From positions 62,001 to 126,000 of the forward strand of contig JACIXC010000008.1 of NCBI GenBank assembly GCA_014360655.1: a stretch of DNA of 64,000 nt, written 5' to 3'. This document shows positions 1 to 64,000 of the stretch, in pieces. A model generated the notes under the pieces. It saw only the letters and a list, made by a program, of their open reading frames with translations, was not told where the DNA came from and did not search any database. The position numbers were made by a program, and so were the translations under genes. The number at the start of each line of letters is the position of its first letter. The stretch's first letter is position 1. The DNA comes from Actinomycetota bacterium (GTDB lineage Bacteria > Actinomycetota > Geothermincolia > Geothermincolales > RBG-13-55-18).

Positions 1-1
1 G

Positions 2-586
2 GCCTTCTACTCCGTGGAGATCGCGCGCCGCATGGAGCTGGACGAGGACTACGTGCGCCTGGTGGAAAGGGCGGCCAACCTCATGGATATCGGGATGCTG
101 CAGGTAGCGGGGGATCTCTCCGAGACCGCCTTCAGGGCGGGGGAGCTTGTCCCCGCCGACAAGGAGCTGATCAAGCAACATCCCCGGCTGGGTGCGGAGA
201 TGTTGGCGGCCATCCGTCCCAACTGGGAACTCATCCCGCTGGTGCGAAGCCACCACGAGTGGTGGAACGGGATGGGATACCCGGACGGCCTGAAGGGCGA
301 GTCCATCCCCCTGGGAGCCCGCATCCTCAGCGTGGCGGACGCCTTCGTGGCCATGACCTCCTGGCGCGCCTACCGCGAGGTCATGGAGGTCAAGGAGGCC
401 ATCGGGGAGATAAACGCCTACAGCGGGGTGCAGTTCGATCCCCGGGTGGTCAACGCCTTTCTGGCGGTGATGACGCCGCGCATATACGCCATGGATGCGG
501 ACGAGGCCGGGAGGGAGGAGGTCAGGCTGCTCAGGGAGATAAACCTGCAGCAACCCTCGACGGGCGGGAGCCACCACCCCATCTAG
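2..586 (+). CDS. HD-GYP domain protein, 5' end outside window
   Basis: The reading frame is open from base 2, so the true start lies upstream; 194 residues are visible. The C-terminal half of an HD-GYP output domain is clear: HHEWWNGMGYPDGL followed by the IPLGARILSVADAFVAMTS stretch. HD-GYP proteins usually hydrolyse cyclic di-GMP or related dinucleotides. The signature normally reading HDIGK is here MDIGM (near base 85), so the metal-binding histidine and the lysine are missing and the domain may be a non-catalytic sensor. The next gene is 360 bases away. Family assignment is firm; activity is doubtful. Confidence 0.85.
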   Translation, partial: AFYSVEIARRMELDEDYVRLVERAANLMDIGMLQVAGDLSETAFRAGELVPADKELIKQHPRLGAEMLAAIRPNWELIPLVRSHHEWWNGMGYPDGLKGESIPLGARILSVADAFVAMTSWRAYREVMEVKEAIGEINAYSGVQFDPRVVNAFLAVMTPRIYAMDADEAGREEVRLLREINLQQPSTGGSHHPI

Positions 587-945
587 GCTTCCCCTGCCGA
601 TCCCGGGAGGGCGTTGCCCGCGCCCGCATGGACGCGAGAAAAGGCTTTCTATCCCGGGGTCACCCTCGATCGCTTTGCCCGCGCCCGCGTAGATGCGAGA
701 CGACCCGCGCGGATGCAGTGCCGCGCTTACGCGGGTGCAAGACCGCCTGCAGGGACCCGACCCCACCGGGGGGACCGTGACAGGAGACCCGGGCATGCGG
801 CTTACCATCGCCTGCACGCCATACTCGCTGGAACTTGCGAGTAGGGCATGAGGTCCCGCGGGAAACCCCCCACGCCTTTCTCGCGTCGAAGTGAATATGA
901 TATTTTAGAGCGGCGGACTTCCGCGGGTGAGATCAAGGAGACTGC
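587..945. other. intergenic region without a gene
   Basis: No convincing gene is seen. Two imperfect copies of a roughly 25-base GC-rich stretch start near 617 and 677 (both begin cccgcgcccgc). A TATGAT hexamer at 896-901 is a possible -10 box for the lipoprotein gene starting at 946. Confidence 0.4.
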
Positions 946-1809
946 ATGAGACACAAGGTGGGGTTTGCGGCCCTGGTCCTAATGGCGGCGGGCACGGCAC
1001 TGATCATCGTCGCCTGCGGGGGAGGCAATCCGGAGGGCCTGCTCAAGCGGGAGGTGCCTGAGAACGCCACTCCCGAGAAGATCATGCTTGAGGGCCTGAA
1101 CGCCACCGACGAGGTGCGCAGCCTCCACTACATATTCGACTACTCCTTCCTCATCCCTCCCACGGGCAAGCAGCCCTATACCGGCGAGGTCAGGCTGACC
1201 GGGGAGGGGGATTACGACGCCGTGACGGAGAACGCCATGGCCCACCTCTTGTGGTCCACCATCGAGCGCGAGTTCGACTACGTGCTCTACGAGGGCGTGC
1301 AGTACTACCGCGTGGAGGAATCGGGCCCCTGGTACGAGCTCCCGGCCGGCTCCAACCTGAACATCCCGAGCGTGTCGGAGATCACCAGGAACACCGCAGA
1401 GTACATGGACAATTTCCAGAAGATAACCCGCCTCGCGGACGAGGTGGTCAACGGCAGGGATTGTTACCACATCGCCATGGTGCCCAACTTCGACGCCATC
1501 ATGCAGAACGAGGAGTTCCTCAACATGATCAAGGGCGAGCGGGAGGAGCTGGACGAGGAGACCATGGCCAAGCTCGAGGAGATCAAGCGGGAGCTGAAGG
1601 AGGCCAGCGTCAATTACGAGTACTGGTTCGACAAGGAATACCTCGTGCTGCGGCGCACCCTCTACAACATCGAGATGCAGGAGCAGGGGGACGAGAAGAG
1701 CCCCTCCTTCACCGTGAAGGTGATCATGGAGATAGACTTCCCCACCTATAACCAGAAAGTGGTGATAAGCAAGCCGGAACCCACCATGCTGCACAAGGGT
1801 TCCACCTAG
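946..1809 (+). CDS. lipoprotein, LolA/LppX-like beta-fold (tandem copy 1)
   Basis: This 287-residue protein begins with a lipoprotein signal: a charged start, a hydrophobic run and a lipobox ending at Cys24 (IVAC). The rest resembles exported lipoproteins of the LolA/LprG/DUF6612 type, with alternating strands, phrases such as EGVQYYRVEESGPWYELP, and a helical acidic segment near residues 185-225. It probably sits on the outer face of the cytoplasmic membrane; a role in lipid or substrate binding is inference from the fold class. AAGGAG lies six bases before the ATG. The next gene is a paralogue in the same direction, 34 bases on, so the two likely form an operon. Confidence 0.7.
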   Translation: MRHKVGFAALVLMAAGTALIIVACGGGNPEGLLKREVPENATPEKIMLEGLNATDEVRSLHYIFDYSFLIPPTGKQPYTGEVRLTGEGDYDAVTENAMAHLLWSTIEREFDYVLYEGVQYYRVEESGPWYELPAGSNLNIPSVSEITRNTAEYMDNFQKITRLADEVVNGRDCYHIAMVPNFDAIMQNEEFLNMIKGEREELDEETMAKLEEIKRELKEASVNYEYWFDKEYLVLRRTLYNIEMQEQGDEKSPSFTVKVIMEIDFPTYNQKVVISKPEPTMLHKGST

Positions 1810-1843
1810 CAGGCAGGGATGGGGCAGGCGGAGAGGAGGGACC

Positions 1844-2665
1844 TTGCGCGCAAGGGCTTTTCGCGCGTTGCCGTTCTGTTTGCTGGCCGCCGCCGTCGTC
1901 GTGGCGACCCTCGCGGTGGGATGCGGGGGAAAACGCGACTACGGGCGGGAACTGCGGGAGGCGGCGGAGAGGGCCGTGGCCGCGGGGAGCTTCCATGCCC
2001 AGCTCAACGCCGTCATCACCCCCCTCGAGGGCGCTTCCGGCATGGGGCTTACCGCGCAGGGCGACGCCTGGATGGACATGGACCCCGTCGCGGCGGAGGC
2101 GAGGCTCACCGTCCTCGGCATGGAGATCTCGCTGCGCTACAAGGAGGACAGGGTTTACCTGCAGATGGGGGGAGTGTGGTACGAGGTCCCGGCATCCACC
2201 CTGCGGGAGATGGGATGGGGCGAGGGGACCCTGGCCGCCGTCGTGGGCGTCCTGGCGTCCGCTCCCGAGATGGTCTCGCATGCCTCCTCGCTGGAAGAGG
2301 CGGGTCTCAAGAAGGTGGGCGGGCGCGATTGCACGGAACTGGCGGTGACCCTGGACATGCAGGCGGTCACCGGCATGGAGTCGGTGCGCAAGCTGGCCCG
2401 GGAGCTGGACATGTCCCAGGAGGAGCTGCTGGCGTTCCTGGAGGAGGCCGAGCCCGAGATGCGCGTGTGCGTGCAGCGTGACGAGCCGGTCATCAGGCAG
2501 ATATACCTCGCCTTCAGCAGCGAGCTTCCCGAGGTGGGCGGCCTTGCGGGCCTGGGGCTTCTCCCGGAGAGGGCGCGCGTGGAGTTGACCATGGACCTTC
2601 CGGACTACGGCATGGAGGTGGAGGTGGAGGCGCCCTCCGGAGCCAGGCCGTTCAAGGGCTTCTGA
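1844..2665 (+). CDS. lipoprotein, LolA/LppX-like beta-fold (tandem copy 2)
   Basis: A TTG start is chosen because GGAGAGGAGGG precedes it by three bases and the signal peptide then reads correctly, with the lipobox at Cys27 (LAVGC). The 273-residue product shares layout with the gene before it: an exported lipoprotein with a strand-rich N-terminal half (VYLQMGGVWYEVP matches QYYRVEESGPWYELP in the neighbour), a central helical region and a final strand pair. It is therefore a diverged tandem duplicate. The ligand is unknown. No terminator is visible between this gene and glyQ. Confidence 0.68.
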   Translation: MRARAFRALPFCLLAAAVVVATLAVGCGGKRDYGRELREAAERAVAAGSFHAQLNAVITPLEGASGMGLTAQGDAWMDMDPVAAEARLTVLGMEISLRYKEDRVYLQMGGVWYEVPASTLREMGWGEGTLAAVVGVLASAPEMVSHASSLEEAGLKKVGGRDCTELAVTLDMQAVTGMESVRKLARELDMSQEELLAFLEEAEPEMRVCVQRDEPVIRQIYLAFSSELPEVGGLAGLGLLPERARVELTMDLPDYGMEVEVEAPSGARPFKGF

Positions 2666-2900
2666 TGCCGTGTATCACGTGAATCCCGGGCTCGCCGTCC
2701 GTGGGATCTTTCATGACGACGCACGTCACGCGAGCACCGGGGTCGAAGCCGGTCGCATCTTTCCCGACGCACATGATCCCCGCCCAACGTCCTTTCTCTT
2801 GTTTGCCGGGGAAAAGCAACGTCTCTCCCGTCAAGGATATCTTTGTCGCCATGCATCCCGGGCCGCTGCGGGCATCTACTAACCGCGGGCGGCTAGGTGT

Positions 2901-2906
2901 TATCAT
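2901..2906 (+). promoter_or_regulatory. possible extended -10 box of glyQS
   Basis: TATCAT preceded by TG and one base fits an extended -10 element about 30 bases ahead of the glyQ start. The -35 region is weak. No T-box leader is visible in this 270-base intergenic region. Confidence 0.35.
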
Positions 2907-2936
2907 AGCCCTGTTCGCACTTAGGGAGGTCAAGGG

Positions 2937-3812
2937 ATGTATTTTCAGGACATGATCATGGCCCTGCAGGCCTACTGGACGGAGCGCGGCTGCCTGCTGG
3001 CCCAGCCCTACGACCTGGAGGTGGGCGCGGGGACCTTCAACCCCGCCACCTTCCTGCGTGCCCTGGGGCCCGAGCCCTGGAAGGTGGCCTACGTGGAACC
3101 CTCGCGCCGTCCCACCGACGGGCGCTACGCCGAGAACCCCAACCGCCTGCACCAGCACACCCAGTTCCAGGTGATCCTCAAGCCCTCGCCCGACGACGTG
3201 CAGGACGTCTATCTCGCTTCCCTGCGCGCACTGGGGATCGACCCCGCCGACCACGACGTGCGCTTCGTGGAGGACGACTGGGAGAGCCCCACCCTGGGGG
3301 CATGGGGCCTGGGCTGGGAGGTTTGGCTGGACGGCATGGAGATAACCCAGTTCACATACTTCCAGCAGGTGGGCTCGCTCGACTGCCGCCCGGTCTCCGT
3401 TGAGCTCACCTACGGCATGGAGAGGCTGGCCATGTACGTGCAGGAGGTGGACGACGTCTTCGACCTGCGCTGGAACGAACAGCTGACCTACGGCGAGGTG
3501 CAGCGGCGGGCGGAGGTGGAGTGGAGCACCTACTGTTTCGACGAGGCCGACACCTCCATGGTGGGCGAGCTCTTCGAGCGCCACGAGGCCGAGGCCGGCA
3601 GGCTCCTCGCCAGGGGGCTGGTGCTCCCCGCCTACGACTGCGTGCTGCGTTGCTCCCATCTCTTCAATATCCTGGACGCGCGCGGGGTGATCAGCGTTAC
3701 CGAGCGCACCGGTTACATCGCTCGCATAAGGGACCTGGCGCGCGGGGTGGCCTCCGCCTACCTGGCCCAGAGGGAGGAGATGGGATTTCCCCTCCTGAAG
3801 GGAGGTTCCTGA
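2937..3812 (+). CDS. glyQ: glycyl-tRNA synthetase alpha subunit
   Basis: This 291-residue protein is the catalytic class II alpha subunit of the alpha2beta2 glycyl-tRNA synthetase, which charges tRNA-Gly with glycine in the cytoplasm. It runs the usual family length and shows the conserved start [14 protein letters not shown], the [19 protein letters not shown] motif, and the [10 protein letters not shown] and [12 protein letters not shown] motifs of the active site. AGGGAGG lies upstream of the ATG. The stop codon is one base from the glyS start, so the subunits are co-translated in one operon. Confidence 0.97.
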
Positions 3813-3813
3813 T

Positions 3814-5904
3814 ATGCCCGGGGACGCTTCGCGCGATTTTCTCCTGGAGATCGGGAGCGAGGAGCTCCCCTGGGGCGCGGTGCAGGACGGCAGGGAGCAG
3901 TTGCGGGCCAACCTGGCGGCCCTGCTGGAACGCGAGAGGCTCTCCTGGGAGGGGATGGAGGTCTACTCCACCCCGCGGCGCCTCGCGGTCCTGGTGCGCG
4001 GCCTGGCCGGTAGGCAGGCGGACCTGGAGACGGAGGTGCGGGGGCCGTCGCGCTCCGCGGCCTTCGACGGGGAAGGAAGGCCCACCGCGGCGGCGGAGGG
4101 CTTCGCCCGTTCGCGCGGCTTGCGCGTCGAGGACCTGCGGGTGAGGGAGACCGGGAAAGGGGAATTCGTCTTCGCGGTGGTGAGGGAGGAGGGCAGGCCC
4201 ACCCGGGACATATTGCCGGGTCTTACGGAGGAGCTCGTGCGCTCCTTTTCCTTCCGCAAGTCAATGCGCTGGGGCGCGGGGGAGTTCCGCTTCGCGCGGC
4301 CCGTGCGCTGGCTGCTGGCTCTCTACGGCGAGGAGGTCGTGCCGCTCGAGGCGGCTGGACTGCAGGCGGGGAGGATGACACGCGGCCATCGCTTCCTCTG
4401 CGGCGGCGAGGTGGAGATAAGGCGCCCCGACGAATACCTGGAGGCCCTGCGCCGCTCCTGCGTCCTGGCGGACGAGGCGGAGAGGCGGAGGGCCATCGAG
4501 GAGGGCGTCACGGAAGCCCTGGGCGGTAAGGGCATGCGCGCGGTCCCCTCAGAGGATACCCTGGATGAGGTCGTGGACCTGGTGGAATACCCCCACGTGC
4601 TGCTGGGCGGCTTCGAGGAGGGGTTCCTGGACCTCCCGCGCGAGGTGCTGGTGACGGCCATGCAGGAGCATCAGCGCTACTTCCCGGTGGAAAGGGACGA
4701 CGGCGGGCTCGCCGCGGCCTTCCTGGTGGTCCACAACGGCGATCCGGCAAAGGGAGAGGTCATCCGCAGGGGGCACGAGCGGGTGCTGCGCGCGCGCCTC
4801 GAGGACGCTTCCTTTTTCTACCAGGAAGACCTGCGCGTGCCCCTGGAGCGGCGCCTGGAGGACCTGCGCGCGGTGGTGTGGCAGGCGAAGCTGGGCACCC
4901 TTTACGACAAGGCGCAACGCCTGCGGGTGCTTTGCGGCGAGATATGCCGTTCCGCCCACCTGTCCGAGGAGGTGAGGGAGAAGGCGCAGCGCGCCGCCCT
5001 CCTCTGCAAGGCGGACCTGGTCACCTCCATGGTCACAGAGTTCCCCTCCCTGCAGGGGACCATGGGACGCATCTACGCGCTCGCTTCCGGCGAGGACGGG
5101 GAGACCGCGGCGGCGGTGGAGGAACACTACCTGCCCCGTTTCGCGGGAGACGCCCTCCCCCGCACCCTGCCGGGGGCGGTGCTCTCCCTGGCCGAGAAGG
5201 TCGACAACCTCGCCGGTTGCTTCGGTGTGGGGCTGGTGCCCAGCGGTTCCGAGGACCCCTACGGCCTGCGCCGTCAGGCCCTGGCGATACTCTCCATCCT
5301 GGCGGGATCGCGCCTGCACCTGGATCTCGCCTCCCTGTTGCGGAAGGCGGCGGAGAACCTGGCCCTCTCCGATCCCGCGGAAGTGGCGGGCGAGGTATGC
5401 GACTTCTGCCGCCAGAGGTGGCGGCAGGCCCTTATCTCCGAGGGGTTCGACCACGACCTGGTGGCCGCCGTGCTCGCGCAGGCGACGCGGGACCCCTACG
5501 AGGCACGCCTGCGCCTCGAGGCCCTGCAGGACGCGCGCCGCGAGGGCCTGCTGCAGAAGGCCTACACGGGCTTCGAGCGTTGCTACAACCTCTCCCGCAA
5601 GGCGGAGAACCCGCGCCTGGCGGAGGAGCTGCTGGTCGAGGAGGCCGAGAAGGACCTCTACTCCCGGCTGGTGTGGGCGCAGGAGCCCTTAAGGGGATAC
5701 CTGGACGCGGGGGAGCACGGCGCCGCCCTGGACGTCCTGCTCGCGCTCGCTCCCCACGTGGATCGCTTCTTCTCGGAGATATTCGTCATGGGCGATGACG
5801 AGCGGCTGCGCGAAAACAGGCTGGCTCTGCTCCACGCGGTCGCCTCGCTCTTCCTCGAGTTCGCCGACTTCAGCCAGGTGGTGACCGAGGGGACCGGATC
5901 GTAG
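3814..5904 (+). CDS. glyS: glycyl-tRNA synthetase beta subunit
   Basis: This 696-residue protein is the beta subunit that binds tRNA and the anticodon for the bacterial two-subunit glycyl-tRNA synthetase. The start LLEIGSEELPWGAV is characteristic, as are the MRWGAGEFRFARPVRWLLAL and TAMQEHQRYFPVE segments. The C-terminal third is the helical DALR-type anticodon-binding domain ending IFVMGDDERLRENRLALL. Its ATG lies one base after the glyQ stop with GGGAGG upstream. Confidence 0.97.
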   Translation: MPGDASRDFLLEIGSEELPWGAVQDGREQLRANLAALLERERLSWEGMEVYSTPRRLAVLVRGLAGRQADLETEVRGPSRSAAFDGEGRPTAAAEGFARSRGLRVEDLRVRETGKGEFVFAVVREEGRPTRDILPGLTEELVRSFSFRKSMRWGAGEFRFARPVRWLLALYGEEVVPLEAAGLQAGRMTRGHRFLCGGEVEIRRPDEYLEALRRSCVLADEAERRRAIEEGVTEALGGKGMRAVPSEDTLDEVVDLVEYPHVLLGGFEEGFLDLPREVLVTAMQEHQRYFPVERDDGGLAAAFLVVHNGDPAKGEVIRRGHERVLRARLEDASFFYQEDLRVPLERRLEDLRAVVWQAKLGTLYDKAQRLRVLCGEICRSAHLSEEVREKAQRAALLCKADLVTSMVTEFPSLQGTMGRIYALASGEDGETAAAVEEHYLPRFAGDALPRTLPGAVLSLAEKVDNLAGCFGVGLVPSGSEDPYGLRRQALAILSILAGSRLHLDLASLLRKAAENLALSDPAEVAGEVCDFCRQRWRQALISEGFDHDLVAAVLAQATRDPYEARLRLEALQDARREGLLQKAYTGFERCYNLSRKAENPRLAEELLVEEAEKDLYSRLVWAQEPLRGYLDAGEHGAALDVLLALAPHVDRFFSEIFVMGDDERLRENRLALLHAVASLFLEFADFSQVVTEGTGS

Positions 5905-6012
5905 GCTCCCGGGAAGGGCGGAAAGCGGAGAAATCGATTATAGATTATAATTTCACTGTTTTATTCCGGAGGATATGGGTAACGTGTACAGGTAGAAAGG
6001 CGAGAAGGCGAG

Positions 6013-8682
6013 GTGGAAGAGGAGATGACGGCGACCAAGTACGTATACGACTTCGAAGAGGGCGACGCCAGCATGAAAAGGCTCCTGGGCGGCAAGGGTT
6101 CCAACCTGGCCGAGATGACCAGGCTGGGACTGCCCGTCCCCCCCGGCTTCACCATAAGCACCGAGGCGTGCAACATCTTTTCACGCGAGGGAAAGTACCC
6201 CGACGGGCTGCAGGAGGAGGTGGAGGAACACCTGCGGCGCCTGGAGGAGAAGATGGGCAAGCGGCTCGGGGACAAGGATGACCCCCTGCTGGTCTCCGTG
6301 CGCTCCGGCGCCGCCATCTCCATGCCGGGTATGATGGACACCGTCCTCAACCTAGGCCTGAACGACGAGTCGGTCAGGGGACTGGCCGCGCAGACCGGCG
6401 ACGAGCGCTTCGCCTACGACGCCTACCGCCGCTTCATCCAGATGTTCGCGGACATCGTCATGGGGGTGGAGCGCGACCTCTTCGAGGAGGAGATAAACCG
6501 CAGGAAGCAGGAGAGGGGCGTTTCCCTGGACGTGGAGCTCACCGCCGAGGACTGGAAGGACCTGGTGGAGAAGTTCAAGGCCATCGTGCGCGAGAAGGCG
6601 GGCAGGGATTTCCCCTCCGACCCGCGCGAGCAGCTCGACCTGGCCATCCGGGCCGTCTTCGGTTCCTGGAACAACCCCCGTGCCATAACCTACCGCAAGC
6701 AGTACGACATCCCCGAAGACCTGGGAACGGCGGTCAACGTGCAGACCATGGTCTTCGGTAACAAGGGAGATGACTCCGCCACCGGGGTGTGCTTCACCCG
6801 CAACCCCTCCACGGGCGAGGCGCGGCGCTTCGGAGAGTACCTGGTCAACGCCCAGGGCGAGGACGTGGTGGCGGGGATACGCACCCCCAGGAGCCTCGAG
6901 GAGCTGGAGCGGGAGATGCCCGACCTCTACCGGCAGTTGACCGGGGTGATGGACAGGCTGGAGAAGCATTACCGGGACATGCAGGACATAGAGTTCACCA
7001 TCGAGCAGGGCAAGCTCTACATGCTGCAGACCCGCACCGGTAAGCGCACTGCCGCGGCCGCCCTGAAGATCGCGGTGGACATGGTCGAGGAGGGCCTCAT
7101 CAGCAAGGAGGAGGCGGTGTCGCGGGTGCAGCCCGACCAGCTCGACCAGCTGCTGCACCCCCGCCTCGATCCCGACGCCACTTACGACGTCATCGCCAAG
7201 GGTCTGCCTGCATCGCCGGGGGCGGCGGTGGGCGAGGTGGTCTTCGACGCCGACACGGCGGAGGTGAGGGGCTCGCGGGGCGAGAAGGTCATCCTTGTGC
7301 GCTGGGAGACAACCCCTGACGACATACACGGCATCATCAACGCGCAGGGCGTGCTCACCAGCCACGGGGGCATGACCAGCCACGCGGCGGTGGTAGCCCG
7401 CGGCATGGGCAAGCCCTGCATCTGCGGCGCGGAGGCGGTGAAGATCAACCAGGCCGAGCGCATCTTCGAGGTGAACGGCCTGGTGGTGCGGGAAGGCGAC
7501 GTCATCACCATCGACGGCACCTCGGGACGGGTGATCCTGGGCGAGGTCGGGCTCATCGAGCCCAAGGTGGACGTGAACCTGGAGAAGATCCTCACCTGGG
7601 CGAGCGAGATACGCAAGCTGGGGGTGCGCACCAACGCCGACACCCCGGAGGACGCGCGCCGCGCCCGCGACTTCGGCGCCGAGGGTATCGGCCTTTGCCG
7701 CATCGAGCACATGCTCATCGGGGAGGACCGCCTGCCCATCGTGCGCCGCATGATCCTGGCCGAGAACGAGGAGAAGCGGGAGGAAGCCCTCATGGAGCTG
7801 GAGCCCCTCCTGCGGCGCGACTTCGAGAAGATCCTGGAGATCATGGATGGATTCCCGGTCACCATCCGCCTGCTTGACCCTCCCCTGCACGAGTTCCTCC
7901 CCAACCTGGCCGACCTGCGCGTGGAGCTGGAGAGGCTGAAGCACGTCCCCGGCGAGAGGGAGGAGTACGAGGCGAAGGAGAAGCTGCTGGCACGGGTGCG
8001 CGCGGAGTCCGAGGCCAATCCCATGCTGGGCCTGCGCGGGTGCCGCGTGGGGTGCACCATGGGCGGCGTGACCGAGGCGCAGGTGCGCGCGATCATCAAG
8101 GCCGCCTGCGACCTCAAGAAGCAGGGCAAGGACCCCAGGGTGGAGATCATGATCCCCCTGGTCGCCTTCCGCAGGGAGCTGGAGATCGAGAGGGAAAAGG
8201 TGGTCAAGGTGGCCGAGGGCGTCATCGAGGCCATGGAGGTGGAGCTGGAATACCTGGTGGGAACGATGATCGAGCTGCCCCGAGCCGCCCTTACCGCCGA
8301 CAAGATCGGGGAGGTGGCGGACTTCTTCTCCTTCGGCACCAACGACCTCACGCAGACCACCCTCGGCTTCAGCCGGGACGACGCGGAAGCCAAGTTCCTC
8401 CCCCTCTACCTCGAGCAGGGCATCCTCACCGACAACCCCTTCCAGACCCTGGACGTGGAGGGCGTGGGGAAGCTGGTACGCATGGCCTGCGAGCTGGCGC
8501 AGAGCGTTAATCCCGGCATCAAGCTGGGCATATGCGGCGAGCACGGGGGAGACCCCCGCAGCATCCGCTTCTGCCACGACGTCGGCCTCCATTACGTGAG
8601 CTGCTCCCCCTTCCGGGTGCCGGTGGCCATCCTGGCGGCCGCCCATGCCGCCCTGGGAGGGGTGCAGGACGCCACGAAGTAG
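6013..8682 (+). CDS. ppdK: pyruvate, phosphate dikinase
   Basis: This enzyme interconverts pyruvate, ATP and phosphate with phosphoenolpyruvate, AMP and diphosphate, and in anaerobes often works for glycolysis or gluconeogenesis. The 889-residue protein has the N-terminal nucleotide-binding domain (GGKGSNLAEM, RSGAAISMPGMMDTVLNLGL), the phosphohistidine domain with GGMTSHAAVVARGMGKPC near residue 456, and the C-terminal PEP/pyruvate TIM barrel (GTNDLTQTTLGFSRDDAE and GICGEHGGDP). GTG at 6013 is used; ATG at 6025 is an equally plausible start. It is transcribed alone, 108 bases after glyS, inside a block whose order (glyQ, glyS, ppdK, dgt, dnaG, rpoD) is common in anaerobic Gram-positives. Confidence 0.96.
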   Translation: MEEEMTATKYVYDFEEGDASMKRLLGGKGSNLAEMTRLGLPVPPGFTISTEACNIFSREGKYPDGLQEEVEEHLRRLEEKMGKRLGDKDDPLLVSVRSGAAISMPGMMDTVLNLGLNDESVRGLAAQTGDERFAYDAYRRFIQMFADIVMGVERDLFEEEINRRKQERGVSLDVELTAEDWKDLVEKFKAIVREKAGRDFPSDPREQLDLAIRAVFGSWNNPRAITYRKQYDIPEDLGTAVNVQTMVFGNKGDDSATGVCFTRNPSTGEARRFGEYLVNAQGEDVVAGIRTPRSLEELEREMPDLYRQLTGVMDRLEKHYRDMQDIEFTIEQGKLYMLQTRTGKRTAAAALKIAVDMVEEGLISKEEAVSRVQPDQLDQLLHPRLDPDATYDVIAKGLPASPGAAVGEVVFDADTAEVRGSRGEKVILVRWETTPDDIHGIINAQGVLTSHGGMTSHAAVVARGMGKPCICGAEAVKINQAERIFEVNGLVVREGDVITIDGTSGRVILGEVGLIEPKVDVNLEKILTWASEIRKLGVRTNADTPEDARRARDFGAEGIGLCRIEHMLIGEDRLPIVRRMILAENEEKREEALMELEPLLRRDFEKILEIMDGFPVTIRLLDPPLHEFLPNLADLRVELERLKHVPGEREEYEAKEKLLARVRAESEANPMLGLRGCRVGCTMGGVTEAQVRAIIKAACDLKKQGKDPRVEIMIPLVAFRRELEIEREKVVKVAEGVIEAMEVELEYLVGTMIELPRAALTADKIGEVADFFSFGTNDLTQTTLGFSRDDAEAKFLPLYLEQGILTDNPFQTLDVEGVGKLVRMACELAQSVNPGIKLGICGEHGGDPRSIRFCHDVGLHYVSCSPFRVPVAILAAAHAALGGVQDATK

Positions 8683-8746
8683 GGGAGAGACCTCCCGGCG
8701 CCGGGCGGCGGGGGCCGCACGCGGTTCCCGCGCGAGGCGCGAAAGG

Positions 8747-8776
8747 GGGAGCCGCCTTTCGGGCGGGCGGCTTCCC
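8747..8776 (+). terminator. putative terminator after ppdK
   Basis: A GC-rich hairpin has left arm GGGAGCCGCC (8747-8756) and right arm GGCGGC-T-TCCC (8766-8776), with a nine-base loop and a short GTTT after it. The U-tract is weak. Confidence 0.45.
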
Positions 8777-8817
8777 GTTTCCCGCGGGCAGGATGACGTC
8801 ACCCGGCGCTACAATCA

Positions 8818-8860
8818 TCGTGGAAAGGTCATGGAAAGGTCATGGAAAGGTCATGGAAGG
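8818..8860 (+). repeat. 11-bp tandem repeat, almost four copies
   Basis: The unit TCATGGAAAGG repeats at 8829, 8840 and 8851, preceded by a partial copy (GTGGAAAGG) and with a one-base deletion in the last. The period is close to one helical turn. Confidence 0.85.
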
Positions 8861-9017
8861 ATCGTGGGAGAGGTCGGCTGCGTCGCGTACCCGGTTCGCG
8901 TTACGGCGGCGTCCCGTTGCGTGAAAGCCAGGGGCGGCGGTCCCGACCGTAGACCGGCGTGGTCTGAACGCTTGCGGCATTACCACCGTGCCGCGGGCGG
9001 GGAAGGAGTGATGCGAG

Positions 9018-9617
9018 GTGTACATACTGGCCGTCAACGGAAGCCCCAACCGCGAGGGTAATACCGCCTTCCTCCTGCAGGAGGTGCTGGCGGCCGCGCG
9101 GGAGGAGGGAGTGGATGGTAGATTATCCCATGTGATGGACGCCCTGAAGGGGCAGAAGAACCCCTTCTGCATGGCCTGTTCCAGTCCCTGCAAGGAGGCC
9201 TGCCACAGCAAGGACGCCGGCCTCAAGGAGCTGTGCGACGCCCTGGAGGGGGCGGCCGCGGTGGTGCTGGGAAGCCCCGTCTATTTCGGCACGGTTTCCG
9301 CCCAGCTCAAGGCGTTCTGGGACAAGACGCGCGCCATACGTTCCCGTCGCACGCTGGTTGGAAAGCCGGCGGCGGCGGTGAGCGTGGGGGCGGCCCGTTT
9401 CGGCGGCCAGGAGACCACCGTCAAGGCTTTGCACGACATGCTCCTCATCCAGGGCATGAGCCTGGTGGGGGAGGGAACGGCGGATGACGACGCGGGCCAC
9501 CAGGGAGTGTGCGGCCAGAAACCGGTCGCGGAGGACTCCTTCGCCCTCGAGAGGGCGCGCATACTGGGTAAGCGCCTGGCGCGGGAGGTGAAGAAGGCGA
9601 GGGGCGCCGCGGAATAG
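9018..9617 (+). CDS. NADPH-dependent FMN reductase family flavoprotein
   Basis: This 199-residue protein has the flavodoxin-like fold of NADPH-dependent FMN reductases and iron-sulfur flavoproteins. It shows the FMN phosphate loop NGSPNREGNTAFLL at the N-terminus and GSPVYFGTVSAQLKAFWDK at the second flavin-binding loop. Cysteines in CMACSSPCKEACHS (near residues 54-64) are where iron-sulfur flavoproteins place their cluster, so it may be an electron carrier rather than a simple reductase. GTG follows GGAAGGAG by nine bases. It is alone between ppdK and dgt, and its partner is unknown. Confidence 0.8.
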   Translation: MYILAVNGSPNREGNTAFLLQEVLAAAREEGVDGRLSHVMDALKGQKNPFCMACSSPCKEACHSKDAGLKELCDALEGAAAVVLGSPVYFGTVSAQLKAFWDKTRAIRSRRTLVGKPAAAVSVGAARFGGQETTVKALHDMLLIQGMSLVGEGTADDDAGHQGVCGQKPVAEDSFALERARILGKRLAREVKKARGAAE

Positions 9618-9692
9618 GACGCGGGGTCGCGGCGCGAGGGACGGCGCGGCGGAGAGGAGGCGCGGACGCGCTTGAGGTGAGGAGTCTCATAT

Positions 9693-10697
9693 ATGGGCGT
9701 GCGAGAGGACATAGAGCGCTGGGAAGAGGAGTGGCTTTCCCCCCGCGCCACGCGCAGCCGCGAGAGCAGGGGCCGCGAGCGCATGGAGGAGCCGGACCCG
9801 CTGCGCACCTGCTTCATGCGGGACCGCGACCGTATAGTGCACAGCAAGTCCTTCCGCCGCCTCAAGCACAAGACCCAGGTCTTCCTGGCTCCGGAGGGCG
9901 ACCATTACCGCACCCGCCTCACCCATACCCTTGAGGTGAGCCAGATCTCCCGCACCATCGCGCGCGCCCTGCGCCTCAACGAGGACCTCACCGAGGCCAT
10001 CGCCCTGGGGCATGACCTGGGCCACACCCCCTTCGGGCACATGGGGGAGGAGGCCTTCCGCGACCTCACCCCCACCCCCTTCCGCCATAACGAGCAGAGC
10101 CTGCGGGTGGTGGAGAAGCTGGAGTACGACGGGAAGGGGTTGAACCTCACCTGGGAGGTGAGGGACGGTATCCTCAACCACACGGGCAAGAGCCCCCTTC
10201 CAGCCACCCTCGAGGGAAGGGTGGTGCGTATAGCCGACCGCATCGCCTACGTCAACCACGATATAGACGATGCCGTGCGCGCGGGCATCCTCAGCGAGGA
10301 GGAACTTCCCCGTGCCGCCCTGGAGGTACTGGGCCGACGGCACAACCAGCGCATTGACACCCTGGTGAGGGACATGGTGGAGGCGAGCGGCGACGGGGAG
10401 GACATCCGCCAGAGCGAGGAGGTGGCGGCGGCCCTGGACGAACTGCGCGATTTCCTCTTCGAGAGGGTTTACGTGGGCTCGGTCGCCAAGCAGGAGGAGG
10501 ACAAGGCCATCATGGTCCTGCGCAGCCTCTTCCACTTCTACCTCGAGCACCCGGAGGAGATGCCCGAGGAATTCCGCCGCGGAGAGGATGACCTGAGGGT
10601 GAGGGTCTGCGACTACGTGGCCGGCATGACGGACCGCTACGCCATGCGCAAATACCACGAGCACTTCCTGCCCCACGTCTGGGTGGGGGACCTTTAA
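9693..10697 (+). CDS. dgt: deoxyguanosinetriphosphate triphosphohydrolase-like protein
   Basis: HD-superfamily dNTP triphosphohydrolase of 334 residues, expected to split dGTP or other dNTPs into deoxynucleoside and triphosphate and so adjust dNTP pools. The metal-binding HD motif is intact: RTRLTHTLEVSQISRTIA and LGHDLGHTPFGHMGEEA. It is the short dGTPase-like type found next to dnaG in many bacteria. The ATG is preceded by GAGGTGAGGAG, and dnaG starts 20 bases downstream, so the two are probably one transcript. Confidence 0.93.
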   Translation: MGVREDIERWEEEWLSPRATRSRESRGRERMEEPDPLRTCFMRDRDRIVHSKSFRRLKHKTQVFLAPEGDHYRTRLTHTLEVSQISRTIARALRLNEDLTEAIALGHDLGHTPFGHMGEEAFRDLTPTPFRHNEQSLRVVEKLEYDGKGLNLTWEVRDGILNHTGKSPLPATLEGRVVRIADRIAYVNHDIDDAVRAGILSEEELPRAALEVLGRRHNQRIDTLVRDMVEASGDGEDIRQSEEVAAALDELRDFLFERVYVGSVAKQEEDKAIMVLRSLFHFYLEHPEEMPEEFRRGEDDLRVRVCDYVAGMTDRYAMRKYHEHFLPHVWVGDL

Positions 10698-10717
10698 GGG
10701 ACGAAAGGGGCGCGTCC

Positions 10718-12619
10718 ATGGCGAGGGGAAGGATCCGGGACGAGGACATTGAGCGCCTGCGGGAGCGGGTGGACATAGTCGAGGTCATATCGGACTACGT
10801 GCAGTTGAAGAAGGCGGGGCGCCTCTTCAAGGGACTGTGCCCCTTCCACGACGAGAAGACGCCGTCCTTCATGGTGGACCCCGCGAAGCAGCTCTATCAC
10901 TGCTTCGGGTGCGGCGAGGGCGGCAACGTCTTCACCTTCCTGCGCAAGAAGGAGGGCCTGGAGTTCCGCGAGGCGGTGGAGAAGCTGGCCTCCCGCGTGG
11001 GCCTCACCCTCCATTACCAGGGAGGGGGCAGGGAGGCCGCGGGGGTGGAGAGCCGGCGCGCGCGCCTCTACCGCGTCAACCAGTGGGCGGCCGACGCCTA
11101 CCACCGTGTCCTCACCGAGGGCGAGGCGGGAAGGAAGGCGAGGGAATACCTGGCGTCCCGTGGCATCGGGGAGGAAGCCGTGCGCCAGTTCAAGCTGGGT
11201 TATGCCCCCGCCCGCTGGGATTTCCTCTACCGCCAGGCGCTGCGCAGCGGTTTCGAGGCCGCGGATTTCCTCGCCGTCGGCCTGGGCCTGCAGGGCGAGA
11301 AGGGCACCTACGACCGTTTCCGGGACCGCGTCATCTTCCCCATCCAGGACCTGCAGGACAGGGTGGTCGCCTTCGGCGGCAGGACGCTGGGTGACGCGCA
11401 GCCCAAGTACCTCAACTCCCCCGAGACCGCCATCTACGTGAAGAGCCGCCACCTCTACGCCCTCAACCTCGCCCGGCGCGAGATAGTGAGCCAGGGGTAC
11501 GCCATACTGGTCGAGGGCTACACGGACGTCATCTCTCTCTGGCAGGCGGGCGTGCGCAACGCCGTGGCCACCCTGGGCACTGCCCTCGGCGAGGAGCACC
11601 TGCGGCTGCTCTCGCGCCTCACGCAGAGGGTCATCCTGGCTTTCGACGCCGACCGGGCGGGCATCGGCGCCAGCGAGCGGGGCCTGGATTTCTACGGGGA
11701 TTTCGACCTGGATCTGCGGGTCATGCTCCTTTCGGAAGGAATGGACCCGGCGGACTTCGTGGCCGCCGAGGGGCCGGAGGAGTTTCTCGGGAGGGTGGAG
11801 CGGAGCGTGCCGCTGGTGGATTTCTGCGTGGGGAAGGCGCTGCGGGAACACGATCCCGCGGACACCAACTCCCGCCTGCGGGGAGTGCGCAGGGCCGTCC
11901 ACCTGGTGGCCGGGCTGGGCAGGGATATCGATCACGAACGCCACATCAAGGAGATCGCCGACTGGGCCGGCTCGGGTTACCAGGCGGTTTACGAACTGTA
12001 CGAGCGCGCGAGGGGCGGGAAAACGGGTGCGGCGACGGTGGCGGAGAGGAACATAGCCGTGCCGCCGCAACTGCGGGCGGAAAGGGAACTCCTGCGCCTC
12101 TTACTGCATCATCCATATATGGTCCCCCGCGAGGGGGAGGGCATCGACCCGGCCCTCTTCGAGGACCCAGACTCCCGCGATATACTGGAGGCCCTGCTGG
12201 AGGCGTCCCGGGAACACCGCGTCGAAGGGGAGCGGGAGCAGGACGCCGGAGCGGCGGGTCCCGGCGGGGCGGCGGGCGAGGGTCCCGGCGGGGCGGCGGG
12301 CGAGGGTCCCGCGGGAGCTTGGGAACGCCTGGTCGCGGCAGCGGTGGAGAGGCTGCCGTCGGAGCGGGCGCGCAACGCCGCCACGTCGTTAATTTTCGAC
12401 GAAAGTGGGAATCTTGGTAGTATGGGCGCGGAAGAAGCGCGCGTGATGTATAATGATCTGCTGGCGTCACTGAAGGAATTGTATTTCGAGCGTCAAATAA
12501 GGAGATTGAAGAAGGAACTGGAAACGCTCTCCTCCGCTCCTCGCAGGGATCACGAGCGCGAACAGGAGCTCTCGGAGGAGATTTACGCCCTTGAGCGCCT
12601 GAAAAGGCAGGTCAGGTAG
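10718..12619 (+). CDS. dnaG: DNA primase
   Basis: DnaG makes RNA primers at replication forks. The 633-residue protein has the CHC2 zinc finger (Cys41, His44, Cys62, Cys65: CPFH and CFGCG), the primase core, and the TOPRIM domain with EGYTDV near residue 264 and AFDADRAG near 310. The C-terminal helicase-interaction domain follows a low-complexity linker. That linker contains two perfect 24-base repeats (12257-12304) encoding a Gly/Pro/Ala/Glu-rich segment. It lies between dgt and rpoD, the classic macromolecular-synthesis order. Confidence 0.97.
   Translation: MARGRIRDEDIERLRERVDIVEVISDYVQLKKAGRLFKGLCPFHDEKTPSFMVDPAKQLYHCFGCGEGGNVFTFLRKKEGLEFREAVEKLASRVGLTLHYQGGGREAAGVESRRARLYRVNQWAADAYHRVLTEGEAGRKAREYLASRGIGEEAVRQFKLGYAPARWDFLYRQALRSGFEAADFLAVGLGLQGEKGTYDRFRDRVIFPIQDLQDRVVAFGGRTLGDAQPKYLNSPETAIYVKSRHLYALNLARREIVSQGYAILVEGYTDVISLWQAGVRNAVATLGTALGEEHLRLLSRLTQRVILAFDADRAGIGASERGLDFYGDFDLDLRVMLLSEGMDPADFVAAEGPEEFLGRVERSVPLVDFCVGKALREHDPADTNSRLRGVRRAVHLVAGLGRDIDHERHIKEIADWAGSGYQAVYELYERARGGKTGAATVAERNIAVPPQLRAERELLRLLLHHPYMVPREGEGIDPALFEDPDSRDILEALLEASREHRVEGEREQDAGAAGPGGAAGEGPGGAAGEGPAGAWERLVAAAVERLPSERARNAATSLIFDESGNLGSMGAEEARVMYNDLLASLKELYFERQIRRLKKELETLSSAPRRDHEREQELSEEIYALERLKRQVR
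12257..12304 (+). repeat. 24-bp in-frame tandem repeat within dnaG
   Basis: Two identical 24-base units (12257-12280 and 12281-12304), plus a partial third, encode GPGGAAGE twice. They fall in the linker before the primase C-terminal domain. Confidence 0.85.
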
Positions 12620-12701
12620 TCTTGTAGGCCATACGGAAGGCTAAAGGGCATAGCTGGTTTTCTCGATTATTCATAAGAAACCCTCTTTTAAGGTGATAGC
12701 A

Positions 12702-13898
12702 GTGGAGGATTGGAAAGACCTCGATTACGACGAGATAAAGGAGCTTCTCTCAAAGGGGCAGGGACGCGGTATCCTCACCCAGGACGAGATAAGCGAGTCC
12801 CTGCAGGGGTTGAGCCTTACCCCGGAACAGATCGATCACCTCTACGTCCTCCTGGACGAGTTGAACGTGGAGGTGGTTGACGGTCCCTCCGCCGAGAGCC
12901 TGCACGAACTCGAGGAGGAGGAGGAAGAGGCGGGCGAGAGCAGGGCGGCGAGCCTGGAGAGGGACCTTGAGCTGGCCGGAAAGGCCCCCACAAACGACCC
13001 GGTGCGCATGTACCTGAAGGAGATCGGGAAGGTCCCCCTGCTCACCGCGCAGGAGGAGGTGGAGCTGGCCAAGCGCATCGAGGCCGGCGAGGAGGCCTCC
13101 GCCAAACTGCGGGAGATGGGCGATAAGCTGAGCCGCGAGGAAAAGCGGGCCCTGAAGCGGCAGGAGAGGTCGGGACAGGAGGCCAAGCGCAAGCTGGTGG
13201 AGGCCAACCTGCGGCTGGTGGTCTCCATAGCCAAGCGCTACGTGGGAAGGGGCATGCTCTTCCTGGACCTCATCCAGGAGGGGAACCTGGGGCTCATCCG
13301 CGCGGTGGAGAAGTTCGACTTCCGCAAGGGATACAAGTTCTCCACCTATGCCACCTGGTGGATCCGTCAGGCCATCACCCGGGCCATCGCCGACCAGGCG
13401 CGCACCATCCGTATCCCCGTGCACATGGTGGAGACCATAAACAAGCTCATCCGCATACAGAGGCAGCTCCTGCAGGAGTTGGGGAGGGAACCGACCCCCG
13501 AGGAGATCGCCGAGCGCATGGAGCTGACCCCGGAGAAGGTGCGCGAGATCATCAAGGTCTCGCAGGAGCCCGTCTCCCTCGAGACACCCATAGGCGAGGA
13601 GGAGGATTCCCACCTGGGTGATTTCATCGAGGACTCCGACGCGGTGGTTCCCGTGGACGCCGCCTCCTTCATCCTCCTGCAGGAGCAGCTGGAGGACGTG
13701 CTCAATTCCCTCAGCGAGCGGGAAAGGGAGGTCATCCGGCTCCGCTTCGGCCTGACGGACGGCCACCCCCGCACCCTGGAGGAGGTGGGGAGGGAGTTCG
13801 GCGTGACCCGTGAGCGCATCCGCCAGATAGAGTCCAAGACGCTGGCCAAGCTCCGCCACCCCACGCGCTCCGCCAAGCTCCGCGACTACCTCGAGTAG
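12702..13898 (+). CDS. rpoD: primary RNA polymerase sigma factor
   Basis: Housekeeping sigma-70 (SigA/RpoD), 398 residues from the GTG at 12702, which has AAGGTG six bases upstream; GTG at 12693 is an alternative. After an N-terminal region 1.1-like segment and an acidic linker it shows region 1.2 ([11 protein letters not shown]), region 2 ([35 protein letters not shown]), region 3, and region 4.2 ([20 protein letters not shown]). Primary status is supported by linkage to dnaG and by the complete region 2-4 set. The next gene is convergent. Confidence 0.96.
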
Positions 13899-13960
13899 CA
13901 CCCCCCGGTCGCGTCTCGTCCAGGGCAGATCGCTTCGGGTATGGTGGTCGGTGGTCGTGG

Positions 13961-15052
13961 CTACTGGCGGACGATCTCCAGCACGCTTATCTGCGGCGGC
14001 GAGTAGTTGGAGACGAAAAGGCGCTCGCCCCGCGCGTCCACGGCCAGGCCGATGGGCTTGCTGGTGGCGTAGGTGAAGATCTGCTTGCGGGCAGCGATGT
14101 CCACGCACCCCACCGTGCCGTCGTCGTAGTTGCACACGAAGAGGTAGGCCCCGTCCGGGGTGATGTCGATGGTGCGCGCCATCCTCCCCACCTTGATGGT
14201 GGCCAGCGTGGATCCCGATACGCGGTCGATGACGGTGACCGTCCCCGGGGCGTTGTTGCTCACGTAGAGGGTGTTCCCGTCGGGGGAGAGGACCACGTGG
14301 CGTGGGTTCTGGCCGCAGGGGATCTGGCGTGCCACCACGTGGCCTGCGTTGACGTCCACCTCCGTGAGGGTGTTTCCGCCCATGATACAGACGTACAGCC
14401 GGTCCCCCCGGGGAGAGAAGCACATGCCGCGGGGAGTGCCGTACACGGGGATGTCCTTCACCCTGGTCCTGGCCCCGGCATCGATAACCGTAACGGTGTT
14501 GGAGTTCCAGTTAGCCACGTATACCCACTTGCCGTCGGGGCTCACCGCCACCTCCTTGGGGATGCTCCCGGTAGGGACCGAACCGACGACGGCCCCTGCC
14601 TCCGTGTCCACTATCGCCACCTTGGAGGAATTGTAGAGGGAAACCCAGGCGTAACGCCCGTCGGGTGAGAAGTCCGTCTCCACCGGTTCGTCCGGCAGGG
14701 CTATCACCGAGAGCTTCTGGTAATTTATGGCATCGAATATGAAGTTCTTGTGGGCGTAGAGGTCGTTGACGAAGATGCGGCCTCCGCCGGGCATGAGCTC
14801 AACCGATTTCGGTCCCGATTCCACGTAGAGAGTGGTCAGTGGGCGCAGGGCGGTGACCGGGCCCGTGGCGAAAGCCGGGAGCTCCTCCTGCTGGTCCTGC
14901 GTTTCCGGCGTCTCTTCCGCCGCGACCTCGTCTGTCCGTGCTTCTTCCCTCTCCGTCCCGGTCCCGCGGGACGCTCCGCAGCCGACGGGCGCCAGCATCA
15001 GCAGGAGTGCCACGGCGAAGCATACTGCGCGCAACAGGCGGTGAACCACCAT
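13961..15052 (-). CDS. YVTN-type beta-propeller lipoprotein
   Basis: From the ATG at 15052 the product has 363 residues with a lipoprotein signal (Cys25 in LAPVGC), an acidic Glu/Thr-rich linker, and then about seven repeats of the 40-residue YVTN beta-propeller type, with recurring phrases such as SPDGKWVYVANWNSNTVTVI and SPDGNTLYVSNNAPGTVTVI. Such proteins are extracytoplasmic and often bind ligands or other surface proteins; the substrate is unknown. The frame remains open upstream to 15436, but the signal peptide and GGAGGG ribosome site place the start here. A 31-base direct repeat covers this start and a second in-frame ATG at 15128. Confidence 0.85.
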   Translation of the reverse strand: MVVHRLLRAVCFAVALLLMLAPVGCGASRGTGTEREEARTDEVAAEETPETQDQQEELPAFATGPVTALRPLTTLYVESGPKSVELMPGGGRIFVNDLYAHKNFIFDAINYQKLSVIALPDEPVETDFSPDGRYAWVSLYNSSKVAIVDTEAGAVVGSVPTGSIPKEVAVSPDGKWVYVANWNSNTVTVIDAGARTRVKDIPVYGTPRGMCFSPRGDRLYVCIMGGNTLTEVDVNAGHVVARQIPCGQNPRHVVLSPDGNTLYVSNNAPGTVTVIDRVSGSTLATIKVGRMARTIDITPDGAYLFVCNYDDGTVGCVDIAARKQIFTYATSKPIGLAVDARGERLFVSNYSPPQISVLEIVRQ

Positions 15053-15156
15053 CTTCCTACCCTCCCGTGTTTCTTCCCGCGCGACTTGGGAGGCATTGCC
15101 GTGAGACGACACCGACGATGGGCCCATCTTCCTACCCTCCCGTGTTTCTTCCCGCC
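15050..15156 (-). repeat. 31-bp direct repeat duplicating a translation start
   Basis: The same 31 bases occur at 15050-15080 and 15126-15156. Each copy carries the GGAGGG site and an ATG, in the same frame 25 codons apart, so the translation-start region of the beta-propeller gene has been duplicated. Confidence 0.85.
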
Positions 15157-15436
15157 AAGTGCCTCCTTGCGCGTGGCCGGCGGAAATCCAGGTACGGACA
15201 CGACGGCCCCCGGCCTCTTGCTCCTTGAGGGGCAGGCGCCATCCCCTTCCGGGCGTGCGGGCAAGCGCCGAGACCACCACGGCCTGCCCGCGCCCGCCCT
15301 CGATGATCCTGTCTTCGACCCTACCATCGACGACCGACAGGGAGCTTGCCTCGCATCTTGGGAGCCGAGTGAGGCGAGCGTTAGCGGCGCGCGCAGGCGC
15401 ATCCACCAGATGCCGCCTCCCATTTACATGAACCAC
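15053..15436. other. intergenic region with open but probably untranslated frame
   Basis: Between the beta-propeller gene and the oxidoreductase upstream of it. Apart from the 31-base repeat I see no gene: the open minus-strand frame has no signal or domain character. Confidence 0.4.
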
Positions 15437-16549
15437 TCACAAACGCAGCCATCCCGGCACGATGAGGAAGGCATAACGCAGGGCGAAGGGCGCGTAGTAT
15501 CGGTACAGCTCCAGGCCCAGCCTCGAACCCACCTTGAGCCCCCAGGGGTGGGTGGCCTCCACCACGAGGCGGCCCAGGTAGTTACTCTTCCAGAAGCGTA
15601 TGATGCGGCGGAATTCCGCCTGCGCCCTCTCCGGCTCCTCCACGGCCATGGCCGCGATGGTCCCCGTGACCAGCGCCCCGTGGACCCCGAAGAGTAGCAC
15701 GGGGTCCTGGGCTCCCGACAGGGTCCCCGCCAGGATGAACTTTCCGTGGAAGAGGCGCGGATTGGCGATGGACCCCAGGGGGAGCAGGGGAAGGAGCTCC
15801 TTATCCGCGCCGAAGTCCTCCACGTCGTACCATTCCGAGAGCTCTATCCCCTCGTCCCGGGCCAGCCGGGAGGGGAACCACCTCTTGGCCTCCTCGCTCA
15901 GGGGCCGCTTGCGCTGGAAGAGCAGGGCCCCGGCGGTGCCGTTGATGGTGGAGAAGAAGGCGTAATCCCAGGTATGGCGGTCCATGTAGATGATGACCTG
16001 CGGCCCGCCGTAACCTTCCGTCACCCTCCCCTGTCCGAAGAGCCCGTATCCCGGCACGAAGGGGAGGTCGAGGGCGTGATAGGCCTCGGGGAAGATGCCG
16101 GTGGCCAGGATGGTCCCGGGTGGAAGATCGTGGAAGTCCCTGCGCGTCCTCAAGGGGAAGTTGAACTCGAAGCGCACCCCCTCCCCCACCGCGATGCGGT
16201 AGAGGTGCATGTCCAGGGAACCGTCGCGGGGACCCCTCTCCACCAGGAAGGCGGGCACGTTGGGCGGAAAGGCGATGTCGTAACGCTTGCCGAAGCTGTA
16301 GACGCGGATACCGGGAAGGGGCACGCAGGCAGGCGCGATGTCTATCCCCGTGTAGCGGTGCAGCTTATCCAGCTCCACGGGACTGCCGTCGCCCATGGTG
16401 TAGCTGAGGTCACCGGTGGGCAGGTCCCGCGAGGGACCGCCCACGCCGTCCCGCCTCTCCAGCACCCTTACCTCGTGGCCGCGCCGCCGCAGGTTGATGG
16501 CCGCGGTGAGCCCCGCGAGCCCCGCGCCCACGACTACCTTTTCGCCCAA
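15437..16549 (-). CDS. FAD-dependent oxidoreductase, protoporphyrinogen-oxidase/phytoene-desaturase-like
   Basis: The TTG at 16549 is chosen because GGAGG lies five bases upstream and the dinucleotide-binding fold then starts at once: GEKVVVGAGLAGLTAAINL, followed by VRVLERRDGVGG. The 370-residue protein belongs to the NAD(P)-binding Rossmann/amine-oxidase superfamily that uses FAD. The substrate is not evident; the middle (IIYMDRHTWDYAFFSTINGT) and C-terminus do not match well-known enzymes I can name. Genes on this side of rpoD all run on the minus strand, but spacing to neighbours is over 200 bases, so it is probably its own unit. Confidence 0.72.
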   Translation of the reverse strand: MGEKVVVGAGLAGLTAAINLRRRGHEVRVLERRDGVGGPSRDLPTGDLSYTMGDGSPVELDKLHRYTGIDIAPACVPLPGIRVYSFGKRYDIAFPPNVPAFLVERGPRDGSLDMHLYRIAVGEGVRFEFNFPLRTRRDFHDLPPGTILATGIFPEAYHALDLPFVPGYGLFGQGRVTEGYGGPQVIIYMDRHTWDYAFFSTINGTAGALLFQRKRPLSEEAKRWFPSRLARDEGIELSEWYDVEDFGADKELLPLLPLGSIANPRLFHGKFILAGTLSGAQDPVLLFGVHGALVTGTIAAMAVEEPERAQAEFRRIIRFWKSNYLGRLVVEATHPWGLKVGSRLGLELYRYYAPFALRYAFLIVPGWLRL

Positions 16550-16768
16550 TGCGCCTCCTCGTACTCGCCCGCCTTGCACGGTTTCACGCCTGAACGGCCT
16601 TCCCCGCCCGCCTTGTCAACGGGGTTTCAGCCGCCGTTGCACACCAGGAGCGCCGCCCGTCGCGTCCCGGCTATCGGTCCGCCGGCTTCTCGCGCCGTTC
16701 GCGGGATTTCCCGCGCCGACCACGGGAGAACCCGTGCGCCGCCGCGGCCGCTTCCCCGTCGTCGCTTC

Positions 16769-17293
16769 TCACAGGGCGGAGAGAATCACCGGCAGCAGGG
16801 TCGAATGCGAGGCGACGACGGCCATGACGACGGCCCATATGATTATACCGATTAGGGAGAGCCCTATACCCACCCAGCCCAGGATTATACCCGCGGTGGC
16901 CGAGGATTCACCGGACATCATGCCCCCGCTGGCGGCGATCTCCTTCTTGGCCTGGCTTCCCAGGATAAGCGCGATGGCCGAGCAGATGAGAGGACACACG
17001 AAGAGCCCCACGATCCCCAGCACCAGGGAAGCGGTGGCCTTGGAGTTGCTCTCCTGGTGGTAGGGTGGATAAGGCGCCGGCTGGTAGGGAGCGCCGTACG
17101 GCGGCGCGGACGCCGCCTGGTACCCGTAAGGGGGCGGGGGAGCGGGCTGCACGGGCTGGGCCGGGCCGGGCTGGGCCGGACCGGGCGGCGCGGGCTGCGC
17201 GAAAGCGCCGGCTTGCTCGAAAGCCGCTCCGCACTGTCCGCAGAAAGCCGCGCTGTCGTCATTCTGCGCTCCGCATCTCGGGCAGGTTTTCAT
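16769..17293 (-). CDS. zinc-ribbon and DUF4190-type membrane protein
   Basis: 174 residues from the ATG at 17293 (GGGGG site nine bases upstream). The N-terminus is a zinc ribbon (CPRCGAQNDDSAAFCGQCG, Cys4-Cys7-Cys18-Cys21). A Pro/Gly/Ala/Tyr-rich linker of about 55 residues follows, then a DUF4190-like hydrophobic region with two predicted membrane segments (LVLGIVGLFVCPLICSAIAL and GIILGWVGIGLSLIGIIIWA). Proteins of this layout are common in Actinomycetota and have no firm function. Confidence 0.75.
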   Translation of the reverse strand: MKTCPRCGAQNDDSAAFCGQCGAAFEQAGAFAQPAPPGPAQPGPAQPVQPAPPPPYGYQAASAPPYGAPYQPAPYPPYHQESNSKATASLVLGIVGLFVCPLICSAIALILGSQAKKEIAASGGMMSGESSATAGIILGWVGIGLSLIGIIIWAVVMAVVASHSTLLPVILSAL

Positions 17294-17626
17294 CTCTCGA
17301 CCCCCTTCTCTCTGGCCGTCCGTTGCTCTCAACGGGGATTGCGGACTCTTCGCGACACCCCTCTTTTGCCGCTTCCGGCGTGCTTGCCCTCCCCTGTTTC
17401 ACCGACCCTCGTCTTCGAGCCGTTTCAACGGAAACGGCAGGATCACATCTCGACGGGAAAGCCGCGGTACGCCGGCCGCGGCCACCCCGCTACGGCCCTT
17501 CCCGCATGCGCCGGTTCCGTGGCGATGCTTGACTCTTCCCACGGACCTTTCTTTCCCGTGGCGGTGCGAAACCCTTCCAGCTCTTCCATCCCTTTCGCCG
17601 ATACGGCTCGTCTTCCTCCGCCGATT
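17294..17626. other. intergenic region, nothing recognised
   Basis: Spacer between two minus-strand genes; I see no gene or clear terminator. The CACCGCGGTG palindrome just past its right edge (about 17634) belongs to the 3' end of the next coding region. Confidence 0.35.
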
Positions 17627-18559
17627 TTACGTCACCGCGGTGACGCGCTCGTTTTCCACCAGCCAGGAATATGCCGCAAGCGCCGCCTTGGCTCCCTCCC
17701 CGGCGGCGATGATGATCTGCTTCTCCATGACGTTGGTGACGTCCCCGGCGGCGAAAAGACCCGGCAGGCTGGTACGGTTGTTGGAGTCGATGACGATCTC
17801 GCCGATCTCGTTCAACCTGACTTCCGGTGGCAGGTAAGCGGTGCTGGGCACGCTGCCTATCTCGATGAACACCCCCTGCACCTCGAGGGACGTCTCCTCG
17901 CCGCGGCGCGCGAGGGAGATGCCTTTCACGAAGGTCTCTCCCCGTATGGCCGTGACCTGCGATGAGGTGAGGACCTCCACCAGCGGCGAGTCGAGCACCT
18001 GCCTGCGCCTTATCTCGTCTCCTCCCAGCGCCCCTTCGTTGGTGATCACGTACACCTTTTCCGCTATCTGCGCCAGCTGCAGGGCGGCGTCCAGGGCGGA
18101 GTTGCCGCCCCCCACGACGGCCACCCGCTTGCCCCGGAAGAGTGGTGCGTCGCAGGTCGAGCAGTAGGCGACCCCGCGGCCGCGATATTCGTCCTCACCC
18201 GGCACGCCGAGCTTGCGGGGCAGCTTCCCGGATGCGGCGATGGCCGCGTGGGCCCGGTATTCCTCGCCGCCTTCCGTGCGTGCCAGGAAGATCCCTTCTT
18301 CCCTGCGCAACGCCGCGACGTTCTTCCCCTCCAGGAGCTCTACGCTGAAATTATCCAGGTGGTCCCGGAAGCGCTCCACCAGCTCCACCCCCGTGATGAG
18401 TTGGTACCCGAGGTAGTTCTCCACCTCCCAGGACCAGGCTGCCTGGCCTCCCACGTTGCCTGATATCACCAGGGTATTGAGCATCTTGCGGGCGCAGTAC
18501 ACGCCCGCGGAAAGCCCTGCCGGCCCCGCTCCCACGATGATCACGTCGTATATCTCCAC
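17627..18559 (-). CDS. trxB: thioredoxin-reductase-like FAD/NAD(P) oxidoreductase
   Basis: A 310-residue enzyme from a GTG start at 18559 with GGGGAG upstream. It has the FAD site (YDVIIVGAGPAGLSAGVYCA), the redox-active disulfide Cys133-Ser-Thr-Cys136 in AYCSTCDAPLF, the NAD(P) site (VAVVGGGNSALDAALQLA) and the final FAD contact (GLFAAGDVTN). The family passes electrons from NAD(P)H to thioredoxin or to peroxiredoxins such as AhpC. No thioredoxin gene is adjacent; the peroxiredoxin at 21.7 kb is a possible client (inference). It is separated from ftsH by about 115 bases. Confidence 0.88.
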   Translation of the reverse strand: MEIYDVIIVGAGPAGLSAGVYCARKMLNTLVISGNVGGQAAWSWEVENYLGYQLITGVELVERFRDHLDNFSVELLEGKNVAALRREEGIFLARTEGGEEYRAHAAIAASGKLPRKLGVPGEDEYRGRGVAYCSTCDAPLFRGKRVAVVGGGNSALDAALQLAQIAEKVYVITNEGALGGDEIRRRQVLDSPLVEVLTSSQVTAIRGETFVKGISLARRGEETSLEVQGVFIEIGSVPSTAYLPPEVRLNEIGEIVIDSNNRTSLPGLFAAGDVTNVMEKQIIIAAGEGAKAALAAYSWLVENERVTAVT

Positions 18560-18676
18560 GGCAGCTCCCCGGGACTCCCCATGGCGCTCACCACGGCGCT
18601 CCCCGAGCCCTTTGCTTTGACGCAAGTCTCACGAGGCATCCTCGTGACGTCGTGGCCCCCGCGGCGGGCTTCCTCT

Positions 18677-20584
18677 TCAAGGCTGGACCGCGGCCTGCCC
18701 GGCGCCCTTTTCTCCGCCCGGTTCCACGTTTTCCCTGACCGGTTCCGCGCCGCCGGAGCTGAACTCTTCCACCAGCTCGCGAAAAACGTCCCCTTCAAGG
18801 GTCTCCTTCTCCAGGAGCACCTCGGCGATGCCCTCCAGGACGCGCCTGTTCTCCGCGAGCGCCGTCTTCACCCGCCGGTAATTGGCGGTGATGAGTTCCT
18901 TGACCTCCTGGTCGACGAGCTCGGCGGTGGCCTCGCTGTAGTTGGCTTCCTTCCCGTAGGAATATTCTCCCAGCAGGAGGCGCGCGCCCCGCTCCAGGCC
19001 CAGGGAGATGGGCCCCAGCCTCTCGCTCATCCCGTAGTCCTCCACCATCTTGCGGGCCAGGATGGTTGCTTTTTCCAGGTCGTTCTGGGCCCCGGTGGAG
19101 ATCTCGCCGAAGACGATCTCCTCCGCCGCCCTTCCCCCCAGGAGCACCGCCAGGCGGTCCTCGAGCTCCGGCCGGGTCATGATGTAGCGGTCCTCCTCCG
19201 GGAGCTGCATGGTCATGCCCAGGGACCCGATGCCGCGGGGTATGACGGTGATGCGGTGCACCGGGTCGGCGTGCTCCATGAGGGATGCCGCCAGGGCATG
19301 CCCCACCTCGTGGAAGGCCACCACGCGGCGCTCGCGCTCGCTCATCACCCGGCTCTTCAGCTCCAGTCCCCCGATGACGCGGTCGATGGCCGCCTCGAAG
19401 TCCTCCTGCTCCACCATTTTCTTGTTCTTGCGGGCGGCCAGGAGGGCGGCCTCGTTGACCACGTTGGCCAGCTCCGCGCCGGCGAAGCCGGGCGTGCGGG
19501 CGGCGATCTTCTTCAGGTCCACGTCGGGGGCCAGCTTCACCCGGCGGGCGTGCACCTTGAGGATCTCCTCGCGGCCCTTGATGTCCGGGCGGTCGATCAT
19601 GATCTGCCGGTCGAAGCGTCCCGGCCGCAGGATGGCGCTGTCCAGCACCTCCGGGCGGTTGGTGGCGGCGAGGATGATCACTCCCGTCTGGGGGTCGAAG
19701 CCGTCCATCTCCGAGAGGAGCTGGTTCAGGGTCTGCTCCCTCTCCTCTGTGCCGCCGCTGGCCACGATCCCTCCCCGCACCTTGCCGATGGTGTCGATCT
19801 CGTCGATGAAGACTATACACGGCGCCTTGGCCTTGGCCTGCTCGAAGAGGTCGCGGACGCGGGCCGCGCCCACTCCCACGAACATCTCCATGAACTGGGA
19901 GCCGCTGATGGAGAAGAAGGGTACGTCGGCCTCACCGGCCACGGCGCGCGCCATGAGGGTCTTGCCGGTGCCGGGAGCCCCCACCAGGAGCACTCCCTTG
20001 GGGATGCGGGCCCCGATGCTGCGGTATCGCTGCGGGTTGCGCAGGAAATCGATGATCTCGCGCAGCTCCTCCTTGGCCTCGTCCAGGCCGGCGACGTCGT
20101 CGAAGGTCACGCGCTCCACGCTGCGGTCGTAGAGCTTCACCTTCGATTGCCCGAAGGACATGGGGCTGGCCCCCCCGATGCGCCGCGAGACGCGGCGGAA
20201 TATGAAGAACCAGATGAAGGCGATGAGCCCCAGGGGCAGGACCCAGGTGAGCAGGAAATCGCGCCAGAAGGTGTTCTCCACCCGCCCCGAGAACTCAACG
20301 CCCTGTTCCTCCAGCTTGGGGAGGAGGTCCTTTATGTCCGTGTCCGGGATGCGGCTGGCGGCGAAATCCTTCTCCCCCTCCTGGGTCTGCAGGGTCCCCT
20401 CGATGCGGGTCTCGGTGATGGTCACCTTCTTGACCTCGCCCGCGTTGAGGTGGCCGAGGAACTCGCTGTAGCTTATCTCCTTGGGCTGGAAGGGGTTGGC
20501 AAACTGTATGCTGAGTATGATGGCCAGGGCCAGTAGCCCGTAGACCGCGTACAGCCAGACCTTTTTTCTCCTCCCTTCGTCCAT
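18677..20584 (-). CDS. ftsH: ATP-dependent zinc metalloprotease FtsH
   Basis: FtsH degrades misfolded membrane proteins and selected soluble regulators. The 635-residue protein has two membrane segments (about residues 9-28 and 110-130) flanking a periplasmic domain, the AAA module with Walker A GAPGTGKT (202-209), [10 protein letters not shown] and the second region of homology ([20 protein letters not shown]), and the HEVGH zinc site near residue 424. No ribosome site precedes the ATG. Instead TATAAT lies six bases before it, suggesting a leaderless transcript. Confidence 0.97.
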
Positions 20585-20590
20585 GAAAAC

Positions 20591-20596
20591 ATTATA
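20591..20596 (-). promoter_or_regulatory. -10 box of ftsH, probably leaderless
   Basis: On the minus strand a perfect TATAAT ends six bases before the ftsH ATG, so transcription should begin at or next to the start codon. There is no Shine-Dalgarno sequence, which agrees. No good -35 box is seen. Confidence 0.65.
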
Positions 20597-20631
20597 CCCG
20601 TCCCGGTGACGGAAATGACGGTCAACGCCCC

Positions 20632-20718
20632 GGGGTCGTCAACACCCCGGGTCATCACCAGGGGTCGTCAACACCCCGGGTCATCACCAGGGGTCGGGTA
20701 AACACCCGGGGTCGCACC
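20632..20718 (+). repeat. 29-bp tandem repeat
   Basis: Two exact units (20632-20660 and 20661-20689), each beginning GGGGTCGTCAACACCCCGGG, are followed by a diverged third copy beginning GGGGTCGGGTAAACACCCGG. The units contain the small palindrome CCCGGG. Function unknown. Confidence 0.9.
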
Positions 20719-20821
20719 TCATTTGGTGCCTTTGGCTACACCCCGGTGCCTCGCCACGTGGGTTGCGGCGCCCGGCCCCATTTGATGCATCAACTTCATC
20801 AAGGGGCTCTCTTGTGTGTGT

Positions 20822-20955
20822 CGTTGCGAGCGGAGCGAAGCAATCTCACCACGAGGAACCCCTTTTAAACGTTGTCGCGAGGAGCGGTTTAAACGTCGTT
20901 GCGAGCGTGATTCTTTGTCATCGCGAGGAGCGGAGCGACGAAGCGATCTCCTCCA
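20822..20955. repeat. cluster of dispersed GCGAGGAGCGGAGCGA-type repeats
   Basis: Several related copies occur: CGTTGCGAGCGGAGCGAAGC at about 20823, GTCGCGAGGAGCGG near 20875, CGTTGCGAGCGTGA near 20897, and CATCGCGAGGAGCGGAGCGA near 20930. The pattern matches a widespread family of short non-coding dispersed repeats in bacterial genomes whose translation gives RCERSEAIS-like peptides. Confidence 0.7.
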
Positions 20956-21076
20956 TACCTTGCCGCCCCCCGGCCACCGTGACCGGGCCGGTTTATATCG
21001 CTGCCACGGCGGGAATAATACGGGAAAAAGCCGGAAACTACTTTCCAAAAGGAACACGGGGAAAGGAGGAAGACCT

Positions 21077-21358
21077 ATGCTCTCGGAGATACCCAAGGAC
21101 CTTTCGAAGATGAGCCAGAAGGAGCTTGACCGCGAGATCTGCCGCGTGGGCATGATCGCCGAGCTGGATGCCGTCAACCTCTACGAGCAACTCGCGGCCA
21201 TGACCGACAACCAGCTCATCAAGAAGGTGCTCCTGGACATAGCCAAGGAGGAGAAGACCCACGTGGGCGAGTTCCAGGCGCTGCTCCTCATGGAGGACGA
21301 GGAGCAGGTAAAGGAGCTCGCGGAGGGCAAGGAGGAGGTCGAGGAGCTAAAGGGCTGA
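21077..21358 (+). CDS. small ferritin-like/rubrerythrin-type diiron protein
   Basis: A 93-residue protein with AAAGGAGG before its ATG. It is a two-helix half-ferritin: MIAELDAVNLYEQLA (Glu29, Glu37) and AKEEKTHVGEFQALL (Glu58, Glu59, His62) supply diiron ligands, and two subunits should form one four-helix bundle. The sequence resembles the ferritin-like domain fused to the N-terminus of the Pyrococcus encapsulin shell protein and its free-standing relatives. No shell gene follows and no encapsulin-targeting tail is evident. It lies beside the peroxiredoxin and flavodoxin genes, which suggests iron or peroxide handling. Confidence 0.8.
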   Translation: MLSEIPKDLSKMSQKELDREICRVGMIAELDAVNLYEQLAAMTDNQLIKKVLLDIAKEEKTHVGEFQALLLMEDEEQVKELAEGKEEVEELKG

Positions 21359-21666
21359 GCGCGGGTGACCACGTGCGTTCTCTACACGCAAGGAATCCCT
21401 TCACCGCGGTGGATAACATGCCGTGGACGTTCACTAAGACGCGCTGTCGGGGCTATTATGGATCCGCTTCATGCGTTAAAGCCCTTCAAGGTAAGAGCGG
21501 GTTCCTGGAACCCGCCAGCAGCGTAAGTTCCTGAAATCCGGCGGGGGTGATTGTTTTACGTTGATGATCACGGCACCTTTGCGGCCGTATCGTGTTTCGC
21601 GTGGACTATCCATCCGGAGAGGAAGAAGCAGGGGAGCAGCGTCGTTTTTGGGGAGGTGAGAAGGTT
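21359..21666. other. intergenic region with a hairpin
   Basis: No gene. A perfect hairpin GCGGGTTC-CTG-GAACCCGC occupies 21497-21515 without a U-tract; it could be a weak terminator or part of the peroxiredoxin leader. Confidence 0.4.
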
Positions 21667-22389
21667 ATGCCGGTCAGGAAAGAGCCCAAGGACCAGTGCG
21701 TTACGCCGGCCAAGGGCATAATCACGGAGGAGGCGAAGGCCTCCGGGGAAAAGGAACAGGCGGCGCAACCGCGGGGAGGTGGGCAGGTGAGGGCGCAGGT
21801 GGGCAAGCCGGCGCCGGACTTCGAGGCCAGCGCCTTCGTGGCCGGCGGCTTCAAGAACGTCAGGCTCTCCGACTACAGGGGGAAGTGGGTGGTCCTCTGT
21901 TTCTACCCGGGTGATTTCACCTTCGTATGACCCACGGAACTGTCGGCAGTTGCCGTCAAGTACGGGGAACTCAAGAAGCTGGGCGTGGAAGTGCTGGCCA
22001 TGAGCGTGGACAGCAGGTTCAGCCACAAGATATGGCAGGAGGAGGAGCTCTCCAAGATGGTCAAGGGCGGCGTACCCTTCCCCATGCTCAGCGATGCCGG
22101 CGGCCGCATAGGCAGGGCCTACGGCGTTTACGACGAGGAGGCCGGCGTGAACATCCGCGGGCGCTTTCTCATCGATCCCGAGGGGATCATCCAGGCCATG
22201 GAGGTGATGACGCCCCCCGTGGGACGCAACGTCGCGGAGTTGATCAGGCAGGTCAAGGCCTTCCAGCACGTGGCGAAGACGGGAGAGGTGATGCCGTCCG
22301 GGTGGCAGCCGGGCAAGCCCACCCTGAAGCCCGGGCCGGACCTGGCGGGCAAGGTGTGGAAGGTCTGGAAACCGGACGCAGCCTTTTAA
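21667..22389 (+). CDS. selenocysteine-containing peroxiredoxin (AhpC/Prx family)
   Basis: The frame is interrupted only by TGA at 21928-21930, exactly where the peroxidatic cysteine of FTFVCPTE should be: the DNA reads [19 protein letters not shown], and the same frame continues to TAA at 22389. Read as selenocysteine (residue 88) it gives an intact 240-residue peroxiredoxin reducing H2O2 and alkyl peroxides. Downstream family blocks are complete ([50 protein letters not shown]). The resolving cysteine of AhpC (GEVCPA) is Met here (GEVMPS). The ATG has GGGAGGTGAG upstream; GTG at 21787 with GGGGAGGT is an alternative giving 200 residues. Annotation pipelines would split it in two. Confidence 0.9.
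21928..21956 (+). promoter_or_regulatory. UGA-Sec codon and candidate bacterial SECIS hairpin
   Basis: The TGA is followed by a stem-loop: left arm ACGGAACTG (21934-21942), loop TCGG, right arm CAGTT-G-CCGT (21947-21956) with one bulged G. Bacterial SECIS elements lie just downstream of the UGA inside the coding region. The loop here is somewhat closer to the UGA than usual. Confidence 0.5.
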
Positions 22390-22553
22390 GCCCCATGCCT
22401 ATCCCTCGCGTACCCGCGAGGCGCCGTTCCCATCTCCTTCGCCCGGCGACCCCCGCCGACCGGGGGACATGGTAATACATGGCAAACGCGAGAGCCGCGT
22501 GGTGATTCCCGCGTAAGGGAAAAGCGGGTTCCCGCGAGGTAAGGGAGGGAATG

Positions 22554-23039
22554 ATGAGAGGCATGGTCGTTTACAAGAGCTGGTGGGGAAGCTGCAAGAG
22601 GATCGCCGAGGCGATCGGAGAGGGCCTGGGCGAGGCCGGGCACGAGGTGCAGGTGGTCGCGGTGGAGGATGCGGGCAAGCCGGATCCCTCCCTGGACTTC
22701 GTGGTCATCGGTGCCGCCACGAGGTGGCCCGGCGCCTGGCCGAAGATCAAGCGTTACGCGAAAAAATTTACCGGGAAGGGTTTCGCCGGCAAGCCCTTCG
22801 CGACCTTCAGCACGGGGGCCACCGTGAACGACGAGGAGCCCCTCACGCAGGCCTCCGAGGTGCTCTACGGGATCCTCGAGGCGCGCGGCCTGGTTCCACT
22901 CGCGCCGCCCTTCAAGGCCGCCATCGAGGGATACAAGCCGCCCGGGAAGGGGGAGGACAGGGGCACGCTCCCCGAGGGCGAGGTGGCGCGCGCCCGGGAG
23001 TTCGGGCGGGAACTGGGCGGGAAACTTTCAAGCCGCTAG
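22554..23039 (+). CDS. flavodoxin-family protein
   Basis: 162 residues from the second of two adjacent ATGs (GGGAGG five bases upstream; ATG at 22551 is the other choice). The N-terminal FMN phosphate loop VVYKSWWGSCKRIAEAIGEG and the second loop VVIGAATRWPGAWPKIKRY show a flavodoxin fold that carries one FMN and acts as a small electron carrier. It follows the selenocysteine peroxiredoxin by 164 bases in the same direction. In this stress cluster it might supply electrons to rubrerythrin, superoxide reductase or the peroxiredoxin; that is inference. Confidence 0.82.
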   Translation: MRGMVVYKSWWGSCKRIAEAIGEGLGEAGHEVQVVAVEDAGKPDPSLDFVVIGAATRWPGAWPKIKRYAKKFTGKGFAGKPFATFSTGATVNDEEPLTQASEVLYGILEARGLVPLAPPFKAAIEGYKPPGKGEDRGTLPEGEVARAREFGRELGGKLSSR

Positions 23040-23167
23040 TCCCGCGGGTTCGTTCGCCTGAGGCATACGCGGGATAGGCCTACGTTTGACCGCAGCGGAG
23101 GTCGGGTTAAACGGAAGCTTGCCCTGCAGGGTCAACAGGCCGCGGGGAAGAAATGTGAAGATAAAAA

Positions 23168-23186
23168 GCCCCAAGAACCGGGGGGC
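23168..23186 (-). terminator. minus-directed terminator-like hairpin left of the AbiE-like cassette
   Basis: On the minus strand GCCCC and GGGGC pair around a nine-base loop and are followed by TTTTTAT, a good intrinsic terminator pointing left. No minus-strand gene lies just to its right, so it may be a relic. Confidence 0.45.
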
Positions 23187-23255
23187 GTTAAAGCCCTTGG
23201 AAGACCTACCCCCACTTATTATCCTGGAGGAGGCCGGATAGAGACGACTTGCCTT

Positions 23256-23315
23256 AAGTTTCAGTTTATGTTATAGTTTCAGCATAATGCTGAAACTAAT
23301 ATATTAAGTGAAACT
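23256..23315 (+). promoter_or_regulatory. palindromic operator and promoter of the AbiE-like pair
   Basis: A near-perfect 23-base palindrome lies at 23275-23297: AGTTTCAGCAT, one base, ATGCTGAAACT. Outlying half-sites occur at 23256 (AAGTTTCAG) and 23306 (AAGTGAAACT). A -10-like TATATT at 23300-23305 adjoins it, 13 bases before the ATG. AbiEi antitoxins are known to repress their own operon through inverted repeats. Confidence 0.65.
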
Positions 23316-23318
23316 CAA

Positions 23319-24437
23319 ATGAAGGAAAAAGAGATCCGGGAAAAAATCCTGAAGGAAGTCAAAGAGGTTTTAGGCGGGACCGGCTTCTTGGAGGTCATCC
23401 GAGTAGTTGAAAGCCCGACCATTAATAATGAAAAGACTGGAGTCGGGTTATTCTGTCCCGATTTCGCGATAGGGGTAAGGTTAGCTTCCGGAAAGACCAT
23501 CGATCTCCTGTTTGAAATAAAAACAAATGCCCAACCTCGTTTCGTTCGGTCGGCTGCTCTAACCATGAGGGATGCCTGCAGCAAGCTACGGAATTCGTAT
23601 TGTGTCCTCGGTGCGCCGTATTTTTCTGAAGCATCAAAGAAAATATGCCGCGAGTATGGCATAGGTTATATTGACCTCACTGGAAATTCGTTTCTCAACT
23701 TCGAAAGCGCGTTCATTAAGACGGAGGGAAAACCCAATCCGTTTGTCAGTACCAGGCCGCTGAGAAACCTGTTCTCCCCGAAATCAACCAGGATACTCAG
23801 GGTTCTTTTAGAAAACCCAAAGCAGGAATGGTATGTGAAAGACATGGCCAAAGAGGCAAAGGTAAGCTTGGGGCAAGCCTCCAATGTTAAGCAGCGACTT
23901 CTGGATTTCGAGTACGCGGTGGAAGTGCCTGGCCAAAAACAGAAGAAGATCCGCCTGGCTGATCCGGAGAAGCTGCTTAAAGACTGGGCTGATAACTATA
24001 GCTATTTGGATAACCGACTCTTCAAGTACTATTCTCTTGATAATCCAAGGAAAATCGAGGAGAGGATAGTATCTTCCTGCGCAGATATCGGAGTGAAGTG
24101 CGCTCTCACGCTCACATCGGCGGATGCGCGCTTGACTCGTTTCCTGAGAGGTGCAGTAAGGTCTTACGTCTATGTTGAGAAACCATTTGAACCTGCGACC
24201 TCGCGCCTCGGCCTTAACGAAATTGATTTAGGCCTTAAGGAAGTTGATTCAGGAGAGAACGTTACTATAATGGTCCCCTATGATGAAGGGGTTTTCTATG
24301 CGCTTCAGGAAATCGATAACCTGAATATTGTTTCAGATATTCAACTCTATCTCGATCTACGGGGTTATAAGCAGCGAGGGAAAGATGCGGGCGAATTCTT
24401 GCTTGAGCAGAGGATCAAGAAAAAATGGCAAATATAG
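23319..24437 (+). CDS. AbiEi-like antitoxin/regulator with putative N-terminal PD-(D/E)xK-type domain
   Basis: 372 residues. Residues 1-140 resemble a restriction-endonuclease-like fold: PDFA (Asp48) and FEIK (Glu66-Ile-Lys68) are spaced as in PD-(D/E)xK nucleases, followed by YGIGYIDLTGNSFLNF. Residues 155-215 are a winged helix (STRILRVLLENPKQEWYVKD, SLGQASNVKQRLLDF). The C-terminal part ends IVSDIQLYLDLRGYKQRGKD, typical of AbiEi-type type IV antitoxins. It overlaps the next gene by 13 bases, the usual antitoxin-first order. Base composition is lower in GC than in flanking genes, which suggests transfer. Nuclease activity is not established; the domain may be a regulatory relic. Confidence 0.75.
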   Translation: MKEKEIREKILKEVKEVLGGTGFLEVIRVVESPTINNEKTGVGLFCPDFAIGVRLASGKTIDLLFEIKTNAQPRFVRSAALTMRDACSKLRNSYCVLGAPYFSEASKKICREYGIGYIDLTGNSFLNFESAFIKTEGKPNPFVSTRPLRNLFSPKSTRILRVLLENPKQEWYVKDMAKEAKVSLGQASNVKQRLLDFEYAVEVPGQKQKKIRLADPEKLLKDWADNYSYLDNRLFKYYSLDNPRKIEERIVSSCADIGVKCALTLTSADARLTRFLRGAVRSYVYVEKPFEPATSRLGLNEIDLGLKEVDSGENVTIMVPYDEGVFYALQEIDNLNIVSDIQLYLDLRGYKQRGKDAGEFLLEQRIKKKWQI

Positions 24438-25252
24438 AAGATTATGATGAATACAGCGTTAAGAGGTGCTTCACGGTATTGATAGAACTATTGACGATAC
24501 TGGGAGAATATCGCGATAACCTCGTATTGGTTGGTGGTTGGGTTGCTAAGCTGATTCTTGAGGGAGCTGAAGAGCACCACATCGGCACCACGGACGTAGA
24601 TCTTGCAGTTGACTTCCATAATATCCCTAATACAACATATGAGACTATTGTCAGGCTGTTGTCAGAACGAGGATATCGACAAGATGACAATCAACCGTAC
24701 AAATTCTTCCGTAAGTTGGATGATGGTATGGAGGTCGAAATCGATTTCCTGGCAGGAGAATACGGAGGGACGGGCAGGAGCAGAAGACACCAAAGAGCCC
24801 AAGACCTCCAGGCAAGAAAAGCGAGAGGCGCCGACCTTGTCTTTGACAATTTCATTACACTTACCATAAAGGGCGAGTTGCCTAATGGGGCGAAGAACGA
24901 AATCTCTCTCAAGGTAGCAGGCGTAGTGCCCTTCTTGGTGATGAAAGGAATGGCGATCTGGGACAGATATGACGAGAAAGATTCTTATGATATTTGCTAT
25001 ACGATCAGGAATTATCCGGGTGGGCTGCACGAGCTGGCGATGGTTTTTAAGCCACATCTGGGAAACCGACTGATCTTAGAGGGGCTACGGAAAATGCGGG
25101 CGAGATTCAAGGAAATCGACGGTATTGGGCCGGCAGCCTATGCGGATTTCCTTCTCGCTATAGACAGTGAAGACAGGCAACTTCTGATAAGAGACGCTTA
25201 CGAGAGAGTCAACGCTTTTCTTGACGAATTAGGCGTAGAACCGTACGAGTAA
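24425..25252 (+). CDS. AbiEii-like nucleotidyltransferase (putative toxin)
   Basis: 275 residues with the polymerase-beta-type nucleotidyltransferase signature: LVLVGGWVAKLILEG (Gly37-Gly38) then GTTDVDLAVDF with Asp57 and Asp59, and a third acidic residue at Asp107 in EVEIDFLAG. AbiEii toxins of this superfamily stop growth by transferring nucleotides to cellular targets, in some relatives to tRNA. A lysine-containing helix (VPFLVMKGMAIWDRYDEKDSYDI) matches the AbiEii family. The start overlaps the regulator gene and GAGGAT precedes the ATG. Phage defence by abortive infection is the likely role, inferred from the family. Confidence 0.78.
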   Translation: MANIEDYDEYSVKRCFTVLIELLTILGEYRDNLVLVGGWVAKLILEGAEEHHIGTTDVDLAVDFHNIPNTTYETIVRLLSERGYRQDDNQPYKFFRKLDDGMEVEIDFLAGEYGGTGRSRRHQRAQDLQARKARGADLVFDNFITLTIKGELPNGAKNEISLKVAGVVPFLVMKGMAIWDRYDEKDSYDICYTIRNYPGGLHELAMVFKPHLGNRLILEGLRKMRARFKEIDGIGPAAYADFLLAIDSEDRQLLIRDAYERVNAFLDELGVEPYE

Positions 25253-25356
25253 GCAATGGATTGAATATTAAACTTCACCTGCGCCGGATAAATGCACAAA
25301 AACTTACAATAATTCTCCCCCCTGCCATCCCGATAACAAGTCGATTCAAGCTAGAA

Positions 25357-25378
25357 AAGCCGGGTAGCCACCCGGCTT
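25357..25378 (-). terminator. bidirectional-looking hairpin right of the AbiE-like cassette
   Basis: A perfect nine-base stem, AAGCCGGGT-AGCC-ACCCGGCTT. On the minus strand it is followed by TTCT, and on the plus strand by CTATTG, so it terminates better leftward but may also end the AbiE-like transcript. Confidence 0.5.
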
Positions 25379-25503
25379 CTATTGCTCTGGGGGGCGTTAA
25401 GGGATTTGGACCGGGGCACTCTCTTCAGTGAGTGGGCACCGTAAATGCTCCCCCGGGCGCCGAAGCCCTGCAGGTCGTGTCACCCGGTTTCGGGCAAGAG
25501 GCC

Positions 25504-25881
25504 TCAGGCGGATTTCCAGAGCCCGTGCAGGTTGCAGTACTCGCGGGCGGTGATGCCTTCCCCGGGCACGTCGAACTTGCCCTCGGGGGCGATGCCCGGC
25601 TTGAGGAAGATGCGGTAGCTCCGCTCGCCGGCGATGACCTGCACCCACTCGATGTAATGGTCATCCTGCATGGGATGGGCCACCTCGCCCACCTTGACCA
25701 GGATGCCGTCGCCGCTTACCTCCACCACGGGCACGTGCTTCTCCACCGCCGCGTCCACGGTGTTTTCCACCTGCAGGACCATGGGCTGCCCGCAGCAAAC
25801 CAGCTCTCCCTGTCCCGCGTGCATGACCTCCACGATGTTGCCGCATATCTCGCACTTGTAGATCTGCAGTCTCTCGGTCAT
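25504..25881 (-). CDS. dfx: desulfoferrodoxin (superoxide reductase)
   Basis: This 125-residue protein reduces superoxide to hydrogen peroxide without making oxygen, the strategy of anaerobes. The N-terminal desulforedoxin domain binds an Fe(Cys)4 centre through Cys10, Cys13, Cys29 and Cys30 (CEIC and VCCG). The neelaredoxin domain carries the catalytic iron ligands His49, His69, His75, Cys116 and His119 (EKHVP, AHPM, DHYIEW, CNLHGLW). GGAGGAGG precedes the ATG. It lies downstream of rubrerythrin in the same direction, which would remove the peroxide made. GGTAAT repeats near 25930-25960 may mark its own promoter. Confidence 0.95.
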   Translation of the reverse strand: MTERLQIYKCEICGNIVEVMHAGQGELVCCGQPMVLQVENTVDAAVEKHVPVVEVSGDGILVKVGEVAHPMQDDHYIEWVQVIAGERSYRIFLKPGIAPEGKFDVPGEGITAREYCNLHGLWKSA

Positions 25882-26006
25882 CTTCCTCCTCCTTCAAGGT
25901 CTACGCTTCCCATTACGCTTCCCATTACCTGACGGTCCATAATTACCATATATTACCAATAACTCTTCCGCTCCCGGCGCCGGGGGCGGCCCCGGCGCCG
26001 TGGCGT

Positions 26007-26510
26007 TCAGAAGGCCACGAACTTGTCCCGGGAGGCGCCGCAGATGGGGCACTTCTCGGGGGCTTCGCCCTCGCGGGTGTGCCCGCAGACGCTGCAGATC
26101 TGGATGGTGCCCACCTGCACGTCCTCGCCCCTGTCCACCGCCTCCTTGGCTTTCCTGTACCACTCGGCGTGTATCTTCTCCGCCTCCAGGGCGTAATGGG
26201 TGCTGCGCACCGCCCCCGCCTCGTCCTGCAGCTTTGCCGTGGCGTTGAACACGGGGTACATCTCGTTTATCTCGTAGGTCTCGCCGTTTATGCAGGTCTG
26301 TATGTTTTCGGAGGGGGAGCGCAGCCCTCCCAGGACCTGCAGGTGGTTCCCGGCGTGCACCCTCTCCGCGTAGGCGATGGCCCGGAACATCCTGGCCAGC
26401 TCGCCCAGTCCCTCCGCCTCCGCCCTGTCCGCGAAGAGCTGGTACTTCATGTGCGCCATGCTCTCCCCGGCGAAGGCGTCGTTCAGGAATTTCTCCGTCA
26501 TCTCCCGCAT
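26007..26510 (-). CDS. rbr: rubrerythrin
   Basis: Rubrerythrin reduces hydrogen peroxide in the anaerobe cytoplasm using electrons from rubredoxin or flavodoxin. The 167-residue protein has an N-terminal ferritin-like diiron domain (Glu16 in AFAGESMAHMKY; AYAERVH with Glu49 and His52; LEAEKIHAEWY) and a C-terminal rubredoxin-like Fe(Cys)4 domain (Cys139, Cys142, Cys154, Cys157: CSVCG and CPICG). AAGGAGG is six bases before the ATG at 26510; a second ATG at 26516 is too close to that site. It precedes desulfoferrodoxin. Confidence 0.95.
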   Translation of the reverse strand: MREMTEKFLNDAFAGESMAHMKYQLFADRAEAEGLGELARMFRAIAYAERVHAGNHLQVLGGLRSPSENIQTCINGETYEINEMYPVFNATAKLQDEAGAVRSTHYALEAEKIHAEWYRKAKEAVDRGEDVQVGTIQICSVCGHTREGEAPEKCPICGASRDKFVAF

Positions 26511-27121
26511 GCTCATACCTCCTTGCCGTCTCCTTTTATTCTCTTCCCGCCCCCTCACAGCGCCCCCTCTCGGCGCTTGTTCCGATTCTTGCCCGTCTTC
26601 TCTCTTCCGGGGCGGGGGTTCCACCTCGATATGATTCCCTGCCGCAAACGCCGTGAAACACGGTGGCGGAGCGCACGGCTGACATAGCTCATATCACTCA
26701 CCCCCAGTCCCGCGATAGCATAATGCACGCTTTCGCCCCGCCGCGCGCAGGTTTTTCGCTCTCTATCACTCTCCCGTCCCGCGGTAACATCCGCCCCCCG
26801 CTTTCGCCAGCCGTGATCGCCAGCTTTTCGATCTCGCCCCGGCCACCTTACGGCGTCCCCGAAGAAGGGGATGACGGGCCGGCCTCGTCCCGCCTCACGC
26901 GGTTTTGCAGGCGTGACTTGCATCGGTGCTGTTTAAGGCGCGCATAGCGTGGGAAACATGGCATTGCTGGGCACATGCCGCGTCTTCGACGGGCATGCGC
27001 GGATGGCCGGCATTCCCGGTGGGAAAGACCTGCGGGGCCGGCTGACGGCAGGACGCCTGCGAGAGGAAAGCTCTGGGAATCGCGCACGGAAGGGGCGCGG
27101 ACGGGAAGAGCAGGAGAGGTC
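26511..27121. other. long intergenic region, no gene recognised
   Basis: This is the divergent space between rubrerythrin and the next plus-strand gene. Short open frames on both strands lack domain character and good ribosome sites. It should hold promoters for both directions, but none stands out. Confidence 0.35.
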
Positions 27122-27823
27122 ATGGCCGCTCTCATGGACAGGCCCGCGGATATCATCGCGGCGGCGTGCGAGGGAAAGGACGTCGCCGGCTTCCGCCTCG
27201 TGCCGCGCGACTTCCGCAAGGGCCGGACGGAAAGGGAGACCTACTTCAACCTCTTCCTCGCGCGGGAAGGCACGCTCTCGCGGAATCCCGTCGTGCAGGG
27301 GCTTTTCTTCATGGGGAGGGGAGAGCACATCAGGCCCTGGATCGAGTTCCGGTTCGATCCGCACGCCGCCTTCCCGGACGGCGGAGAGGTGGACCTGGAT
27401 GAAATGGGGCTCACCGGCGACGTCTTTTCCCTCCTCGGGAGCCTGATACCCCCGGGAGGTTCCATGATGGTCATCTACGGTGCCGAACGCCACCCCCTCT
27501 CCGCTGAGACGGAGAGCGGGCTGAAGCGGAAATTCCCTCCCCAGGCGACCCCCATAGGCTACCGGCTGTGGGAGGCCGGCTTCCGCTGGTACAAGGACTG
27601 GTATTTCCCGGAAGGATGGCTGGAGGGAGCCATGAAGCTGCAGGCGACCCGCCCTCTGGACGACGACATCCGCCTGTTGCGGGAAGCGCAGGCGAAAAGG
27701 GAGCTGGAAGGATTTGTCTACGAGATGCGCCGGCGCAGCGTCCCCGACCCGGAGGCGAGAAGGGCCCTGGCGCGCGCGGAGGAGATACTTTCCGGCCTGG
27801 ACGGTAACGCGCCGCCTCACTGA
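27122..27823 (+). CDS. conserved protein of unknown function (possibly DUF1122-like)
   Basis: The ATG at 27122 follows GGAGAGG by four bases, giving 233 residues; the open frame extends further upstream without a better site. The protein is soluble and mixed alpha/beta with no signal peptide. Notable conserved-looking segments are FRLVPRDFRKGRTERETYFN, HIRPWIEFRFDP, GSLIPPGGSMMVIYG and GYRLWEAGFRWYKDWYFPEG. The last, with helices after it, recalls the DUF1122 family, but I cannot confirm this. The C-terminus is a charged helix. Neighbours give no clear clue. Confidence 0.6.
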   Translation: MAALMDRPADIIAAACEGKDVAGFRLVPRDFRKGRTERETYFNLFLAREGTLSRNPVVQGLFFMGRGEHIRPWIEFRFDPHAAFPDGGEVDLDEMGLTGDVFSLLGSLIPPGGSMMVIYGAERHPLSAETESGLKRKFPPQATPIGYRLWEAGFRWYKDWYFPEGWLEGAMKLQATRPLDDDIRLLREAQAKRELEGFVYEMRRRSVPDPEARRALARAEEILSGLDGNAPPH

Positions 27824-28271
27824 ACCCGTCCCGCCGGGCCGCATCCTGCCATTTTATCTATGAGAGTCATGCCGGCCGCCGGTTCCTCCATGGTCCACGT
27901 TCCCGGAGCCGCGGGTACGGGACGCTCCCGGTATGCGGCGGAGGGTCTTTCCCGGCAAAGGATTTTCGGGGCGGAACGTGGAATCGAATATACAGCCTCA
28001 TCTCGAGGGGAAAGGAGGGAAGTTGCAGGACGCGGAGGCGGGAGAACTCGAGCGCGGGCCTCTCGGTGCGGCTGATGCCAGCCGGGTGGTGGTCACCTGG
28101 CCCCGCTCTCCGAGCCCGCTGGCGACCCTGCTGCGGGGCAGCGATTTCGATGTATCCCGTGCCGGTGATCCCTCTCCCTTCTCCGCCTTGAGCGGCGCGC
28201 GCGGCGGCCCGTGATCGCGGGGTTCACCCTCCCGGGGAGCCACCCTTTTCACCGGGTGTTGCGGAGCGCGT
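27824..28271. other. intergenic region, doubtful small frame
   Basis: A frame from a TTG at 28023 (AAAGGAGGG upstream) to 28214 could make a 63-residue peptide, but it has no recognisable character and I leave it unannotated. Confidence 0.3.
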
Positions 28272-29087
28272 TCATGTCACGTCCACCAGGGAGGAGATGC
28301 GCCGTACCAGCCCTTGCAGGAAGTCCCTTTGGGTGACCGTGAGCTCGATGGCGCCCTCGGGGCAGACCTCCACGCAGTGCCCGCACCCCCGGCATCCTTC
28401 CCCGATCACGGCATGGCCGCCCTCCAGGCGGATGGCCCCGGCGAAGCAGGCTTTCTCAACGCAGGTCCCGCAGCCCACGCACCTCTCGGTGACCCTGACC
28501 TCCACTCCCGGCATGCGGTGCACCTTCCCGGATATCTTACCGGAGAGGGAGGGTATTATCCTCCACAGGCAGCAGCAGGGGCAACAGTTGCACACGGTGA
28601 GCAGCTGCTCGCCCGGCTTGACGTGCAGCCATACCGTGTCCAGCTTGTTCCTGCCGATGAGCTGGTAAAGTCCCGCTTCCCGGCATTTCCGCAGGTGTTC
28701 CCTCGCCTCCTCGCGGGAAACGGGATGACCCAACCTGGGATTTATTCCCATGGCGGCTTTTCCCATGAAGAGGCAGCCGAGATCGACCGGGTAATCCCTG
28801 CAACCGCTCGCCTCGCGGCAGATACAGGCGTTCATTATCCAGAGATAATTGGCCTGGTCGATGAAATGCTCCACCACCCGCGAGGGAAGGACCACGCTCT
28901 CCCCGTCCTCCACGCTCTCGTCCACGCGGATGACCCGGTCCTTGGGAAGGTACACGAGGTCGTCCCCTCCGAAAAGCCATCCGTCCAGTATCCCCCCGAT
29001 GACGGGCGCCCTGGTCAGTTTCGCCAAGGTGAAACGCTGCGGAAAGGTCTTCTTCAACAGGTTCACGAACCACAGGGGACTGGACAA
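28272..29087 (-). CDS. cysteine-rich iron-sulfur protein (paralogue A)
   Basis: 271 residues from a TTG at 29087 (GGGAGGG upstream). Two C-terminal ferredoxin clusters are clear: Cys203/206/209/214 and Cys232/235/238/242. Ahead of them is an unusual cysteine array: NACICRE (Cys88, Cys90), Cys96, Cys105 and VCNCCPCCCLW (Cys166, 168, 169, 171-173). The same array recurs in the genes at 32414 and 34832, but this copy lacks their winged-helix-like N-terminal domain. The cysteines could bind extra Fe-S clusters or another metal. The function is unknown; an electron-transfer or metal-dependent regulatory role is inference. Confidence 0.75.
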   Translation of the reverse strand: MSSPLWFVNLLKKTFPQRFTLAKLTRAPVIGGILDGWLFGGDDLVYLPKDRVIRVDESVEDGESVVLPSRVVEHFIDQANYLWIMNACICREASGCRDYPVDLGCLFMGKAAMGINPRLGHPVSREEAREHLRKCREAGLYQLIGRNKLDTVWLHVKPGEQLLTVCNCCPCCCLWRIIPSLSGKISGKVHRMPGVEVRVTERCVGCGTCVEKACFAGAIRLEGGHAVIGEGCRGCGHCVEVCPEGAIELTVTQRDFLQGLVRRISSLVDVT

Positions 29088-29370
29088 GCTTCCCTCCCTT
29101 CTACGCGGTGGCCCGAGCCCTCCATCTCGCCACGCCTTGATTATCGCCGAATGCGCCTGCATGCGGTAGTCTTTATCGGCCCCAAGGGGAGTTGATGGCG
29201 GCCGGACCGGCGAGGCGGCGGCCGCCGGCCTCGCGTGCGCGCAGGGAAAGGGATTGGTTGCGGCCCGTGGCCGGTGGATAATAGGGGATAACGGCGACGT
29301 GCCGCGGCGGGGGAGCCGGGGGAACGGCAAGGCGCGGAATATAGAAGAGAAGGAAGGGAGGACCAGGCCG

Positions 29371-30003
29371 ATGCGCGGTGTGAGGTCTTCCGGGGATGGA
29401 GAAGCGGCACATCGTGTCGCGGAGGAGAAAGGCGACCTGGTGTTCCTTCCCCTGACCGTGGAGCGCTGGGACGACTTCGAGGAGCTTTTCGGAGAGCACG
29501 GCGCCTACAGCGGTTGCTGGTGCATGTGGTGGAGGGTCACCCGCGCCCGCTTCGAGAAGCAGTTGGGCGAGGGGAACCGCCTGGCCATGAAGGCCATCGT
29601 GGACTCTGGGGAGGTACCAGGCATCCTCGCCTACCACCGGGGAAGGGCGGTGGGATGGTGTTCGGTGGCCCCCCGGGAGAACTTCGCGGCCCTGGAGAGG
29701 TCACGCAAGCTGAGGCGCGTCGACGACAGGCCGGTGTGGTCGGTGGTGTGCTTCTACGTGGCCCCCGACTACCGGCGACGGGGTCTCATGCGCCCGCTGC
29801 TCGAGGCGGCCGTCGCCTACGCGCGAGAGAACGGTGCGGAGATCGTGGAGGGTTATCCCGTGGACGTCCCCGACAGGCTCACCGGTTCCTCCGGGTACAT
29901 CGGCCTGAAGCCCGTCTTCCGGGCGGTGGGCTTCAAGGAGATCGCCAGGCCCTCCGAGTCCCAGTCCATCATGAGGTACGAGATTTCACCGCCGCCTGGT
30001 TGA
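29371..30003 (+). CDS. GNAT-family N-acetyltransferase
   Basis: 210 residues from the ATG at 29371 (GGGAGG nine bases upstream). The acetyl-CoA site is seen as VCFYVAPDYRRRGLMRPLLE (motif A, RRRGLM), followed by a typical motif B tail (GYIGLKPVFRAVGFKEIAR). The N-terminus CWCMWWRVTRARFEK matches a GNAT subgroup found widely in bacteria. The substrate is unknown. Its 3' end overlaps the 3' end of the convergent larB gene by 35 bases. Confidence 0.82.
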   Translation: MRGVRSSGDGEAAHRVAEEKGDLVFLPLTVERWDDFEELFGEHGAYSGCWCMWWRVTRARFEKQLGEGNRLAMKAIVDSGEVPGILAYHRGRAVGWCSVAPRENFAALERSRKLRRVDDRPVWSVVCFYVAPDYRRRGLMRPLLEAAVAYARENGAEIVEGYPVDVPDRLTGSSGYIGLKPVFRAVGFKEIARPSESQSIMRYEISPPPG

Positions 30004-30736
30004 TGAGGTGGGCCATGTAGCCGGCGCCGAAGCCGTTGTCGATGTTCACCACCGCCACCCCCGGGGCGCAGGAATTGAGCATGGTCAGGAGGGCGGAGAG
30101 CCCCCCGAAGCTGGCGCCGTAGCCGACGGAGGTGGGGACGGCTATCACCGGGCAGCTCACCAGCCCTCCCACGATACTGGCAAGCGCGCCCTCCATGCCG
30201 GCGACCACCACCACCACGTTGGCGTCGCGGAACACCTCGCTGTGTGAGAGCAGGCGGTGCACGCCGGCCACTCCCACGTCGTAGAGGCGCTCCACGAAGT
30301 TGCCGGTGAGCTCGGAGACCAGGGCCGCTTCCTCGGCCACCGGGATATCCGCCGTGCCCCCGGTGACCACCACGACCTTCCCCGCCAGCTCTTTCCTCTC
30401 GCGCCGGATGACGATGAGGCGTGCGAGAGGGTGATATTCGGCTTCCGGGAAACGCTCCTTCATCTCGCGGTAGAGTTCCTCGCTTGCCCTCGTCAGAAGC
30501 ACGCTCCCCGTGTTCTTCTCCAGCAGGGACTGCACGATAGGCTGCAGGGTCTCCCTGGGCTTGCCCTCGCAGTAGACCACCTCCGGCAACCCCTTGCGCA
30601 GCTCGCGGTGGTGGTCGACGTGGGCGAATCCCAGGTCGGTGACCGGCTCCGCCGCCAGGCGGGCCGCCGCTTCCGCCGGGTCCATCTCACCGCGGCCGAC
30701 CCGCTCCAGGATCTCCTCCAGCTCATCCCTGCGCAT
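29969..30736 (-). CDS. larB: nickel pincer cofactor biosynthesis protein LarB
   Basis: LarB carboxylates and hydrolyses nicotinic acid adenine dinucleotide in the first step of making the nickel-pincer nucleotide of lactate racemase and related enzymes. The 255-residue protein has the family N-terminus (ELEEILERVGRGEMDPAEAA, LGFAHVDHHRELRKGLPEVV) and the PurE-like C-terminal domain (VVTGGTADIPVAEEAAL, VVAGMEGALASIVGG, VGYGASFGGLSALL). The start at 30736 has AAGGAGGGAG upstream; the frame continues to 31111 without similarity. larC and larE are not in this window. The gene tail overlaps the GNAT gene. Confidence 0.92.
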   Translation of the reverse strand: MRRDELEEILERVGRGEMDPAEAAARLAAEPVTDLGFAHVDHHRELRKGLPEVVYCEGKPRETLQPIVQSLLEKNTGSVLLTRASEELYREMKERFPEAEYHPLARLIVIRRERKELAGKVVVVTGGTADIPVAEEAALVSELTGNFVERLYDVGVAGVHRLLSHSEVFRDANVVVVVAGMEGALASIVGGLVSCPVIAVPTSVGYGASFGGLSALLTMLNSCAPGVAVVNIDNGFGAGYMAHLINQAAVKSRTS

Positions 30737-31129
30737 GGGCTCCCTCCTTCCGGCTGTCGCCGCTCCCGCCAGGATGTTCATGGGCACTGCAACACCCTTC
30801 CGTATAGTATAAGGGAAAGGGCTGGGACAGGCAGCGAGGGGAAGGGGGTAGGCGTCGAGGTGCCGCTCTGCGGGGAAATCCCATGAGACCTGCCGGTATC
30901 GGCCGGTGAATCGCCGTGAATACTTACCTGCCTTGCCGGCGGTCCTGACCCGGGGCGCGCGAACCCCTGCCTCGCGGGGCACGCGCACTGCCGTGCGGGG
31001 AGCAAGCGCAAAGCGCAAGCCCACGAAATTGATTGAGGGTGCGGAACAAGCCCGACCCGGAAGGCCTGTTATGCGTAGCGGGGCACTGCAAGCAGCGCCC
31101 CGTTGCTTCAAGCCATCGTCTGCTGGATT
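30737..31129. other. intergenic region with hairpin
   Basis: No gene. GCGGGGC and GCGCCCCG around 31078-31103 form a GC-rich hairpin that may end the RNA-binding protein transcript on the minus strand. A TATAGTAT stretch near 30803 is a possible promoter for larB. Confidence 0.35.
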
Positions 31130-31402
31130 TTACCAGCTATTATAGTTCGAGCGGCGCTCCGGCTTCGGGCGAGCCTCGTTCACCCTCAACACGCGTCCCT
31201 CGAACTCCTTGTTGTCCAGGCTTGCGATGGCGGCCTTGGCTTCCTCCTCGTTGGGCATCTCCACGAAACCAAAGCCGCGCGAACGACCGGTCTGACGATC
31301 CGTGATGATGCTCACCGTGTCCACCACGCCGTACGACTCGAAGAGGTTCCGCAGGGAGTCCTCGGTCGAGCCGTAACTCAGGTTTCCTACGTAGATGTTC
31401 AT
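31130..31402 (-). CDS. RRM-type RNA-binding protein
   Basis: A 90-residue protein made of a single RNA recognition motif: RNP2 is IYVGNL at the N-terminus and RNP1 is RSRGFGFVEM near residue 41. A short basic tail follows (PKPERRSNYNSW). Such proteins bind single-stranded RNA and are often cold-induced RNA chaperones in bacteria. The start is chosen where the RRM begins; AAAGGAG lies about 15 bases upstream, rather far. Confidence 0.92.
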   Translation of the reverse strand: MNIYVGNLSYGSTEDSLRNLFESYGVVDTVSIITDRQTGRSRGFGFVEMPNEEEAKAAIASLDNKEFEGRVLRVNEARPKPERRSNYNSW

Positions 31403-31592
31403 CTTGCGCTGTCTCAGCTCCTTTCTCAGCCTTCTCCGCAACGACAACCTTTAAGCGCGGAGAAGATGCCCCCGTGCGCAGGCATCCTCAACATTTTAAT
31501 TAAATCCGGGATATAAAGTAAAGGCATGTGGCGCAGAGCGCCGCTAGGTGAGCCTTGAGGGGCGACCGCTTCCGGCAGGCAAAGGGCAAAGG

Positions 31593-31817
31593 TCACCGGA
31601 AGTCGCCCAGTTTCTTGTGCTTGTCCACCGGGCGGTCGAGCTTGTCCACCGGCTTGTCCGTGTCGTGGAAGCAACTCCCCGGTTTCTCGCTCTCCTTCAC
31701 CTTGGCGTAGATGACTTCCTGCAGGAAGGCCAGGGCCGCCTCCCGGTCGCGGTCCAGGATGATGCGCTCCAGCTCCATGCGCTCCCTCTCGCCGAAGGAG
31801 ATACCCCAGGTCCTCAA
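31593..31817 (-). CDS. small charged protein of unknown function
   Basis: 74 residues from a TTG at 31817, with GGGAGTG nine bases upstream. The central part is a strongly helical, coherent sequence (MELERIILDRDREAALAFLQ then EVIYAKVKE), and the C-terminus is Lys/Asp-rich with a near repeat (DKPVDKLDRPVDKHKK). It has no signal peptide or membrane segment. Base and residue composition look like a real gene, but I recognise no family. Confidence 0.5.
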   Translation of the reverse strand: MRTWGISFGERERMELERIILDRDREAALAFLQEVIYAKVKESEKPGSCFHDTDKPVDKLDRPVDKHKKLGDFR

Positions 31818-32413
31818 GGATAATCACTCCCTTCGCTCCGGGCGATCCGTGCCCTGCGCCCTTTGGCCCGTCTCGCCCGCAGCCCGCGTATCCTCCCGCG
31901 GCCCACGACCCCCAACGGGCGCGCCTCACCGCACATACTATGATATCGCCCTCCGCCGCCTGTAGGTACGTGGACGGGAGGGGTGATGCATCCCCGCGGG
32001 GCTTGACCTCCCGGTGGCGGTTGATAGAGATGAACTTCCACGGTATGCGCTACCACACGAATCGCGTTACCGCCGTTCGCTCAGGTATAGCCGGCGTGGT
32101 CCCCGCCGCCCTCCATGTGCCTGGTGACGGGGTTTCCGCTCCGTGAACGCGATTTGCCCCACGGGTTTTCCGGCTGTGCCGATGCACGCATGACGTTACG
32201 GCGCTTCATGCGAGGTTGGCTTTCAAAGGATGCGGAGGTTGCCTGCGCCCACCTTCTCGTATCTAATGTATATGGGTGCGTGTCTCGGTGGCCACGGAAA
32301 AGATGAACTTGCCTGGCATGTTTCTGGGTCGACACGGGACGTGCGGCGCGTATAGCGGCTGATCGGCATTGTTGCAGTCCATGCGATGCTTGTGCGGGGA
32401 AGGGGGGCTTGTG
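31818..32413. other. long intergenic region, no gene recognised
   Basis: Nearly 600 bases between divergent genes. Short open frames exist on both strands but have neither good starts nor protein character. I see no RNA gene. Confidence 0.35.
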
Positions 32414-33598
32414 ATGGTGAACGTGGCGACAGGTGACGACGTTTACGTGCGGCTGCGGGAGTTCCTGGACCGCCTGCCCAGCGGTTTCCCCGCCACGGAG
32501 AGCGGGGTGGAGCTGCGGTTGCTGAGGAAGCTCTTCACCCCGGAGGAGGCCGAGCTTGCCATGCGGCTGCGCCTCTTCCCGGAGCCCGCGCGGGTGATCG
32601 CCAGGCGCTGCGGGCTGGGAGAAAGCGAGGCCGCGGAGAAACTGGAGGACATGGCCAGGAAGGGACTGGTGCTGCGGGTGTTCGGCGGGAGGGAACGCTT
32701 CTACCTGGCGTTACACTTCGTGGTGGGTATCTACGAGTTCCACCTTAACGACATCGACCGCGAGCTGGCGGAGATGTTCGAGGAATACATCGAGCACGCG
32801 GGAAGAACCCTGCCCAAGCAATACAGGGTGGTGCCGGTGGGCGCGGCGGTTCCCTCCGCATCCCGCGTGGCGCCCTACGACCGCGTGCGGGAGCTGGTGT
32901 CCCGCTATGAGGACATCGCCGTGGCACCGTGTATCTGCCGCAGGGAGAAGGGCCTGCTGGGCGAGGAGTGCGATAAGCCCAGCGAGACCTGCCTGACCTT
33001 CGGCGTCGGTGCCCAGCTCTACGTGGAGAACGGGCTGGGCCGAAGGATCGACGCCGCTGAAGCCCTGGCGGTGCTCGACAGGGCCGAGGAGGCGGGTCTC
33101 GTCCTGAACGCCACCAACGCGCGGGATATCGTCAACATCTGCTGCTGCTGTTCCTGCTGCTGCGGGGTCCTGCGTGCCCTGAAGCTCGAGGAGAGGCCGG
33201 CCGAGGGCATACGTTCACCCTATTACGCGGAGATCGACCCCGCGAGCTGCGACCTCTGCGGGACCTGCCTGGAACGCTGCCAGATGGAGGCCCTGCGCGA
33301 GTCGGATGGTTCCATGCGCGTGGACCGGGACAGGTGCATCGGCTGCGGGCTCTGCGTATCCACCTGTCCCGCGGGAGCCGTCAGGCTGGTGACCAAGGAA
33401 GACGTCCCTGCGCCATATGCCAATTATTTCCACAACCTTGCTGGTGTGGCGGGGGGAAGGGGGTTGCCTTTCGGGAAGATGACTCCCGTGATGCGCCTGA
33501 CGAAGATACCTGTGTTCCTGCGCGTCCTGCCCTACCTGTACAAAACGGGCCTCGTTACCCCGGTGGTCAACCTCCTGGCCAGGAGGGGCTGGGTCTAG
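32414..33598 (+). CDS. cysteine-rich iron-sulfur protein with winged-helix-like N-terminus (paralogue B)
   Basis: 394 residues from the ATG at 32414 (GGGGGG upstream). Residues 38-100 (FTPEEAELAMRLRLFPEPAR, then SEAAEKLEDMARKGLVLR) look like a small winged-helix domain. A cysteine array follows: APCICRRE (Cys173, Cys175), Cys186, Cys193, and NICCCCSCCCG (Cys243-246, 248-250). Two ferredoxin clusters are at Cys279/282/285/289 and Cys308/311/314/318. The hydrophobic C-terminal tail (IPVFLRVLPYLYKTGLVTPV) may touch a membrane or partner. Related to the genes at 28272 and 34832. Function unknown; a redox-responsive role is inference. Confidence 0.75.
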   Translation: MVNVATGDDVYVRLREFLDRLPSGFPATESGVELRLLRKLFTPEEAELAMRLRLFPEPARVIARRCGLGESEAAEKLEDMARKGLVLRVFGGRERFYLALHFVVGIYEFHLNDIDRELAEMFEEYIEHAGRTLPKQYRVVPVGAAVPSASRVAPYDRVRELVSRYEDIAVAPCICRREKGLLGEECDKPSETCLTFGVGAQLYVENGLGRRIDAAEALAVLDRAEEAGLVLNATNARDIVNICCCCSCCCGVLRALKLEERPAEGIRSPYYAEIDPASCDLCGTCLERCQMEALRESDGSMRVDRDRCIGCGLCVSTCPAGAVRLVTKEDVPAPYANYFHNLAGVAGGRGLPFGKMTPVMRLTKIPVFLRVLPYLYKTGLVTPVVNLLARRGWV

Positions 33599-33640
33599 GC
33601 GTCTTTATGGGCATCATCGCCATCTTTGGGGTCAGGCCCC

Positions 33641-33673
33641 GTCCATGGGCCCCGTCCATGGGCCCCGTCCACG
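33641..33673 (+). repeat. 13-bp tandem repeat upstream of the dehydrogenase gene
   Basis: GTCCATGGGCCCC occurs twice (33641-33653 and 33654-33666), followed by a third partial copy (GTCCACG). It lies about 50 bases before the dehydrogenase start, in its likely promoter or leader. Confidence 0.8.
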
Positions 33674-33723
33674 TCTGGGGTATATTTAAAAGGTGCCGGT
33701 TGCTTCGGACAGGGAGGATCGAG

Positions 33724-34551
33724 ATGGGCGGCCGTGTCAAGGTCAGGGATTTCGAGGGCAAGAGAGTCTACCTCGTGGGGGGATCGAGCGGCATCGGGCT
33801 GGCCGCGGCAAAGCTCCTGGCACGGGAGGGGAGCGACGTCGTCGTCTTCGCCCGCGGCCGCGAGCGCCTGGAAGCCGCCGTGGGCGAGATGGAGAGGGAA
33901 AGGAAGCGGGAGGGGCAGCGTTTCGCCTGGAGGCAGCTGGACGTCACCGACCACCAGCAGGTCGCCCGGGTGATGGATGAGGCGGTGGCCGCATTCGGCC
34001 CCCCGGACATCCTCATCAACTGCGCCGGGCGCGCCCGCCCCGGCTACTTCGAGAACATAAGCTACGAACAGTTCGACGAGAGCATGAAGATACACGCCTA
34101 CGGGGCCTGGAACACCGTCTCCGCCCTTTATCCCCACATGAAGGAGAGGGGAGGCTACATCGTCAACACCTCCTCCGTGGTGGGGTTCATGGGCGTCTTC
34201 GGCTACACGGATTACGCCGCCTCCAAGTTCGCGGTGGTGGGTTTCAGCGAGGCCCTGCGCAGCGAGGCCAGGCGCCACGGCATCGGGGTCTCCGTCCTCT
34301 GCCCTCCCGACACCGACACCCCGGGCTTCGCCGTGGAAAACCTTACCAAGCCGCCGGAGACCGTGGCGGTGAGCGAGGGCGGCGGCATCATGCGCCCCGA
34401 GGAGGTAGCCGCGGCCCTGCTCGGTGGGATGCGCAGGGGGCGCTTCTTCATCGGCCCCGGCTCCGCCGGCATGATCTACCGCGTGAAGCGCTTCCTCCCC
34501 TGGCTGGTGGACATGGTCATGGAGCGGGCGATAAGAAAAGCCCGCAGATGA
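33724..34551 (+). CDS. short-chain dehydrogenase, 3-ketodihydrosphingosine-reductase-like
   Basis: 275 residues, ATG preceded by AGGGAGG. The Rossmann nucleotide site is VYLVGGSSGIGLAAAKLL (Gly19-Gly25), with NCAGRARPG, the catalytic Ser in NTSSVVGFMG and the YAASK pair near residues 164-168. The segment PPDTDTPGFAVENLTKPPET is characteristic of 3-ketodihydrosphingosine reductases, which reduce 3-ketosphinganine with NADPH. The C-terminal hydrophobic helix (LPWLVDMVMERAIRKARR) suggests membrane association. No serine palmitoyltransferase gene is in the window, so a role in sphingolipid synthesis is unproven. Confidence 0.82.
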   Translation: MGGRVKVRDFEGKRVYLVGGSSGIGLAAAKLLAREGSDVVVFARGRERLEAAVGEMERERKREGQRFAWRQLDVTDHQQVARVMDEAVAAFGPPDILINCAGRARPGYFENISYEQFDESMKIHAYGAWNTVSALYPHMKERGGYIVNTSSVVGFMGVFGYTDYAASKFAVVGFSEALRSEARRHGIGVSVLCPPDTDTPGFAVENLTKPPETVAVSEGGGIMRPEEVAAALLGGMRRGRFFIGPGSAGMIYRVKRFLPWLVDMVMERAIRKARR

Positions 34552-34831
34552 GGGAGGGTGGAGGCAGTCGGGCAACCGCATTCATCATGCATGGATGCCG
34601 CCAGTGTTGATGCAGGAGGTAAGGGCGGTGCGGGCGGAGGATGCGTCAAAGATAGCGGTAATGTAAGCGTGGGTCACGGATTTCTCCGTGGTTGCGGAAA
34701 AGAGCCCTCGCGGCGCCTTACCATGACGTGAGCCTCCCGGGACGGTAGAAGATGCCGTAAGGGCAGGTTGCGGCGAGAACATGTGCGCCGATGAGGAAGT
34801 CGCGGGTTCGGAAGGCAGGGAGGGAAGGGAG

Positions 34832-36025
34832 ATGGCTGAAATGGCTGACGAAGTCTATATAAGGTTGCGAGAGTTCCTGGACGGATTACCGGGAGGTTTC
34901 CCGCCCGAAGCCGGCGGTTTGGACATCGAGTACCTGAAACGGATGTTCACACCCGAGGAGGCAGAAGTCGAGCTGCACATGAAACCGGTTCCTGAACCGG
35001 CGTCAGCGATCGCGTGGCGCTGCGGGAAACCGGAGCAGGAGACGGAGGAGATCCTCGAATCCATGGCGGGGAAGGGGTTGATCCTTCCCGTTCCCACCGG
35101 GGACAGGAAGCTTTACATGGCCCTGCAGTACATGACCGGGTTCGGTGAGCAGCTGTTGGCCTACGGATTAGATTCGGAAGCAGCAAGGCTCTGCCTGGAT
35201 TATCATGAGCGCTCGGGCTTCATGGCTGCCTTTGCCACGCAGAGGCAGATGCGTGTGGTGCCGGTGAGCGAGGCGGTGGACGCCACCCCGGCGGTGGCCA
35301 CGTATGACCGGCTTCGGGAGATGGTCATGAAACAGGACATCATAGCCGTCACGCCATGTCCCTGCCGGGTCTCGAATGAGAAGGCAGGCCGGAAATGCGA
35401 GCACAGCATCGAGACGGAGCTGAGCTTCGGTTTCGTGGCGGAGTGGAGGATTGACAATGGCTTTGGGAGGAGGATCGGCAAGGACGAGGCCTTGAGGATC
35501 ATCGACGAGGCGGAGGAGACCGCGCTGGTCCTGGCACCGACCAATACCCGTGAAGCCATAGGGATGTGCATGTGCGGCGCCTGTTGCTGCCACTGGCTGC
35601 AGGGGCTGAAGATGCACCAGCGGCCCGCAGATCACGTGCAGTCGTCTTACCAGGCGAGAATCAACACCGCGGCATGCAGCGCCTGCGGGACCTGCCTGGA
35701 GCGCTGCCAGATGGAAGCCATAGTAGAAAAGGGGGACGCCATGGAGGTGGACACGGCCAGGTGCATCGGGTGTGGTCTCTGCGTGTCCAAGTGTCCGGAG
35801 GGAGCGGTGTCGCTGGTTGCCAAGCATGGGGCAGGGGAACCCTCGCCCACCTACCTGGGCATGTTCGCCCGGGTTGCCGGTGAGCGGGGACTTCCCTTGG
35901 GAAAGGCGGAGTGGCTGATGAATAGAGCCTCCCTTGCTACCTTCATGAGATTATGGAAAGCAATGCATAAACTGCGCCTGGCAAAGCCGGTGATAAGCTA
36001 CATGGCGAAAAAGGGGATGGTCTGA
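34832..36025 (+). CDS. cysteine-rich iron-sulfur protein with winged-helix-like N-terminus (paralogue C)
   Basis: 397 residues from the ATG at 34832, with GGGAGGGA upstream; ATG at 34781 is possible. The layout matches the gene at 32414: a winged-helix-like segment (FTPEEAEVELHMKPVPEPAS, TEEILESMAGKGLILPV), then TPCPCRVS (Cys176, Cys178), Cys189, the array MCMCGACCCH (Cys246, 248, 251-253), two ferredoxin clusters (CSACGTCLERC, CIGCGLCVSKC) and a similar C-terminal tail. One array cysteine of paralogue B (SETCLTFG) is glutamate here (IETELSFG). Only the dehydrogenase gene separates the two paralogues. Function unknown. Confidence 0.75.
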   Translation: MAEMADEVYIRLREFLDGLPGGFPPEAGGLDIEYLKRMFTPEEAEVELHMKPVPEPASAIAWRCGKPEQETEEILESMAGKGLILPVPTGDRKLYMALQYMTGFGEQLLAYGLDSEAARLCLDYHERSGFMAAFATQRQMRVVPVSEAVDATPAVATYDRLREMVMKQDIIAVTPCPCRVSNEKAGRKCEHSIETELSFGFVAEWRIDNGFGRRIGKDEALRIIDEAEETALVLAPTNTREAIGMCMCGACCCHWLQGLKMHQRPADHVQSSYQARINTAACSACGTCLERCQMEAIVEKGDAMEVDTARCIGCGLCVSKCPEGAVSLVAKHGAGEPSPTYLGMFARVAGERGLPLGKAEWLMNRASLATFMRLWKAMHKLRLAKPVISYMAKKGMV

Positions 36026-36036
36026 ACGATTTGATG

Positions 36037-36070
36037 GAGATAAGCGGCGGGAAAGGCTTCTCCTTATCTC
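36037..36070 (+). terminator. possible terminator hairpin after paralogue C
   Basis: GAGATAAG (36037-36044) and CTTATCTC (36063-36070) can pair around an 18-base loop. No U-tract follows, so this is uncertain. Confidence 0.25.
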
Positions 36071-36211
36071 GTCCGTATATAGCAGCTTCCACGCGGGAAG
36101 GCGATCATCGCCCCGCGTCACCATGCGTGGCGCCGCTCCCGCATCTGCGTCGGGAATTGCACGCGTCATCAGCGGGAACGTGTTGCGAAGAATGAAACAT
36201 GGCGGGTTGAA

Positions 36212-37402
36212 TTGAAGACGACGCATGAGAGATACAGGCGATTTCGCGGGATTCTCGTGCTCGCCCTTGTCCTGGCGCTGGGTGCCGCACCGGCCGGATG
36301 CGGAAGATCCTCTCGGGGCGGAAACGGGGGCGAAGACGGCGGCAGTGGCGGTGACGACGGTGCCCTGGACGCCCTCACTCTGGAGCAGAAGGTGGGGCAG
36401 CTCTTCCTGGTGGGCATCGAGGGCACGGAGGTGACCCCGGAGATCGAGCGGCTGTTCCGGGAGGTGCACCCCGGAGGAGTGGTCCTCTTCTCTCGGAACA
36501 TCGTCGATGAAGGCCGGCTCAAAAGGCTCATCTCGGACCTGCAGGAGCTATCGCACGCCGACAGTGGCCTCCCTCTCCTGGTGGCCGTGGACCAGGAGGG
36601 AGGGGAGGTCTCGCGCCTGGGGTGGCTCGAGGACCGCGTGCCCCAGGCGCAGGTTGCGGATCCCGAACAGGCCTACCGGATGGCCCTCGCCAGGGCGCGG
36701 GGCCTCGCGGAGGTGGGGATCAACCTCAACCTGGCCCCGGTCCTGGACTTGGGGGTGCGCGGGGATTTCCTCACCCGCCACCGGCGCACCTTCAGTGGAG
36801 GCCCGGAGGAGGTAGGCGAGATGGGAAAAAGTGCCATCTCAGGCCAGCGGGACGGCGGCATCCTCTCCTGCGCCAAGCACTTCCCGGGATACGGCGGCAT
36901 CGACTACGACCCCGAGAACGAAAGGCTCGCCGTGGTGCCCTCCCTTCCCGAATTCTCGCAGTTCCAGGCGGCGGCCGCCGCGGACCCGGAGTTTGTGATG
37001 ACCGCCAACGTCATCTACCGCGAGCTGGATCCGGAAGTCCCCTTCACCCTCTCACCCTCCTGCATCGCCTTCCTCAGGGAGAAGGTGGCCGGCGAATACC
37101 TGGTCGTGAGCGACGACCTCGCCAGCAAGGTGCTCAAGGAGGCCTACGGGCTAGGGAGCACCGTGGTCCATGCCTGCAAGGCGGGCGTGCAGGTGCTGCT
37201 CATCTCCGGTTATGAAAAAGGGGATGTCGAAACGGCATACACCGCCCTCCTGGAGGCGGCGCGCAGCGGCGAGATCACCGAAGAGGAGCTGGACGCCCAC
37301 GTTGCCGGTATCCTCCGCCTCAAGCAAAGACTCCGACCCCAGCACGGGGGTCAGAGCGGGGGATCGTGTCCTCGATCCACGGCCGGAGTTGACTTGCGAT
37401 GA
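36212..37402 (+). CDS. glycoside hydrolase family 3 lipoprotein (beta-N-acetylhexosaminidase-like)
   Basis: 396 residues from a TTG start. The lipoprotein signal ends at Cys30 (AAPAGC) and a Gly/Asp/Ser linker follows. The catalytic domain matches NagZ-type family 3 glycosidases: LTLEQKVGQLFLVGIEGTEV, GGVVLFSRNI, VDQEGGEVSRL, CAKHFPGYGGID and the nucleophile region YLVVSDDLASKVL. Such enzymes remove N-acetylglucosamine from peptidoglycan fragments or chitin oligomers; as a lipoprotein it would work outside the membrane. A decayed copy of its C-terminal part sits at 39010-39110. Confidence 0.88.
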   Translation: MKTTHERYRRFRGILVLALVLALGAAPAGCGRSSRGGNGGEDGGSGGDDGALDALTLEQKVGQLFLVGIEGTEVTPEIERLFREVHPGGVVLFSRNIVDEGRLKRLISDLQELSHADSGLPLLVAVDQEGGEVSRLGWLEDRVPQAQVADPEQAYRMALARARGLAEVGINLNLAPVLDLGVRGDFLTRHRRTFSGGPEEVGEMGKSAISGQRDGGILSCAKHFPGYGGIDYDPENERLAVVPSLPEFSQFQAAAAADPEFVMTANVIYRELDPEVPFTLSPSCIAFLREKVAGEYLVVSDDLASKVLKEAYGLGSTVVHACKAGVQVLLISGYEKGDVETAYTALLEAARSGEITEEELDAHVAGILRLKQRLRPQHGGQSGGSCPRSTAGVDLR

Positions 37403-37483
37403 TCTATATTCGGGAGTAAACGGGAACGGTGCCTTCGTCGCCGGCTCCCATGCGAATGATCTGCCGGGACCAAGGGTGAAACC

Positions 37484-37552
37484 GCGCTTTTCCGCAACGG
37501 GGGTGGCGGGAACATGCTTCTCCGGGACATGTCACGCCGGCGCGCGATCCGC
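37484..37552 (+). pseudogene. decayed fragment of a metallo-beta-lactamase-fold gene
   Basis: This stretch aligns with part of the intact gene at 39171 (around 39508-39574). In the best 46-base stretch about 36 bases match by my count, including ATGCTTCTCCG and ACATGTCACGCC. It lies between the family 3 glycosidase and the DUF2130 gene. Confidence 0.6.
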
Positions 37553-37670
37553 GCGTCACCTTGCGTGCATGCCGTGCGCGCTTTTCGCGTTGCCGGGAAT
37601 GTCGCCACCGGCAAGTAAAATACGTAGCGTGGCTGCAGGCAAAGGATGGCGATACCAAAGGAGGTGCGCC

Positions 37671-38942
37671 GTGGACGCACAGGTGATCACCTGCCCCCAG
37701 TGCGGGTACGAGATACCCTTGACCGAGGCCATCTCCCACCGCATCAGGGAGGAGATGGAAAGGGAATTCCAGGCCCGCATGGCCATGCAGCGGAAGGAAC
37801 TGGAAAATAAGGAGAAGGACCTGCTTTCGCGGGAAGCGGCCCTGCGGGAAGCCGCGGGACGCGTGGAGGAGGAGGTGGCGAAGAGGCTGGCCCTGGAGAA
37901 GGAAAACCTGGAAAAGGCTGCCAGGGAGAAGGTCAGGGGGGAATTCCAGCTCGAGCTCAACAACCTGGAGGAGGAGCTCAAGGAAAAAGGTGAGAAGCTG
38001 AAGAAGATGCTGGAGGCGGAGCTCCAGCTGAGAAAAGAGCAGCGAAAGCTCAAGGAGGAAAAAGAGGCCATGGAGCTGGAGATCGCCCGGCGCCTTGACC
38101 GGGAGAGGAAATCCATGGAGGAGGCGATACGCAGGGGCGTGTCCGAGGAGTTCGTCCTGCGGCAGAGGGATTACGAGGAGAAGATAAGGAACCTCACCGA
38201 GCAGATAGGCGAGCTCAAGCGGAGGGCGGAGCAGGGTTCCCAGCAGGCCCAGGGGGAGGTCCTGGAGCGGCAGGTGGAGGAGGAGCTCAGGGTGAGCTTC
38301 CCCCAGGACCGCATAGAGGCCGTGTCGACGGGCAGGAAGGGAGCGGACATACTGCAGGTGGTCTGCGACGACGCCGGAAGGGAATGCGGCGCCATACTCT
38401 GGGAGGCGAAGAGGACCAAGGCATGGAGCGACGGCTGGCTGGAGAAGCTCAGGGAAGACCAGCGGGAGGCGGATGCGGACATCGCGGTGATAGTGAGCAC
38501 CGTGCTTCCCCGGGACATCAAGGGCATCGGCCTGAGAGATAGGATCTGGGTCTGCGACTACCCCTCCTTCACCGGGTTGGCCACCGCCCTGCGGGCCGGA
38601 CTCATTCAGGTATATACCGCGAGGCAGGCGGAGGTGGGAAAGGGCCACAAGATGGAGCTCCTCTACGATTACCTCTCCGGGCTGGAGTTCCGCCAGAGAG
38701 TGGAGGCGATGGTGGAAGCCCTGCGGGCCATGCACATGGACCTGGAAAGGGAAAAGACGGCCATGCAGAAGATATGGAAGAAGCGGGAGAAGCAGATGCA
38801 GAGGATCCTGGCGAGCACGGCCGCCATGTACGGGGAAATGCAGGGCATCATCGGGGCCTCCATGCCGGAGCTCGAGGCCCTGGACCTGAAGGCCATCGCC
38901 CCCGCCCCTGACGACCCGGAGGAAGGCGAGGTGGTGCTGTAG
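37671..38942 (+). CDS. DUF2130 coiled-coil protein with nuclease-like domain
   Basis: 423 residues from a GTG with a perfect AAAGGAGGTG site; an open frame upstream to 37170 is not coding. The N-terminus is half a zinc knuckle (ITCPQCGYEIPL). Residues 20-190 form a long charged coiled coil. The C-terminal DUF2130 domain has GADILQV (Asp near 226) and CGAILWEAKRTKAW (Glu near 245, Lys near 247), a PD-(D/E)xK-like arrangement, followed by DADIAVIVSTVLP. The layout recalls RmuC-type coiled-coil nucleases. The family has no established function. Its flanks carry decayed copies of its neighbours, which suggests it was inserted. Confidence 0.85.
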   Translation: MDAQVITCPQCGYEIPLTEAISHRIREEMEREFQARMAMQRKELENKEKDLLSREAALREAAGRVEEEVAKRLALEKENLEKAAREKVRGEFQLELNNLEEELKEKGEKLKKMLEAELQLRKEQRKLKEEKEAMELEIARRLDRERKSMEEAIRRGVSEEFVLRQRDYEEKIRNLTEQIGELKRRAEQGSQQAQGEVLERQVEEELRVSFPQDRIEAVSTGRKGADILQVVCDDAGRECGAILWEAKRTKAWSDGWLEKLREDQREADADIAVIVSTVLPRDIKGIGLRDRIWVCDYPSFTGLATALRAGLIQVYTARQAEVGKGHKMELLYDYLSGLEFRQRVEAMVEALRAMHMDLEREKTAMQKIWKKREKQMQRILASTAAMYGEMQGIIGASMPELEALDLKAIAPAPDDPEEGEVVL

Positions 38943-39009
38943 GAAACAGGCAGTCCCCTGCGCCCGTGACACCCAAACCTCCCCGCACTCTTTTTGTGTA
39001 CCCTCAAGG

Positions 39010-39110
39010 TGGGCTTGTGGGTGTTTCTCATCTCCGTTATGAAAAAGGGGATGCCGAGACGGCATACGCCGCCCTCATGGAGGCGGCGCGGTCCGGCGAT
39101 ATCGCCGCCG
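39010..39110 (+). pseudogene. decayed fragment of the family 3 glycosidase gene
   Basis: Bases 39026-39108 match the C-terminal coding part of the glycosidase at about 37192-37275 closely (roughly 60 of 69 bases identical in the best stretch by my count), including TATGAAAAAGGGGATG and ACGGCATAC. A one-base deletion breaks the frame. It lies just upstream of the metallo-beta-lactamase-fold gene. Confidence 0.75.
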
Positions 39111-39170
39111 GCTTCCGTACGCTCAGGTTACCGGGGGTCCAGGGCATGAAACCAAGGCAGGTGGGCATAG

Positions 39171-40130
39171 ATGCATGATGTGCGTTGCGTGGTGTGCGCT
39201 TTCCTGGCTCTCGCCATCATCGCCACCATGGGCTTCTTGGCGGGATGTGGACGGGCCGGGAGCAGCGGTTCAGCCCGGGAGGGAGGAGGATCGACCCCCG
39301 GGGAAGGGGAACCGCTCCTGGAGGACGGTGAAACGGCTCCTGGCGAAGAGGGATCGGTCTCGGAAGAAAGGGGAGAGGTTATGCCCGATGCTGAAGGGGA
39401 AGAAGAAGCCGTCGTGCTGACGGTGGTGTACGACAACAACCCCTACCTCGAGGGGCTGGAAGCCGCGTGGGGTTTCGCCTGCCTGGTGGAGGGCAGGGAG
39501 AAGACGGTACTTTTCGACACCGGGGGCGATGGGGATATGCTTCTCCGCAACATGTCACGCCTGGGCATCGATCCGGGGATCATTGACGCGGTGGTGATAT
39601 CCCATGCTCACAGCGATCACACCGGCGGGCTCTCTCGCCTCCTGCGGGCAAACCCCGGTCTCGAGGTTTATCTACCCGGCTCCTGCCCTGAAGGGCTGAA
39701 GGAGTCGGTGAGGTTATCCTGCTCGCGCCTGGTGGAGGTTTCCGGCGCCCAGCGGATCTGCGAGGGCATTTGGACCACCGGGGAGATGGGCGGCGAGGTG
39801 AGGGAACAGGCGCTGGTTATCCGCAGCGGCGCCGGCCTCTTGCTGGTGACCGGCTGCGCCCACCCCGGCGTGGTGAAGCTGGCCGGGAAAGCGGGGGAGG
39901 TTTGCTCGGAGGAGGTCTGCGCGGTCATGGGGGGATTCCACCTCGGCGGCGCCGGCAGCGGAGAGGTGGAGGCCACCATCTCCAGACTCATAGCCCTGGG
40001 GGTGCAGTATGCCGGCCCCTGCCACTGTACGGGGGACATGGCTACGCGGGCCTTCCGCGACGCCTTCGGAAGCTGCTTCATCCAGGTTGGGGCGGGAAGG
40101 AGTATAAGCTCGACGGACATTTCCCAGTGA
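39171..40130 (+). CDS. metallo-beta-lactamase-fold lipoprotein
   Basis: 319 residues with a lipoprotein signal (lipobox Cys26 in GFLAGC), an acidic linker of about 55 residues and a metallo-beta-lactamase fold: VVISHAHSDHTGG (HxHxDH, near residues 143-148), TGCAHPG, MGGFHLGG and GPCHCTGD. It resembles the archaeal-type dihydropterin ribofuranosylaminobenzene phosphate synthase-like hydrolases. Exported copies of this fold are seen in other anaerobes; the substrate is unknown. ATG and signal peptide agree on the start. A fragment of a second copy lies at 37484-37552. Confidence 0.85.
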   Translation: MHDVRCVVCAFLALAIIATMGFLAGCGRAGSSGSAREGGGSTPGEGEPLLEDGETAPGEEGSVSEERGEVMPDAEGEEEAVVLTVVYDNNPYLEGLEAAWGFACLVEGREKTVLFDTGGDGDMLLRNMSRLGIDPGIIDAVVISHAHSDHTGGLSRLLRANPGLEVYLPGSCPEGLKESVRLSCSRLVEVSGAQRICEGIWTTGEMGGEVREQALVIRSGAGLLLVTGCAHPGVVKLAGKAGEVCSEEVCAVMGGFHLGGAGSGEVEATISRLIALGVQYAGPCHCTGDMATRAFRDAFGSCFIQVGAGRSISSTDISQ

Positions 40131-40202
40131 TCCCCATGGCTACATGGCTGATCGATTTCGGCATCTTGAAAAGCTGCACGGCGGCGCTTCTCCACCGGTC
40201 TC

Positions 40203-40323
40203 GTGCCCAGGCGACCCTTCGCGACCAGGCGCTTCATCCCCCGACCGGCGGACATGGGGCAGCAGCTCCCGGAGGAGAGGCGGGGTGACACGGCGCGCAT
40301 AAGGGTGTTCGGCAGCAATGAGA
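40203..40323 (+). pseudogene. decayed 3' fragment of an HdrD-like gene
   Basis: Read in frame from 40203, this stretch encodes FATRRFIPRPADMGQ then LPEERRGDTARIRVFG. It aligns with RFFPRPVDVEGPLPE and ARRGDAARIRLFG in the intact HdrD-like protein at 59571, with about 18 of 27 residues identical. No start or upstream domain remains. It abuts the 3' end of the enoyl-CoA hydratase gene. Confidence 0.6.
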
Positions 40324-40344
40324 ACTTCGCTTCCAGGGCGGGCC

Positions 40345-41109
40345 CTATGCGCCGCTCCATTTCGGATCGCGTTTTTCCATGAAGGCCAATGCGCCTTCTA
40401 CGGCATCCTTGCTGGTGATTATGGCTTCGAATCTCTCGGCGCTGAATTCGTAGCCGCCCAGGCCCCGGTTGATGGCCTCCTTGGTGAATCTGACCGCCAG
40501 CGGGGCCGCCCTGCGCATCTTGCCTATCATGGCCTCCACCGCGGACATGAGGTCTTCCCGTGGCACCACCTGGTTGACCAGTCCGATACGCAAGGCCTCG
40601 CGGGCGGATATGCGCTCGCAGGTCATGATGAGCTCCTTGGCCTTTGCCCGCCCCACTTCATCCGCCAGCCGGATCATGGCGTAGGGGCAGGTGACCCCCC
40701 TCGTGGGGCCGATGAAGCCGAACTCCGCCTCCTCCGCGGCGATGATCATATCGCACATCAGGGCGAGCTCGGCTCCGTGGCCCAGGGCATGGCCGTTTAC
40801 CGCGGCTATGACCGGCTTGGGGCAATCAGTGAGCTTGATGGCGACGGAATTGCCGGATGATACGTCCAGTTCCTGCCTGATCATGGTGATCGCCTTTACC
40901 GGATCGCCGAAATCCGCCCCCGAGGAGAAGATATCGCCTCCGCCGGTCAGGACGATGAAGCGCAGGCTTTGGTCGGCCGCGGCTTCGTCGATGGCGCGGC
41001 CCAGTTCCTCGGTAAGCTCGAGAGAGATAGCGTTCTTCCTCTCGGGCCTGTTCAGGGTGATGATGGAGTAGTCGTCCTTGACCTCATACAGGATCGCCCG
41101 GAATCCCAT
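40345..41109 (-). CDS. enoyl-CoA hydratase/isomerase family protein
   Basis: 254 residues from the ATG at 41109 with GGGGGGAG upstream; the frame extends further without a ribosome site. It shows the crotonase fold: YSIITLNRPERKNAISLELT, FSSGADF (oxyanion loop), PVIAAVNGHALGHGAELALM, and the usual catalytic position in FGFIGPTRGVTCPYAMIRLA. Such enzymes hydrate or isomerise acyl-CoA thioesters. FGFIGPTRGVTC lacks the usual Glu of hydratases, so the exact reaction is uncertain. No other beta-oxidation gene is adjacent. Confidence 0.85.
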   Translation of the reverse strand: MGFRAILYEVKDDYSIITLNRPERKNAISLELTEELGRAIDEAAADQSLRFIVLTGGGDIFSSGADFGDPVKAITMIRQELDVSSGNSVAIKLTDCPKPVIAAVNGHALGHGAELALMCDMIIAAEEAEFGFIGPTRGVTCPYAMIRLADEVGRAKAKELIMTCERISAREALRIGLVNQVVPREDLMSAVEAMIGKMRRAAPLAVRFTKEAINRGLGGYEFSAERFEAIITSKDAVEGALAFMEKRDPKWSGA

Positions 41110-41412
41110 TTTCTCCCCCCTTAACGGATCCTCACTCATTTCCCGCGCTGCTATGTATCCTATCATCTCGCGGGCGGGAATGACGCTCAAACCCGCCTTT
41201 CGCTTCTCCGGGGTATGCTGTCGGCGCCCTTCCCCTTCGAGTCAGAAAACGAAAAAGTATTCCACCAGCAGAGAACCGGGGGGCATGCCGTGCGCATGCC
41301 GTGCATGCGGGCGACGCCCGGTGGTAGAATATTTTCCGTGCCGGTTCCCGGCGCGGGCGGGTGGATCATCGAAGGCAGGCGTTCCCGTTGTCTCGAGAAA
41401 GAAGGTGACCTG

Positions 41413-42327
41413 ATGCCGAGCGCGAGATTTCGTGTCGCCAGGCTCCTGGCCAGGTTGACATCAATCCTCCTCTTCCAGGCTTTTTACCCTGTGAAGTACC
41501 AGCGCTTCTTTTTCTCCAACGTCGTCCCGTTGTTCTCGATCAGGGCGGCGGGGGTGAAAAGGGAACACGCCGCGGTGCCGGGAATACCCGCGGAGTGGCT
41601 GATCCCCGACGACGCGGAGAGCGGACGGGCGCTGCTCTATCTCCATGGAGGCGGGTACGTCATCGGTTCCATCAGGACCTACCGCAACATGGTATCCCAC
41701 CTGGCTTCCGCCGCCGGGTGCCGCGCCCTCTTGATCGAATATCGCCTGGCGCCCGAGAACAGGTTCCCCTGCGCGGTCGAGGACGCGGTGACGGCGTACA
41801 GGTGGCTGCTGTCGCAGGGATACGACCCCGGGAACATCGCCATAGCGGGCGACTCCGCCGGAGGGGGCTTGGCGGCCGCGACGCTGGTCTCCCTGCGGGA
41901 TGCGGGCGAACCACTCCCTGCGGCCGCCATGCTCCTGTCCCCCTGGACCGACCTGGAGGGCACGGGTGAGAGCCTGGGGACCGTGGGCTGGAGGGACCCC
42001 ATGCTGAACAAGTGGATCATCCGCAAGATGGCCGCCTCGTACCTGGGCGACGCGGATCCCAGGGATCCCCTGGCCTCGCCCCTGTACGCGGACCTGAGTG
42101 GGCTTCCACCCTTGCTCATCCAGGCGGGCACAAGCGAGATCCTGCTGGACGATGCCAGGAGGCTGGCGGAGAGAGCCGAGGAAGCCGGCGTTTCGGTGAA
42201 ACTGGATATCCGGGAAGGGATGTTCCACGTGTGGCAGTTCTTCGCCCCGCTGGTCCCGGAAAGCAGGGAGGCCCTGGAAAGGATTGGCAGGTTCTACCGG
42301 GAGAAAGTTGGGGCGAAAGCCGGGTGA
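41413..42327 (+). CDS. alpha/beta hydrolase, hormone-sensitive-lipase family
   Basis: 304 residues from the ATG at 41413 (GAAGGTGACC upstream). The HSL-family signature LLYLHGGGYVIGS forms the oxyanion hole; the nucleophile Ser is in GDSAGGG; the acid is in DPLASPLYADLSG, and the His in MFHVWQFF. It is expected to hydrolyse short acyl or acetyl esters. An N-terminal hydrophobic segment (LTSILLFQAFYPVKYQRFFF) may tether it to the membrane. A remnant of a different hydrolase follows its stop codon in the same frame. Confidence 0.9.
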   Translation: MPSARFRVARLLARLTSILLFQAFYPVKYQRFFFSNVVPLFSIRAAGVKREHAAVPGIPAEWLIPDDAESGRALLYLHGGGYVIGSIRTYRNMVSHLASAAGCRALLIEYRLAPENRFPCAVEDAVTAYRWLLSQGYDPGNIAIAGDSAGGGLAAATLVSLRDAGEPLPAAAMLLSPWTDLEGTGESLGTVGWRDPMLNKWIIRKMAASYLGDADPRDPLASPLYADLSGLPPLLIQAGTSEILLDDARRLAERAEEAGVSVKLDIREGMFHVWQFFAPLVPESREALERIGRFYREKVGAKAG

Positions 42328-42351
42328 ACCGCCCCGGCCAGGGCGGGAAAA

Positions 42352-42591
42352 TACCAGATCCTGGATATAGCCGCGCGCATCACCCAGGACTTCCTCCTAC
42401 TGGGCTCGACCAGGGACCACTTCATCCCATGCGGCTTCTACAAGAAGGTGATAGACGGCCCGGTAAACGTGAGGTCGCTCACCTTCATGCTCTTCACCGA
42501 GAAGGAGCAAGCGGAAAGCCGTTGCAACGTGGGCAATCCACGCCTGGCCCTGGACACGATATTGCATTGGATCGCGGAAGGAAGCGGTTAG
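42352..42591 (+). pseudogene. C-terminal remnant of another alpha/beta hydrolase
   Basis: An open stretch beginning YQILDIAARITQDFLLLGST ends at TAG 42589-42591. It contains RDHFIPCGFYKKVIDG, NVRSLTFMLFTEKEQAESRC and NVGNPRLALDTILHWI, the C-terminal part of alpha/beta hydrolases with the acid and His region (TEKEQAESRC, where intact relatives have EHAENHC). It has no start codon, ribosome site or nucleophile domain. Confidence 0.65.
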
Positions 42592-42789
42592 GGCGGGGAT
42601 CGCCTTTCTTGCTCGCGCAGTATCGGGTACCGGAGAGAGCGATGCCAAGGAGGCCCTTCAGGCCGATCGCTCCTGTGGCTTGTGGAAGTCTGCGAGGCAG
42701 AAACCGGGATCTGCGCATTCAGCGGGAAAGCCTGGTCCGTATGGCAATCATGAGTTTTCAATCAATCGCTTGGCGGGCAAGAACGTGAA

Positions 42790-42813
42790 AGGCGAGGCCG
42801 CTGGGCCTCGCCT
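42790..42813 (-). terminator. terminator of tRNA-Asn
   Basis: A perfect ten-base stem AGGCGAGGCC / GGCCTCGCCT with a four-base loop lies seven bases beyond the tRNA 3' end on the minus strand, followed by TTCACGTTC. Confidence 0.7.
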
Positions 42814-42820
42814 GCTTTGC

Positions 42821-42896
42821 TGGCTCCCCGGGAGGGACTCGAACCCCCAACCTAGTGGTTAACAGCCACCCGCTCTACCGGTTGAGCTACCGGGGA
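42821..42896 (-). tRNA. trnN: tRNA-Asn (GTT)
   Basis: A complete 76-base cloverleaf on the minus strand. The acceptor arms TCCCCGG and CCGGGGA pair fully, the discriminator is G and CCA is encoded. The D-arm is AGCTCAACCGGTAGAGC, the anticodon loop is CTGTTAA (anticodon GTT), and the T-arm contains GGGTTCGAGTCCC. Confidence 0.97.
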
Positions 42897-42967
42897 ACGC
42901 CACTTTTTTGCCTACTCTATGCGATTTTCACGCCCCTACGCGCCGAGCGTTTTCGGGCCGGCTTCAG

Positions 42968-42996
42968 ATTATATGATACCACGCAGGCGGGTACAA
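42968..42996 (-). promoter_or_regulatory. promoter of tRNA-Asn
   Basis: On the minus strand TTGTAC and a perfect TATAAT are separated by 17 bases, ending about 70 bases before the tRNA. Confidence 0.55.
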
Positions 42997-43153
42997 GGTC
43001 CGGCGGGGGCGAAACAGCCTAATGCGTACCCCAGGAACCCCCCCGGATGGCTGCGGGGAATATCCTTCGTGGCCGGGGCGGGACCGATGGCGGATCGTTG
43101 CCACCGGGGAGACGGGGAGGAATGGCATAACCAGGTCCACGGTCGCCGGTAGC

Positions 43154-43267
43154 GGGAGCCCTGGCGGGAGTCGCAGGGATCGCGATGACGCGGATGGAGC
43201 TGATATTCACGCGTGGTCAGGCCATTAAGGGAACCCTGGCGGGAGTCGCGGGGATCGCGATGACGCG
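43154..43267 (+). repeat. 39-bp direct repeat
   Basis: Two copies (43154-43192 and 43229-43267) differ at two positions; both contain CCCTGGCGGGAGTCGC and GGATCGCGATGACGCG. They are 75 bases apart in non-coding DNA. Confidence 0.85.
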
Positions 43268-43598
43268 TAGGAGTTGCGGCGACCCGACCCCCTCGTGTTA
43301 GAATCTTCCCGTCCGGAAACGAAAAAGGGGGGCATCATCAGCTGACGGGAAACGCCGGAAAGCGCCGGGCAATTCCAGAAGTAGCCGCAAAAAATCGGTA
43401 AGCACCGGGGCGGTAAGCACCGGGGGGCACCGGGAAATGCCGGGAGGCATGGGGGGAAGAAAGGGACACGGGGAAGCATCAAGAAACACAGGGAACAACG
43501 CCTCCGCGATCTCCCGTGGCGGCCGTGCGAAATGAGACACCTCCCCCACCACGAGGCTTTCATCGCACCCGCGACGCGTCTGCGAGGGGCACCGGGAA

Positions 43599-45011
43599 AT
43601 GCGTAGGGTGGTCAGGCTCGAGCAACGAAGGCGCCTGAGGGAACGCCGGGTAGAGTTTATCCTGCTCACCCTCATACTCATAGCCCTCTTCTTCCTGCTC
43701 TTCATCTTCCTCTCCATGCACCGGGAGGGAGGAATGGAGGCCCAGACCCGGGCGCAGGCCATCCTCCCCCTCCGGATAGGGGTCGATGGTGACCTGGCGG
43801 GCGAGATCACCCCCCTCGTCCAGCGCTTCCAGGACGCTCGCGCCGACGATCCCGTGGAGGTGGTAGAGGACGGCGGCTCCGTCGTCATCACCAGGGTCCC
43901 CTTCTTCGTCTTCAAGGGATACCGGCGGGAGATCCTCTCCGTCCCCGCCCTCAGGCTGTGGGCGGGTGACCGGGAGAGGATACTGCGGCAGGCGAGGAGC
44001 ATCTGGCTATGCGGCGATGAGGACGGCGGGAGGACGGAGGAGCTGGCCGACTTCCTCGCACGGGAGCTCGCAGCGCTCCACCCCGAGATCACCCTCAACG
44101 CAGTGGGGGACATCATCCCTGGCAGGAAGGTGGCCATGAAGATGGCCCAGAACGGCGTCCTCTACCCCTTCCGGGAGGTGGCGCCCCACGTCAACGGCGC
44201 CGACATCGTCTACGCCGACCTCGAATGCCCCCTCTCCGACCGTTACCCGCCGCCCTACCAGGGTGTCGATTTCATCGCCCCCAGCGGGACCATCGAGGGG
44301 CTCAAGCTGTGCGGCATCGACATCGTCTCCCTGGCCAACAACCACAGCACCAACTTCGGGACCGCTGCCTTCACCGACACCCTGCAGCTGCTGCAGGCCA
44401 ACGGCATCGCCTACGTGGGGGGAGGCTACAATGCGGACGAGGCATACCGGCGCGCCGTCATGGACGTCAAGGGCACCAGGATATCCTTCCTCGATTACAA
44501 CTCCATCCTGGGGAGCATCAACGCCACGCCGAGCCGTCCGGGCGTGGCATGGATAGACATGCAGCCTTTCGCCGCGGATGACCCGGAGGATGTCGCCATG
44601 GTGCAGGCCGCCATCCGCGATGCCAAACGGGACTCGGACTTCGTGATCGCGAGTTTCCACTGGAGCGAGGAGTACAAGAAGATCCCCTCGCCCTCGCAGA
44701 AGAAGGTGGCGCACGCCGCCTGCGATGCCGGCGCGGACATGGTCATCGGCACCCATCCCCACTGCATACAATCCCTCGAATGGTACGGGGACAGCCTCAT
44801 AGCCTACAGCCTGGGGAACTTCGTCTTCGACCAGATGTGGGCGGACTACACGCGCCAGGGCATCATCCTGCGCTGCAGTCTGGTGGGCGGCGAGCTGGTG
44901 GACGTGGAAGTGGTCCCTTACCTGATCTGCGACTACTGCCGCCCGGTGGTCCTGGACCCGGCGAACGGCAGGCGCATCCTCGACGAACTCCTTGCCATCT
45001 CGGATCTATAG
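43599..45011 (+). CDS. CapA/PgsA-family protein (poly-gamma-glutamate-synthesis-like)
   Basis: 470 residues. One N-terminal membrane segment (about residues 19-38) anchors an extracytoplasmic domain. From about residue 165 a CapA metallophosphatase-like fold is clear: LNAVGDIIPGRKVAMKM, DIVYADLECPLSDR, VSLANNHSTNFGT, FASFHWSEEY-type strand (FVIASFHWSEEY) and GTHPHCIQSLEWY with YSLGNFVFDQ. CapA proteins take part in poly-gamma-glutamate or capsule export. No capBC genes are nearby, so this is probably a stand-alone surface protein. Its ATG has GAGGGG about nine bases upstream. Confidence 0.85.
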   Translation: MRRVVRLEQRRRLRERRVEFILLTLILIALFFLLFIFLSMHREGGMEAQTRAQAILPLRIGVDGDLAGEITPLVQRFQDARADDPVEVVEDGGSVVITRVPFFVFKGYRREILSVPALRLWAGDRERILRQARSIWLCGDEDGGRTEELADFLARELAALHPEITLNAVGDIIPGRKVAMKMAQNGVLYPFREVAPHVNGADIVYADLECPLSDRYPPPYQGVDFIAPSGTIEGLKLCGIDIVSLANNHSTNFGTAAFTDTLQLLQANGIAYVGGGYNADEAYRRAVMDVKGTRISFLDYNSILGSINATPSRPGVAWIDMQPFAADDPEDVAMVQAAIRDAKRDSDFVIASFHWSEEYKKIPSPSQKKVAHAACDAGADMVIGTHPHCIQSLEWYGDSLIAYSLGNFVFDQMWADYTRQGIILRCSLVGGELVDVEVVPYLICDYCRPVVLDPANGRRILDELLAISDL

Positions 45012-45314
45012 TCGTTCTCCTCGTGCATCGAAGCTCTTCCCGGGGCGGGGGAGGGCTTCCGCAGAGCGTACCCACCGGGACCGCTTCCACGGGCACCTCC
45101 CCTCGTCGAGGCGGGATGCCCGGCATTGAGCCGGGCCGCGGGAAAGGATGCCTGGCCCCGGGTCAATGGCGCGGGAGAACGATCTCAAACTGGCAGCGTA
45201 CAGTGTCTAAAGCGATGTCTGGTTTGTGACGAGATTATATTTGAAATCCGTGGCGACTTCACCGGCGGGAGTCCGCCGTCGGGAGGATAACGTTCTTCAA
45301 CGGGAGGCAAGAGA
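45012..45314. other. intergenic region, nothing recognised
   Basis: About 300 bases between two plus-strand genes; no gene, clear terminator or repeat seen. Confidence 0.35.
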
Positions 45315-45755
45315 ATGGAACCATATGAGCCCTACCAGCAAGGAAACCCTTCATCCCAAGGCCCGAGAGCCAGCTTCTTCACGCGCAAGCTGGCCTCTAA
45401 GCTGCGGCAGAAGGGGATAGACATGCCGCCTTCCGTTGCCGCCTTCCTCGACACCCCCCTGTGCTGCCTGGATGAAAAGCAGGTCGCCTACTTCGAGGGG
45501 AAATTCCGCCCCCTCATCCCGCGGCTCATCGCCGTCCTCGAGGAGGTCTACGAGGAGCTGGGGGCCGACCGCGAGGGTTGGGAGGACATGCTCACCTACA
45601 ACGTCAGGCGGGAGACCCCCATCGGCATCTGCGCGAGGGCGGTGCTGGTTAAGAAGGAGCGCGAGGCGGAGGATATCCTCACGCAGGACCTGCGGGCGGC
45701 CCAGAGGACGGTGCGCATCGAGAGGCCTCTCTGCTTCAGCGAGCCCCCTTCCTGA
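45315..45755 (+). CDS. hypothetical protein
   Basis: 146 residues, ATG preceded by GGGAGG. The N-terminal 20 residues are Pro/Gln/Ser-rich; the rest is mostly helical with no signal peptide or membrane segment. Notable segments are KLASKLRQKGIDMPPSVAAF, CCLDEKQVAYFEGKFRPLIP and YNVRRETPIGICARAVLVKK. I recognise no family. Regular codon use and a proper ribosome site support a real gene. It stands alone. Confidence 0.6.
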   Translation: MEPYEPYQQGNPSSQGPRASFFTRKLASKLRQKGIDMPPSVAAFLDTPLCCLDEKQVAYFEGKFRPLIPRLIAVLEEVYEELGADREGWEDMLTYNVRRETPIGICARAVLVKKEREAEDILTQDLRAAQRTVRIERPLCFSEPPS

Positions 45756-45852
45756 GCGGGCCCCCTCCACCACGCCGGGCGACGCCGGCGAACCGGGCGG
45801 GCCTTCCACTCGCCGTCCCTCGACAGGCTTTTCCCCTGAGAGGTTCACGGGC

Positions 45853-45884
45853 TAGAACCAGGTAAGAACCAGGCAAGAACCAGG
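45853..45884 (+). repeat. 11-bp tandem repeat, three copies
   Basis: TAGAACCAGG, TAAGAACCAGG and CAAGAACCAGG follow one another directly. The period equals that of the unrelated repeat at 8818-8860. Confidence 0.85.
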
Positions 45885-46120
45885 CACAGATAAATATTGC
45901 CACGTGCTGCGGGGAACGGACGCCAGGACGAGGTCCCCTTGCCCGTGCCGGCATGGAAGAGGGCCCGCTGCACCGATGAGAGCCGATCCGGTATCGATGT
46001 CGACTGCGCGTTCGCCTTCCACGTGATGGCAGGAGAGAGGGCCCACTACACCCCTCTTACCTGCGCGGTTTCATGGACATGGCGGGCCCCGCCCGCCTTT
46101 GCGCTGCATGCCGTTTGTTA

Positions 46121-46126
46121 TAGAAT
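46121..46126 (+). promoter_or_regulatory. -10 box of the phosphatidyltransferase gene, probably leaderless
   Basis: TAGAAT (TANNNT type) ends seven bases before the ATG at 46134, and there is no Shine-Dalgarno sequence, so the transcript should start at the start codon. Confidence 0.6.
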
Positions 46127-46133
46127 TGACCTC

Positions 46134-46679
46134 ATGAAAGAGGAGAACGCCAGGGGTTGGGCGCTCGAGAACGCCAAGGTCATCGCGGATCTCATGACCG
46201 GCGTGCGCTTTTTTCTCTCCCTGCTCATCGTCATCTGCGCCCTCTTCGCCGAGCCCTCGCTGCTCCCCCTGGTCGTCTGCCTCACCCTGCTGGGCTGGAC
46301 CACCGACGTCATCGACGGGAAGATGGCCCGCATGGACCCCTACGGCCGCAGGACATGGATCGGGGACAGGGATTTCGCCGTCGACATGGTCTTGATCTAC
46401 AGCGGCCTGCTTTACTTCATCACCGCAGGCTTCGTCCCCTTCTGGCCCTTCCTCTTCTACATGGCCTTCGCCGCCGCCACGGCCATCGTCTGGACCAAGA
46501 AGTCGGTGATGATGGCCGTCGCCGCCCCCATCGCCGCCATGCCCATCGTCTTCTCCTTCCTGCACGCGAGGCTGTGGGGATGGGTCTTCCTGGGGTGGAT
46601 CGCGCTTGCCCTGCTCTGCAACTGGAAGCGCTTCGTGCGGGAGATCGGGGAGTTCATCGAGGATGTCGAGAAAGGATGA
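46134..46679 (+). CDS. CDP-alcohol phosphatidyltransferase family protein
   Basis: A 181-residue membrane protein. The catalytic signature of CDP-alcohol phosphotransferases is present in slightly variant form: DVIDGKMAR followed by GDRDFAVD, supplying the four metal-binding aspartates. About five hydrophobic segments fit a membrane enzyme that joins a CDP-activated lipid or alcohol to an alcohol acceptor. The substrate cannot be told from sequence. The ATG lies seven bases after a -10 box without a ribosome site. The following GAF-ANTAR gene overlaps its end by 17 bases. Confidence 0.82.
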   Translation: MKEENARGWALENAKVIADLMTGVRFFLSLLIVICALFAEPSLLPLVVCLTLLGWTTDVIDGKMARMDPYGRRTWIGDRDFAVDMVLIYSGLLYFITAGFVPFWPFLFYMAFAAATAIVWTKKSVMMAVAAPIAAMPIVFSFLHARLWGWVFLGWIALALLCNWKRFVREIGEFIEDVEKG

Positions 46680-47427
46680 AGGCCGGGTTTCCGGAAGCAC
46701 CTCCCTGGGGGCCCCAAAAGGCGACCTGACCCCGGACGATCACCTGAAAAGGCAGATCGAGGCCCTGCAGGAAGTAAGCCGGGCCATCGTCTCCGACCTC
46801 TACCTCGAGGACATCCTCAAGCTCATCGTCATGGTCACCGCCGAGGTCATGGATTCCAACATCTGCTCCCTCCTCCTGCTCAACGAGAAGGAGGGGACCC
46901 TGGAGATCCGCGCCACGCAGTCGGTGAGCGATGATTACCTGAACAAGCCGCCAATCCGGCTGGGGGAGGGGATCGCGGGCATGGTGGCCGCCGAGAACAG
47001 GCCCATGCAAGTTCGCGATGTAAAGACGGAACCACTTTACGCCAGCAAGAGCGTGGCCGAGAAGGAGGGTCTGTGCTCGCTCCTCTGCGTGCCCATGTGC
47101 GTGAAGGGGAGGGTGATCGGGGTGCTCAATTGCTACACCTCTCAGCCGCGCGAGTTCACCCCCCAGGACGTCAGCCTGCTCACCGCGGTGGCCAACCAGG
47201 CGGCGGTGGCCATAGAGAACACGGAGCTCCTGGTGAAGACGCGCATCATCCAGGAGGAGCTGGAGACCCGCAAGCTGGTGGAGCGGGCCAAGGACCTCCT
47301 GGCGCGCAACCTGGGCGTCAGCGGGGAGGAGGCCTACCGCCGCATGCAGCGCAAGTCCATGAACACCCGCAAGTCCATGCGCGAGATCGCCGAGGCCGTC
47401 ATCCTGGCGGACGTCGGCGAGGACTGA
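46663..47427 (+). CDS. GAF-ANTAR transcription antitermination regulator
   Basis: 254 residues. A GAF sensor domain spans about residues 30-185 (YLEDILKLIVMVTAEVMDSN, IRLGEGIAGMVAAENRPM, LLCVPMCVKGRVIGVLNCY). A linking helix leads to a C-terminal ANTAR domain (ELETRKLVERAKDLLARNLG, GEEAYRRMQRKSMNTRKSMR). ANTAR dimers bind paired RNA hairpins and prevent premature transcription termination. The ligand and RNA targets are unknown. The start overlaps the phosphatidyltransferase gene, so both are translated from one mRNA; a strong terminator follows. Confidence 0.88.
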   Translation: MSRKDEGRVSGSTSLGAPKGDLTPDDHLKRQIEALQEVSRAIVSDLYLEDILKLIVMVTAEVMDSNICSLLLLNEKEGTLEIRATQSVSDDYLNKPPIRLGEGIAGMVAAENRPMQVRDVKTEPLYASKSVAEKEGLCSLLCVPMCVKGRVIGVLNCYTSQPREFTPQDVSLLTAVANQAAVAIENTELLVKTRIIQEELETRKLVERAKDLLARNLGVSGEEAYRRMQRKSMNTRKSMREIAEAVILADVGED

Positions 47428-47492
47428 CCCCGGCAACGGGCCAGCACCGGGCGGTAACGCGGGGACGGAGGCCTTTTTGGCTTGCCAAAACA

Positions 47493-47520
47493 AAAGACCG
47501 CCGGTCAAACGGCGGTCTTT
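47493..47520. terminator. bidirectional terminator
   Basis: A perfect stem AAAGACCGCCG / CGGCGGTCTTT with a six-base loop. Because its arms begin with A-runs and end with T-runs it serves both the GAF-ANTAR gene and the convergent glutamate-synthase-like operon. Confidence 0.9.
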
Positions 47521-47566
47521 CCTCTTCCGAACAGGAGTTGGAGTGGCCCGTTTGAGGGCCGACCCG

Positions 47567-49147
47567 TTACCCCTTGATTATCTTCCAGGCCTCCTCCTTG
47601 TCCGCCTCCATGATGTAGGGGATGCCGGAGATCTCCGCCGCTTCACGGGTCAGCGCCGCCAGGTCGTCCCTGGTGATGTACTCCAGGGCGAACTTGCGCG
47701 CCCCGCACATGAGCTGCGACAGGCCCTGGGCGAGCCGCTGGAAGTAGGTATAGACACCGATGGCCCCGGCGGGTAGTTTCTCGAAATCCTTGCCCAGGCG
47801 CTCCTTGAGCATCACCCCGGAGTAGAAGACCTCCTCCATGGTGTTTCCGTACCTCTCGATATACACCGGCAGGTCGCCTTCCTTTACCCGGGCGCCCACC
47901 GTCTTTCCCACCATTGCGGCACAAAGCGGCCCCCGGGCCATACCTATGGCCTTCACGTAGGGGGCCCCCAGCGCTAGGCCCTTGAAGAGCTGGTCCTCGA
48001 GGACGAAGCCACCGGCGAAAGCGACCGAGGGGACGTACTTGCCCTGCTTGGCCAGGTAATCCACGTACTGGTAAGTCAGGCAGCATAGTTCCACGGTGGG
48101 GATGCCCCACTCGTTCATCATCCTCCACGGGCTCATCCCCGTTCCACCCCCCGCGCCGTCCACGGTCAGGAGGTCTATCCTGTTGTCGGAGGCGTATTTC
48201 ACGGCGCGCGCGAGGTCCACCGGCCGGTAGGCCCCCGTCTTCAGGAAAACCCGCTTTGCGCCCATCTCGCGCAGCTCCTTTACGCTCTGGGCGAACCCTT
48301 CCTCCGTGACCATGCCCAGGCGGGAGTGCCTCTCGAATTCCCGAACCCCTCCCGCGCGGAAGGCTTCCTCCACCTGGGGATCGTCAGGGTCCGGAAGGAC
48401 GATATACCCTTTCTGCTTCATGGAACGCGCTTTTTCGATGGTATTCAGCTTGACCTCGCCGCCGATGTCCTTGGCGCCCTGGCCCCATTTGAGTTCCACG
48501 GTCTGGACACCGAGCTTGGTCAACACGTATTCCGGGACCCCGAGCTTGGTGTCCTCCACGTTGAACTGCACCACGACATCCCCGTATCCGTCGAGCTGCC
48601 AGTCCCGGTAGGACTTGATGCGAAACTCCATGTCCGGCGACCTGACGACCTTGCCGTTCTTTATCTCCGCCTCGTCATCCATGCCGCAGACGTTCTCTCC
48701 CACCGTGAGCACGCACCCGGAAATGGCCGCGCCTCCCGCCAGGCCTTCCCAGTTTCTCTTGGCCACGTTGGTTGAACCCAGGCCCGGGATCACGATGGGG
48801 AGCTTAAGCGTTAGCGGGTTCCGGTCGCCGATGACCGTTTCCAGGTTCACGTTGGTGAAGATGGCATGCTCGCTGTCCGCGGGCACGCCGTGGGCTCCCG
48901 CCGCGGTCCCCATGATACTGAAATGCGACAAGTCGATGGGGTAGTCCTTCTCGGAGGCAGCGGTCATGATGCCGAAGGGTTGAGGGTAGATCAGCTCCGG
49001 CCCCCGGTAGGCCGACTTCCCTATCTCGCACATACCGATGCATCCCTCCACGCAGGTGGCGCACATGCCGCTGAAGGGGCTGACGCTGTCGGGCGTGCGG
49101 TTCTTGGACAGGGTCGCCGCGGAACGGTTGTACTTGGTCATGGTCAT
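47567..49147 (-). CDS. FMN-binding glutamate-synthase-like protein (GltB central domain)
   Basis: 526 residues corresponding to the FMN/Fe-S glutamate synthase domain without the glutaminase domain, as in archaeal-type GltB. The barrel is seen in VVQFNVEDTKLGVPEYVL, ELKWGQGAKDIGGEVK, LTVDGAGGGTGMSPWRMMNE and VAFAGGFVLEDQLFKGLALG. The N-terminus adds a ferredoxin-like cysteine set (Cys29, 32, 36, 40: CATCVEGCIGMC). It is the last gene of the NuoE-NuoF-NuoG-like operon, suggesting that its electrons come from NAD(P)H through those subunits. Whether it makes glutamate is uncertain, since no glutaminase subunit is present. AAGGAGG precedes the ATG. Confidence 0.85.
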   Translation of the reverse strand: MTMTKYNRSAATLSKNRTPDSVSPFSGMCATCVEGCIGMCEIGKSAYRGPELIYPQPFGIMTAASEKDYPIDLSHFSIMGTAAGAHGVPADSEHAIFTNVNLETVIGDRNPLTLKLPIVIPGLGSTNVAKRNWEGLAGGAAISGCVLTVGENVCGMDDEAEIKNGKVVRSPDMEFRIKSYRDWQLDGYGDVVVQFNVEDTKLGVPEYVLTKLGVQTVELKWGQGAKDIGGEVKLNTIEKARSMKQKGYIVLPDPDDPQVEEAFRAGGVREFERHSRLGMVTEEGFAQSVKELREMGAKRVFLKTGAYRPVDLARAVKYASDNRIDLLTVDGAGGGTGMSPWRMMNEWGIPTVELCCLTYQYVDYLAKQGKYVPSVAFAGGFVLEDQLFKGLALGAPYVKAIGMARGPLCAAMVGKTVGARVKEGDLPVYIERYGNTMEEVFYSGVMLKERLGKDFEKLPAGAIGVYTYFQRLAQGLSQLMCGARKFALEYITRDDLAALTREAAEISGIPYIMEADKEEAWKIIKG

Positions 49148-49170
49148 GGCTCGGATTCCTCCTTCACGAT

Positions 49171-49794
49171 CTATTCCTTGCAGGGAAAAGCTTCCAACTG
49201 GACGCTATCCAGGCATGCATTGCACAGCTGTCCGGGCTGCAGCGGTCCCGGGCAGGGGAGTTCGCATACCGGGCAGACGTAAAGGCACGCGCCGCATTCC
49301 CGGCACACCTCCGACCTGGCATGGAAGGGCATGGCCACCTCGCGCCCCACGCCGCGGTCGGCGAAGCCGATGGCCCCCGCCTGCATCTGCTCCCTGCACA
49401 TGCGCACGCATAGCCCGCAGAGGATACAGCCGCGGTCCTCGGGCCGGAAGCGGATCTTCGTCACGCCGTACTTGCTGGCCAGGCACTGCAGGGTGCGCGA
49501 ATTGGGGCAGGAGGCCAGCAGCAGCTCAATGATAACCTTGCGTGCCCTGCGCACCCTTTCCGAGTTGGTGCGCACCTCGATGCCTTCCTGGACGGGATAG
49601 GAACAGGAAGCCGTGAGGCGGGACCTGCCGCCACGGATGATCTCCACGATGCACACGCGGCAGGCGCTGTAAGGGGAGAGGCCCTCCACGTGACAAAGGG
49701 TCGGTATCTCCACGCCGTAATACCTTGCCGCTTCCAGGACCGTCCAGCTCTCTTCCGCTTCCACCGACTGGCCGTCGATGATCAACTTCACCAT
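49171..49794 (-). CDS. short NuoG/HndD-like iron-sulfur subunit
   Basis: 207 residues matching only the N-terminal iron-sulfur part of NuoG or of the NADP-reducing hydrogenase subunit HndD. The 2Fe-2S plant-type ferredoxin domain uses Cys34, 45, 48 and 64. A degenerate middle cluster site (Cys96, Cys104) is followed by two ferredoxin clusters (Cys123/126/129/133 and Cys164/167/170/174) and further cysteines to Cys205. There is no molybdopterin or hydrogenase domain, so it is an electron conduit. It lies four bases after the NuoF-like gene and 23 before the glutamate-synthase-like gene. Confidence 0.85.
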   Translation of the reverse strand: MVKLIIDGQSVEAEESWTVLEAARYYGVEIPTLCHVEGLSPYSACRVCIVEIIRGGRSRLTASCSYPVQEGIEVRTNSERVRRARKVIIELLLASCPNSRTLQCLASKYGVTKIRFRPEDRGCILCGLCVRMCREQMQAGAIGFADRGVGREVAMPFHARSEVCRECGACLYVCPVCELPCPGPLQPGQLCNACLDSVQLEAFPCKE

Positions 49795-49798
49795 GGGA

Positions 49799-51667
49799 TC
49801 ACTTCCTTACCACCGCTCCGTACTCGCATACCTCGAAACAGATGCCGCATTTTTCGCATTTCTCCGGATCGACGAGGTGCGGCTCCTTCTTCTTGCCGCT
49901 TATGGCGCCCACGGGGCAAGATTTCCGGCAGCGCATGCAGCCGGTGCATTTCTCGGAGTCTATGGAAAAACTGATGAGAGCTTTGCAGACCCCGGCCCGG
50001 CACTTCCCGTCCCGGATATGCTCCACGTATTCCTCCTCGAAATAACGGATAGTGGAGAGTACCGGGTTGGCCGCCGTCTGTCCCAGGCCGCACAGGGACG
50101 TGTCCCGCATCACCTCCGCCAGCTCCTTGAGAAGCTCCAGCTGCTCCATGGTGCCGCGGCCCCCGGTTATGTCGTCCAGGATGAAGAGCATCTGCTTCAG
50201 CCCCTCGCGACAGGGGACGCATTTCCCGCAGGATTCACCGCTGAGGAAGTCCACGAAATAGCGGGCGATGTCCACCATGCAGGTGCTCTCGTCCATGACG
50301 ATCATGCCGCCCGACCCCATCATGGAGCCCACGTCGTACAGGCTGTCGAAATCGACGGGAGTGTCCAGGAGCTCCTCCGGGATGCAGCCCCCCGAGGGCC
50401 CACCCGTTTGTACCGCCTTGAATTTCCTGTCCCCGGGTATGCCCCCTCCGATCTCGTAGATGATCTCGCGCAGGGTGATGCCCATTGGCACCTCGACCAG
50501 GCCGGTGTTCCTGATCTTGCCCACCAAGGAGAATATCTTGGTGCCCTTGCTCTTCTCCGTACCTACGGCGGCGTATTTTTCGGCTCCCATGTTGATGATG
50601 AGGGGAACGTTGGCCCAGGTCTCCACGTTGTTAAGGTTGGTCGGCCTGTCGTACAGGCCCCTTACTGCGGTGTGTATGTGTTTCACCCGCGGTTCTCCCA
50701 GGCGCCCCTCGATGGAAGCCATGAGGGCGGTGGACTCGCCGCAGACGAAAGCGCCCCCGCCGATGCTCACGTTGACGTCGAAGCTGAAACCTGAGCCCAG
50801 GATGTTTTCGCCCAGGAAGCCCAGCTCACGCGCCTGCTCTATGGCCTGGTACAGGTTCATCACCGCTAGGGGATATTCGTGCCTGACGTACACGTATCCT
50901 TCGCTGGCCCCGATGGCGTAGGCGCCGATGGCCATCCCCTCCAGCACCATGTGGGGATTTCCTTCCAACAGGCTTCGGTCCATGTAGGCGCCCGGGTCAC
51001 CCTCGTCGGCGTTGCAAAGCACGTACTTGATACCATCACGGGCCACGGCGTCACGTGCCGCCTTCCATTTGCTGGCAGTGGGAAATCCGGCGCCGCCCCT
51101 TCCCCTCAGTCCGGCCTTTTCCACTTCGGCGACGATCTTCTCCGGGTCCATCTGGAAAAGGGCTTTCGCCAGGGCCGAGTAACCACCATGGGCGATGTAG
51201 TCCTCTATTCTGCAGGGATCCACCATCTCGTTCATCCCCAGCAGTTGCCGCTTCTGCTTGCTGTAGAAGGGGACCCTGGATTCGCGATCGATTGGTTCTC
51301 CGGAGATCGGTTCCCTGTAAGTGAGCTCGGTGATGACCTCCCCGCCCAGTACCGTCCTCTCGATTATTCCCTCCACGTGCTCGGGCGAGAGGTGTATGTA
51401 GAATATGTCCTGCGGTTTTATCACCATGAGCGGCCCCATTTCGCAGAACCCATGGCATCCCGTGAGTCTGAGTTCGACCTTTTCCGAGAGACCGTGCCTC
51501 TCCAGCGCTTCCCGCAACGCCTCGTACACGGCTCCGCACTCGTGCGCGCGGCACCCCGTGCCGCCGCATATGGTAATGGTCATGGAATATTTCTTTCGCC
51601 CCTCTATTACCCTCTGCCGGTATTCTTCCAGCTCGGACGGTGACGCTATTTTTGTGGTGCTGATCAT
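49799..51667 (-). CDS. nuoF: NuoF-like NAD(P)H dehydrogenase flavoprotein subunit
   Basis: 622 residues of the HndC/HydB type. An N-terminal thioredoxin-like 2Fe-2S domain (Cys39, 44, 71, 75) is followed by the NuoF core with the NADH and FMN sites (GLRGRGGAGFPTASKWK near residue 200, ADEGDPGAYMDR), the SLBB region, the N3 cluster (SCGKCVPCREG and a later Cys) and a C-terminal pair of ferredoxin clusters (CTGCMRCRKSC, CEKCGICFEVC). It should oxidise NAD(P)H and pass electrons to the neighbouring iron-sulfur subunit. Its ATG overlaps the NuoE-like stop by four bases. Confidence 0.93.
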   Translation of the reverse strand: MISTTKIASPSELEEYRQRVIEGRKKYSMTITICGGTGCRAHECGAVYEALREALERHGLSEKVELRLTGCHGFCEMGPLMVIKPQDIFYIHLSPEHVEGIIERTVLGGEVITELTYREPISGEPIDRESRVPFYSKQKRQLLGMNEMVDPCRIEDYIAHGGYSALAKALFQMDPEKIVAEVEKAGLRGRGGAGFPTASKWKAARDAVARDGIKYVLCNADEGDPGAYMDRSLLEGNPHMVLEGMAIGAYAIGASEGYVYVRHEYPLAVMNLYQAIEQARELGFLGENILGSGFSFDVNVSIGGGAFVCGESTALMASIEGRLGEPRVKHIHTAVRGLYDRPTNLNNVETWANVPLIINMGAEKYAAVGTEKSKGTKIFSLVGKIRNTGLVEVPMGITLREIIYEIGGGIPGDRKFKAVQTGGPSGGCIPEELLDTPVDFDSLYDVGSMMGSGGMIVMDESTCMVDIARYFVDFLSGESCGKCVPCREGLKQMLFILDDITGGRGTMEQLELLKELAEVMRDTSLCGLGQTAANPVLSTIRYFEEEYVEHIRDGKCRAGVCKALISFSIDSEKCTGCMRCRKSCPVGAISGKKKEPHLVDPEKCEKCGICFEVCEYGAVVRK

Positions 51668-52137
51668 GTTCTCTCCTCCTCGACCACCTGCTTGAGAAGC
51701 TTCTTCACCCGGGAGGGAGTCATCTCGCCGTGGTATTTCCCGTCTATCACTACCACGGGACCGAGGGCACAGGCCCCGAGACAGTTGACCGTTTCCAGGG
51801 AGAAGAGCATGTCCTCGGTGGTGCCCCCGGGTTCAATTCCCAGGATGCGCTTCAGCTCGTCGAGGACGCCCGGTGAATTGCGGACGTGGCAGGCCGTTCC
51901 CATGCAGCAGACGACCGTGTGCTTGCCCTTGGGCTCGAGGGAAAAGGCCTTGAAGAAGGTGGCCACGCCATAGATGTCCGTCAACGGTATGTCCATTAAC
52001 GTGGAGATGTTTCTCAAGGCTTGTTCGGGCAGGTAACGGTATTCCTTCTGCGTCTCGTGCAGGATCTGTATGAGGCTGCTTCTTTTCCCGCCGTATTTCT
52101 CCACGGCCTTCATTTCCGGTGACAGCTCTTGCGCCAT
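51664..52137 (-). CDS. nuoE: NuoE-like 2Fe-2S subunit
   Basis: 157 residues from the ATG at 52137 (AAGGTGAAGGTAGAG upstream). It is the thioredoxin-fold NuoE/HndA subunit with helical N-terminus (LIQILHETQKEYRYLPEQAL, PLTDIYGVATFFKAF) and cluster ligands Cys78, Cys83, Cys119 and Cys123 (CCMGTAC and CLGAC). First gene of the four-gene operon running to 47567. With NuoF it forms the NAD(P)H-oxidising module. Confidence 0.93.
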   Translation of the reverse strand: MAQELSPEMKAVEKYGGKRSSLIQILHETQKEYRYLPEQALRNISTLMDIPLTDIYGVATFFKAFSLEPKGKHTVVCCMGTACHVRNSPGVLDELKRILGIEPGGTTEDMLFSLETVNCLGACALGPVVVIDGKYHGEMTPSRVKKLLKQVVEEERT

Positions 52138-52323
52138 CTCTACCTTCACCTTTCTCTTGAGCTCAAACAACAAGAAGACGCAAACAACAAGGAGACGAAG
52201 TTTCCGGGGGACAACATCGTCTCCTGCACACCTCTTCGTGTGATTATTTCGGGAAGATTTTATACACAGTGGGTGAGGCAGTCAATAGAACGTGCCGAAC
52301 GGGGTATTGCGACGGAAGCGTCT

Positions 52324-52959
52324 TCAGCGCTTGATGGCCCAGGGAGCGGGGGGCAGGTTGGACATGACGGCCTGGACGGCGCGCACCAGGATCTGCTCGC
52401 AGCTGTTACGCGTGATATCCTCGTGGGTTATCCAGTAGACGGACGCCGCCTCCACCATGCCCACCAGCACCACCGCGTACATCTCGATGTCCTCGCCGGA
52501 TATCAAGGCGGTATTGGTGAAGAGGCGGATGTGTTCCGCCACTATGCGCACCAGCTCCGCCCTGATACTGGCGACGTGCCTTGCGACCTCCTGGTCGAGG
52601 CTCATGCCCACGAAGAAGAGGAGTATGAACCCCTGCCGGAAGTTCTCCACGAAGTCGAGGTAGGCCCGGATGTCCTTCACGATGGCGGCCCTCCAGCCCA
52701 TGCGTTCTGGGAAGGGCTCGGACATGGCGCGCATGAGTTCCTCGCCCGCCTGGTCGACGACGGCGATGAGCAGGCTCAGTTTGCTGGGGAAATGGCGGTA
52801 CAGGATGGGCTTGGTGACGTCCGCGCGCTCCGCGATGGTCTCCATCCTCGTGCCCTGATACCCGAATTCCACGAAGGTACGGGACGCGGCGTCGAGGATG
52901 ATCTTCCTCCGCACCGCAGCGGGCACGCGCTTGTCCTTCTTCTTGCCTTTATTTTCCAT
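52324..52959 (-). CDS. TetR-family transcriptional regulator
   Basis: 211 residues. The N-terminal helix-turn-helix is clear: KIILDAASRTFVEFGYQGTR, TIAERADVTKPILYRHFPSK. The C-terminal part is a helical ligand and dimer domain. It lies about 190 bases upstream of the NuoE-like gene in the same direction, so it may regulate itself or that operon; no operator was identified. AAGAGG precedes the ATG. The ligand is unknown. Confidence 0.92.
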   Translation of the reverse strand: MENKGKKKDKRVPAAVRRKIILDAASRTFVEFGYQGTRMETIAERADVTKPILYRHFPSKLSLLIAVVDQAGEELMRAMSEPFPERMGWRAAIVKDIRAYLDFVENFRQGFILLFFVGMSLDQEVARHVASIRAELVRIVAEHIRLFTNTALISGEDIEMYAVVLVGMVEAASVYWITHEDITRNSCEQILVRAVQAVMSNLPPAPWAIKR

Positions 52960-53281
52960 GCAACCTCTTTGTAAGCGCGCGTTTTACCGAATATTTACGT
53001 CGATTTTGTTAAGTTTCTCAAGGTTAACATCCACGGTGACACTTTATCCCAAAGACGTTTCACGCGCAATATTTTTCCAGCGCGGAAACGCAAAGCGATG
53101 AACGGCGTTTTTGCCCCGTGCAGAACGGGCATGTCCGCCTTGCGGCGCGCGCAAAAGGCGAAGACCGGGCAACAGTGAATGGTTGGGTAACGTCACCCGG
53201 CGTTCCGGCGTCACCCAAAGGTTACCTGAGTAAGGACCCCCGGCGGGTCCGCGGTCAAAATCCGCGGTCAAAATCCGCGGT
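52960..53281. other. intergenic region with a small direct repeat
   Basis: The AT-rich part 52980-53045 probably holds the tetR promoter. Near 53250-53283 TCAAAATCCGCGG is repeated directly. No gene seen. Confidence 0.4.
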
Positions 53282-53854
53282 CTATATGTTGATGCCCAGG
53301 AAGCGCCCGCCCAGTTCCTTTACCGTGGCGCGCAGCCGTTCGACCTCTTCGGGCATGAGCTCGTCCGGGAACTTGCCCCCGACGTTGGAAGCGATCTCAG
53401 CGAGGCGCGTGGAGGCTTTCACGAAACGCACGATGGTGGCGAGGTCGCCCTTCAGCTTCATCTTGGCCTGCATCATGCCCTGCACGATGTCCAGCTTCTT
53501 CCTGCCCACGTCCATCCAGCGGTCCGCCGACCCGGTGATCACGAATTTGCCCGCTTCCCCCGCCGCGGGGGGCACTATCCTCGCCTTGCGGCATTCCCCG
53601 CGCGAGAGATCCAGGAAGATGTAGAGGTCGATGTCCAGGCCGTAATTGGGAGCCTTTAACACGTGCAGGACCACGCTCCCGTCCCAGTCCCGGGCCGCTT
53701 CCCTGTACACGTTGTCCTCGTTTATGGCCTTCTCGTACATGGCCACCCATTCCGGCGTGAAGAAGATGTACGGCTTGGGCTCCGACTCCATCCTTTTCGC
53801 CACTTCCTCCAGGTAAGCCTGCTCCCATTCCTCGGTTCCGTACTGCAGGGACAT
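53282..53854 (-). CDS. SCP2 sterol-transfer-family domain protein
   Basis: 190 residues. The N-terminal half carries EWEQAYLEEVAKRMESEPKP and an SCP2-like beta region (SVVLHVLKAPNYGLDIDLYI). The C-terminal half has the family phrase FVITGSADRWMDVGRKKLDI followed by VQGMMQAKMKLKGDLATI. SCP2-fold proteins bind lipids or acyl-CoAs in a hydrophobic tunnel. The ligand is unknown. The gene stands alone on the minus strand, with a spacing of over 300 bases to carA, which is divergent. Confidence 0.8.
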   Translation of the reverse strand: MSLQYGTEEWEQAYLEEVAKRMESEPKPYIFFTPEWVAMYEKAINEDNVYREAARDWDGSVVLHVLKAPNYGLDIDLYIFLDLSRGECRKARIVPPAAGEAGKFVITGSADRWMDVGRKKLDIVQGMMQAKMKLKGDLATIVRFVKASTRLAEIASNVGGKFPDELMPEEVERLRATVKELGGRFLGINI

Positions 53855-54165
53855 GGGCGATACCTCCTTTCCCGGCTAGCCTTCCTGCGAGGTGCAAAAA
53901 CCCCTCTTGAGCGGGGCTGCCATCCGTGGATTGCACCTTACTTCCATCCCAGAAGCCAGGAGTATTATAGGTAATCGGCCGCTTGATGTAAACCTCGGGT
54001 AACAAAAGGGGTCTCGTCGCCGCCGGGAGATGGCGCATGGCCGCGTCGGGGGTGATGCTGCGCGCTTGCGCGGGCCCGCACGGGCGCACATCCACCTTTC
54101 CCCCGCCGCCGCCAGTCCCTATAATATACGGAAAGTCGAGTGCGGGAGGCGGGTGAAAAAACACC
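53855..54165. other. divergent intergenic region upstream of carA
   Basis: It holds the carA promoter (54120-54125) and presumably that of the SCP2-like gene. A small AAACCCCTC/GAGCGGGG hairpin lies near 53900. No gene seen. Confidence 0.4.
54120..54125 (+). promoter_or_regulatory. -10 box of carAB
   Basis: A perfect TATAAT about 40 bases before the carA start; the -35 region is GC-rich and weak. Confidence 0.55.
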
Positions 54166-55306
54166 GTGGAAAAGGGCGTGATCTTGCTCGCGGACGGCAG
54201 GCATTTCACCGGCACGCCCTTCGGAGCGCGGGGGGTGCGCACGGGGGAGCTGGTCTTCAACACCAGCATGAGCGGTTACCAGGAGATCCTCACCGACCCC
54301 TCCTACAAGGGACAGATCGTCACCATGACCTACCCCCTCATCGGGAACTACGGCGTGAACGCCGAGGACGTGGAGTCGGGCGGTCCCCAGGTGGAGGGTT
54401 TCGTGGTGCGGGAGTGCTGCCGCTATCCCTCCAACTGGCGCGCCACCCATTCCCTGGAGGAATACCTCGCGGAGCACGGCATCGTGGGCATCGAGGGGGT
54501 GGACACGCGCGCCGTGACCCGGCACATCCGCTCCCTGGGGGCCATGATGTGCATAATCTCCTCGGCCGACGCCGACATCGCGGAACTCAAGCGCATGCTG
54601 GACGAAGCGCCAGCCTACGTGGGCGTGGACCTGGTGGAAAAAGTCACCTGCAGGGAGCCCTACCGCTGGGAGGACCCGCGCGTCCCCCCCATGGGGCGCG
54701 GCGTCTTCCCCGACGTGTCCGGGAACGGGAAGCGACCCCTGCGGGTGGTGGCCTACGACTGCGGCATCAAGCGCAACATCCTGCGCATCCTCGCCGCCCT
54801 GGGGTGCGAGGTGCTGGTGGTCCCCGCGGACACCAGCGCCGCCAAGGTGCTGCAGATGGGGCCGGACGGCATCTTCCTCTCCAACGGCCCCGGGGACCCG
54901 GCGGCGGTGACCTACCTCATCGAGGAGGTGGCGAAGCTGGTGGGGGTGAAGCCGATATTCGGCATCTGCCTGGGCCACCAGATACTGGGCCTGGCCCTGG
55001 GGGGCCGCACCTACAAGCTGAAATTCGGGCACCGCGGCGCCAACCAGCCGGTGAAGGACCTGCGCCGGGGCAACATCCTCATCACCGCCCAGAACCACGG
55101 CTTCTGCGTGGACCTGGAGAGTATCGCCTCCCAGGTCGAGCCCACCTTCGTCAACCTCAACGACGGCACCCTGGAGGGGTTCCGGCACCGTCGCTTCCCC
55201 GCATACTCGGTGCAGTTCCACCCCGAGGACTCACCGGGCCCCCATGACGCGGTGTACCTCTTCGGCGACTTCATCCGCGACATGCGCGCCGCGCGAGGTG
55301 AGGGAC

Positions 55307-55314
<8 letters not shown>
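54166..55314 (+). CDS. carA: carbamoyl-phosphate synthase small subunit
   Basis: CarA is the glutaminase subunit that supplies ammonia to CarB for carbamoyl phosphate, the precursor of pyrimidines and arginine. The 382-residue protein has the N-terminal CarA domain ([20 protein letters not shown]) and the class I glutamine amidotransferase domain with the nucleophile Cys in [15 protein letters not shown] and the VQFHPED pair. A GTG start is used. Its end overlaps carB by eight bases. Confidence 0.97.
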
Positions 55315-58573
<3,259 letters not shown>

Positions 58574-58719
58574 ACGGGGTAACACATCGAGGCCGGCCAC
58601 CCTTTGCCGCGCCCGCCGCCAGGCGTTGACGGTACCTGGCCGCGGGATGGGGGGGCGCGCCCCGTCCCCGAACGCGGACGGGGTTCCGCCCGGGGACATG
58701 TCCGACACGGGGGCGTATC

Positions 58720-59244
58720 TCATTCACGCGGGGGTGTTATGAGCTTGCTCAGCACGATGGAGTTCCCGGGGTCGTAGTATTCCAGGCTCAACAGGTACTC
58801 GTCCCACTCCTCCCCCCGCGGGAGGTTACCGCCCCAGAAAGTGAGGGCGATGTAACGGGTGGAGGAGGGAGGGATGCGGGACACGCTCTCCGGTGCCTCG
58901 GGGCAGGTGGACGTGAAGCGCAGGGGCTGGTAGACACCCTTCAGCGAGGCGCGGGAGAGGGGATCATCCCCCTTTACCAGCACGAGTTGGAAGAGCAGGG
59001 GGTTGAGGCTCACGTCGCCTGCCCCCGCGTTCCGCGCCTCCACGGCGAGGGAGAGGGCCCTCGTTCCCCCTTCCTCGCTCAAGGCACATTCCCTGACCTC
59101 GAGGCCCACGTCGACCCCGCTGAGCAGTTCGCCCGCCACCTTGACCTCGTTGCGGTTCAACTCGGTGGCGGCGGAGAGCCATGCGGCGAAACCCAGGATG
59201 ATGGCGGGGATGAGCAGGGCGATGAGCATCCTTGACGAGAACAT
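58720..59244 (-). CDS. exported or membrane-anchored protein of unknown function
   Basis: 174 residues from the ATG at 59244 (AGGAGGTGGG upstream). An N-terminal hydrophobic segment (MLIALLIPAIILGFAAWLSA) is a signal peptide or anchor. The remainder resembles an immunoglobulin-like or DUF4352-type extracytoplasmic beta domain: GVDVGLEVRECALSEEGGTR, LAVEARNAGAGDVSLNPLLF, PPSSTRYIALTFWGGNLPRG. Function unknown. A TATAAT on the minus strand at 59329-59334 is a likely -10 box. Confidence 0.7.
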   Translation of the reverse strand: MFSSRMLIALLIPAIILGFAAWLSAATELNRNEVKVAGELLSGVDVGLEVRECALSEEGGTRALSLAVEARNAGAGDVSLNPLLFQLVLVKGDDPLSRASLKGVYQPLRFTSTCPEAPESVSRIPPSSTRYIALTFWGGNLPRGEEWDEYLLSLEYYDPGNSIVLSKLITPPRE

Positions 59245-59570
59245 AACCCACCTCCTGCTTCGTCTGCCGGGAGTGTGGGCCGATTTTGCGTCCGCGAAGC
59301 AAGAACCAGATACCTTCCGACCAATATCATTATACCTCGCCGGCGTGATGATTTCCTTCCCCGGGGCGTCAGAGAGGGGACCGGAGGATGGAGGCAACGG
59401 AATAAGGGTCACGCGGCGCGCAGGCGATCGATAAAATGGGGGAGTATGATGGGGAGGGTATGGAGGGAAGCGGAGAATGCCGCCTTCTTCGCCGGACGCC
59501 GACCCGTACGCTGATCGATGATACGGGAGAGTATGGGGGGAGCGGAAAACGACGGAGGGAGGTTCACGAG
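59245..59570. other. divergent intergenic region
   Basis: Between the exported protein and the HdrD-like gene. A minus-strand TATAAT is at 59329-59334. Open frames that run into the HdrD-like gene from 59436 lack a ribosome site. Confidence 0.4.
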
Positions 59571-61004
59571 ATGAGCGGTAACACGGCTTTCCGTTTCTTT
59601 CGGGAGGATCTCTGTGACGGCTGCGGTATCTGCCTTGAACGCTGCCCCGTGCTCGAGCTTCCGGGGGAAGAGGCGAAGTCGGAGCTGGAAAAGCTCATCC
59701 GCGGCGACACGGGTTCGTCCCTCGTGCTGCAGCGCTGCATGACCTGCAACGCCTGCGAGTTCGCCTGTCCCCGGGGCGCCAGCCCTTACGGGCTTGTCCT
59801 CGAGCGCTACGGCGAGGAGGGCAAGAAGCGGGGCCTACCATTTATTGCCAAATTCATCTTTCCCAACGAGCCCGAGAACATGTGGACCTCCACGCGTGTG
59901 CTCATGGGGGAGGACGAGCTCGCCCTCCTGCGTTCCTGGGAGGATAATCTGAAGACCCCCAGGAAGGAGGTGCTGCTCACCGGTTTCTACAACAACCTCG
60001 TGCCCTATGTGACGCAGACCTCGCTCCTCGACGAGTTGAAACCGGCCATCGCGGGCAGCGACAGCATGTTCGGGATGGGGGAGGACGCCTACCGCATCGG
60101 GCTCCTGGAGGAGGCGGAGAGGCTGGGCCGGCTGGCCGTCGAGAAGTTCAGCAAGCTGGGCGTGGAGAGAATGTACTGTTTCATGGTGGTCGAGGCCTCC
60201 ATGTTCACCGACGTCCTCCCCGAGCGGTTCGGCATCCGTTGCGACTTCGATGTCAAGCTGCTCGACGAATGGATACTGGACAGGTTGAGGAGCGGGAGGA
60301 TCGAGGTAAAGAAAAAGCTGGGCATGAAGGTCACCGTCCACGACAACTGCTGCAGCAGGTACATGGAAGGTACGCTGCAGGACATCACCCGCGAGATGAT
60401 GGGGTGCATCGGCTGCGAGGTGGTGGAGATGCGTCACAGCAGGGAGAACGCGCTCTGCTGCGGCTGGGCGGGGACCGTCCCCACCCTGTTCGGGCCCACC
60501 TCGAGCAACCCCTTCCATACCCTGCTCAACCTCTTGCGGAGCCTCTATCTCAGGCTGCGGGAGGCGGAGGAGACGGGAGCCTCCGTCCTGGTCGCCCCCT
60601 GCCCGGGCTGCTACGTCTTCCTCTCGCTCATAAAGGTCCTGACCGACAGCAAGCTGGACATATACCTTCCCCTGGAGCTGGTACAGCTCGCCGCGGGGGA
60701 GACTCCCGTGCACAGGAACGAGGAACGGGCATGGGACATCCTCGCCGTCACCACCAACCTCGTCCTCAGGTGGGTCTTTTCCCCCAAGCGCTTCTTCCCC
60801 AGGCCGGTGGACGTGGAAGGCCCGCTCCCGGAGGCCCGGCGGGGCGATGCTGCGCGCATAAGGCTTTTCGGCAGGTTGTTCCACGGTCCCCTGGTGCAGA
60901 ACCCCCTGTCCAGGAAGGCGATAGCCTTCGCCGTCAAGACCCTGGTAGCGGGGTACGGGGCCTACCTGGAGAGGAAAAGACGCAGGTCGAGGCACGGGGG
61001 ATGA
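59571..61004 (+). CDS. HdrD/GlpC-like iron-sulfur protein with CCG domain
   Basis: 477 residues from the ATG at 59571 (GGAGGGAGG upstream). Two N-terminal 4Fe-4S clusters (Cys15/18/21/25 and Cys56/59/62/66) precede a heterodisulfide-reductase-type region: HDNCCSRYMEG, then CIGCEVVEMRHSRENALCCG and APCPGCYVFLS. The CCG domain of HdrB/HdrD binds a special Fe-S cluster that cleaves disulfides or serves as an electron hub. The partner is unknown; no HdrA or flavoprotein gene is adjacent. A decayed fragment of a related gene is at 40203-40323. Confidence 0.87.
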   Translation: MSGNTAFRFFREDLCDGCGICLERCPVLELPGEEAKSELEKLIRGDTGSSLVLQRCMTCNACEFACPRGASPYGLVLERYGEEGKKRGLPFIAKFIFPNEPENMWTSTRVLMGEDELALLRSWEDNLKTPRKEVLLTGFYNNLVPYVTQTSLLDELKPAIAGSDSMFGMGEDAYRIGLLEEAERLGRLAVEKFSKLGVERMYCFMVVEASMFTDVLPERFGIRCDFDVKLLDEWILDRLRSGRIEVKKKLGMKVTVHDNCCSRYMEGTLQDITREMMGCIGCEVVEMRHSRENALCCGWAGTVPTLFGPTSSNPFHTLLNLLRSLYLRLREAEETGASVLVAPCPGCYVFLSLIKVLTDSKLDIYLPLELVQLAAGETPVHRNEERAWDILAVTTNLVLRWVFSPKRFFPRPVDVEGPLPEARRGDAARIRLFGRLFHGPLVQNPLSRKAIAFAVKTLVAGYGAYLERKRRRSRHGG

Positions 61005-61156
61005 TACCCGTCACGCGGCCCCGGCCGCATGGAGAGCCGTCCCGCGGCCACGGCCGCATGGAGAACCACGCCTCATCCCGGGTCCCACGGTGTTCGGCGG
61101 ACCGCCTCCCGGCAACGGCTGAAGCACCGTTAACCCGCCCAGGGCCTTTTCCTTAC

Positions 61157-62020
61157 TCAGACCCTCTTCTTTATCTTCTCCGCGGCATCGAAGGCCTGTT
61201 CGCGGACTTCTATGTCGCCCTCCTTCTGGAGGGCCTTCAGGGGCTCCAGGGCACGGTAGTCGCCTATCTCGCCCAGCGCCTCGATGGCACACAACAACAC
61301 CAGCCTGCTCCCGTCGCCCAGCAACTCGATCAGGTAGGGCTGGCAGTGGGGATCCCCTATCCTGCCCAGCGCACGTGCGGCGGCGCGGACCTCGCTCACG
61401 TTGTCCTTGAGGCAGGCGACCAGCGCGTACACCGCTTCCGGATCACCGATGTCGCCGAGCAGCTCGGCCGCATCCCTCCGGGCGCCCGCCTCACCCCGCT
61501 TGAGAGTGGAGATGAGGGAGGAGACGACGCCGCTTCTTCTCAGGGCCGCGGCGGCCTCGGCACGCACCATCTCGTCCTCGTCACGCAACGCCTCGAGGAG
61601 AGGGTCTACCGTTTCGGGCGTACCAATTTTTCCCAGTGCCTTTGCGGCGGAAGCCCTCACGGCGGCCCAATCGTCTTTCAGGGTGTTCACGAGAGGTTCC
61701 ACCGCCTCTGCTTTCGCGATGTTGCCCAAGGCCTCGGCCGCCTCCCTCCGCACGTACTCGTCCCTGTCCCCCAGAGCCGCTATAAGGCCCGTGACCGCGC
61801 GAGGGTCGCCGAGCTTTCCCATTGCCTCCGCCGCCGCTATCCTTGTCATCAACCACTCGTCACCCAGCAGGGGTACCAGGTGTTCCACCGCCTCCGCATC
61901 GCCGAGCTCTCCCAGGGCCTTAGCCGCCTGCGCTCTCTTTTCCGCGTTCTTGTCTCCCAGTGACTTGACAATGCGGCGGAGTTTTCTTTGCCGCGCGTTT
62001 TTCGTGCGGGGTACTTGCAT
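61157..62020 (-). CDS. HEAT-repeat (PBS-lyase type) protein
   Basis: 287 residues from the ATG at 62020 (GGGAGGTGG upstream). After a basic N-terminus (TKNARQRKLRRIVKSLGDKN) there are about eight 31-residue HEAT repeats, with recurring phrases such as AAKALGELGDAEAVEHLVPL, AAEAMGKLGDPRAVTGLIAA and AAEALGNIAKAEAVEPLVNT. They form a superhelical scaffold for protein binding. No enzyme domain is present and the partner is unknown. Confidence 0.92.
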   Translation of the reverse strand: MQVPRTKNARQRKLRRIVKSLGDKNAEKRAQAAKALGELGDAEAVEHLVPLLGDEWLMTRIAAAEAMGKLGDPRAVTGLIAALGDRDEYVRREAAEALGNIAKAEAVEPLVNTLKDDWAAVRASAAKALGKIGTPETVDPLLEALRDEDEMVRAEAAAALRRSGVVSSLISTLKRGEAGARRDAAELLGDIGDPEAVYALVACLKDNVSEVRAAARALGRIGDPHCQPYLIELLGDGSRLVLLCAIEALGEIGDYRALEPLKALQKEGDIEVREQAFDAAEKIKKRV

Positions 62021-62326
62021 GGATGTCCACCTCCCCACCGAATATCATGCCATGCGCAGGCCGCGTGAGGTCTTTGCCGCTCCTCCCCGAGCGCCCTTCA
62101 CCGCTCTTCGCCCGCGTTCCCCGTATTTCGGATGTCGGAACAGCCTATTGGCCACACTCCTATTCTTACCCACTTCGCATTCTGATATGCCGATATGTCG
62201 ACACGGACGCAACTGTCAGACATGACCGCAGGAACGCCGCCGGTGAACGCGAGCCGGATCGAGTGGTGTGAGAGCGGGAGAAGGCGACATGAAGGAAAGC
62301 CTTCCGGCTCGCGCGGCTTGTTTGGA
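62021..62326. other. intergenic region, nothing recognised
   Basis: Between two minus-strand genes. AT-rich near 62150-62205, probably the promoter of the HEAT-repeat gene; no gene seen. Confidence 0.35.
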
Positions 62327-62917
62327 TCAGCGGGCGGCCAGGCCGTAGATCAGGTAGTCGGCGATGGCGTCGGCGGCGCGGGGGATGTCCACCGTCTTTC
62401 CGGAGATGAAGAGGTTCAGGCCCATGTGTTGTATGGCGCCGGAGATGAGGTTGCCGATGGTCTCCGCGTCCACGCGGCGGAACAGCCCCTTGTCCATGCC
62501 CCTCTGTATGAGGTTTCGTATGAGGTCGGCAAGGCGGCCCTGCCACGCGGTGACGCGGTTGTCGATCTCGGGGTTCATGCCCATGACCTCCTGGATGTAT
62601 ATGGAGGCGAATTCCAGGTTCTGGTTGAAGAACTCGTAGAGTTCCTTGATGGTGGTGGCCGTCCGGTCCTTGAGTTCCTGGAGGCTGTCGGGCATCTCCT
62701 CCATGTTGCGACGCGCGATCTCGTACAGGGTGTTGGTGATGCTGTCGACGAGCTCGACGAAGAGGTCCCTCTTGCTGTCGAAATAGCTGTAGAAAGTTGC
62801 CCTCGCCACGTGCGCTTCCTGGAGGATGTCCTCGACGGAGCAGCGGCTGAATCCCTTGCGCGAGAAGACGTGTATCCCGGCGTTCACGATATCGGCTCTC
62901 TTGTCGCGTCTGGCCAA
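62327..62917 (-). CDS. TetR-family transcriptional regulator
   Basis: 196 residues from a TTG with GAGGTGAGG upstream. The helix-turn-helix is complete: ADIVNAGIHVFSRKGFSRCS, VEDILQEAHVARATFYSYFD. The C-terminal domain (residues 80-190) is helical and resembles AcrR-type ligand domains. The very AT-rich divergent region to the right (62940-62980) probably holds its promoter and operator, shared with the endonuclease III gene. Confidence 0.92.
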   Translation of the reverse strand: MARRDKRADIVNAGIHVFSRKGFSRCSVEDILQEAHVARATFYSYFDSKRDLFVELVDSITNTLYEIARRNMEEMPDSLQELKDRTATTIKELYEFFNQNLEFASIYIQEVMGMNPEIDNRVTAWQGRLADLIRNLIQRGMDKGLFRRVDAETIGNLISGAIQHMGLNLFISGKTVDIPRAADAIADYLIYGLAAR

Positions 62918-63121
62918 TGCGCCTCACCTCTTCATGTTGCCGTGAATAGCTTAATACTTTTTATATATTTTCCCTGTTAGATGCAGCCATGTCAAACGGA
63001 AGACACGCCGGCGGCCCTTCGCGGGCGCAGGCTCTTCTACGGCACTCTTACTAAAGTTACGTGAGAAGTGGTATGTTTTCCTCGGGTCGTGCGCGACGGG
63101 GAAGCCGCGAAAGGGGAACGC

Positions 63122-63943
63122 GTGAAGGGAAAGGGGAGGAGCGGAAACCGCACCCCCCGCGACCACGCCGGCGTTGCCCGGGCGGGGAGCGGGCAGGTCC
63201 GCCGTGAACACGTCCGTCGCGTCGACGGGAACCTGCTCCGCTGCTACGGCGACCGGCCCTGGGCGCCGCGCTTCGAGGGACTGCTGGACGGCCTCGTCCA
63301 TACCATCCTCTCCCAGAACACCAGCGACGCCAATTCCTACCTGGCCTTCCGGCGCCTGAAGGAGAGGTTCCCGCGCTGGGAGGACGCCGCCGCGGCAGGG
63401 GAGGCGGCCGTCGAGGAGGCCATCCGGCCCGGGGGCATCTCCCGCGTGAAAGCGGCGCGCATAGCGGAGCTGCTGGAGCGGGTGAGGGGGGATTTCGGCT
63501 CCTACTGCCTCGCGCCCCTCGCGGGGATGGAACCCCGTGCCGCGCTGGCGTATCTCATGGACATCCCCGGCGTGGGGAGGAAAACGGCGGCCGTGCTGCT
63601 GCTCTTCCAGCTCGGCCACCCCCTTTTCCCCGTTGACACGCACGTGCTGCGGGTGGGGAAGAGGCTGGGCCTCATCCCCGAACGGGCCGGTCCCGACAGG
63701 GCGCACGAGGTCATGGACGCCCTGGTCCCGGACGATATAAAGTACAGGTTGCACCTGAACATGGTGGAGCATGGAAGAAAGGTGTGCCGGGCGAGGAGGC
63801 CGCGCTGCGAAGGATGCTGCCTGCGTGACATATGTCCCAGCGCGGTAGTGGCGGTGGGCGTTCGGGGCAAGGGAGAGGACGGGACGGCCGGCTGCGGGAG
63901 GCCCGCGACGGGGAGGCCGCGTGGCGGGACGGTCACGTGGTAG
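63122..63943 (+). CDS. nth: endonuclease III-family DNA glycosylase
   Basis: 273 residues from a GTG with AAGGGG upstream. The helix-hairpin-helix and catalytic lysine are in DIPGVGRKTAAVLLLF and the catalytic aspartate in VDTHVLRVGKRLGLI. The 4Fe-4S loop Cys-x6-Cys-x2-Cys-x5-Cys is exact (CRARRPRCEGCCLRDIC). The enzyme removes oxidised pyrimidines in base excision repair. An N-terminal basic extension of about 35 residues and a 30-residue C-terminal tail are longer than in classical Nth. Confidence 0.9.
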   Translation: MKGKGRSGNRTPRDHAGVARAGSGQVRREHVRRVDGNLLRCYGDRPWAPRFEGLLDGLVHTILSQNTSDANSYLAFRRLKERFPRWEDAAAAGEAAVEEAIRPGGISRVKAARIAELLERVRGDFGSYCLAPLAGMEPRAALAYLMDIPGVGRKTAAVLLLFQLGHPLFPVDTHVLRVGKRLGLIPERAGPDRAHEVMDALVPDDIKYRLHLNMVEHGRKVCRARRPRCEGCCLRDICPSAVVAVGVRGKGEDGTAGCGRPATGRPRGGTVTW

Positions 63944-64000
63944 ATGGCGCTCTGAATGACGCCAAGGCAGTGGACGATGGCCGCGTGACGGCGGCAGGAA

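Follow-up and report, generated by a model that had tools for sequence, protein, structure and literature searches.

The window, a stretch of 64,000 nucleotides from an actinobacterial genome that is close to Candidatus Solincola judging from the relatives of its antitoxin, contains two genes, P0001 and P0002, whose ORFs share 13 bp and lie where the initial annotation had placed them (Table 1). The block that carries them (positions 23180–25410) has a GC content of 46.6% compared with 64.7% elsewhere, which is approximately 8 standard deviations below windows of the same size and bears out the initial impression that the pair is AT-richer than its surroundings. Around the insert, positions 20816–26624 form an oxidative-stress cluster (rubrerythrin-like protein, peroxiredoxin, flavodoxin, desulfoferrodoxin, and rubrerythrin), in which the peroxiredoxin gene seems to be split over two frames (approximately 21592–22389). 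Defense genes were not found among the typed neighbors of the window copy, which encode oxidative-stress, protease, and Fe-S proteins. A PADLOC search returned no match for P0002 and only a weak match of P0001 to PDC-M05A (E 0.0015), and an Rfam search of positions 22500–25900 returned no match, the only Rfam match among the loci searched being a tRNA in the homologous locus L031.

Table 1. Genes, protein domains, and DNA elements of the locus; positions are counted from the first nucleotide of the window.
Feature	Positions	Strand	Remarks
Left boundary repeat, core GGGGGGCGTTAAAGCCCTTGGAAGACCT	23180..23237	+	Resembles antisense 3' end of tRNA-Val; block shared between genera begins exactly here
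Likely promoter, TTGCCT -17- TATAGT	23249..23277	+	TG ahead of -10; 9/12 consensus, alone not above chance
Likely operator, TAGTTTCAGCAT-A-ATGCTGAAACTA	23274..23298		Perfect 12-bp arms; overlaps -10 box
P0001, antitoxin/regulator gene, COG4861/AbiEi_2 type	23319..24437	+	372 aa; PF09952, E 1.9e-7
Predicted N-terminal PD-(D/E)XK-fold domain (P0001 residues 1-145)	23319..23753	+	Asp48, Glu66-Ile-Lys68, Asp119-x-x-Gly122-Asn123; from predicted fold, homologue profiles, conservation
Predicted winged helix-turn-helix (P0001 residues ~150-213)	23766..23957	+	From model secondary structure, Foldseek matches to MarR/ArsR, and HTH_IclR/MarR Pfam matches of homologues
C-terminal AbiEi_2 domain (P0001 residues 212-366)	23952..24416	+	PF09952 profile match
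P0002, nucleotidyltransferase toxin gene	24425..25252	+	275 aa; Gly37-Gly38, Asp57-x-Asp59, Glu105/Asp107, Lys174, Lys185-Asp186
Hairpin AAGCCGGGT-AGCC-ACCCGGCTT, likely terminator	25349..25386	+	Within repeated right end, near right edge
Right boundary repeat, GGGGGGCGTTAAGGGATTTG	25356..25410	+	Equals tRNA-Val antisense 3' end GGTGGGCGTTAAGGGATTTG but for one base

The claim that the two genes form an AbiE-like pair, with a winged helix and an AbiEi-like C-terminus in the first protein and an AbiEii-type nucleotidyltransferase as the second, agrees with the profile searches, with the modeled structure of the first protein, and with the motifs of the second. The C-terminal part of P0001 scored 32 bits against PF09952 (AbiEi_2; gathering cut-off 21), the sole AbiEi family of Pfam that the protein matched, and 70 of its 72 aligned homologues matched the same family at E ≤ 0.01. 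A winged helix is predicted directly ahead of this domain in an AlphaFold2 model built from 72 aligned sequences (full model: pLDDT 91.4, pTM 0.85), and a Foldseek search with the whole model brought up MarR/ArsR folds for it, with no match below E 1e-3. P0002 has the nucleotidyltransferase motifs intact and carries both the hG[G/S]...DhD pattern and the lysine motif of AbiEii/DUF1814 proteins; its residues G37, G38, D57, D59, and K174 are invariant in the toxin alignment (A6). P0002 itself passed no Pfam cut-off, matching PF12281 weakly and below its cut-off and PF08843 (AbiEii) not at all; of its homologues, 26 of 47 matched PF08843 at E ≤ 0.1 (best, 5.4e-8).

Residues 1–145 of P0001, in which the initial annotation had guessed an extra nuclease-like domain, are covered by no Pfam model when the single sequence is searched, and PDB and NCBIfam searches with single sequences gave nothing useful. 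Structure prediction and fold comparison of this region returned a restriction-like PD-(D/E)XK core. Modeled alone (pLDDT 84.9, pTM 0.79), the domain is predicted to consist of a helix (residues 3–21), three strands (25–31, 49–54, and 60–67), a second helix (73–89), a strand (93–99), a third helix (104–112), and a last strand (116–119), an order whose alpha-beta-beta-beta-alpha-beta core matches that of PD-(D/E)XK enzymes. The motif falls on strands 2 and 3 of the predicted structure, with Asp48 just ahead of strand 49–54 and Glu66 and Lys68 at the end of strand 60–67. In the Foldseek search against the PDB, NucS/EndoMS structures came first (2vld, 5gke, and 5gkj; E 4e-4 to 8e-4, probability 1.00). 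PaqCI, Card1, Can2, BbvCI, and other members of the superfamily came next, and TM-scores were modest, approximately 0.37–0.54. Approximately 9 PD-(D/E)XK families of Pfam were matched weakly and independently by N-terminal fragments of the homologues: NucS_C by 8 of 68 fragments (best, 6e-4), and HSDR_N, PDDEXK_3, PDDEXK_9, TnsA, Mrr_cat, SfsA, and Hjc among the others. Because the fold matches, the independent weak profiles of the homologues, and a motif position kept over 80 homologues coincide, the likeness is more than chance, and the PD-(D/E)XK fold of residues 1–145 is well supported as a prediction.

Among the 397 genomes searched within the phylum, 48 encode relatives of the antitoxin, as do 53 plasmids and 3 viral contigs, and none was found among 50,697 phage records; the 80 antitoxin loci collected span many bacterial phyla as well as archaea. 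The N-terminal region is present in 80 of 84 aligned antitoxins, the rest being cut by contig ends, broken in frame, or late-starting. Where the contig extends far enough, a toxin ORF nearly always lies directly 3' of the antitoxin gene, usually with an overlap of a few bases, and for at least 65 loci the nucleotidyltransferase motif is present in this second gene. In RefSeq, examples on plasmids are named 'type IV toxin-antitoxin system AbiEi family antitoxin' for the first protein and 'nucleotidyl transferase AbiEii/AbiGii toxin family protein' for the second. The PD-(D/E)XK-fold domain is thus a standing part of the PF09952 antitoxins sampled from both bacteria and archaea, and the gene next door nearly always encodes the same toxin; what the initial annotation had read as an addition is correct in fold and motif placement but is not peculiar to P0001.

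The conservation of the presumed active site was scanned in the closer alignment A3, alignment A1 being too diverse. Asp48 is present in 71 of 80 homologues (89%), Glu66 in 60 (75%), and Lys68 in 50 (62%), with Arg at position 68 in 13 more. A strict D-E-K triad occurs in 41/80 and a lenient one (D/E, D/E/Q, K/R) in 46/80, and in the other 34 it is broken. Homologues lacking the D...ExK residues, which the initial annotation had named as evidence against its reading, are therefore common and include a protein 69% identical to P0001 (L034), in which the triad reads D-G-E; other variants are A-E-K (L036), D-T-R (L038), and D-E-I (L057). On a tree built from antitoxin residues 150–372, which leaves out the N-terminal domain, the intact or broken label switches at least 17 times (mean for shuffled labels, 26), and many tips with a broken triad adjoin intact ones. 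The switch count alone gives no direction, and loss is the simpler reading given a nuclease fold that carries a nuclease motif. P0001 and its three nearest relatives have the full triad, as do distant bacteria and archaea and two plasmid homologues, a survival that suggests selection for catalysis where the triad is kept. The most conserved motif of the domain, above the nuclease triad, is D-x-x-G-N just past the core (residues 119–123, positions 23673–23687), with D in 79/80, G in 80/80, and N in 78/80 homologues and all three residues at 100% in the proteins with a broken triad. Together with it, C110 and P73-R74 are the most conserved residues of the domain, none of them catalytic, D48 apart. 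By contrast with the triad, G37, G38, D57, and D59 of the toxin are invariant in 66 of 66 neighboring toxins. The family thus retains the N-terminal domain but has often lost the cutting site within it. Two antitoxin homologues of 523 aa (L078, 1077–2648, and L082, 961–2532), approximately 150 residues longer at the C-terminus, have a broken triad (D-G-S) and a normal toxin gene next to them.

Upstream of P0001, the -10 sequence TATA(G/T)T is conserved in 5 of 5 close copies. The palindrome that overlaps it sits in a longer inverted repeat of 81% (23254–23318) and is kept in L031–L034, with a few changes in L034, so that five genomes including that of the window copy have it. Autorepression has been shown for classical AbiEi (PMC3985639). 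Because the conserved palindrome overlaps the -10 box, its position points to autorepression of the classical kind, in which the winged helix would bind there.

The block is shared with other genera from repeat to repeat, at 87% in L031 (23180–25401) and 84% in L032 (23180–25386). The gap between the peroxiredoxin and superoxide-reductase genes, 3.1 kb in the window, is approximately 0.2–0.4 kb in several genomes of the family that lack the pair at this place, so the block was likely inserted between oxidative-stress genes, although the flavodoxin gene may explain part of the difference. Apart from small changes, the core of the boundary repeat has the sequence of the tRNA-Val 3' end in antisense, and the repeat adjoins tRNA-Val in L031, L032, L033, and L183. 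Between 1 and 6 copies are present in 9 of 15 genomes of the family, often in the same orientation and spaced 0.1–2.3 kb apart, and in relatives the genes between copies encode ParE/RHH, MazE-like, and Fic proteins. The repeat resembles an attachment site of tRNA origin at which mobile toxin–antitoxin cassettes would insert. Several arrays abut a tRNA-Val gene. Tyrosine recombinases exist in these genomes, but the array contigs that were examined carry neither these nor any integrase that could be found.

These arrays have a cassette-like layout, with a repeat of approximately 60–70 bp between toxin–antitoxin modules of several types (AbiE-like, RHH/ParE, MazE-like/Fic, and others) and a core, TGGTGGGCGTTAAGG(GATTTG), equal to the antisense 3' end of tRNA-Val; besides the window (23180–23237 and 25356–25410) they were seen in L178 (G000:C1:352993, 353793), L031, L032, L034, L154, L166, and L183. 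An integron was considered for the boundary repeats and is not claimed, since no classical attC layout was recognizable by eye, the core matches the antisense 3' end of tRNA-Val, and the tyrosine recombinases lie off the array contigs examined. In L151 (approximately 1500–1720; G030:C160:29539, 29731), two copies in opposite orientation lie approximately 170 bp apart, with a palindromic GGTGGGCGTTAACGCCCACC between them, and so form head-to-head units. In L032, a putative group II intron starts at approximately 8070 with GTGTGCCGGGCATG, right after the terminator hairpin of the pair and the TTCTATTGCTT of the repeat, and contains an ORF of 469 aa (8475–9884).

We favor the reading, with a probability of about 0.72, that the block is a mobile toxin–antitoxin operon of the COG4861-COG4849 type whose antitoxin keeps a nuclease-derived N-terminal domain for a function that, in many members of the family, needs no cutting. 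P0002 would be a DNA-polymerase-beta-type nucleotidyltransferase that arrests growth, by analogy with MenT and AbiEii, and would probably add nucleotides to tRNA ends, extension of the acceptor end being what the MenT analogy suggests. MenT toxins act by modifying the acceptor stems of tRNAs (PMC11375011). MenT2, whose partner Rv0837c is a COG4861 protein, had no detectable activity in earlier work according to that article, so the toxicity of the COG4849-type class is not assured. P0001 would serve as antitoxin and autorepressor at once, with a winged helix that binds the palindrome overlapping the -10 box and an AbiEi_2 domain that counteracts the toxin, and its N-terminal domain may have been kept for binding DNA or a ligand, for dimerization, or for contact with the toxin. 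Across the family this domain is probably more often a binding or regulatory part than an active nuclease; in P0001 itself it most likely serves for binding, dimerization, or sensing, and catalysis is possible in lineages with an intact triad.

A narrower form of this reading, possible but tentative, makes the domain a module of nuclease origin for specificity or sensing, which would recognize a DNA or nucleotide ligand and thereby release the toxin, the triad being kept in some lineages for binding a ligand or metal and not for cutting. Its top-conserved residues outside the catalytic site fit such a role, as does the presence of Can2 and Card1 among the structural neighbors, since in both of these a PD-(D/E)XK domain is part of a ligand-controlled protein. 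The initial annotation had instead proposed that the pair would be a composite defense system if the nuclease-like domain is active; in such a system an intact domain would be a nuclease that cuts DNA or RNA, for example at phage infection, from one operon with the nucleotidyltransferase. D48, E66, and K68 are indeed present and correctly placed in the predicted fold, the D-E-K triad recurs in distant homologues and on plasmids, and the structural neighbors of the domain are real nucleases, but we consider this reading unlikely: the triad is broken in many homologues, often beside intact relatives, while the toxin is unaffected, the typed neighbors of the window copy include no defense genes, and an active nuclease within an antitoxin would presumably carry a cost if it were not under tight control. 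Similarly improbable, in our view, is a bifunctional antitoxin whose domain has regulated nuclease activity in the lineages that keep D-E-K, with active and inactive forms switching repeatedly in evolution; if true, one two-gene cassette would combine a tRNA-modifying toxin with a nuclease-armed regulator. It is very improbable that the likeness to PD-(D/E)XK enzymes is accidental and that residues 1–145 form an unrelated alpha/beta domain. The modest TM-scores, the whole-model Foldseek result, and the lack of an N-terminal Pfam match for the single sequence would fit that explanation, but nearly all high-probability matches of the domain are PD-(D/E)XK enzymes, different homologues matched several PD-(D/E)XK families, and topology agrees with motif placement.

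AbiE-like modules are reported to be among the commonest prokaryotic defense systems (PMC11375011, citing Tesson 2022). The COG4861 branch with its nuclease-derived domain offers naturally dead and intact versions as a ready paired set for studying the role of the domain, and it cautions that a D...ExK motif is not proof of a nuclease. In the searchable open-access literature, we found no description of a PD-(D/E)XK domain in COG4861 antitoxins, and we do not claim priority for this identity of their N-terminal half.

The window pair belongs to an already known, widespread toxin–antitoxin type. COG4861-COG4849 has been described as a second AbiE-like pair (Dy et al. 2014, PMC3985639), its COG4861 regulator sharing no sequence identity with AbiEi of the classical COG5340 kind, and PF09952 has been equated with COG4861 (PMC7251935). 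Pairs of this type, such as Rv0837c-Rv0836c (MenA2-MenT2), resemble the window pair in having a PF09952 antitoxin and a regulator gene ahead of the nucleotidyltransferase gene, although the sequence similarity of the characterized members (PF09952 with a DUF1814-type toxin) is low. Classical AbiE of Streptococcus and Lactococcus (COG5340 AbiEi and COG2253 AbiEii) is likewise a two-gene operon with a winged-helix autorepressor, a palindromic operator, and a pol-beta nucleotidyltransferase. However, the winged helix of COG5340 AbiEi is N-terminal, whereas that predicted for P0001 lies mid-protein, after the PD-(D/E)XK domain; P0001 thus lacks the classical AbiEi architecture and agrees with COG4861/PF09952 in profile and gene order, and neither the AbiEi structure 6Y8Q nor Rv2827c (1ZEL) appeared among its profile matches and top-50 fold matches. 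The closest known counterpart of the N-terminal domain is the C-terminal domain of NucS/EndoMS (PF01939), which shares the PD-(D/E)XK core and is both its best fold match and its commonest Pfam echo. NucS/EndoMS is a DNA mismatch endonuclease without a winged helix or an antitoxin domain, whereas the P0001-type domain is fused to both and has often lost its active site.

What the first reader, a model, noticed from the sequence alone, without database searches (positions are those of the whole stretch)
36212..40130. Remnants show a duplicated glycosidase/metallo-lactamase pair split by a DUF2130 gene
The order is intact glycosidase, metallo-lactamase fragment (37484), DUF2130 gene, glycosidase fragment (39010), intact metallo-lactamase. 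This is what a tandem duplication of a two-gene unit leaves once the middle copies are deleted and DUF2130 is inserted.
Basis: seen in the sequence. Interest (0 to 1): 0.5.

Follow-up and report, generated by a model that had tools for sequence, protein, structure and literature searches.

The report
Decayed gene copies from local duplication
A bacterial gene neighbourhood still carries decayed scraps of two neighbouring genes, best read as leftovers of an ordinary local duplication that reshuffled gene order when redundant copies were lost; the gene in the middle was probably there already rather than inserted.

Summary
A 3'-end fragment of the GH3 glycosidase (39002-39156; core 80% over 132 columns) lies between the DUF2130 gene and the intact metallo-hydrolase. 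A fragment from the 5' half of the metallo-hydrolase (37473-37558; 75% over 88 columns) lies between the intact glycosidase and DUF2130. Both are far above chance. They differ from the intact genes about equally at all codon positions, as dead copies should, though the statistics are marginal.

The reciprocal order implies a duplication spanning the glycosidase/hydrolase junction. But 'DUF2130 was inserted' is not supported: the one same-genus genome held has DUF2130 beside the same alpha/beta hydrolase and in line with the same capsule-synthesis gene, without glycosidase, hydrolase or detectable fragments. The hydrolase fragment ends where DUF2130's conserved upstream region begins. Glycosidase and hydrolase were found adjacent in no other genome examined.

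Best model: the order was DUF2130-glycosidase-hydrolase; a segment from upstream of DUF2130 into the hydrolase was tandemly duplicated; redundant copies decayed, leaving glycosidase-DUF2130-hydrolase (tandem duplication and random loss). The exact path is not proven. Low to moderate interest.

The parts
36212..37402 (+). intact GH3 glycosidase-like gene (retained glycosidase copy)
   Evidence: PF00933 E 5.5e-49, whole domain; relatives at 55-68% aa identity in 4 of 38 other genomes
37473..37558 (+). dead fragment of the metallo-hydrolase gene (matches 39495-39582)
   Evidence: 75% over 88 columns, E 9e-11; 0 of 500 shuffles; in its 57-base core 4/4/4 substitutions at codon positions 1/2/3 of 19 each
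37553..37670 (+). DUF2130 upstream region, conserved with same-genus G001; begins where the hydrolase fragment ends
   Evidence: 0 of 1000 shuffles reach its score against G001, while 37473-37552 scores like shuffles there (750 of 1000); alignment start 37553, 37520 or 37504 under three scorings
37671..38942 (+). intact DUF2130 gene (retained copy; probable resident of the locus)
   Evidence: PF09903 E 2.4e-71; 77% aa identity to G001, which has it next to the same alpha/beta hydrolase
39002..39156 (+). dead 3'-end fragment of the glycosidase gene (matches 37173-37329)
   Evidence: 79.5% over 132 columns, E 2e-25; 0 of 500 shuffles; 1-base deletion breaks the frame
39171..40130 (+). intact metallo-hydrolase (MBL-fold) gene (retained copy)
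   Evidence: PF00753 E 1e-12; 15 other genomes of 396 in the phylum at E<=1e-20
40180..40345 (+). C-terminal remnant of a CCG-domain/Fer4 (HdrD-like) gene, a third gene fragment in the same stretch
   Evidence: 40189-40315 is 74% to 60748-60874; in-frame 41-residue match, E 1e-9
40345..41190 (-). enoyl-CoA hydratase-like gene, flank; no close match in G001
   Evidence: PF00378 E 1e-59; 83% aa in G014; no match at E<=1e-60 in G001
41278..42327 (+). alpha/beta hydrolase (Abhydrolase_3), flank shared with G001
   Evidence: PF07859 E 9e-63; 81% aa to G001 L047:5759-6661
42342..42617 (+). 3' remnant of an FrsA-like alpha/beta hydrolase that is intact in G001 and G014
   Evidence: 82% to L047:4790-4515 and 79% to L050:645-382
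36100..36209 (+). possible remnant of a first DUF2130 upstream region before the glycosidase (weak)
   Evidence: 1 of 1000 shuffles reach the score against 37553-37671; only an overlapping chunk of 2120 window chunks scores higher, next best 24.0 vs 24.5; against the G001 homologue 26 of 2120 chunks do as well

Best explanation
This is a relic of tandem duplication followed by loss of alternate copies. Inferred ancestor: DUF2130 - glycosidase - metallo-hydrolase, in the gap between DUF2130 and the alpha/beta hydrolase that are neighbours in G001. A segment of roughly 3.2 kb, from about 110 bp upstream of DUF2130 to about codon 137 of the metallo-hydrolase, was tandemly duplicated. This gave DUF1-gly1-mbl(5')|DUF2-gly2-MBL. 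DUF1 and the 5' part of gly2 were then deleted and the truncated mbl decayed. The surviving order is gly-DUF2130-MBL, with a hydrolase scrap at the old duplication join and a glycosidase scrap before the hydrolase. Shown: the fragments, their chance levels, their even spread of changes over codon positions, the sharp join to DUF2130's upstream region, and the G001 synteny. Inferred: the ancestral order, the unit boundaries, the order of events and the deletions. The fragments themselves probably have no function.
For: Reciprocal fragments far above chance. Substitutions between fragments and intact genes total 11/10/10 at codon positions 1/2/3, against 84/66/155 between the GH3 genes of this genome and G006: the fragments changed as unconstrained DNA. 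The glycosidase fragment is nearest to this genome's own gene (88 of 103 aligned bases; 71 of 97, 66 of 87, 65 of 99 and 66 of 94 to G006, G012, G014 and G002), so the duplication is local. G001 keeps DUF2130 - alpha/beta hydrolase - FrsA-like - capsule gene without GH3 or metallo-hydrolase, so DUF2130 looks like a resident, and one insertion of glycosidase-hydrolase-(HdrD-like)-ECH into the DUF2130/alpha-beta-hydrolase gap reconciles the two genomes. The join is sharp: 37553-37670 matches the G001 DUF2130 upstream region (0 of 1000 shuffles), 37473-37552 does not (750 of 1000), as expected of a duplication join at the end of the hydrolase fragment (37558). Weak similarity of the region before the glycosidase to the DUF2130 upstream region (1 of 1000 shuffles; 1 of 500) is what this model predicts.
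Against: No genome was found with the proposed pre-duplication order; G001 lacks GH3 and a close metallo-hydrolase altogether. There is no convincing remnant of the lost DUF2130 copy: 36026-36212 vs the DUF2130 gene scores like shuffles (243 of 500), and the upstream-region match is not special against the G001 homologue (26 of 2120 window chunks do as well). The codon-position contrast is only marginal (Fisher p 0.049 and 0.059) and pools both fragments against GH3 alone. The join is equally sharp under an insertion of DUF2130. The enoyl-CoA hydratase and HdrD-like remnant in the same gap show that the locus had further rearrangements, so other histories remain possible. G001 is a fragmented draft (about 210 contigs).
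Confidence: 0.5

Rival explanations
1. One reading: a complete glycosidase-hydrolase pair was duplicated in tandem; DUF2130, coming from elsewhere, replaced the middle (3' part of hydrolase 1 and 5' part of glycosidase 2).
For: Gives the same geometry of fragments. The DUF2130 block has sharp edges, about 37553 and 38945, in the comparison with G001.
Against: DUF2130 sits beside the same alpha/beta hydrolase and in line with the same capsule gene in G001, and beside an ARPP-1 gene in both G001 and G017, so it is probably an old resident. Pfam gives the DUF2130 gene no transposase domain. The block edges share no perfect inverted match longer than 7 bp and no perfect direct match longer than 6 bp. 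No other genome examined has the pair adjacent.
Confidence: 0.15
2. Same process with the other starting order, glycosidase-hydrolase-DUF2130: the three-gene block was duplicated, then hydrolase 1 (most), glycosidase 2 (most) and DUF2130 copy 2 were lost.
For: Also yields the observed order with one duplication and losses; the DNA upstream of 37553 in the window differs from that in G001.
Against: Needs glycosidase-hydrolase on one side of DUF2130 and the enoyl-CoA hydratase on the other, so two indels relative to G001. No DUF2130 remnant was found after the hydrolase: 40131-40190 and 41191-41290 vs the DUF2130 block score like shuffles (607 and 223 of 1000).
Confidence: 0.2
3. DUF2130 landed in the glycosidase-hydrolase junction by an event that itself duplicated about 0.4-0.6 kb of the junction (a very long target duplication or a template-switch insertion).
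For: Needs only one event and no loss of complete genes; the fragments cover just the junction: end of the glycosidase and part of the first 411 bp of the hydrolase.
Against: Transposon target duplications are normally a few to about 14 bp (established knowledge, recalled); no terminal repeats at the block edges; DUF2130 synteny with G001.
Confidence: 0.1
4. Unrelated decay: a second, independently acquired glycosidase and a second hydrolase gene each decayed to scraps, and the reciprocal order is coincidence.
For: The stretch has other unrelated gene scraps: the HdrD-like end and the FrsA-like end.
Against: Flat codon-position pattern and closeness of the glycosidase scrap to this genome's own gene argue against old independent paralogues; reciprocal placement by coincidence is unlikely (inference).
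Confidence: 0.05

Closest known systems
Tandem duplication-random loss (TDRL), described for animal mitochondrial gene orders (seen here only as search listing and abstract starts: PMC5745709, PMC3283314, PMC4223735)
   Same: Reciprocal remnants between surviving genes; each redundant gene kept once; gene order changed without moving any gene
   Different: Bacterial chromosome; unit inferred, not observed; one predicted remnant (first DUF2130) not convincingly found
Ordinary bacterial tandem duplication followed by deletion and pseudogene decay (recalled, no call)
   Same: Local duplicate, truncation and decay of redundant copies
   Different: Here the loss seems to have alternated between copies and left a changed order with readable scraps

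Membership tests
tandem duplication-random loss relic | remnants of the lost copies lie reciprocally between the retained genes | tested here: met
tandem duplication-random loss relic | remnants diverged without codon constraint after the duplication | tested here: inconclusive
   11/10/10 substitutions by codon position; contrast with GH3 orthologues p 0.049 and 0.059
tandem duplication-random loss relic | a relative keeps the pre-duplication gene order | tested here: not met
   G001 lacks both outer genes; none of the four relatives with a close glycosidase has the hydrolase in the fetched flanks. For this reason it is not filed as a proven member, only as working like one
tandem duplication-random loss relic | remnant of every lost copy, including the first DUF2130 | tested here: inconclusive
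   weak match of 36100-36209 to the DUF2130 upstream region only
insertion of DUF2130 by a mobile element | terminal repeats or transposase with DUF2130 | tested here: not met
   no perfect inverted match over 7 bp, no perfect direct match over 6 bp at the edges; Pfam gives only DUF2130 for the gene
   G001 has DUF2130 in the same neighbourhood
conserved glycosidase-hydrolase two-gene unit | adjacent in other genomes | tested here: not met
   0 of 59 named hydrolase loci carry a GH3; 2 of 396 genomes have both, one of them this genome, the other on different contigs

The most novel reading that the evidence does not exclude
A bacterial chromosome caught part-way through tandem duplication-random loss: gene order changed from DUF2130-glycosidase-hydrolase to glycosidase-DUF2130-hydrolase with the discarded halves still readable, showing that this mitochondrial mode of reordering also reshuffles small bacterial neighbourhoods.
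Probability: 0.4. Interest if true: 0.35.

Novelty: new member of a known kind. Interest (0 to 1): 0.22.

Why it matters
If the reading is right, the locus is a small worked example of how gene order changes in bacteria without any mobile element. A transient local duplication resolves by losing different copies of different genes, and the scraps record the previous order. It also warns against reading 'X between two broken copies' as insertion of X without checking a relative.

Tried and rejected
Insertion of DUF2130 by a mobile element: rejected as the leading reading because of synteny with G001 and the lack of terminal repeats. Assembly artefact: rejected because the copies differ by 20-25%, and there are no ambiguous bases in 34000-46000 or in the G001 contig. 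Chance similarity: rejected. A conserved glycosidase-hydrolase unit: looked for among relatives, the phylum sample and named genomes, not found.

Fragments of GH3 or hydrolase beside DUF2130 in G001: looked for by tblastn (none at E<=1e-4) and by shuffles: ARPP-DUF2130 spacer vs hydrolase 92 of 1000 and vs GH3 624 of 1000; DUF2130-alpha/beta-hydrolase spacer vs GH3 110 of 1000 and vs hydrolase 164 of 1000. A remnant of a lost DUF2130 copy: looked for before the glycosidase, after the hydrolase and after the enoyl-CoA hydratase gene. Only a weak upstream-region match before the glycosidase turned up, and it is not special against G001's version. Whether the DNA before the glycosidase came with it: uninformative, because the upstream regions of the four related glycosidases show no similarity to it, and the one pair of relatives compared with each other (G012, G014) shows none either. 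A remnant of the hydrolase before the glycosidase (as in a triplication): not significant (455 of 1000 against the gene, 40 of 1000 against the fragment). Literature on DUF2130 (3 papers; listing and abstract starts only) and on Geothermincolia (3 papers; listing and abstract starts only) did not help.

Full report
What is there. The window lies in contig C8 of a 2.97 Mb, 35-contig genome. The interval reads: 4Fe-4S protein (34781-36025), GH3 glycosidase (36212-37402), DUF2130 protein (37671-38942), MBL-fold metallo-hydrolase (39171-40130), enoyl-CoA hydratase (40345-41190, minus strand), alpha/beta hydrolase (41278-42327), capsule-synthesis protein (43599-45011).

The fragments. Two uncoded pieces resemble the two outer genes. 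39002-39156 matches the 3' end of the glycosidase (37173-37329); the core is 79.5% over 132 columns with a 1-base deletion. 37473-37558 matches codons about 109-137 of the metallo-hydrolase; 75% over 88 columns. Neither score is reached by any of 500 dinucleotide shuffles, and both remain significant against the whole 64 kb (E 1e-23 and 4e-9). In that whole-window comparison three uncoded pieces resemble window genes at E<=1e-6; the third, 40189-40315, is the C-terminal end of a CCG-domain protein like the one at 59436-61004. 'Uncoded' rests on my own codon-usage gene calls, which missed two ORFs at 23319-25252.

How they diverged. Counting differences in the frame of the intact gene gives 4/4/5 (of 25/26/26) and 3/2/1 (of 11/10/11) for the glycosidase piece and 4/4/4 (of 19 each) for the core of the hydrolase piece. 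The glycosidase genes of this genome and G006 differ at 84/66/155 of 371 positions each. The contrast is in the direction of unconstrained decay, but with so few changes it is marginal (Fisher p 0.049 for the matching region, 0.059 for the whole gene; both fragments pooled against GH3). The glycosidase piece is nearest to the window's own gene: 88 of 103 aligned bases, against 71 of 97 (G006), 66 of 87 (G012), 65 of 99 (G014) and 66 of 94 (G002). It is a local copy, not a foreign paralogue.

Is DUF2130 a newcomer? The only other genome of the genus among those searched, G001, has no glycosidase at E<=1e-15 and no hydrolase better than E 9.5e-12, but it has DUF2130 at 77% identity. There the order, read in the window's direction, is ARPP-1 (opposite strand), DUF2130, alpha/beta hydrolase, FrsA-like hydrolase, and further on the capsule-synthesis gene. 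The window's right flank is collinear with it: alpha/beta hydrolase 81% aa, a 276-bp 3' scrap of the FrsA-like gene (82%), capsule gene 83-84% aa. The G001 spacers on either side of DUF2130 resemble GH3 or the hydrolase no more than shuffles do (92 to 624 of 1000 shuffles as good). G017, of another family in the order, also has ARPP-1 (46% aa) beside DUF2130 (50% aa), in a different relative orientation. DUF2130 is therefore better seen as a resident. ARPP-1 has no match at E<=1e-20 in the window's genome.

The left join. Alignments of the DUF2130 block to G001 start at 37553, 37520 or 37504 under three scorings; the last two run into the hydrolase fragment. Tested apart, 37553-37670 matches the G001 upstream region (53.5 against a shuffle maximum of 25.0, 0 of 1000), while the fragment 37473-37552 does not (750 of 1000). 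So conserved DUF2130 upstream DNA begins where the hydrolase fragment ends (37558), to within a few bases.

Is glycosidase-hydrolase a unit? Close relatives of the glycosidase occur in 4 of the 38 other genomes examined (G002, G006, G012, G014; two more, G031 and G038, hold only distant ones). None of the four has the hydrolase in the fetched flanks. Fifteen other genomes of 396 in the phylum have the hydrolase at E<=1e-20; none of their fetched flanks, some of them only about 1.5 kb, carries the glycosidase at E<=1e-4. Forty-three other genomes of 396 have a GH3 at E<=1e-40. Only G000 and G014 are in both lists, and in G014 the two are on different contigs (C50 and C55). Among 59 named hydrolase loci with up to 8 kb flanks, many cut short by contig ends, none carries a GH3 or DUF2130 relative at E<=1e-3. 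Neighbours of the 39 more distant phylum GH3 genes were not examined beyond this overlap of lists.

Reconstruction. The observed order gly-(mbl)-DUF2130-(gly)-MBL can come from several histories. Starting from DUF2130-gly-MBL (one insertion into the DUF2130/alpha-beta-hydrolase gap of the G001 type), a tandem duplication from just upstream of DUF2130 to about codon 137 of the hydrolase, then loss of the first DUF2130 and of the 5' part of the second glycosidase, gives the observed order and places the join at the observed edge. It predicts a trace of the first DUF2130 before the glycosidase. A weak one exists: 36100-36212 vs 37553-37671 is reached by 1 of 1000 shuffles (1 of 500 for the longer stretch). 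Of 2120 window chunks only one, which overlaps the same stretch, scores higher, but the next best (24.0 against 24.5) are close, and against G001's version of the region 26 of 2120 chunks do as well. The coding part leaves no trace (243 of 500 shuffles as good). Starting from gly-MBL-DUF2130 is also possible but needs an extra indel and leaves no DUF2130 trace on the right (607 and 223 of 1000 shuffles as good). Insertion of DUF2130 into a duplicated or self-duplicated junction is possible geometrically, and would give an equally sharp join, but must explain away the G001 synteny.

Literature. Searches for tandem duplication and random loss with bacteria, prokaryote and gene-order terms were seen only as listings and abstract starts: 15 of 62 papers, 5 of 5, 1 of 1. 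Most of those listed are mitochondrial studies, and none announces a bacterial example in its title or abstract start. Only this open-licence library was searched, so no claim is made that no bacterial example exists.

Verdict. Real observation, duplication supported, insertion of DUF2130 not supported. An ordinary evolutionary process with an unusually readable record; interest 0.22.

Noticed in passing
window 40180-40345: In-frame C-terminal remnant of a CCG/Fer4 (HdrD-like) protein between the metallo-hydrolase and the enoyl-CoA hydratase; 74% to the end of the gene at 59436-61004.
   Followed up: partly
window 42342-42617: 3' scrap of an FrsA-like alpha/beta hydrolase that is intact in G001 (L047:4541-5707) and G014 (L050:390-1571).
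   Followed up: partly
L051:4815-5162 (G012): Only the last 116 codons of the enoyl-CoA hydratase are matched in G012, while the gene is intact in the window and in G014.
   Followed up: no
window 40345-41190 vs L050:4814-5605: Fourfold-site divergence of the enoyl-CoA hydratase between this genome and G014 (another genus) is 0.24, as low as between this genome and same-genus G001 for three other genes (0.20-0.32): possible horizontal transfer.
   Followed up: no
window 32369-36025: Two 4Fe-4S proteins (46% identical) in tandem around a short-chain dehydrogenase; G014 and G012 have one such protein, two dehydrogenases and the alpha/beta hydrolase in a row.
   Followed up: no
window 23319-25252: Two overlapping ORFs (372 and 275 aa) that the codon-usage gene caller missed; by eye they look like an AbiE-type pair (regulator plus nucleotidyltransferase), which was not tested.
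   Followed up: no
window 42824-42896: A tRNA gene (minus strand, Rfam RF00005) inside a stretch, 42787-43012, that is conserved with G001, near the row of gene remnants.
   Followed up: no
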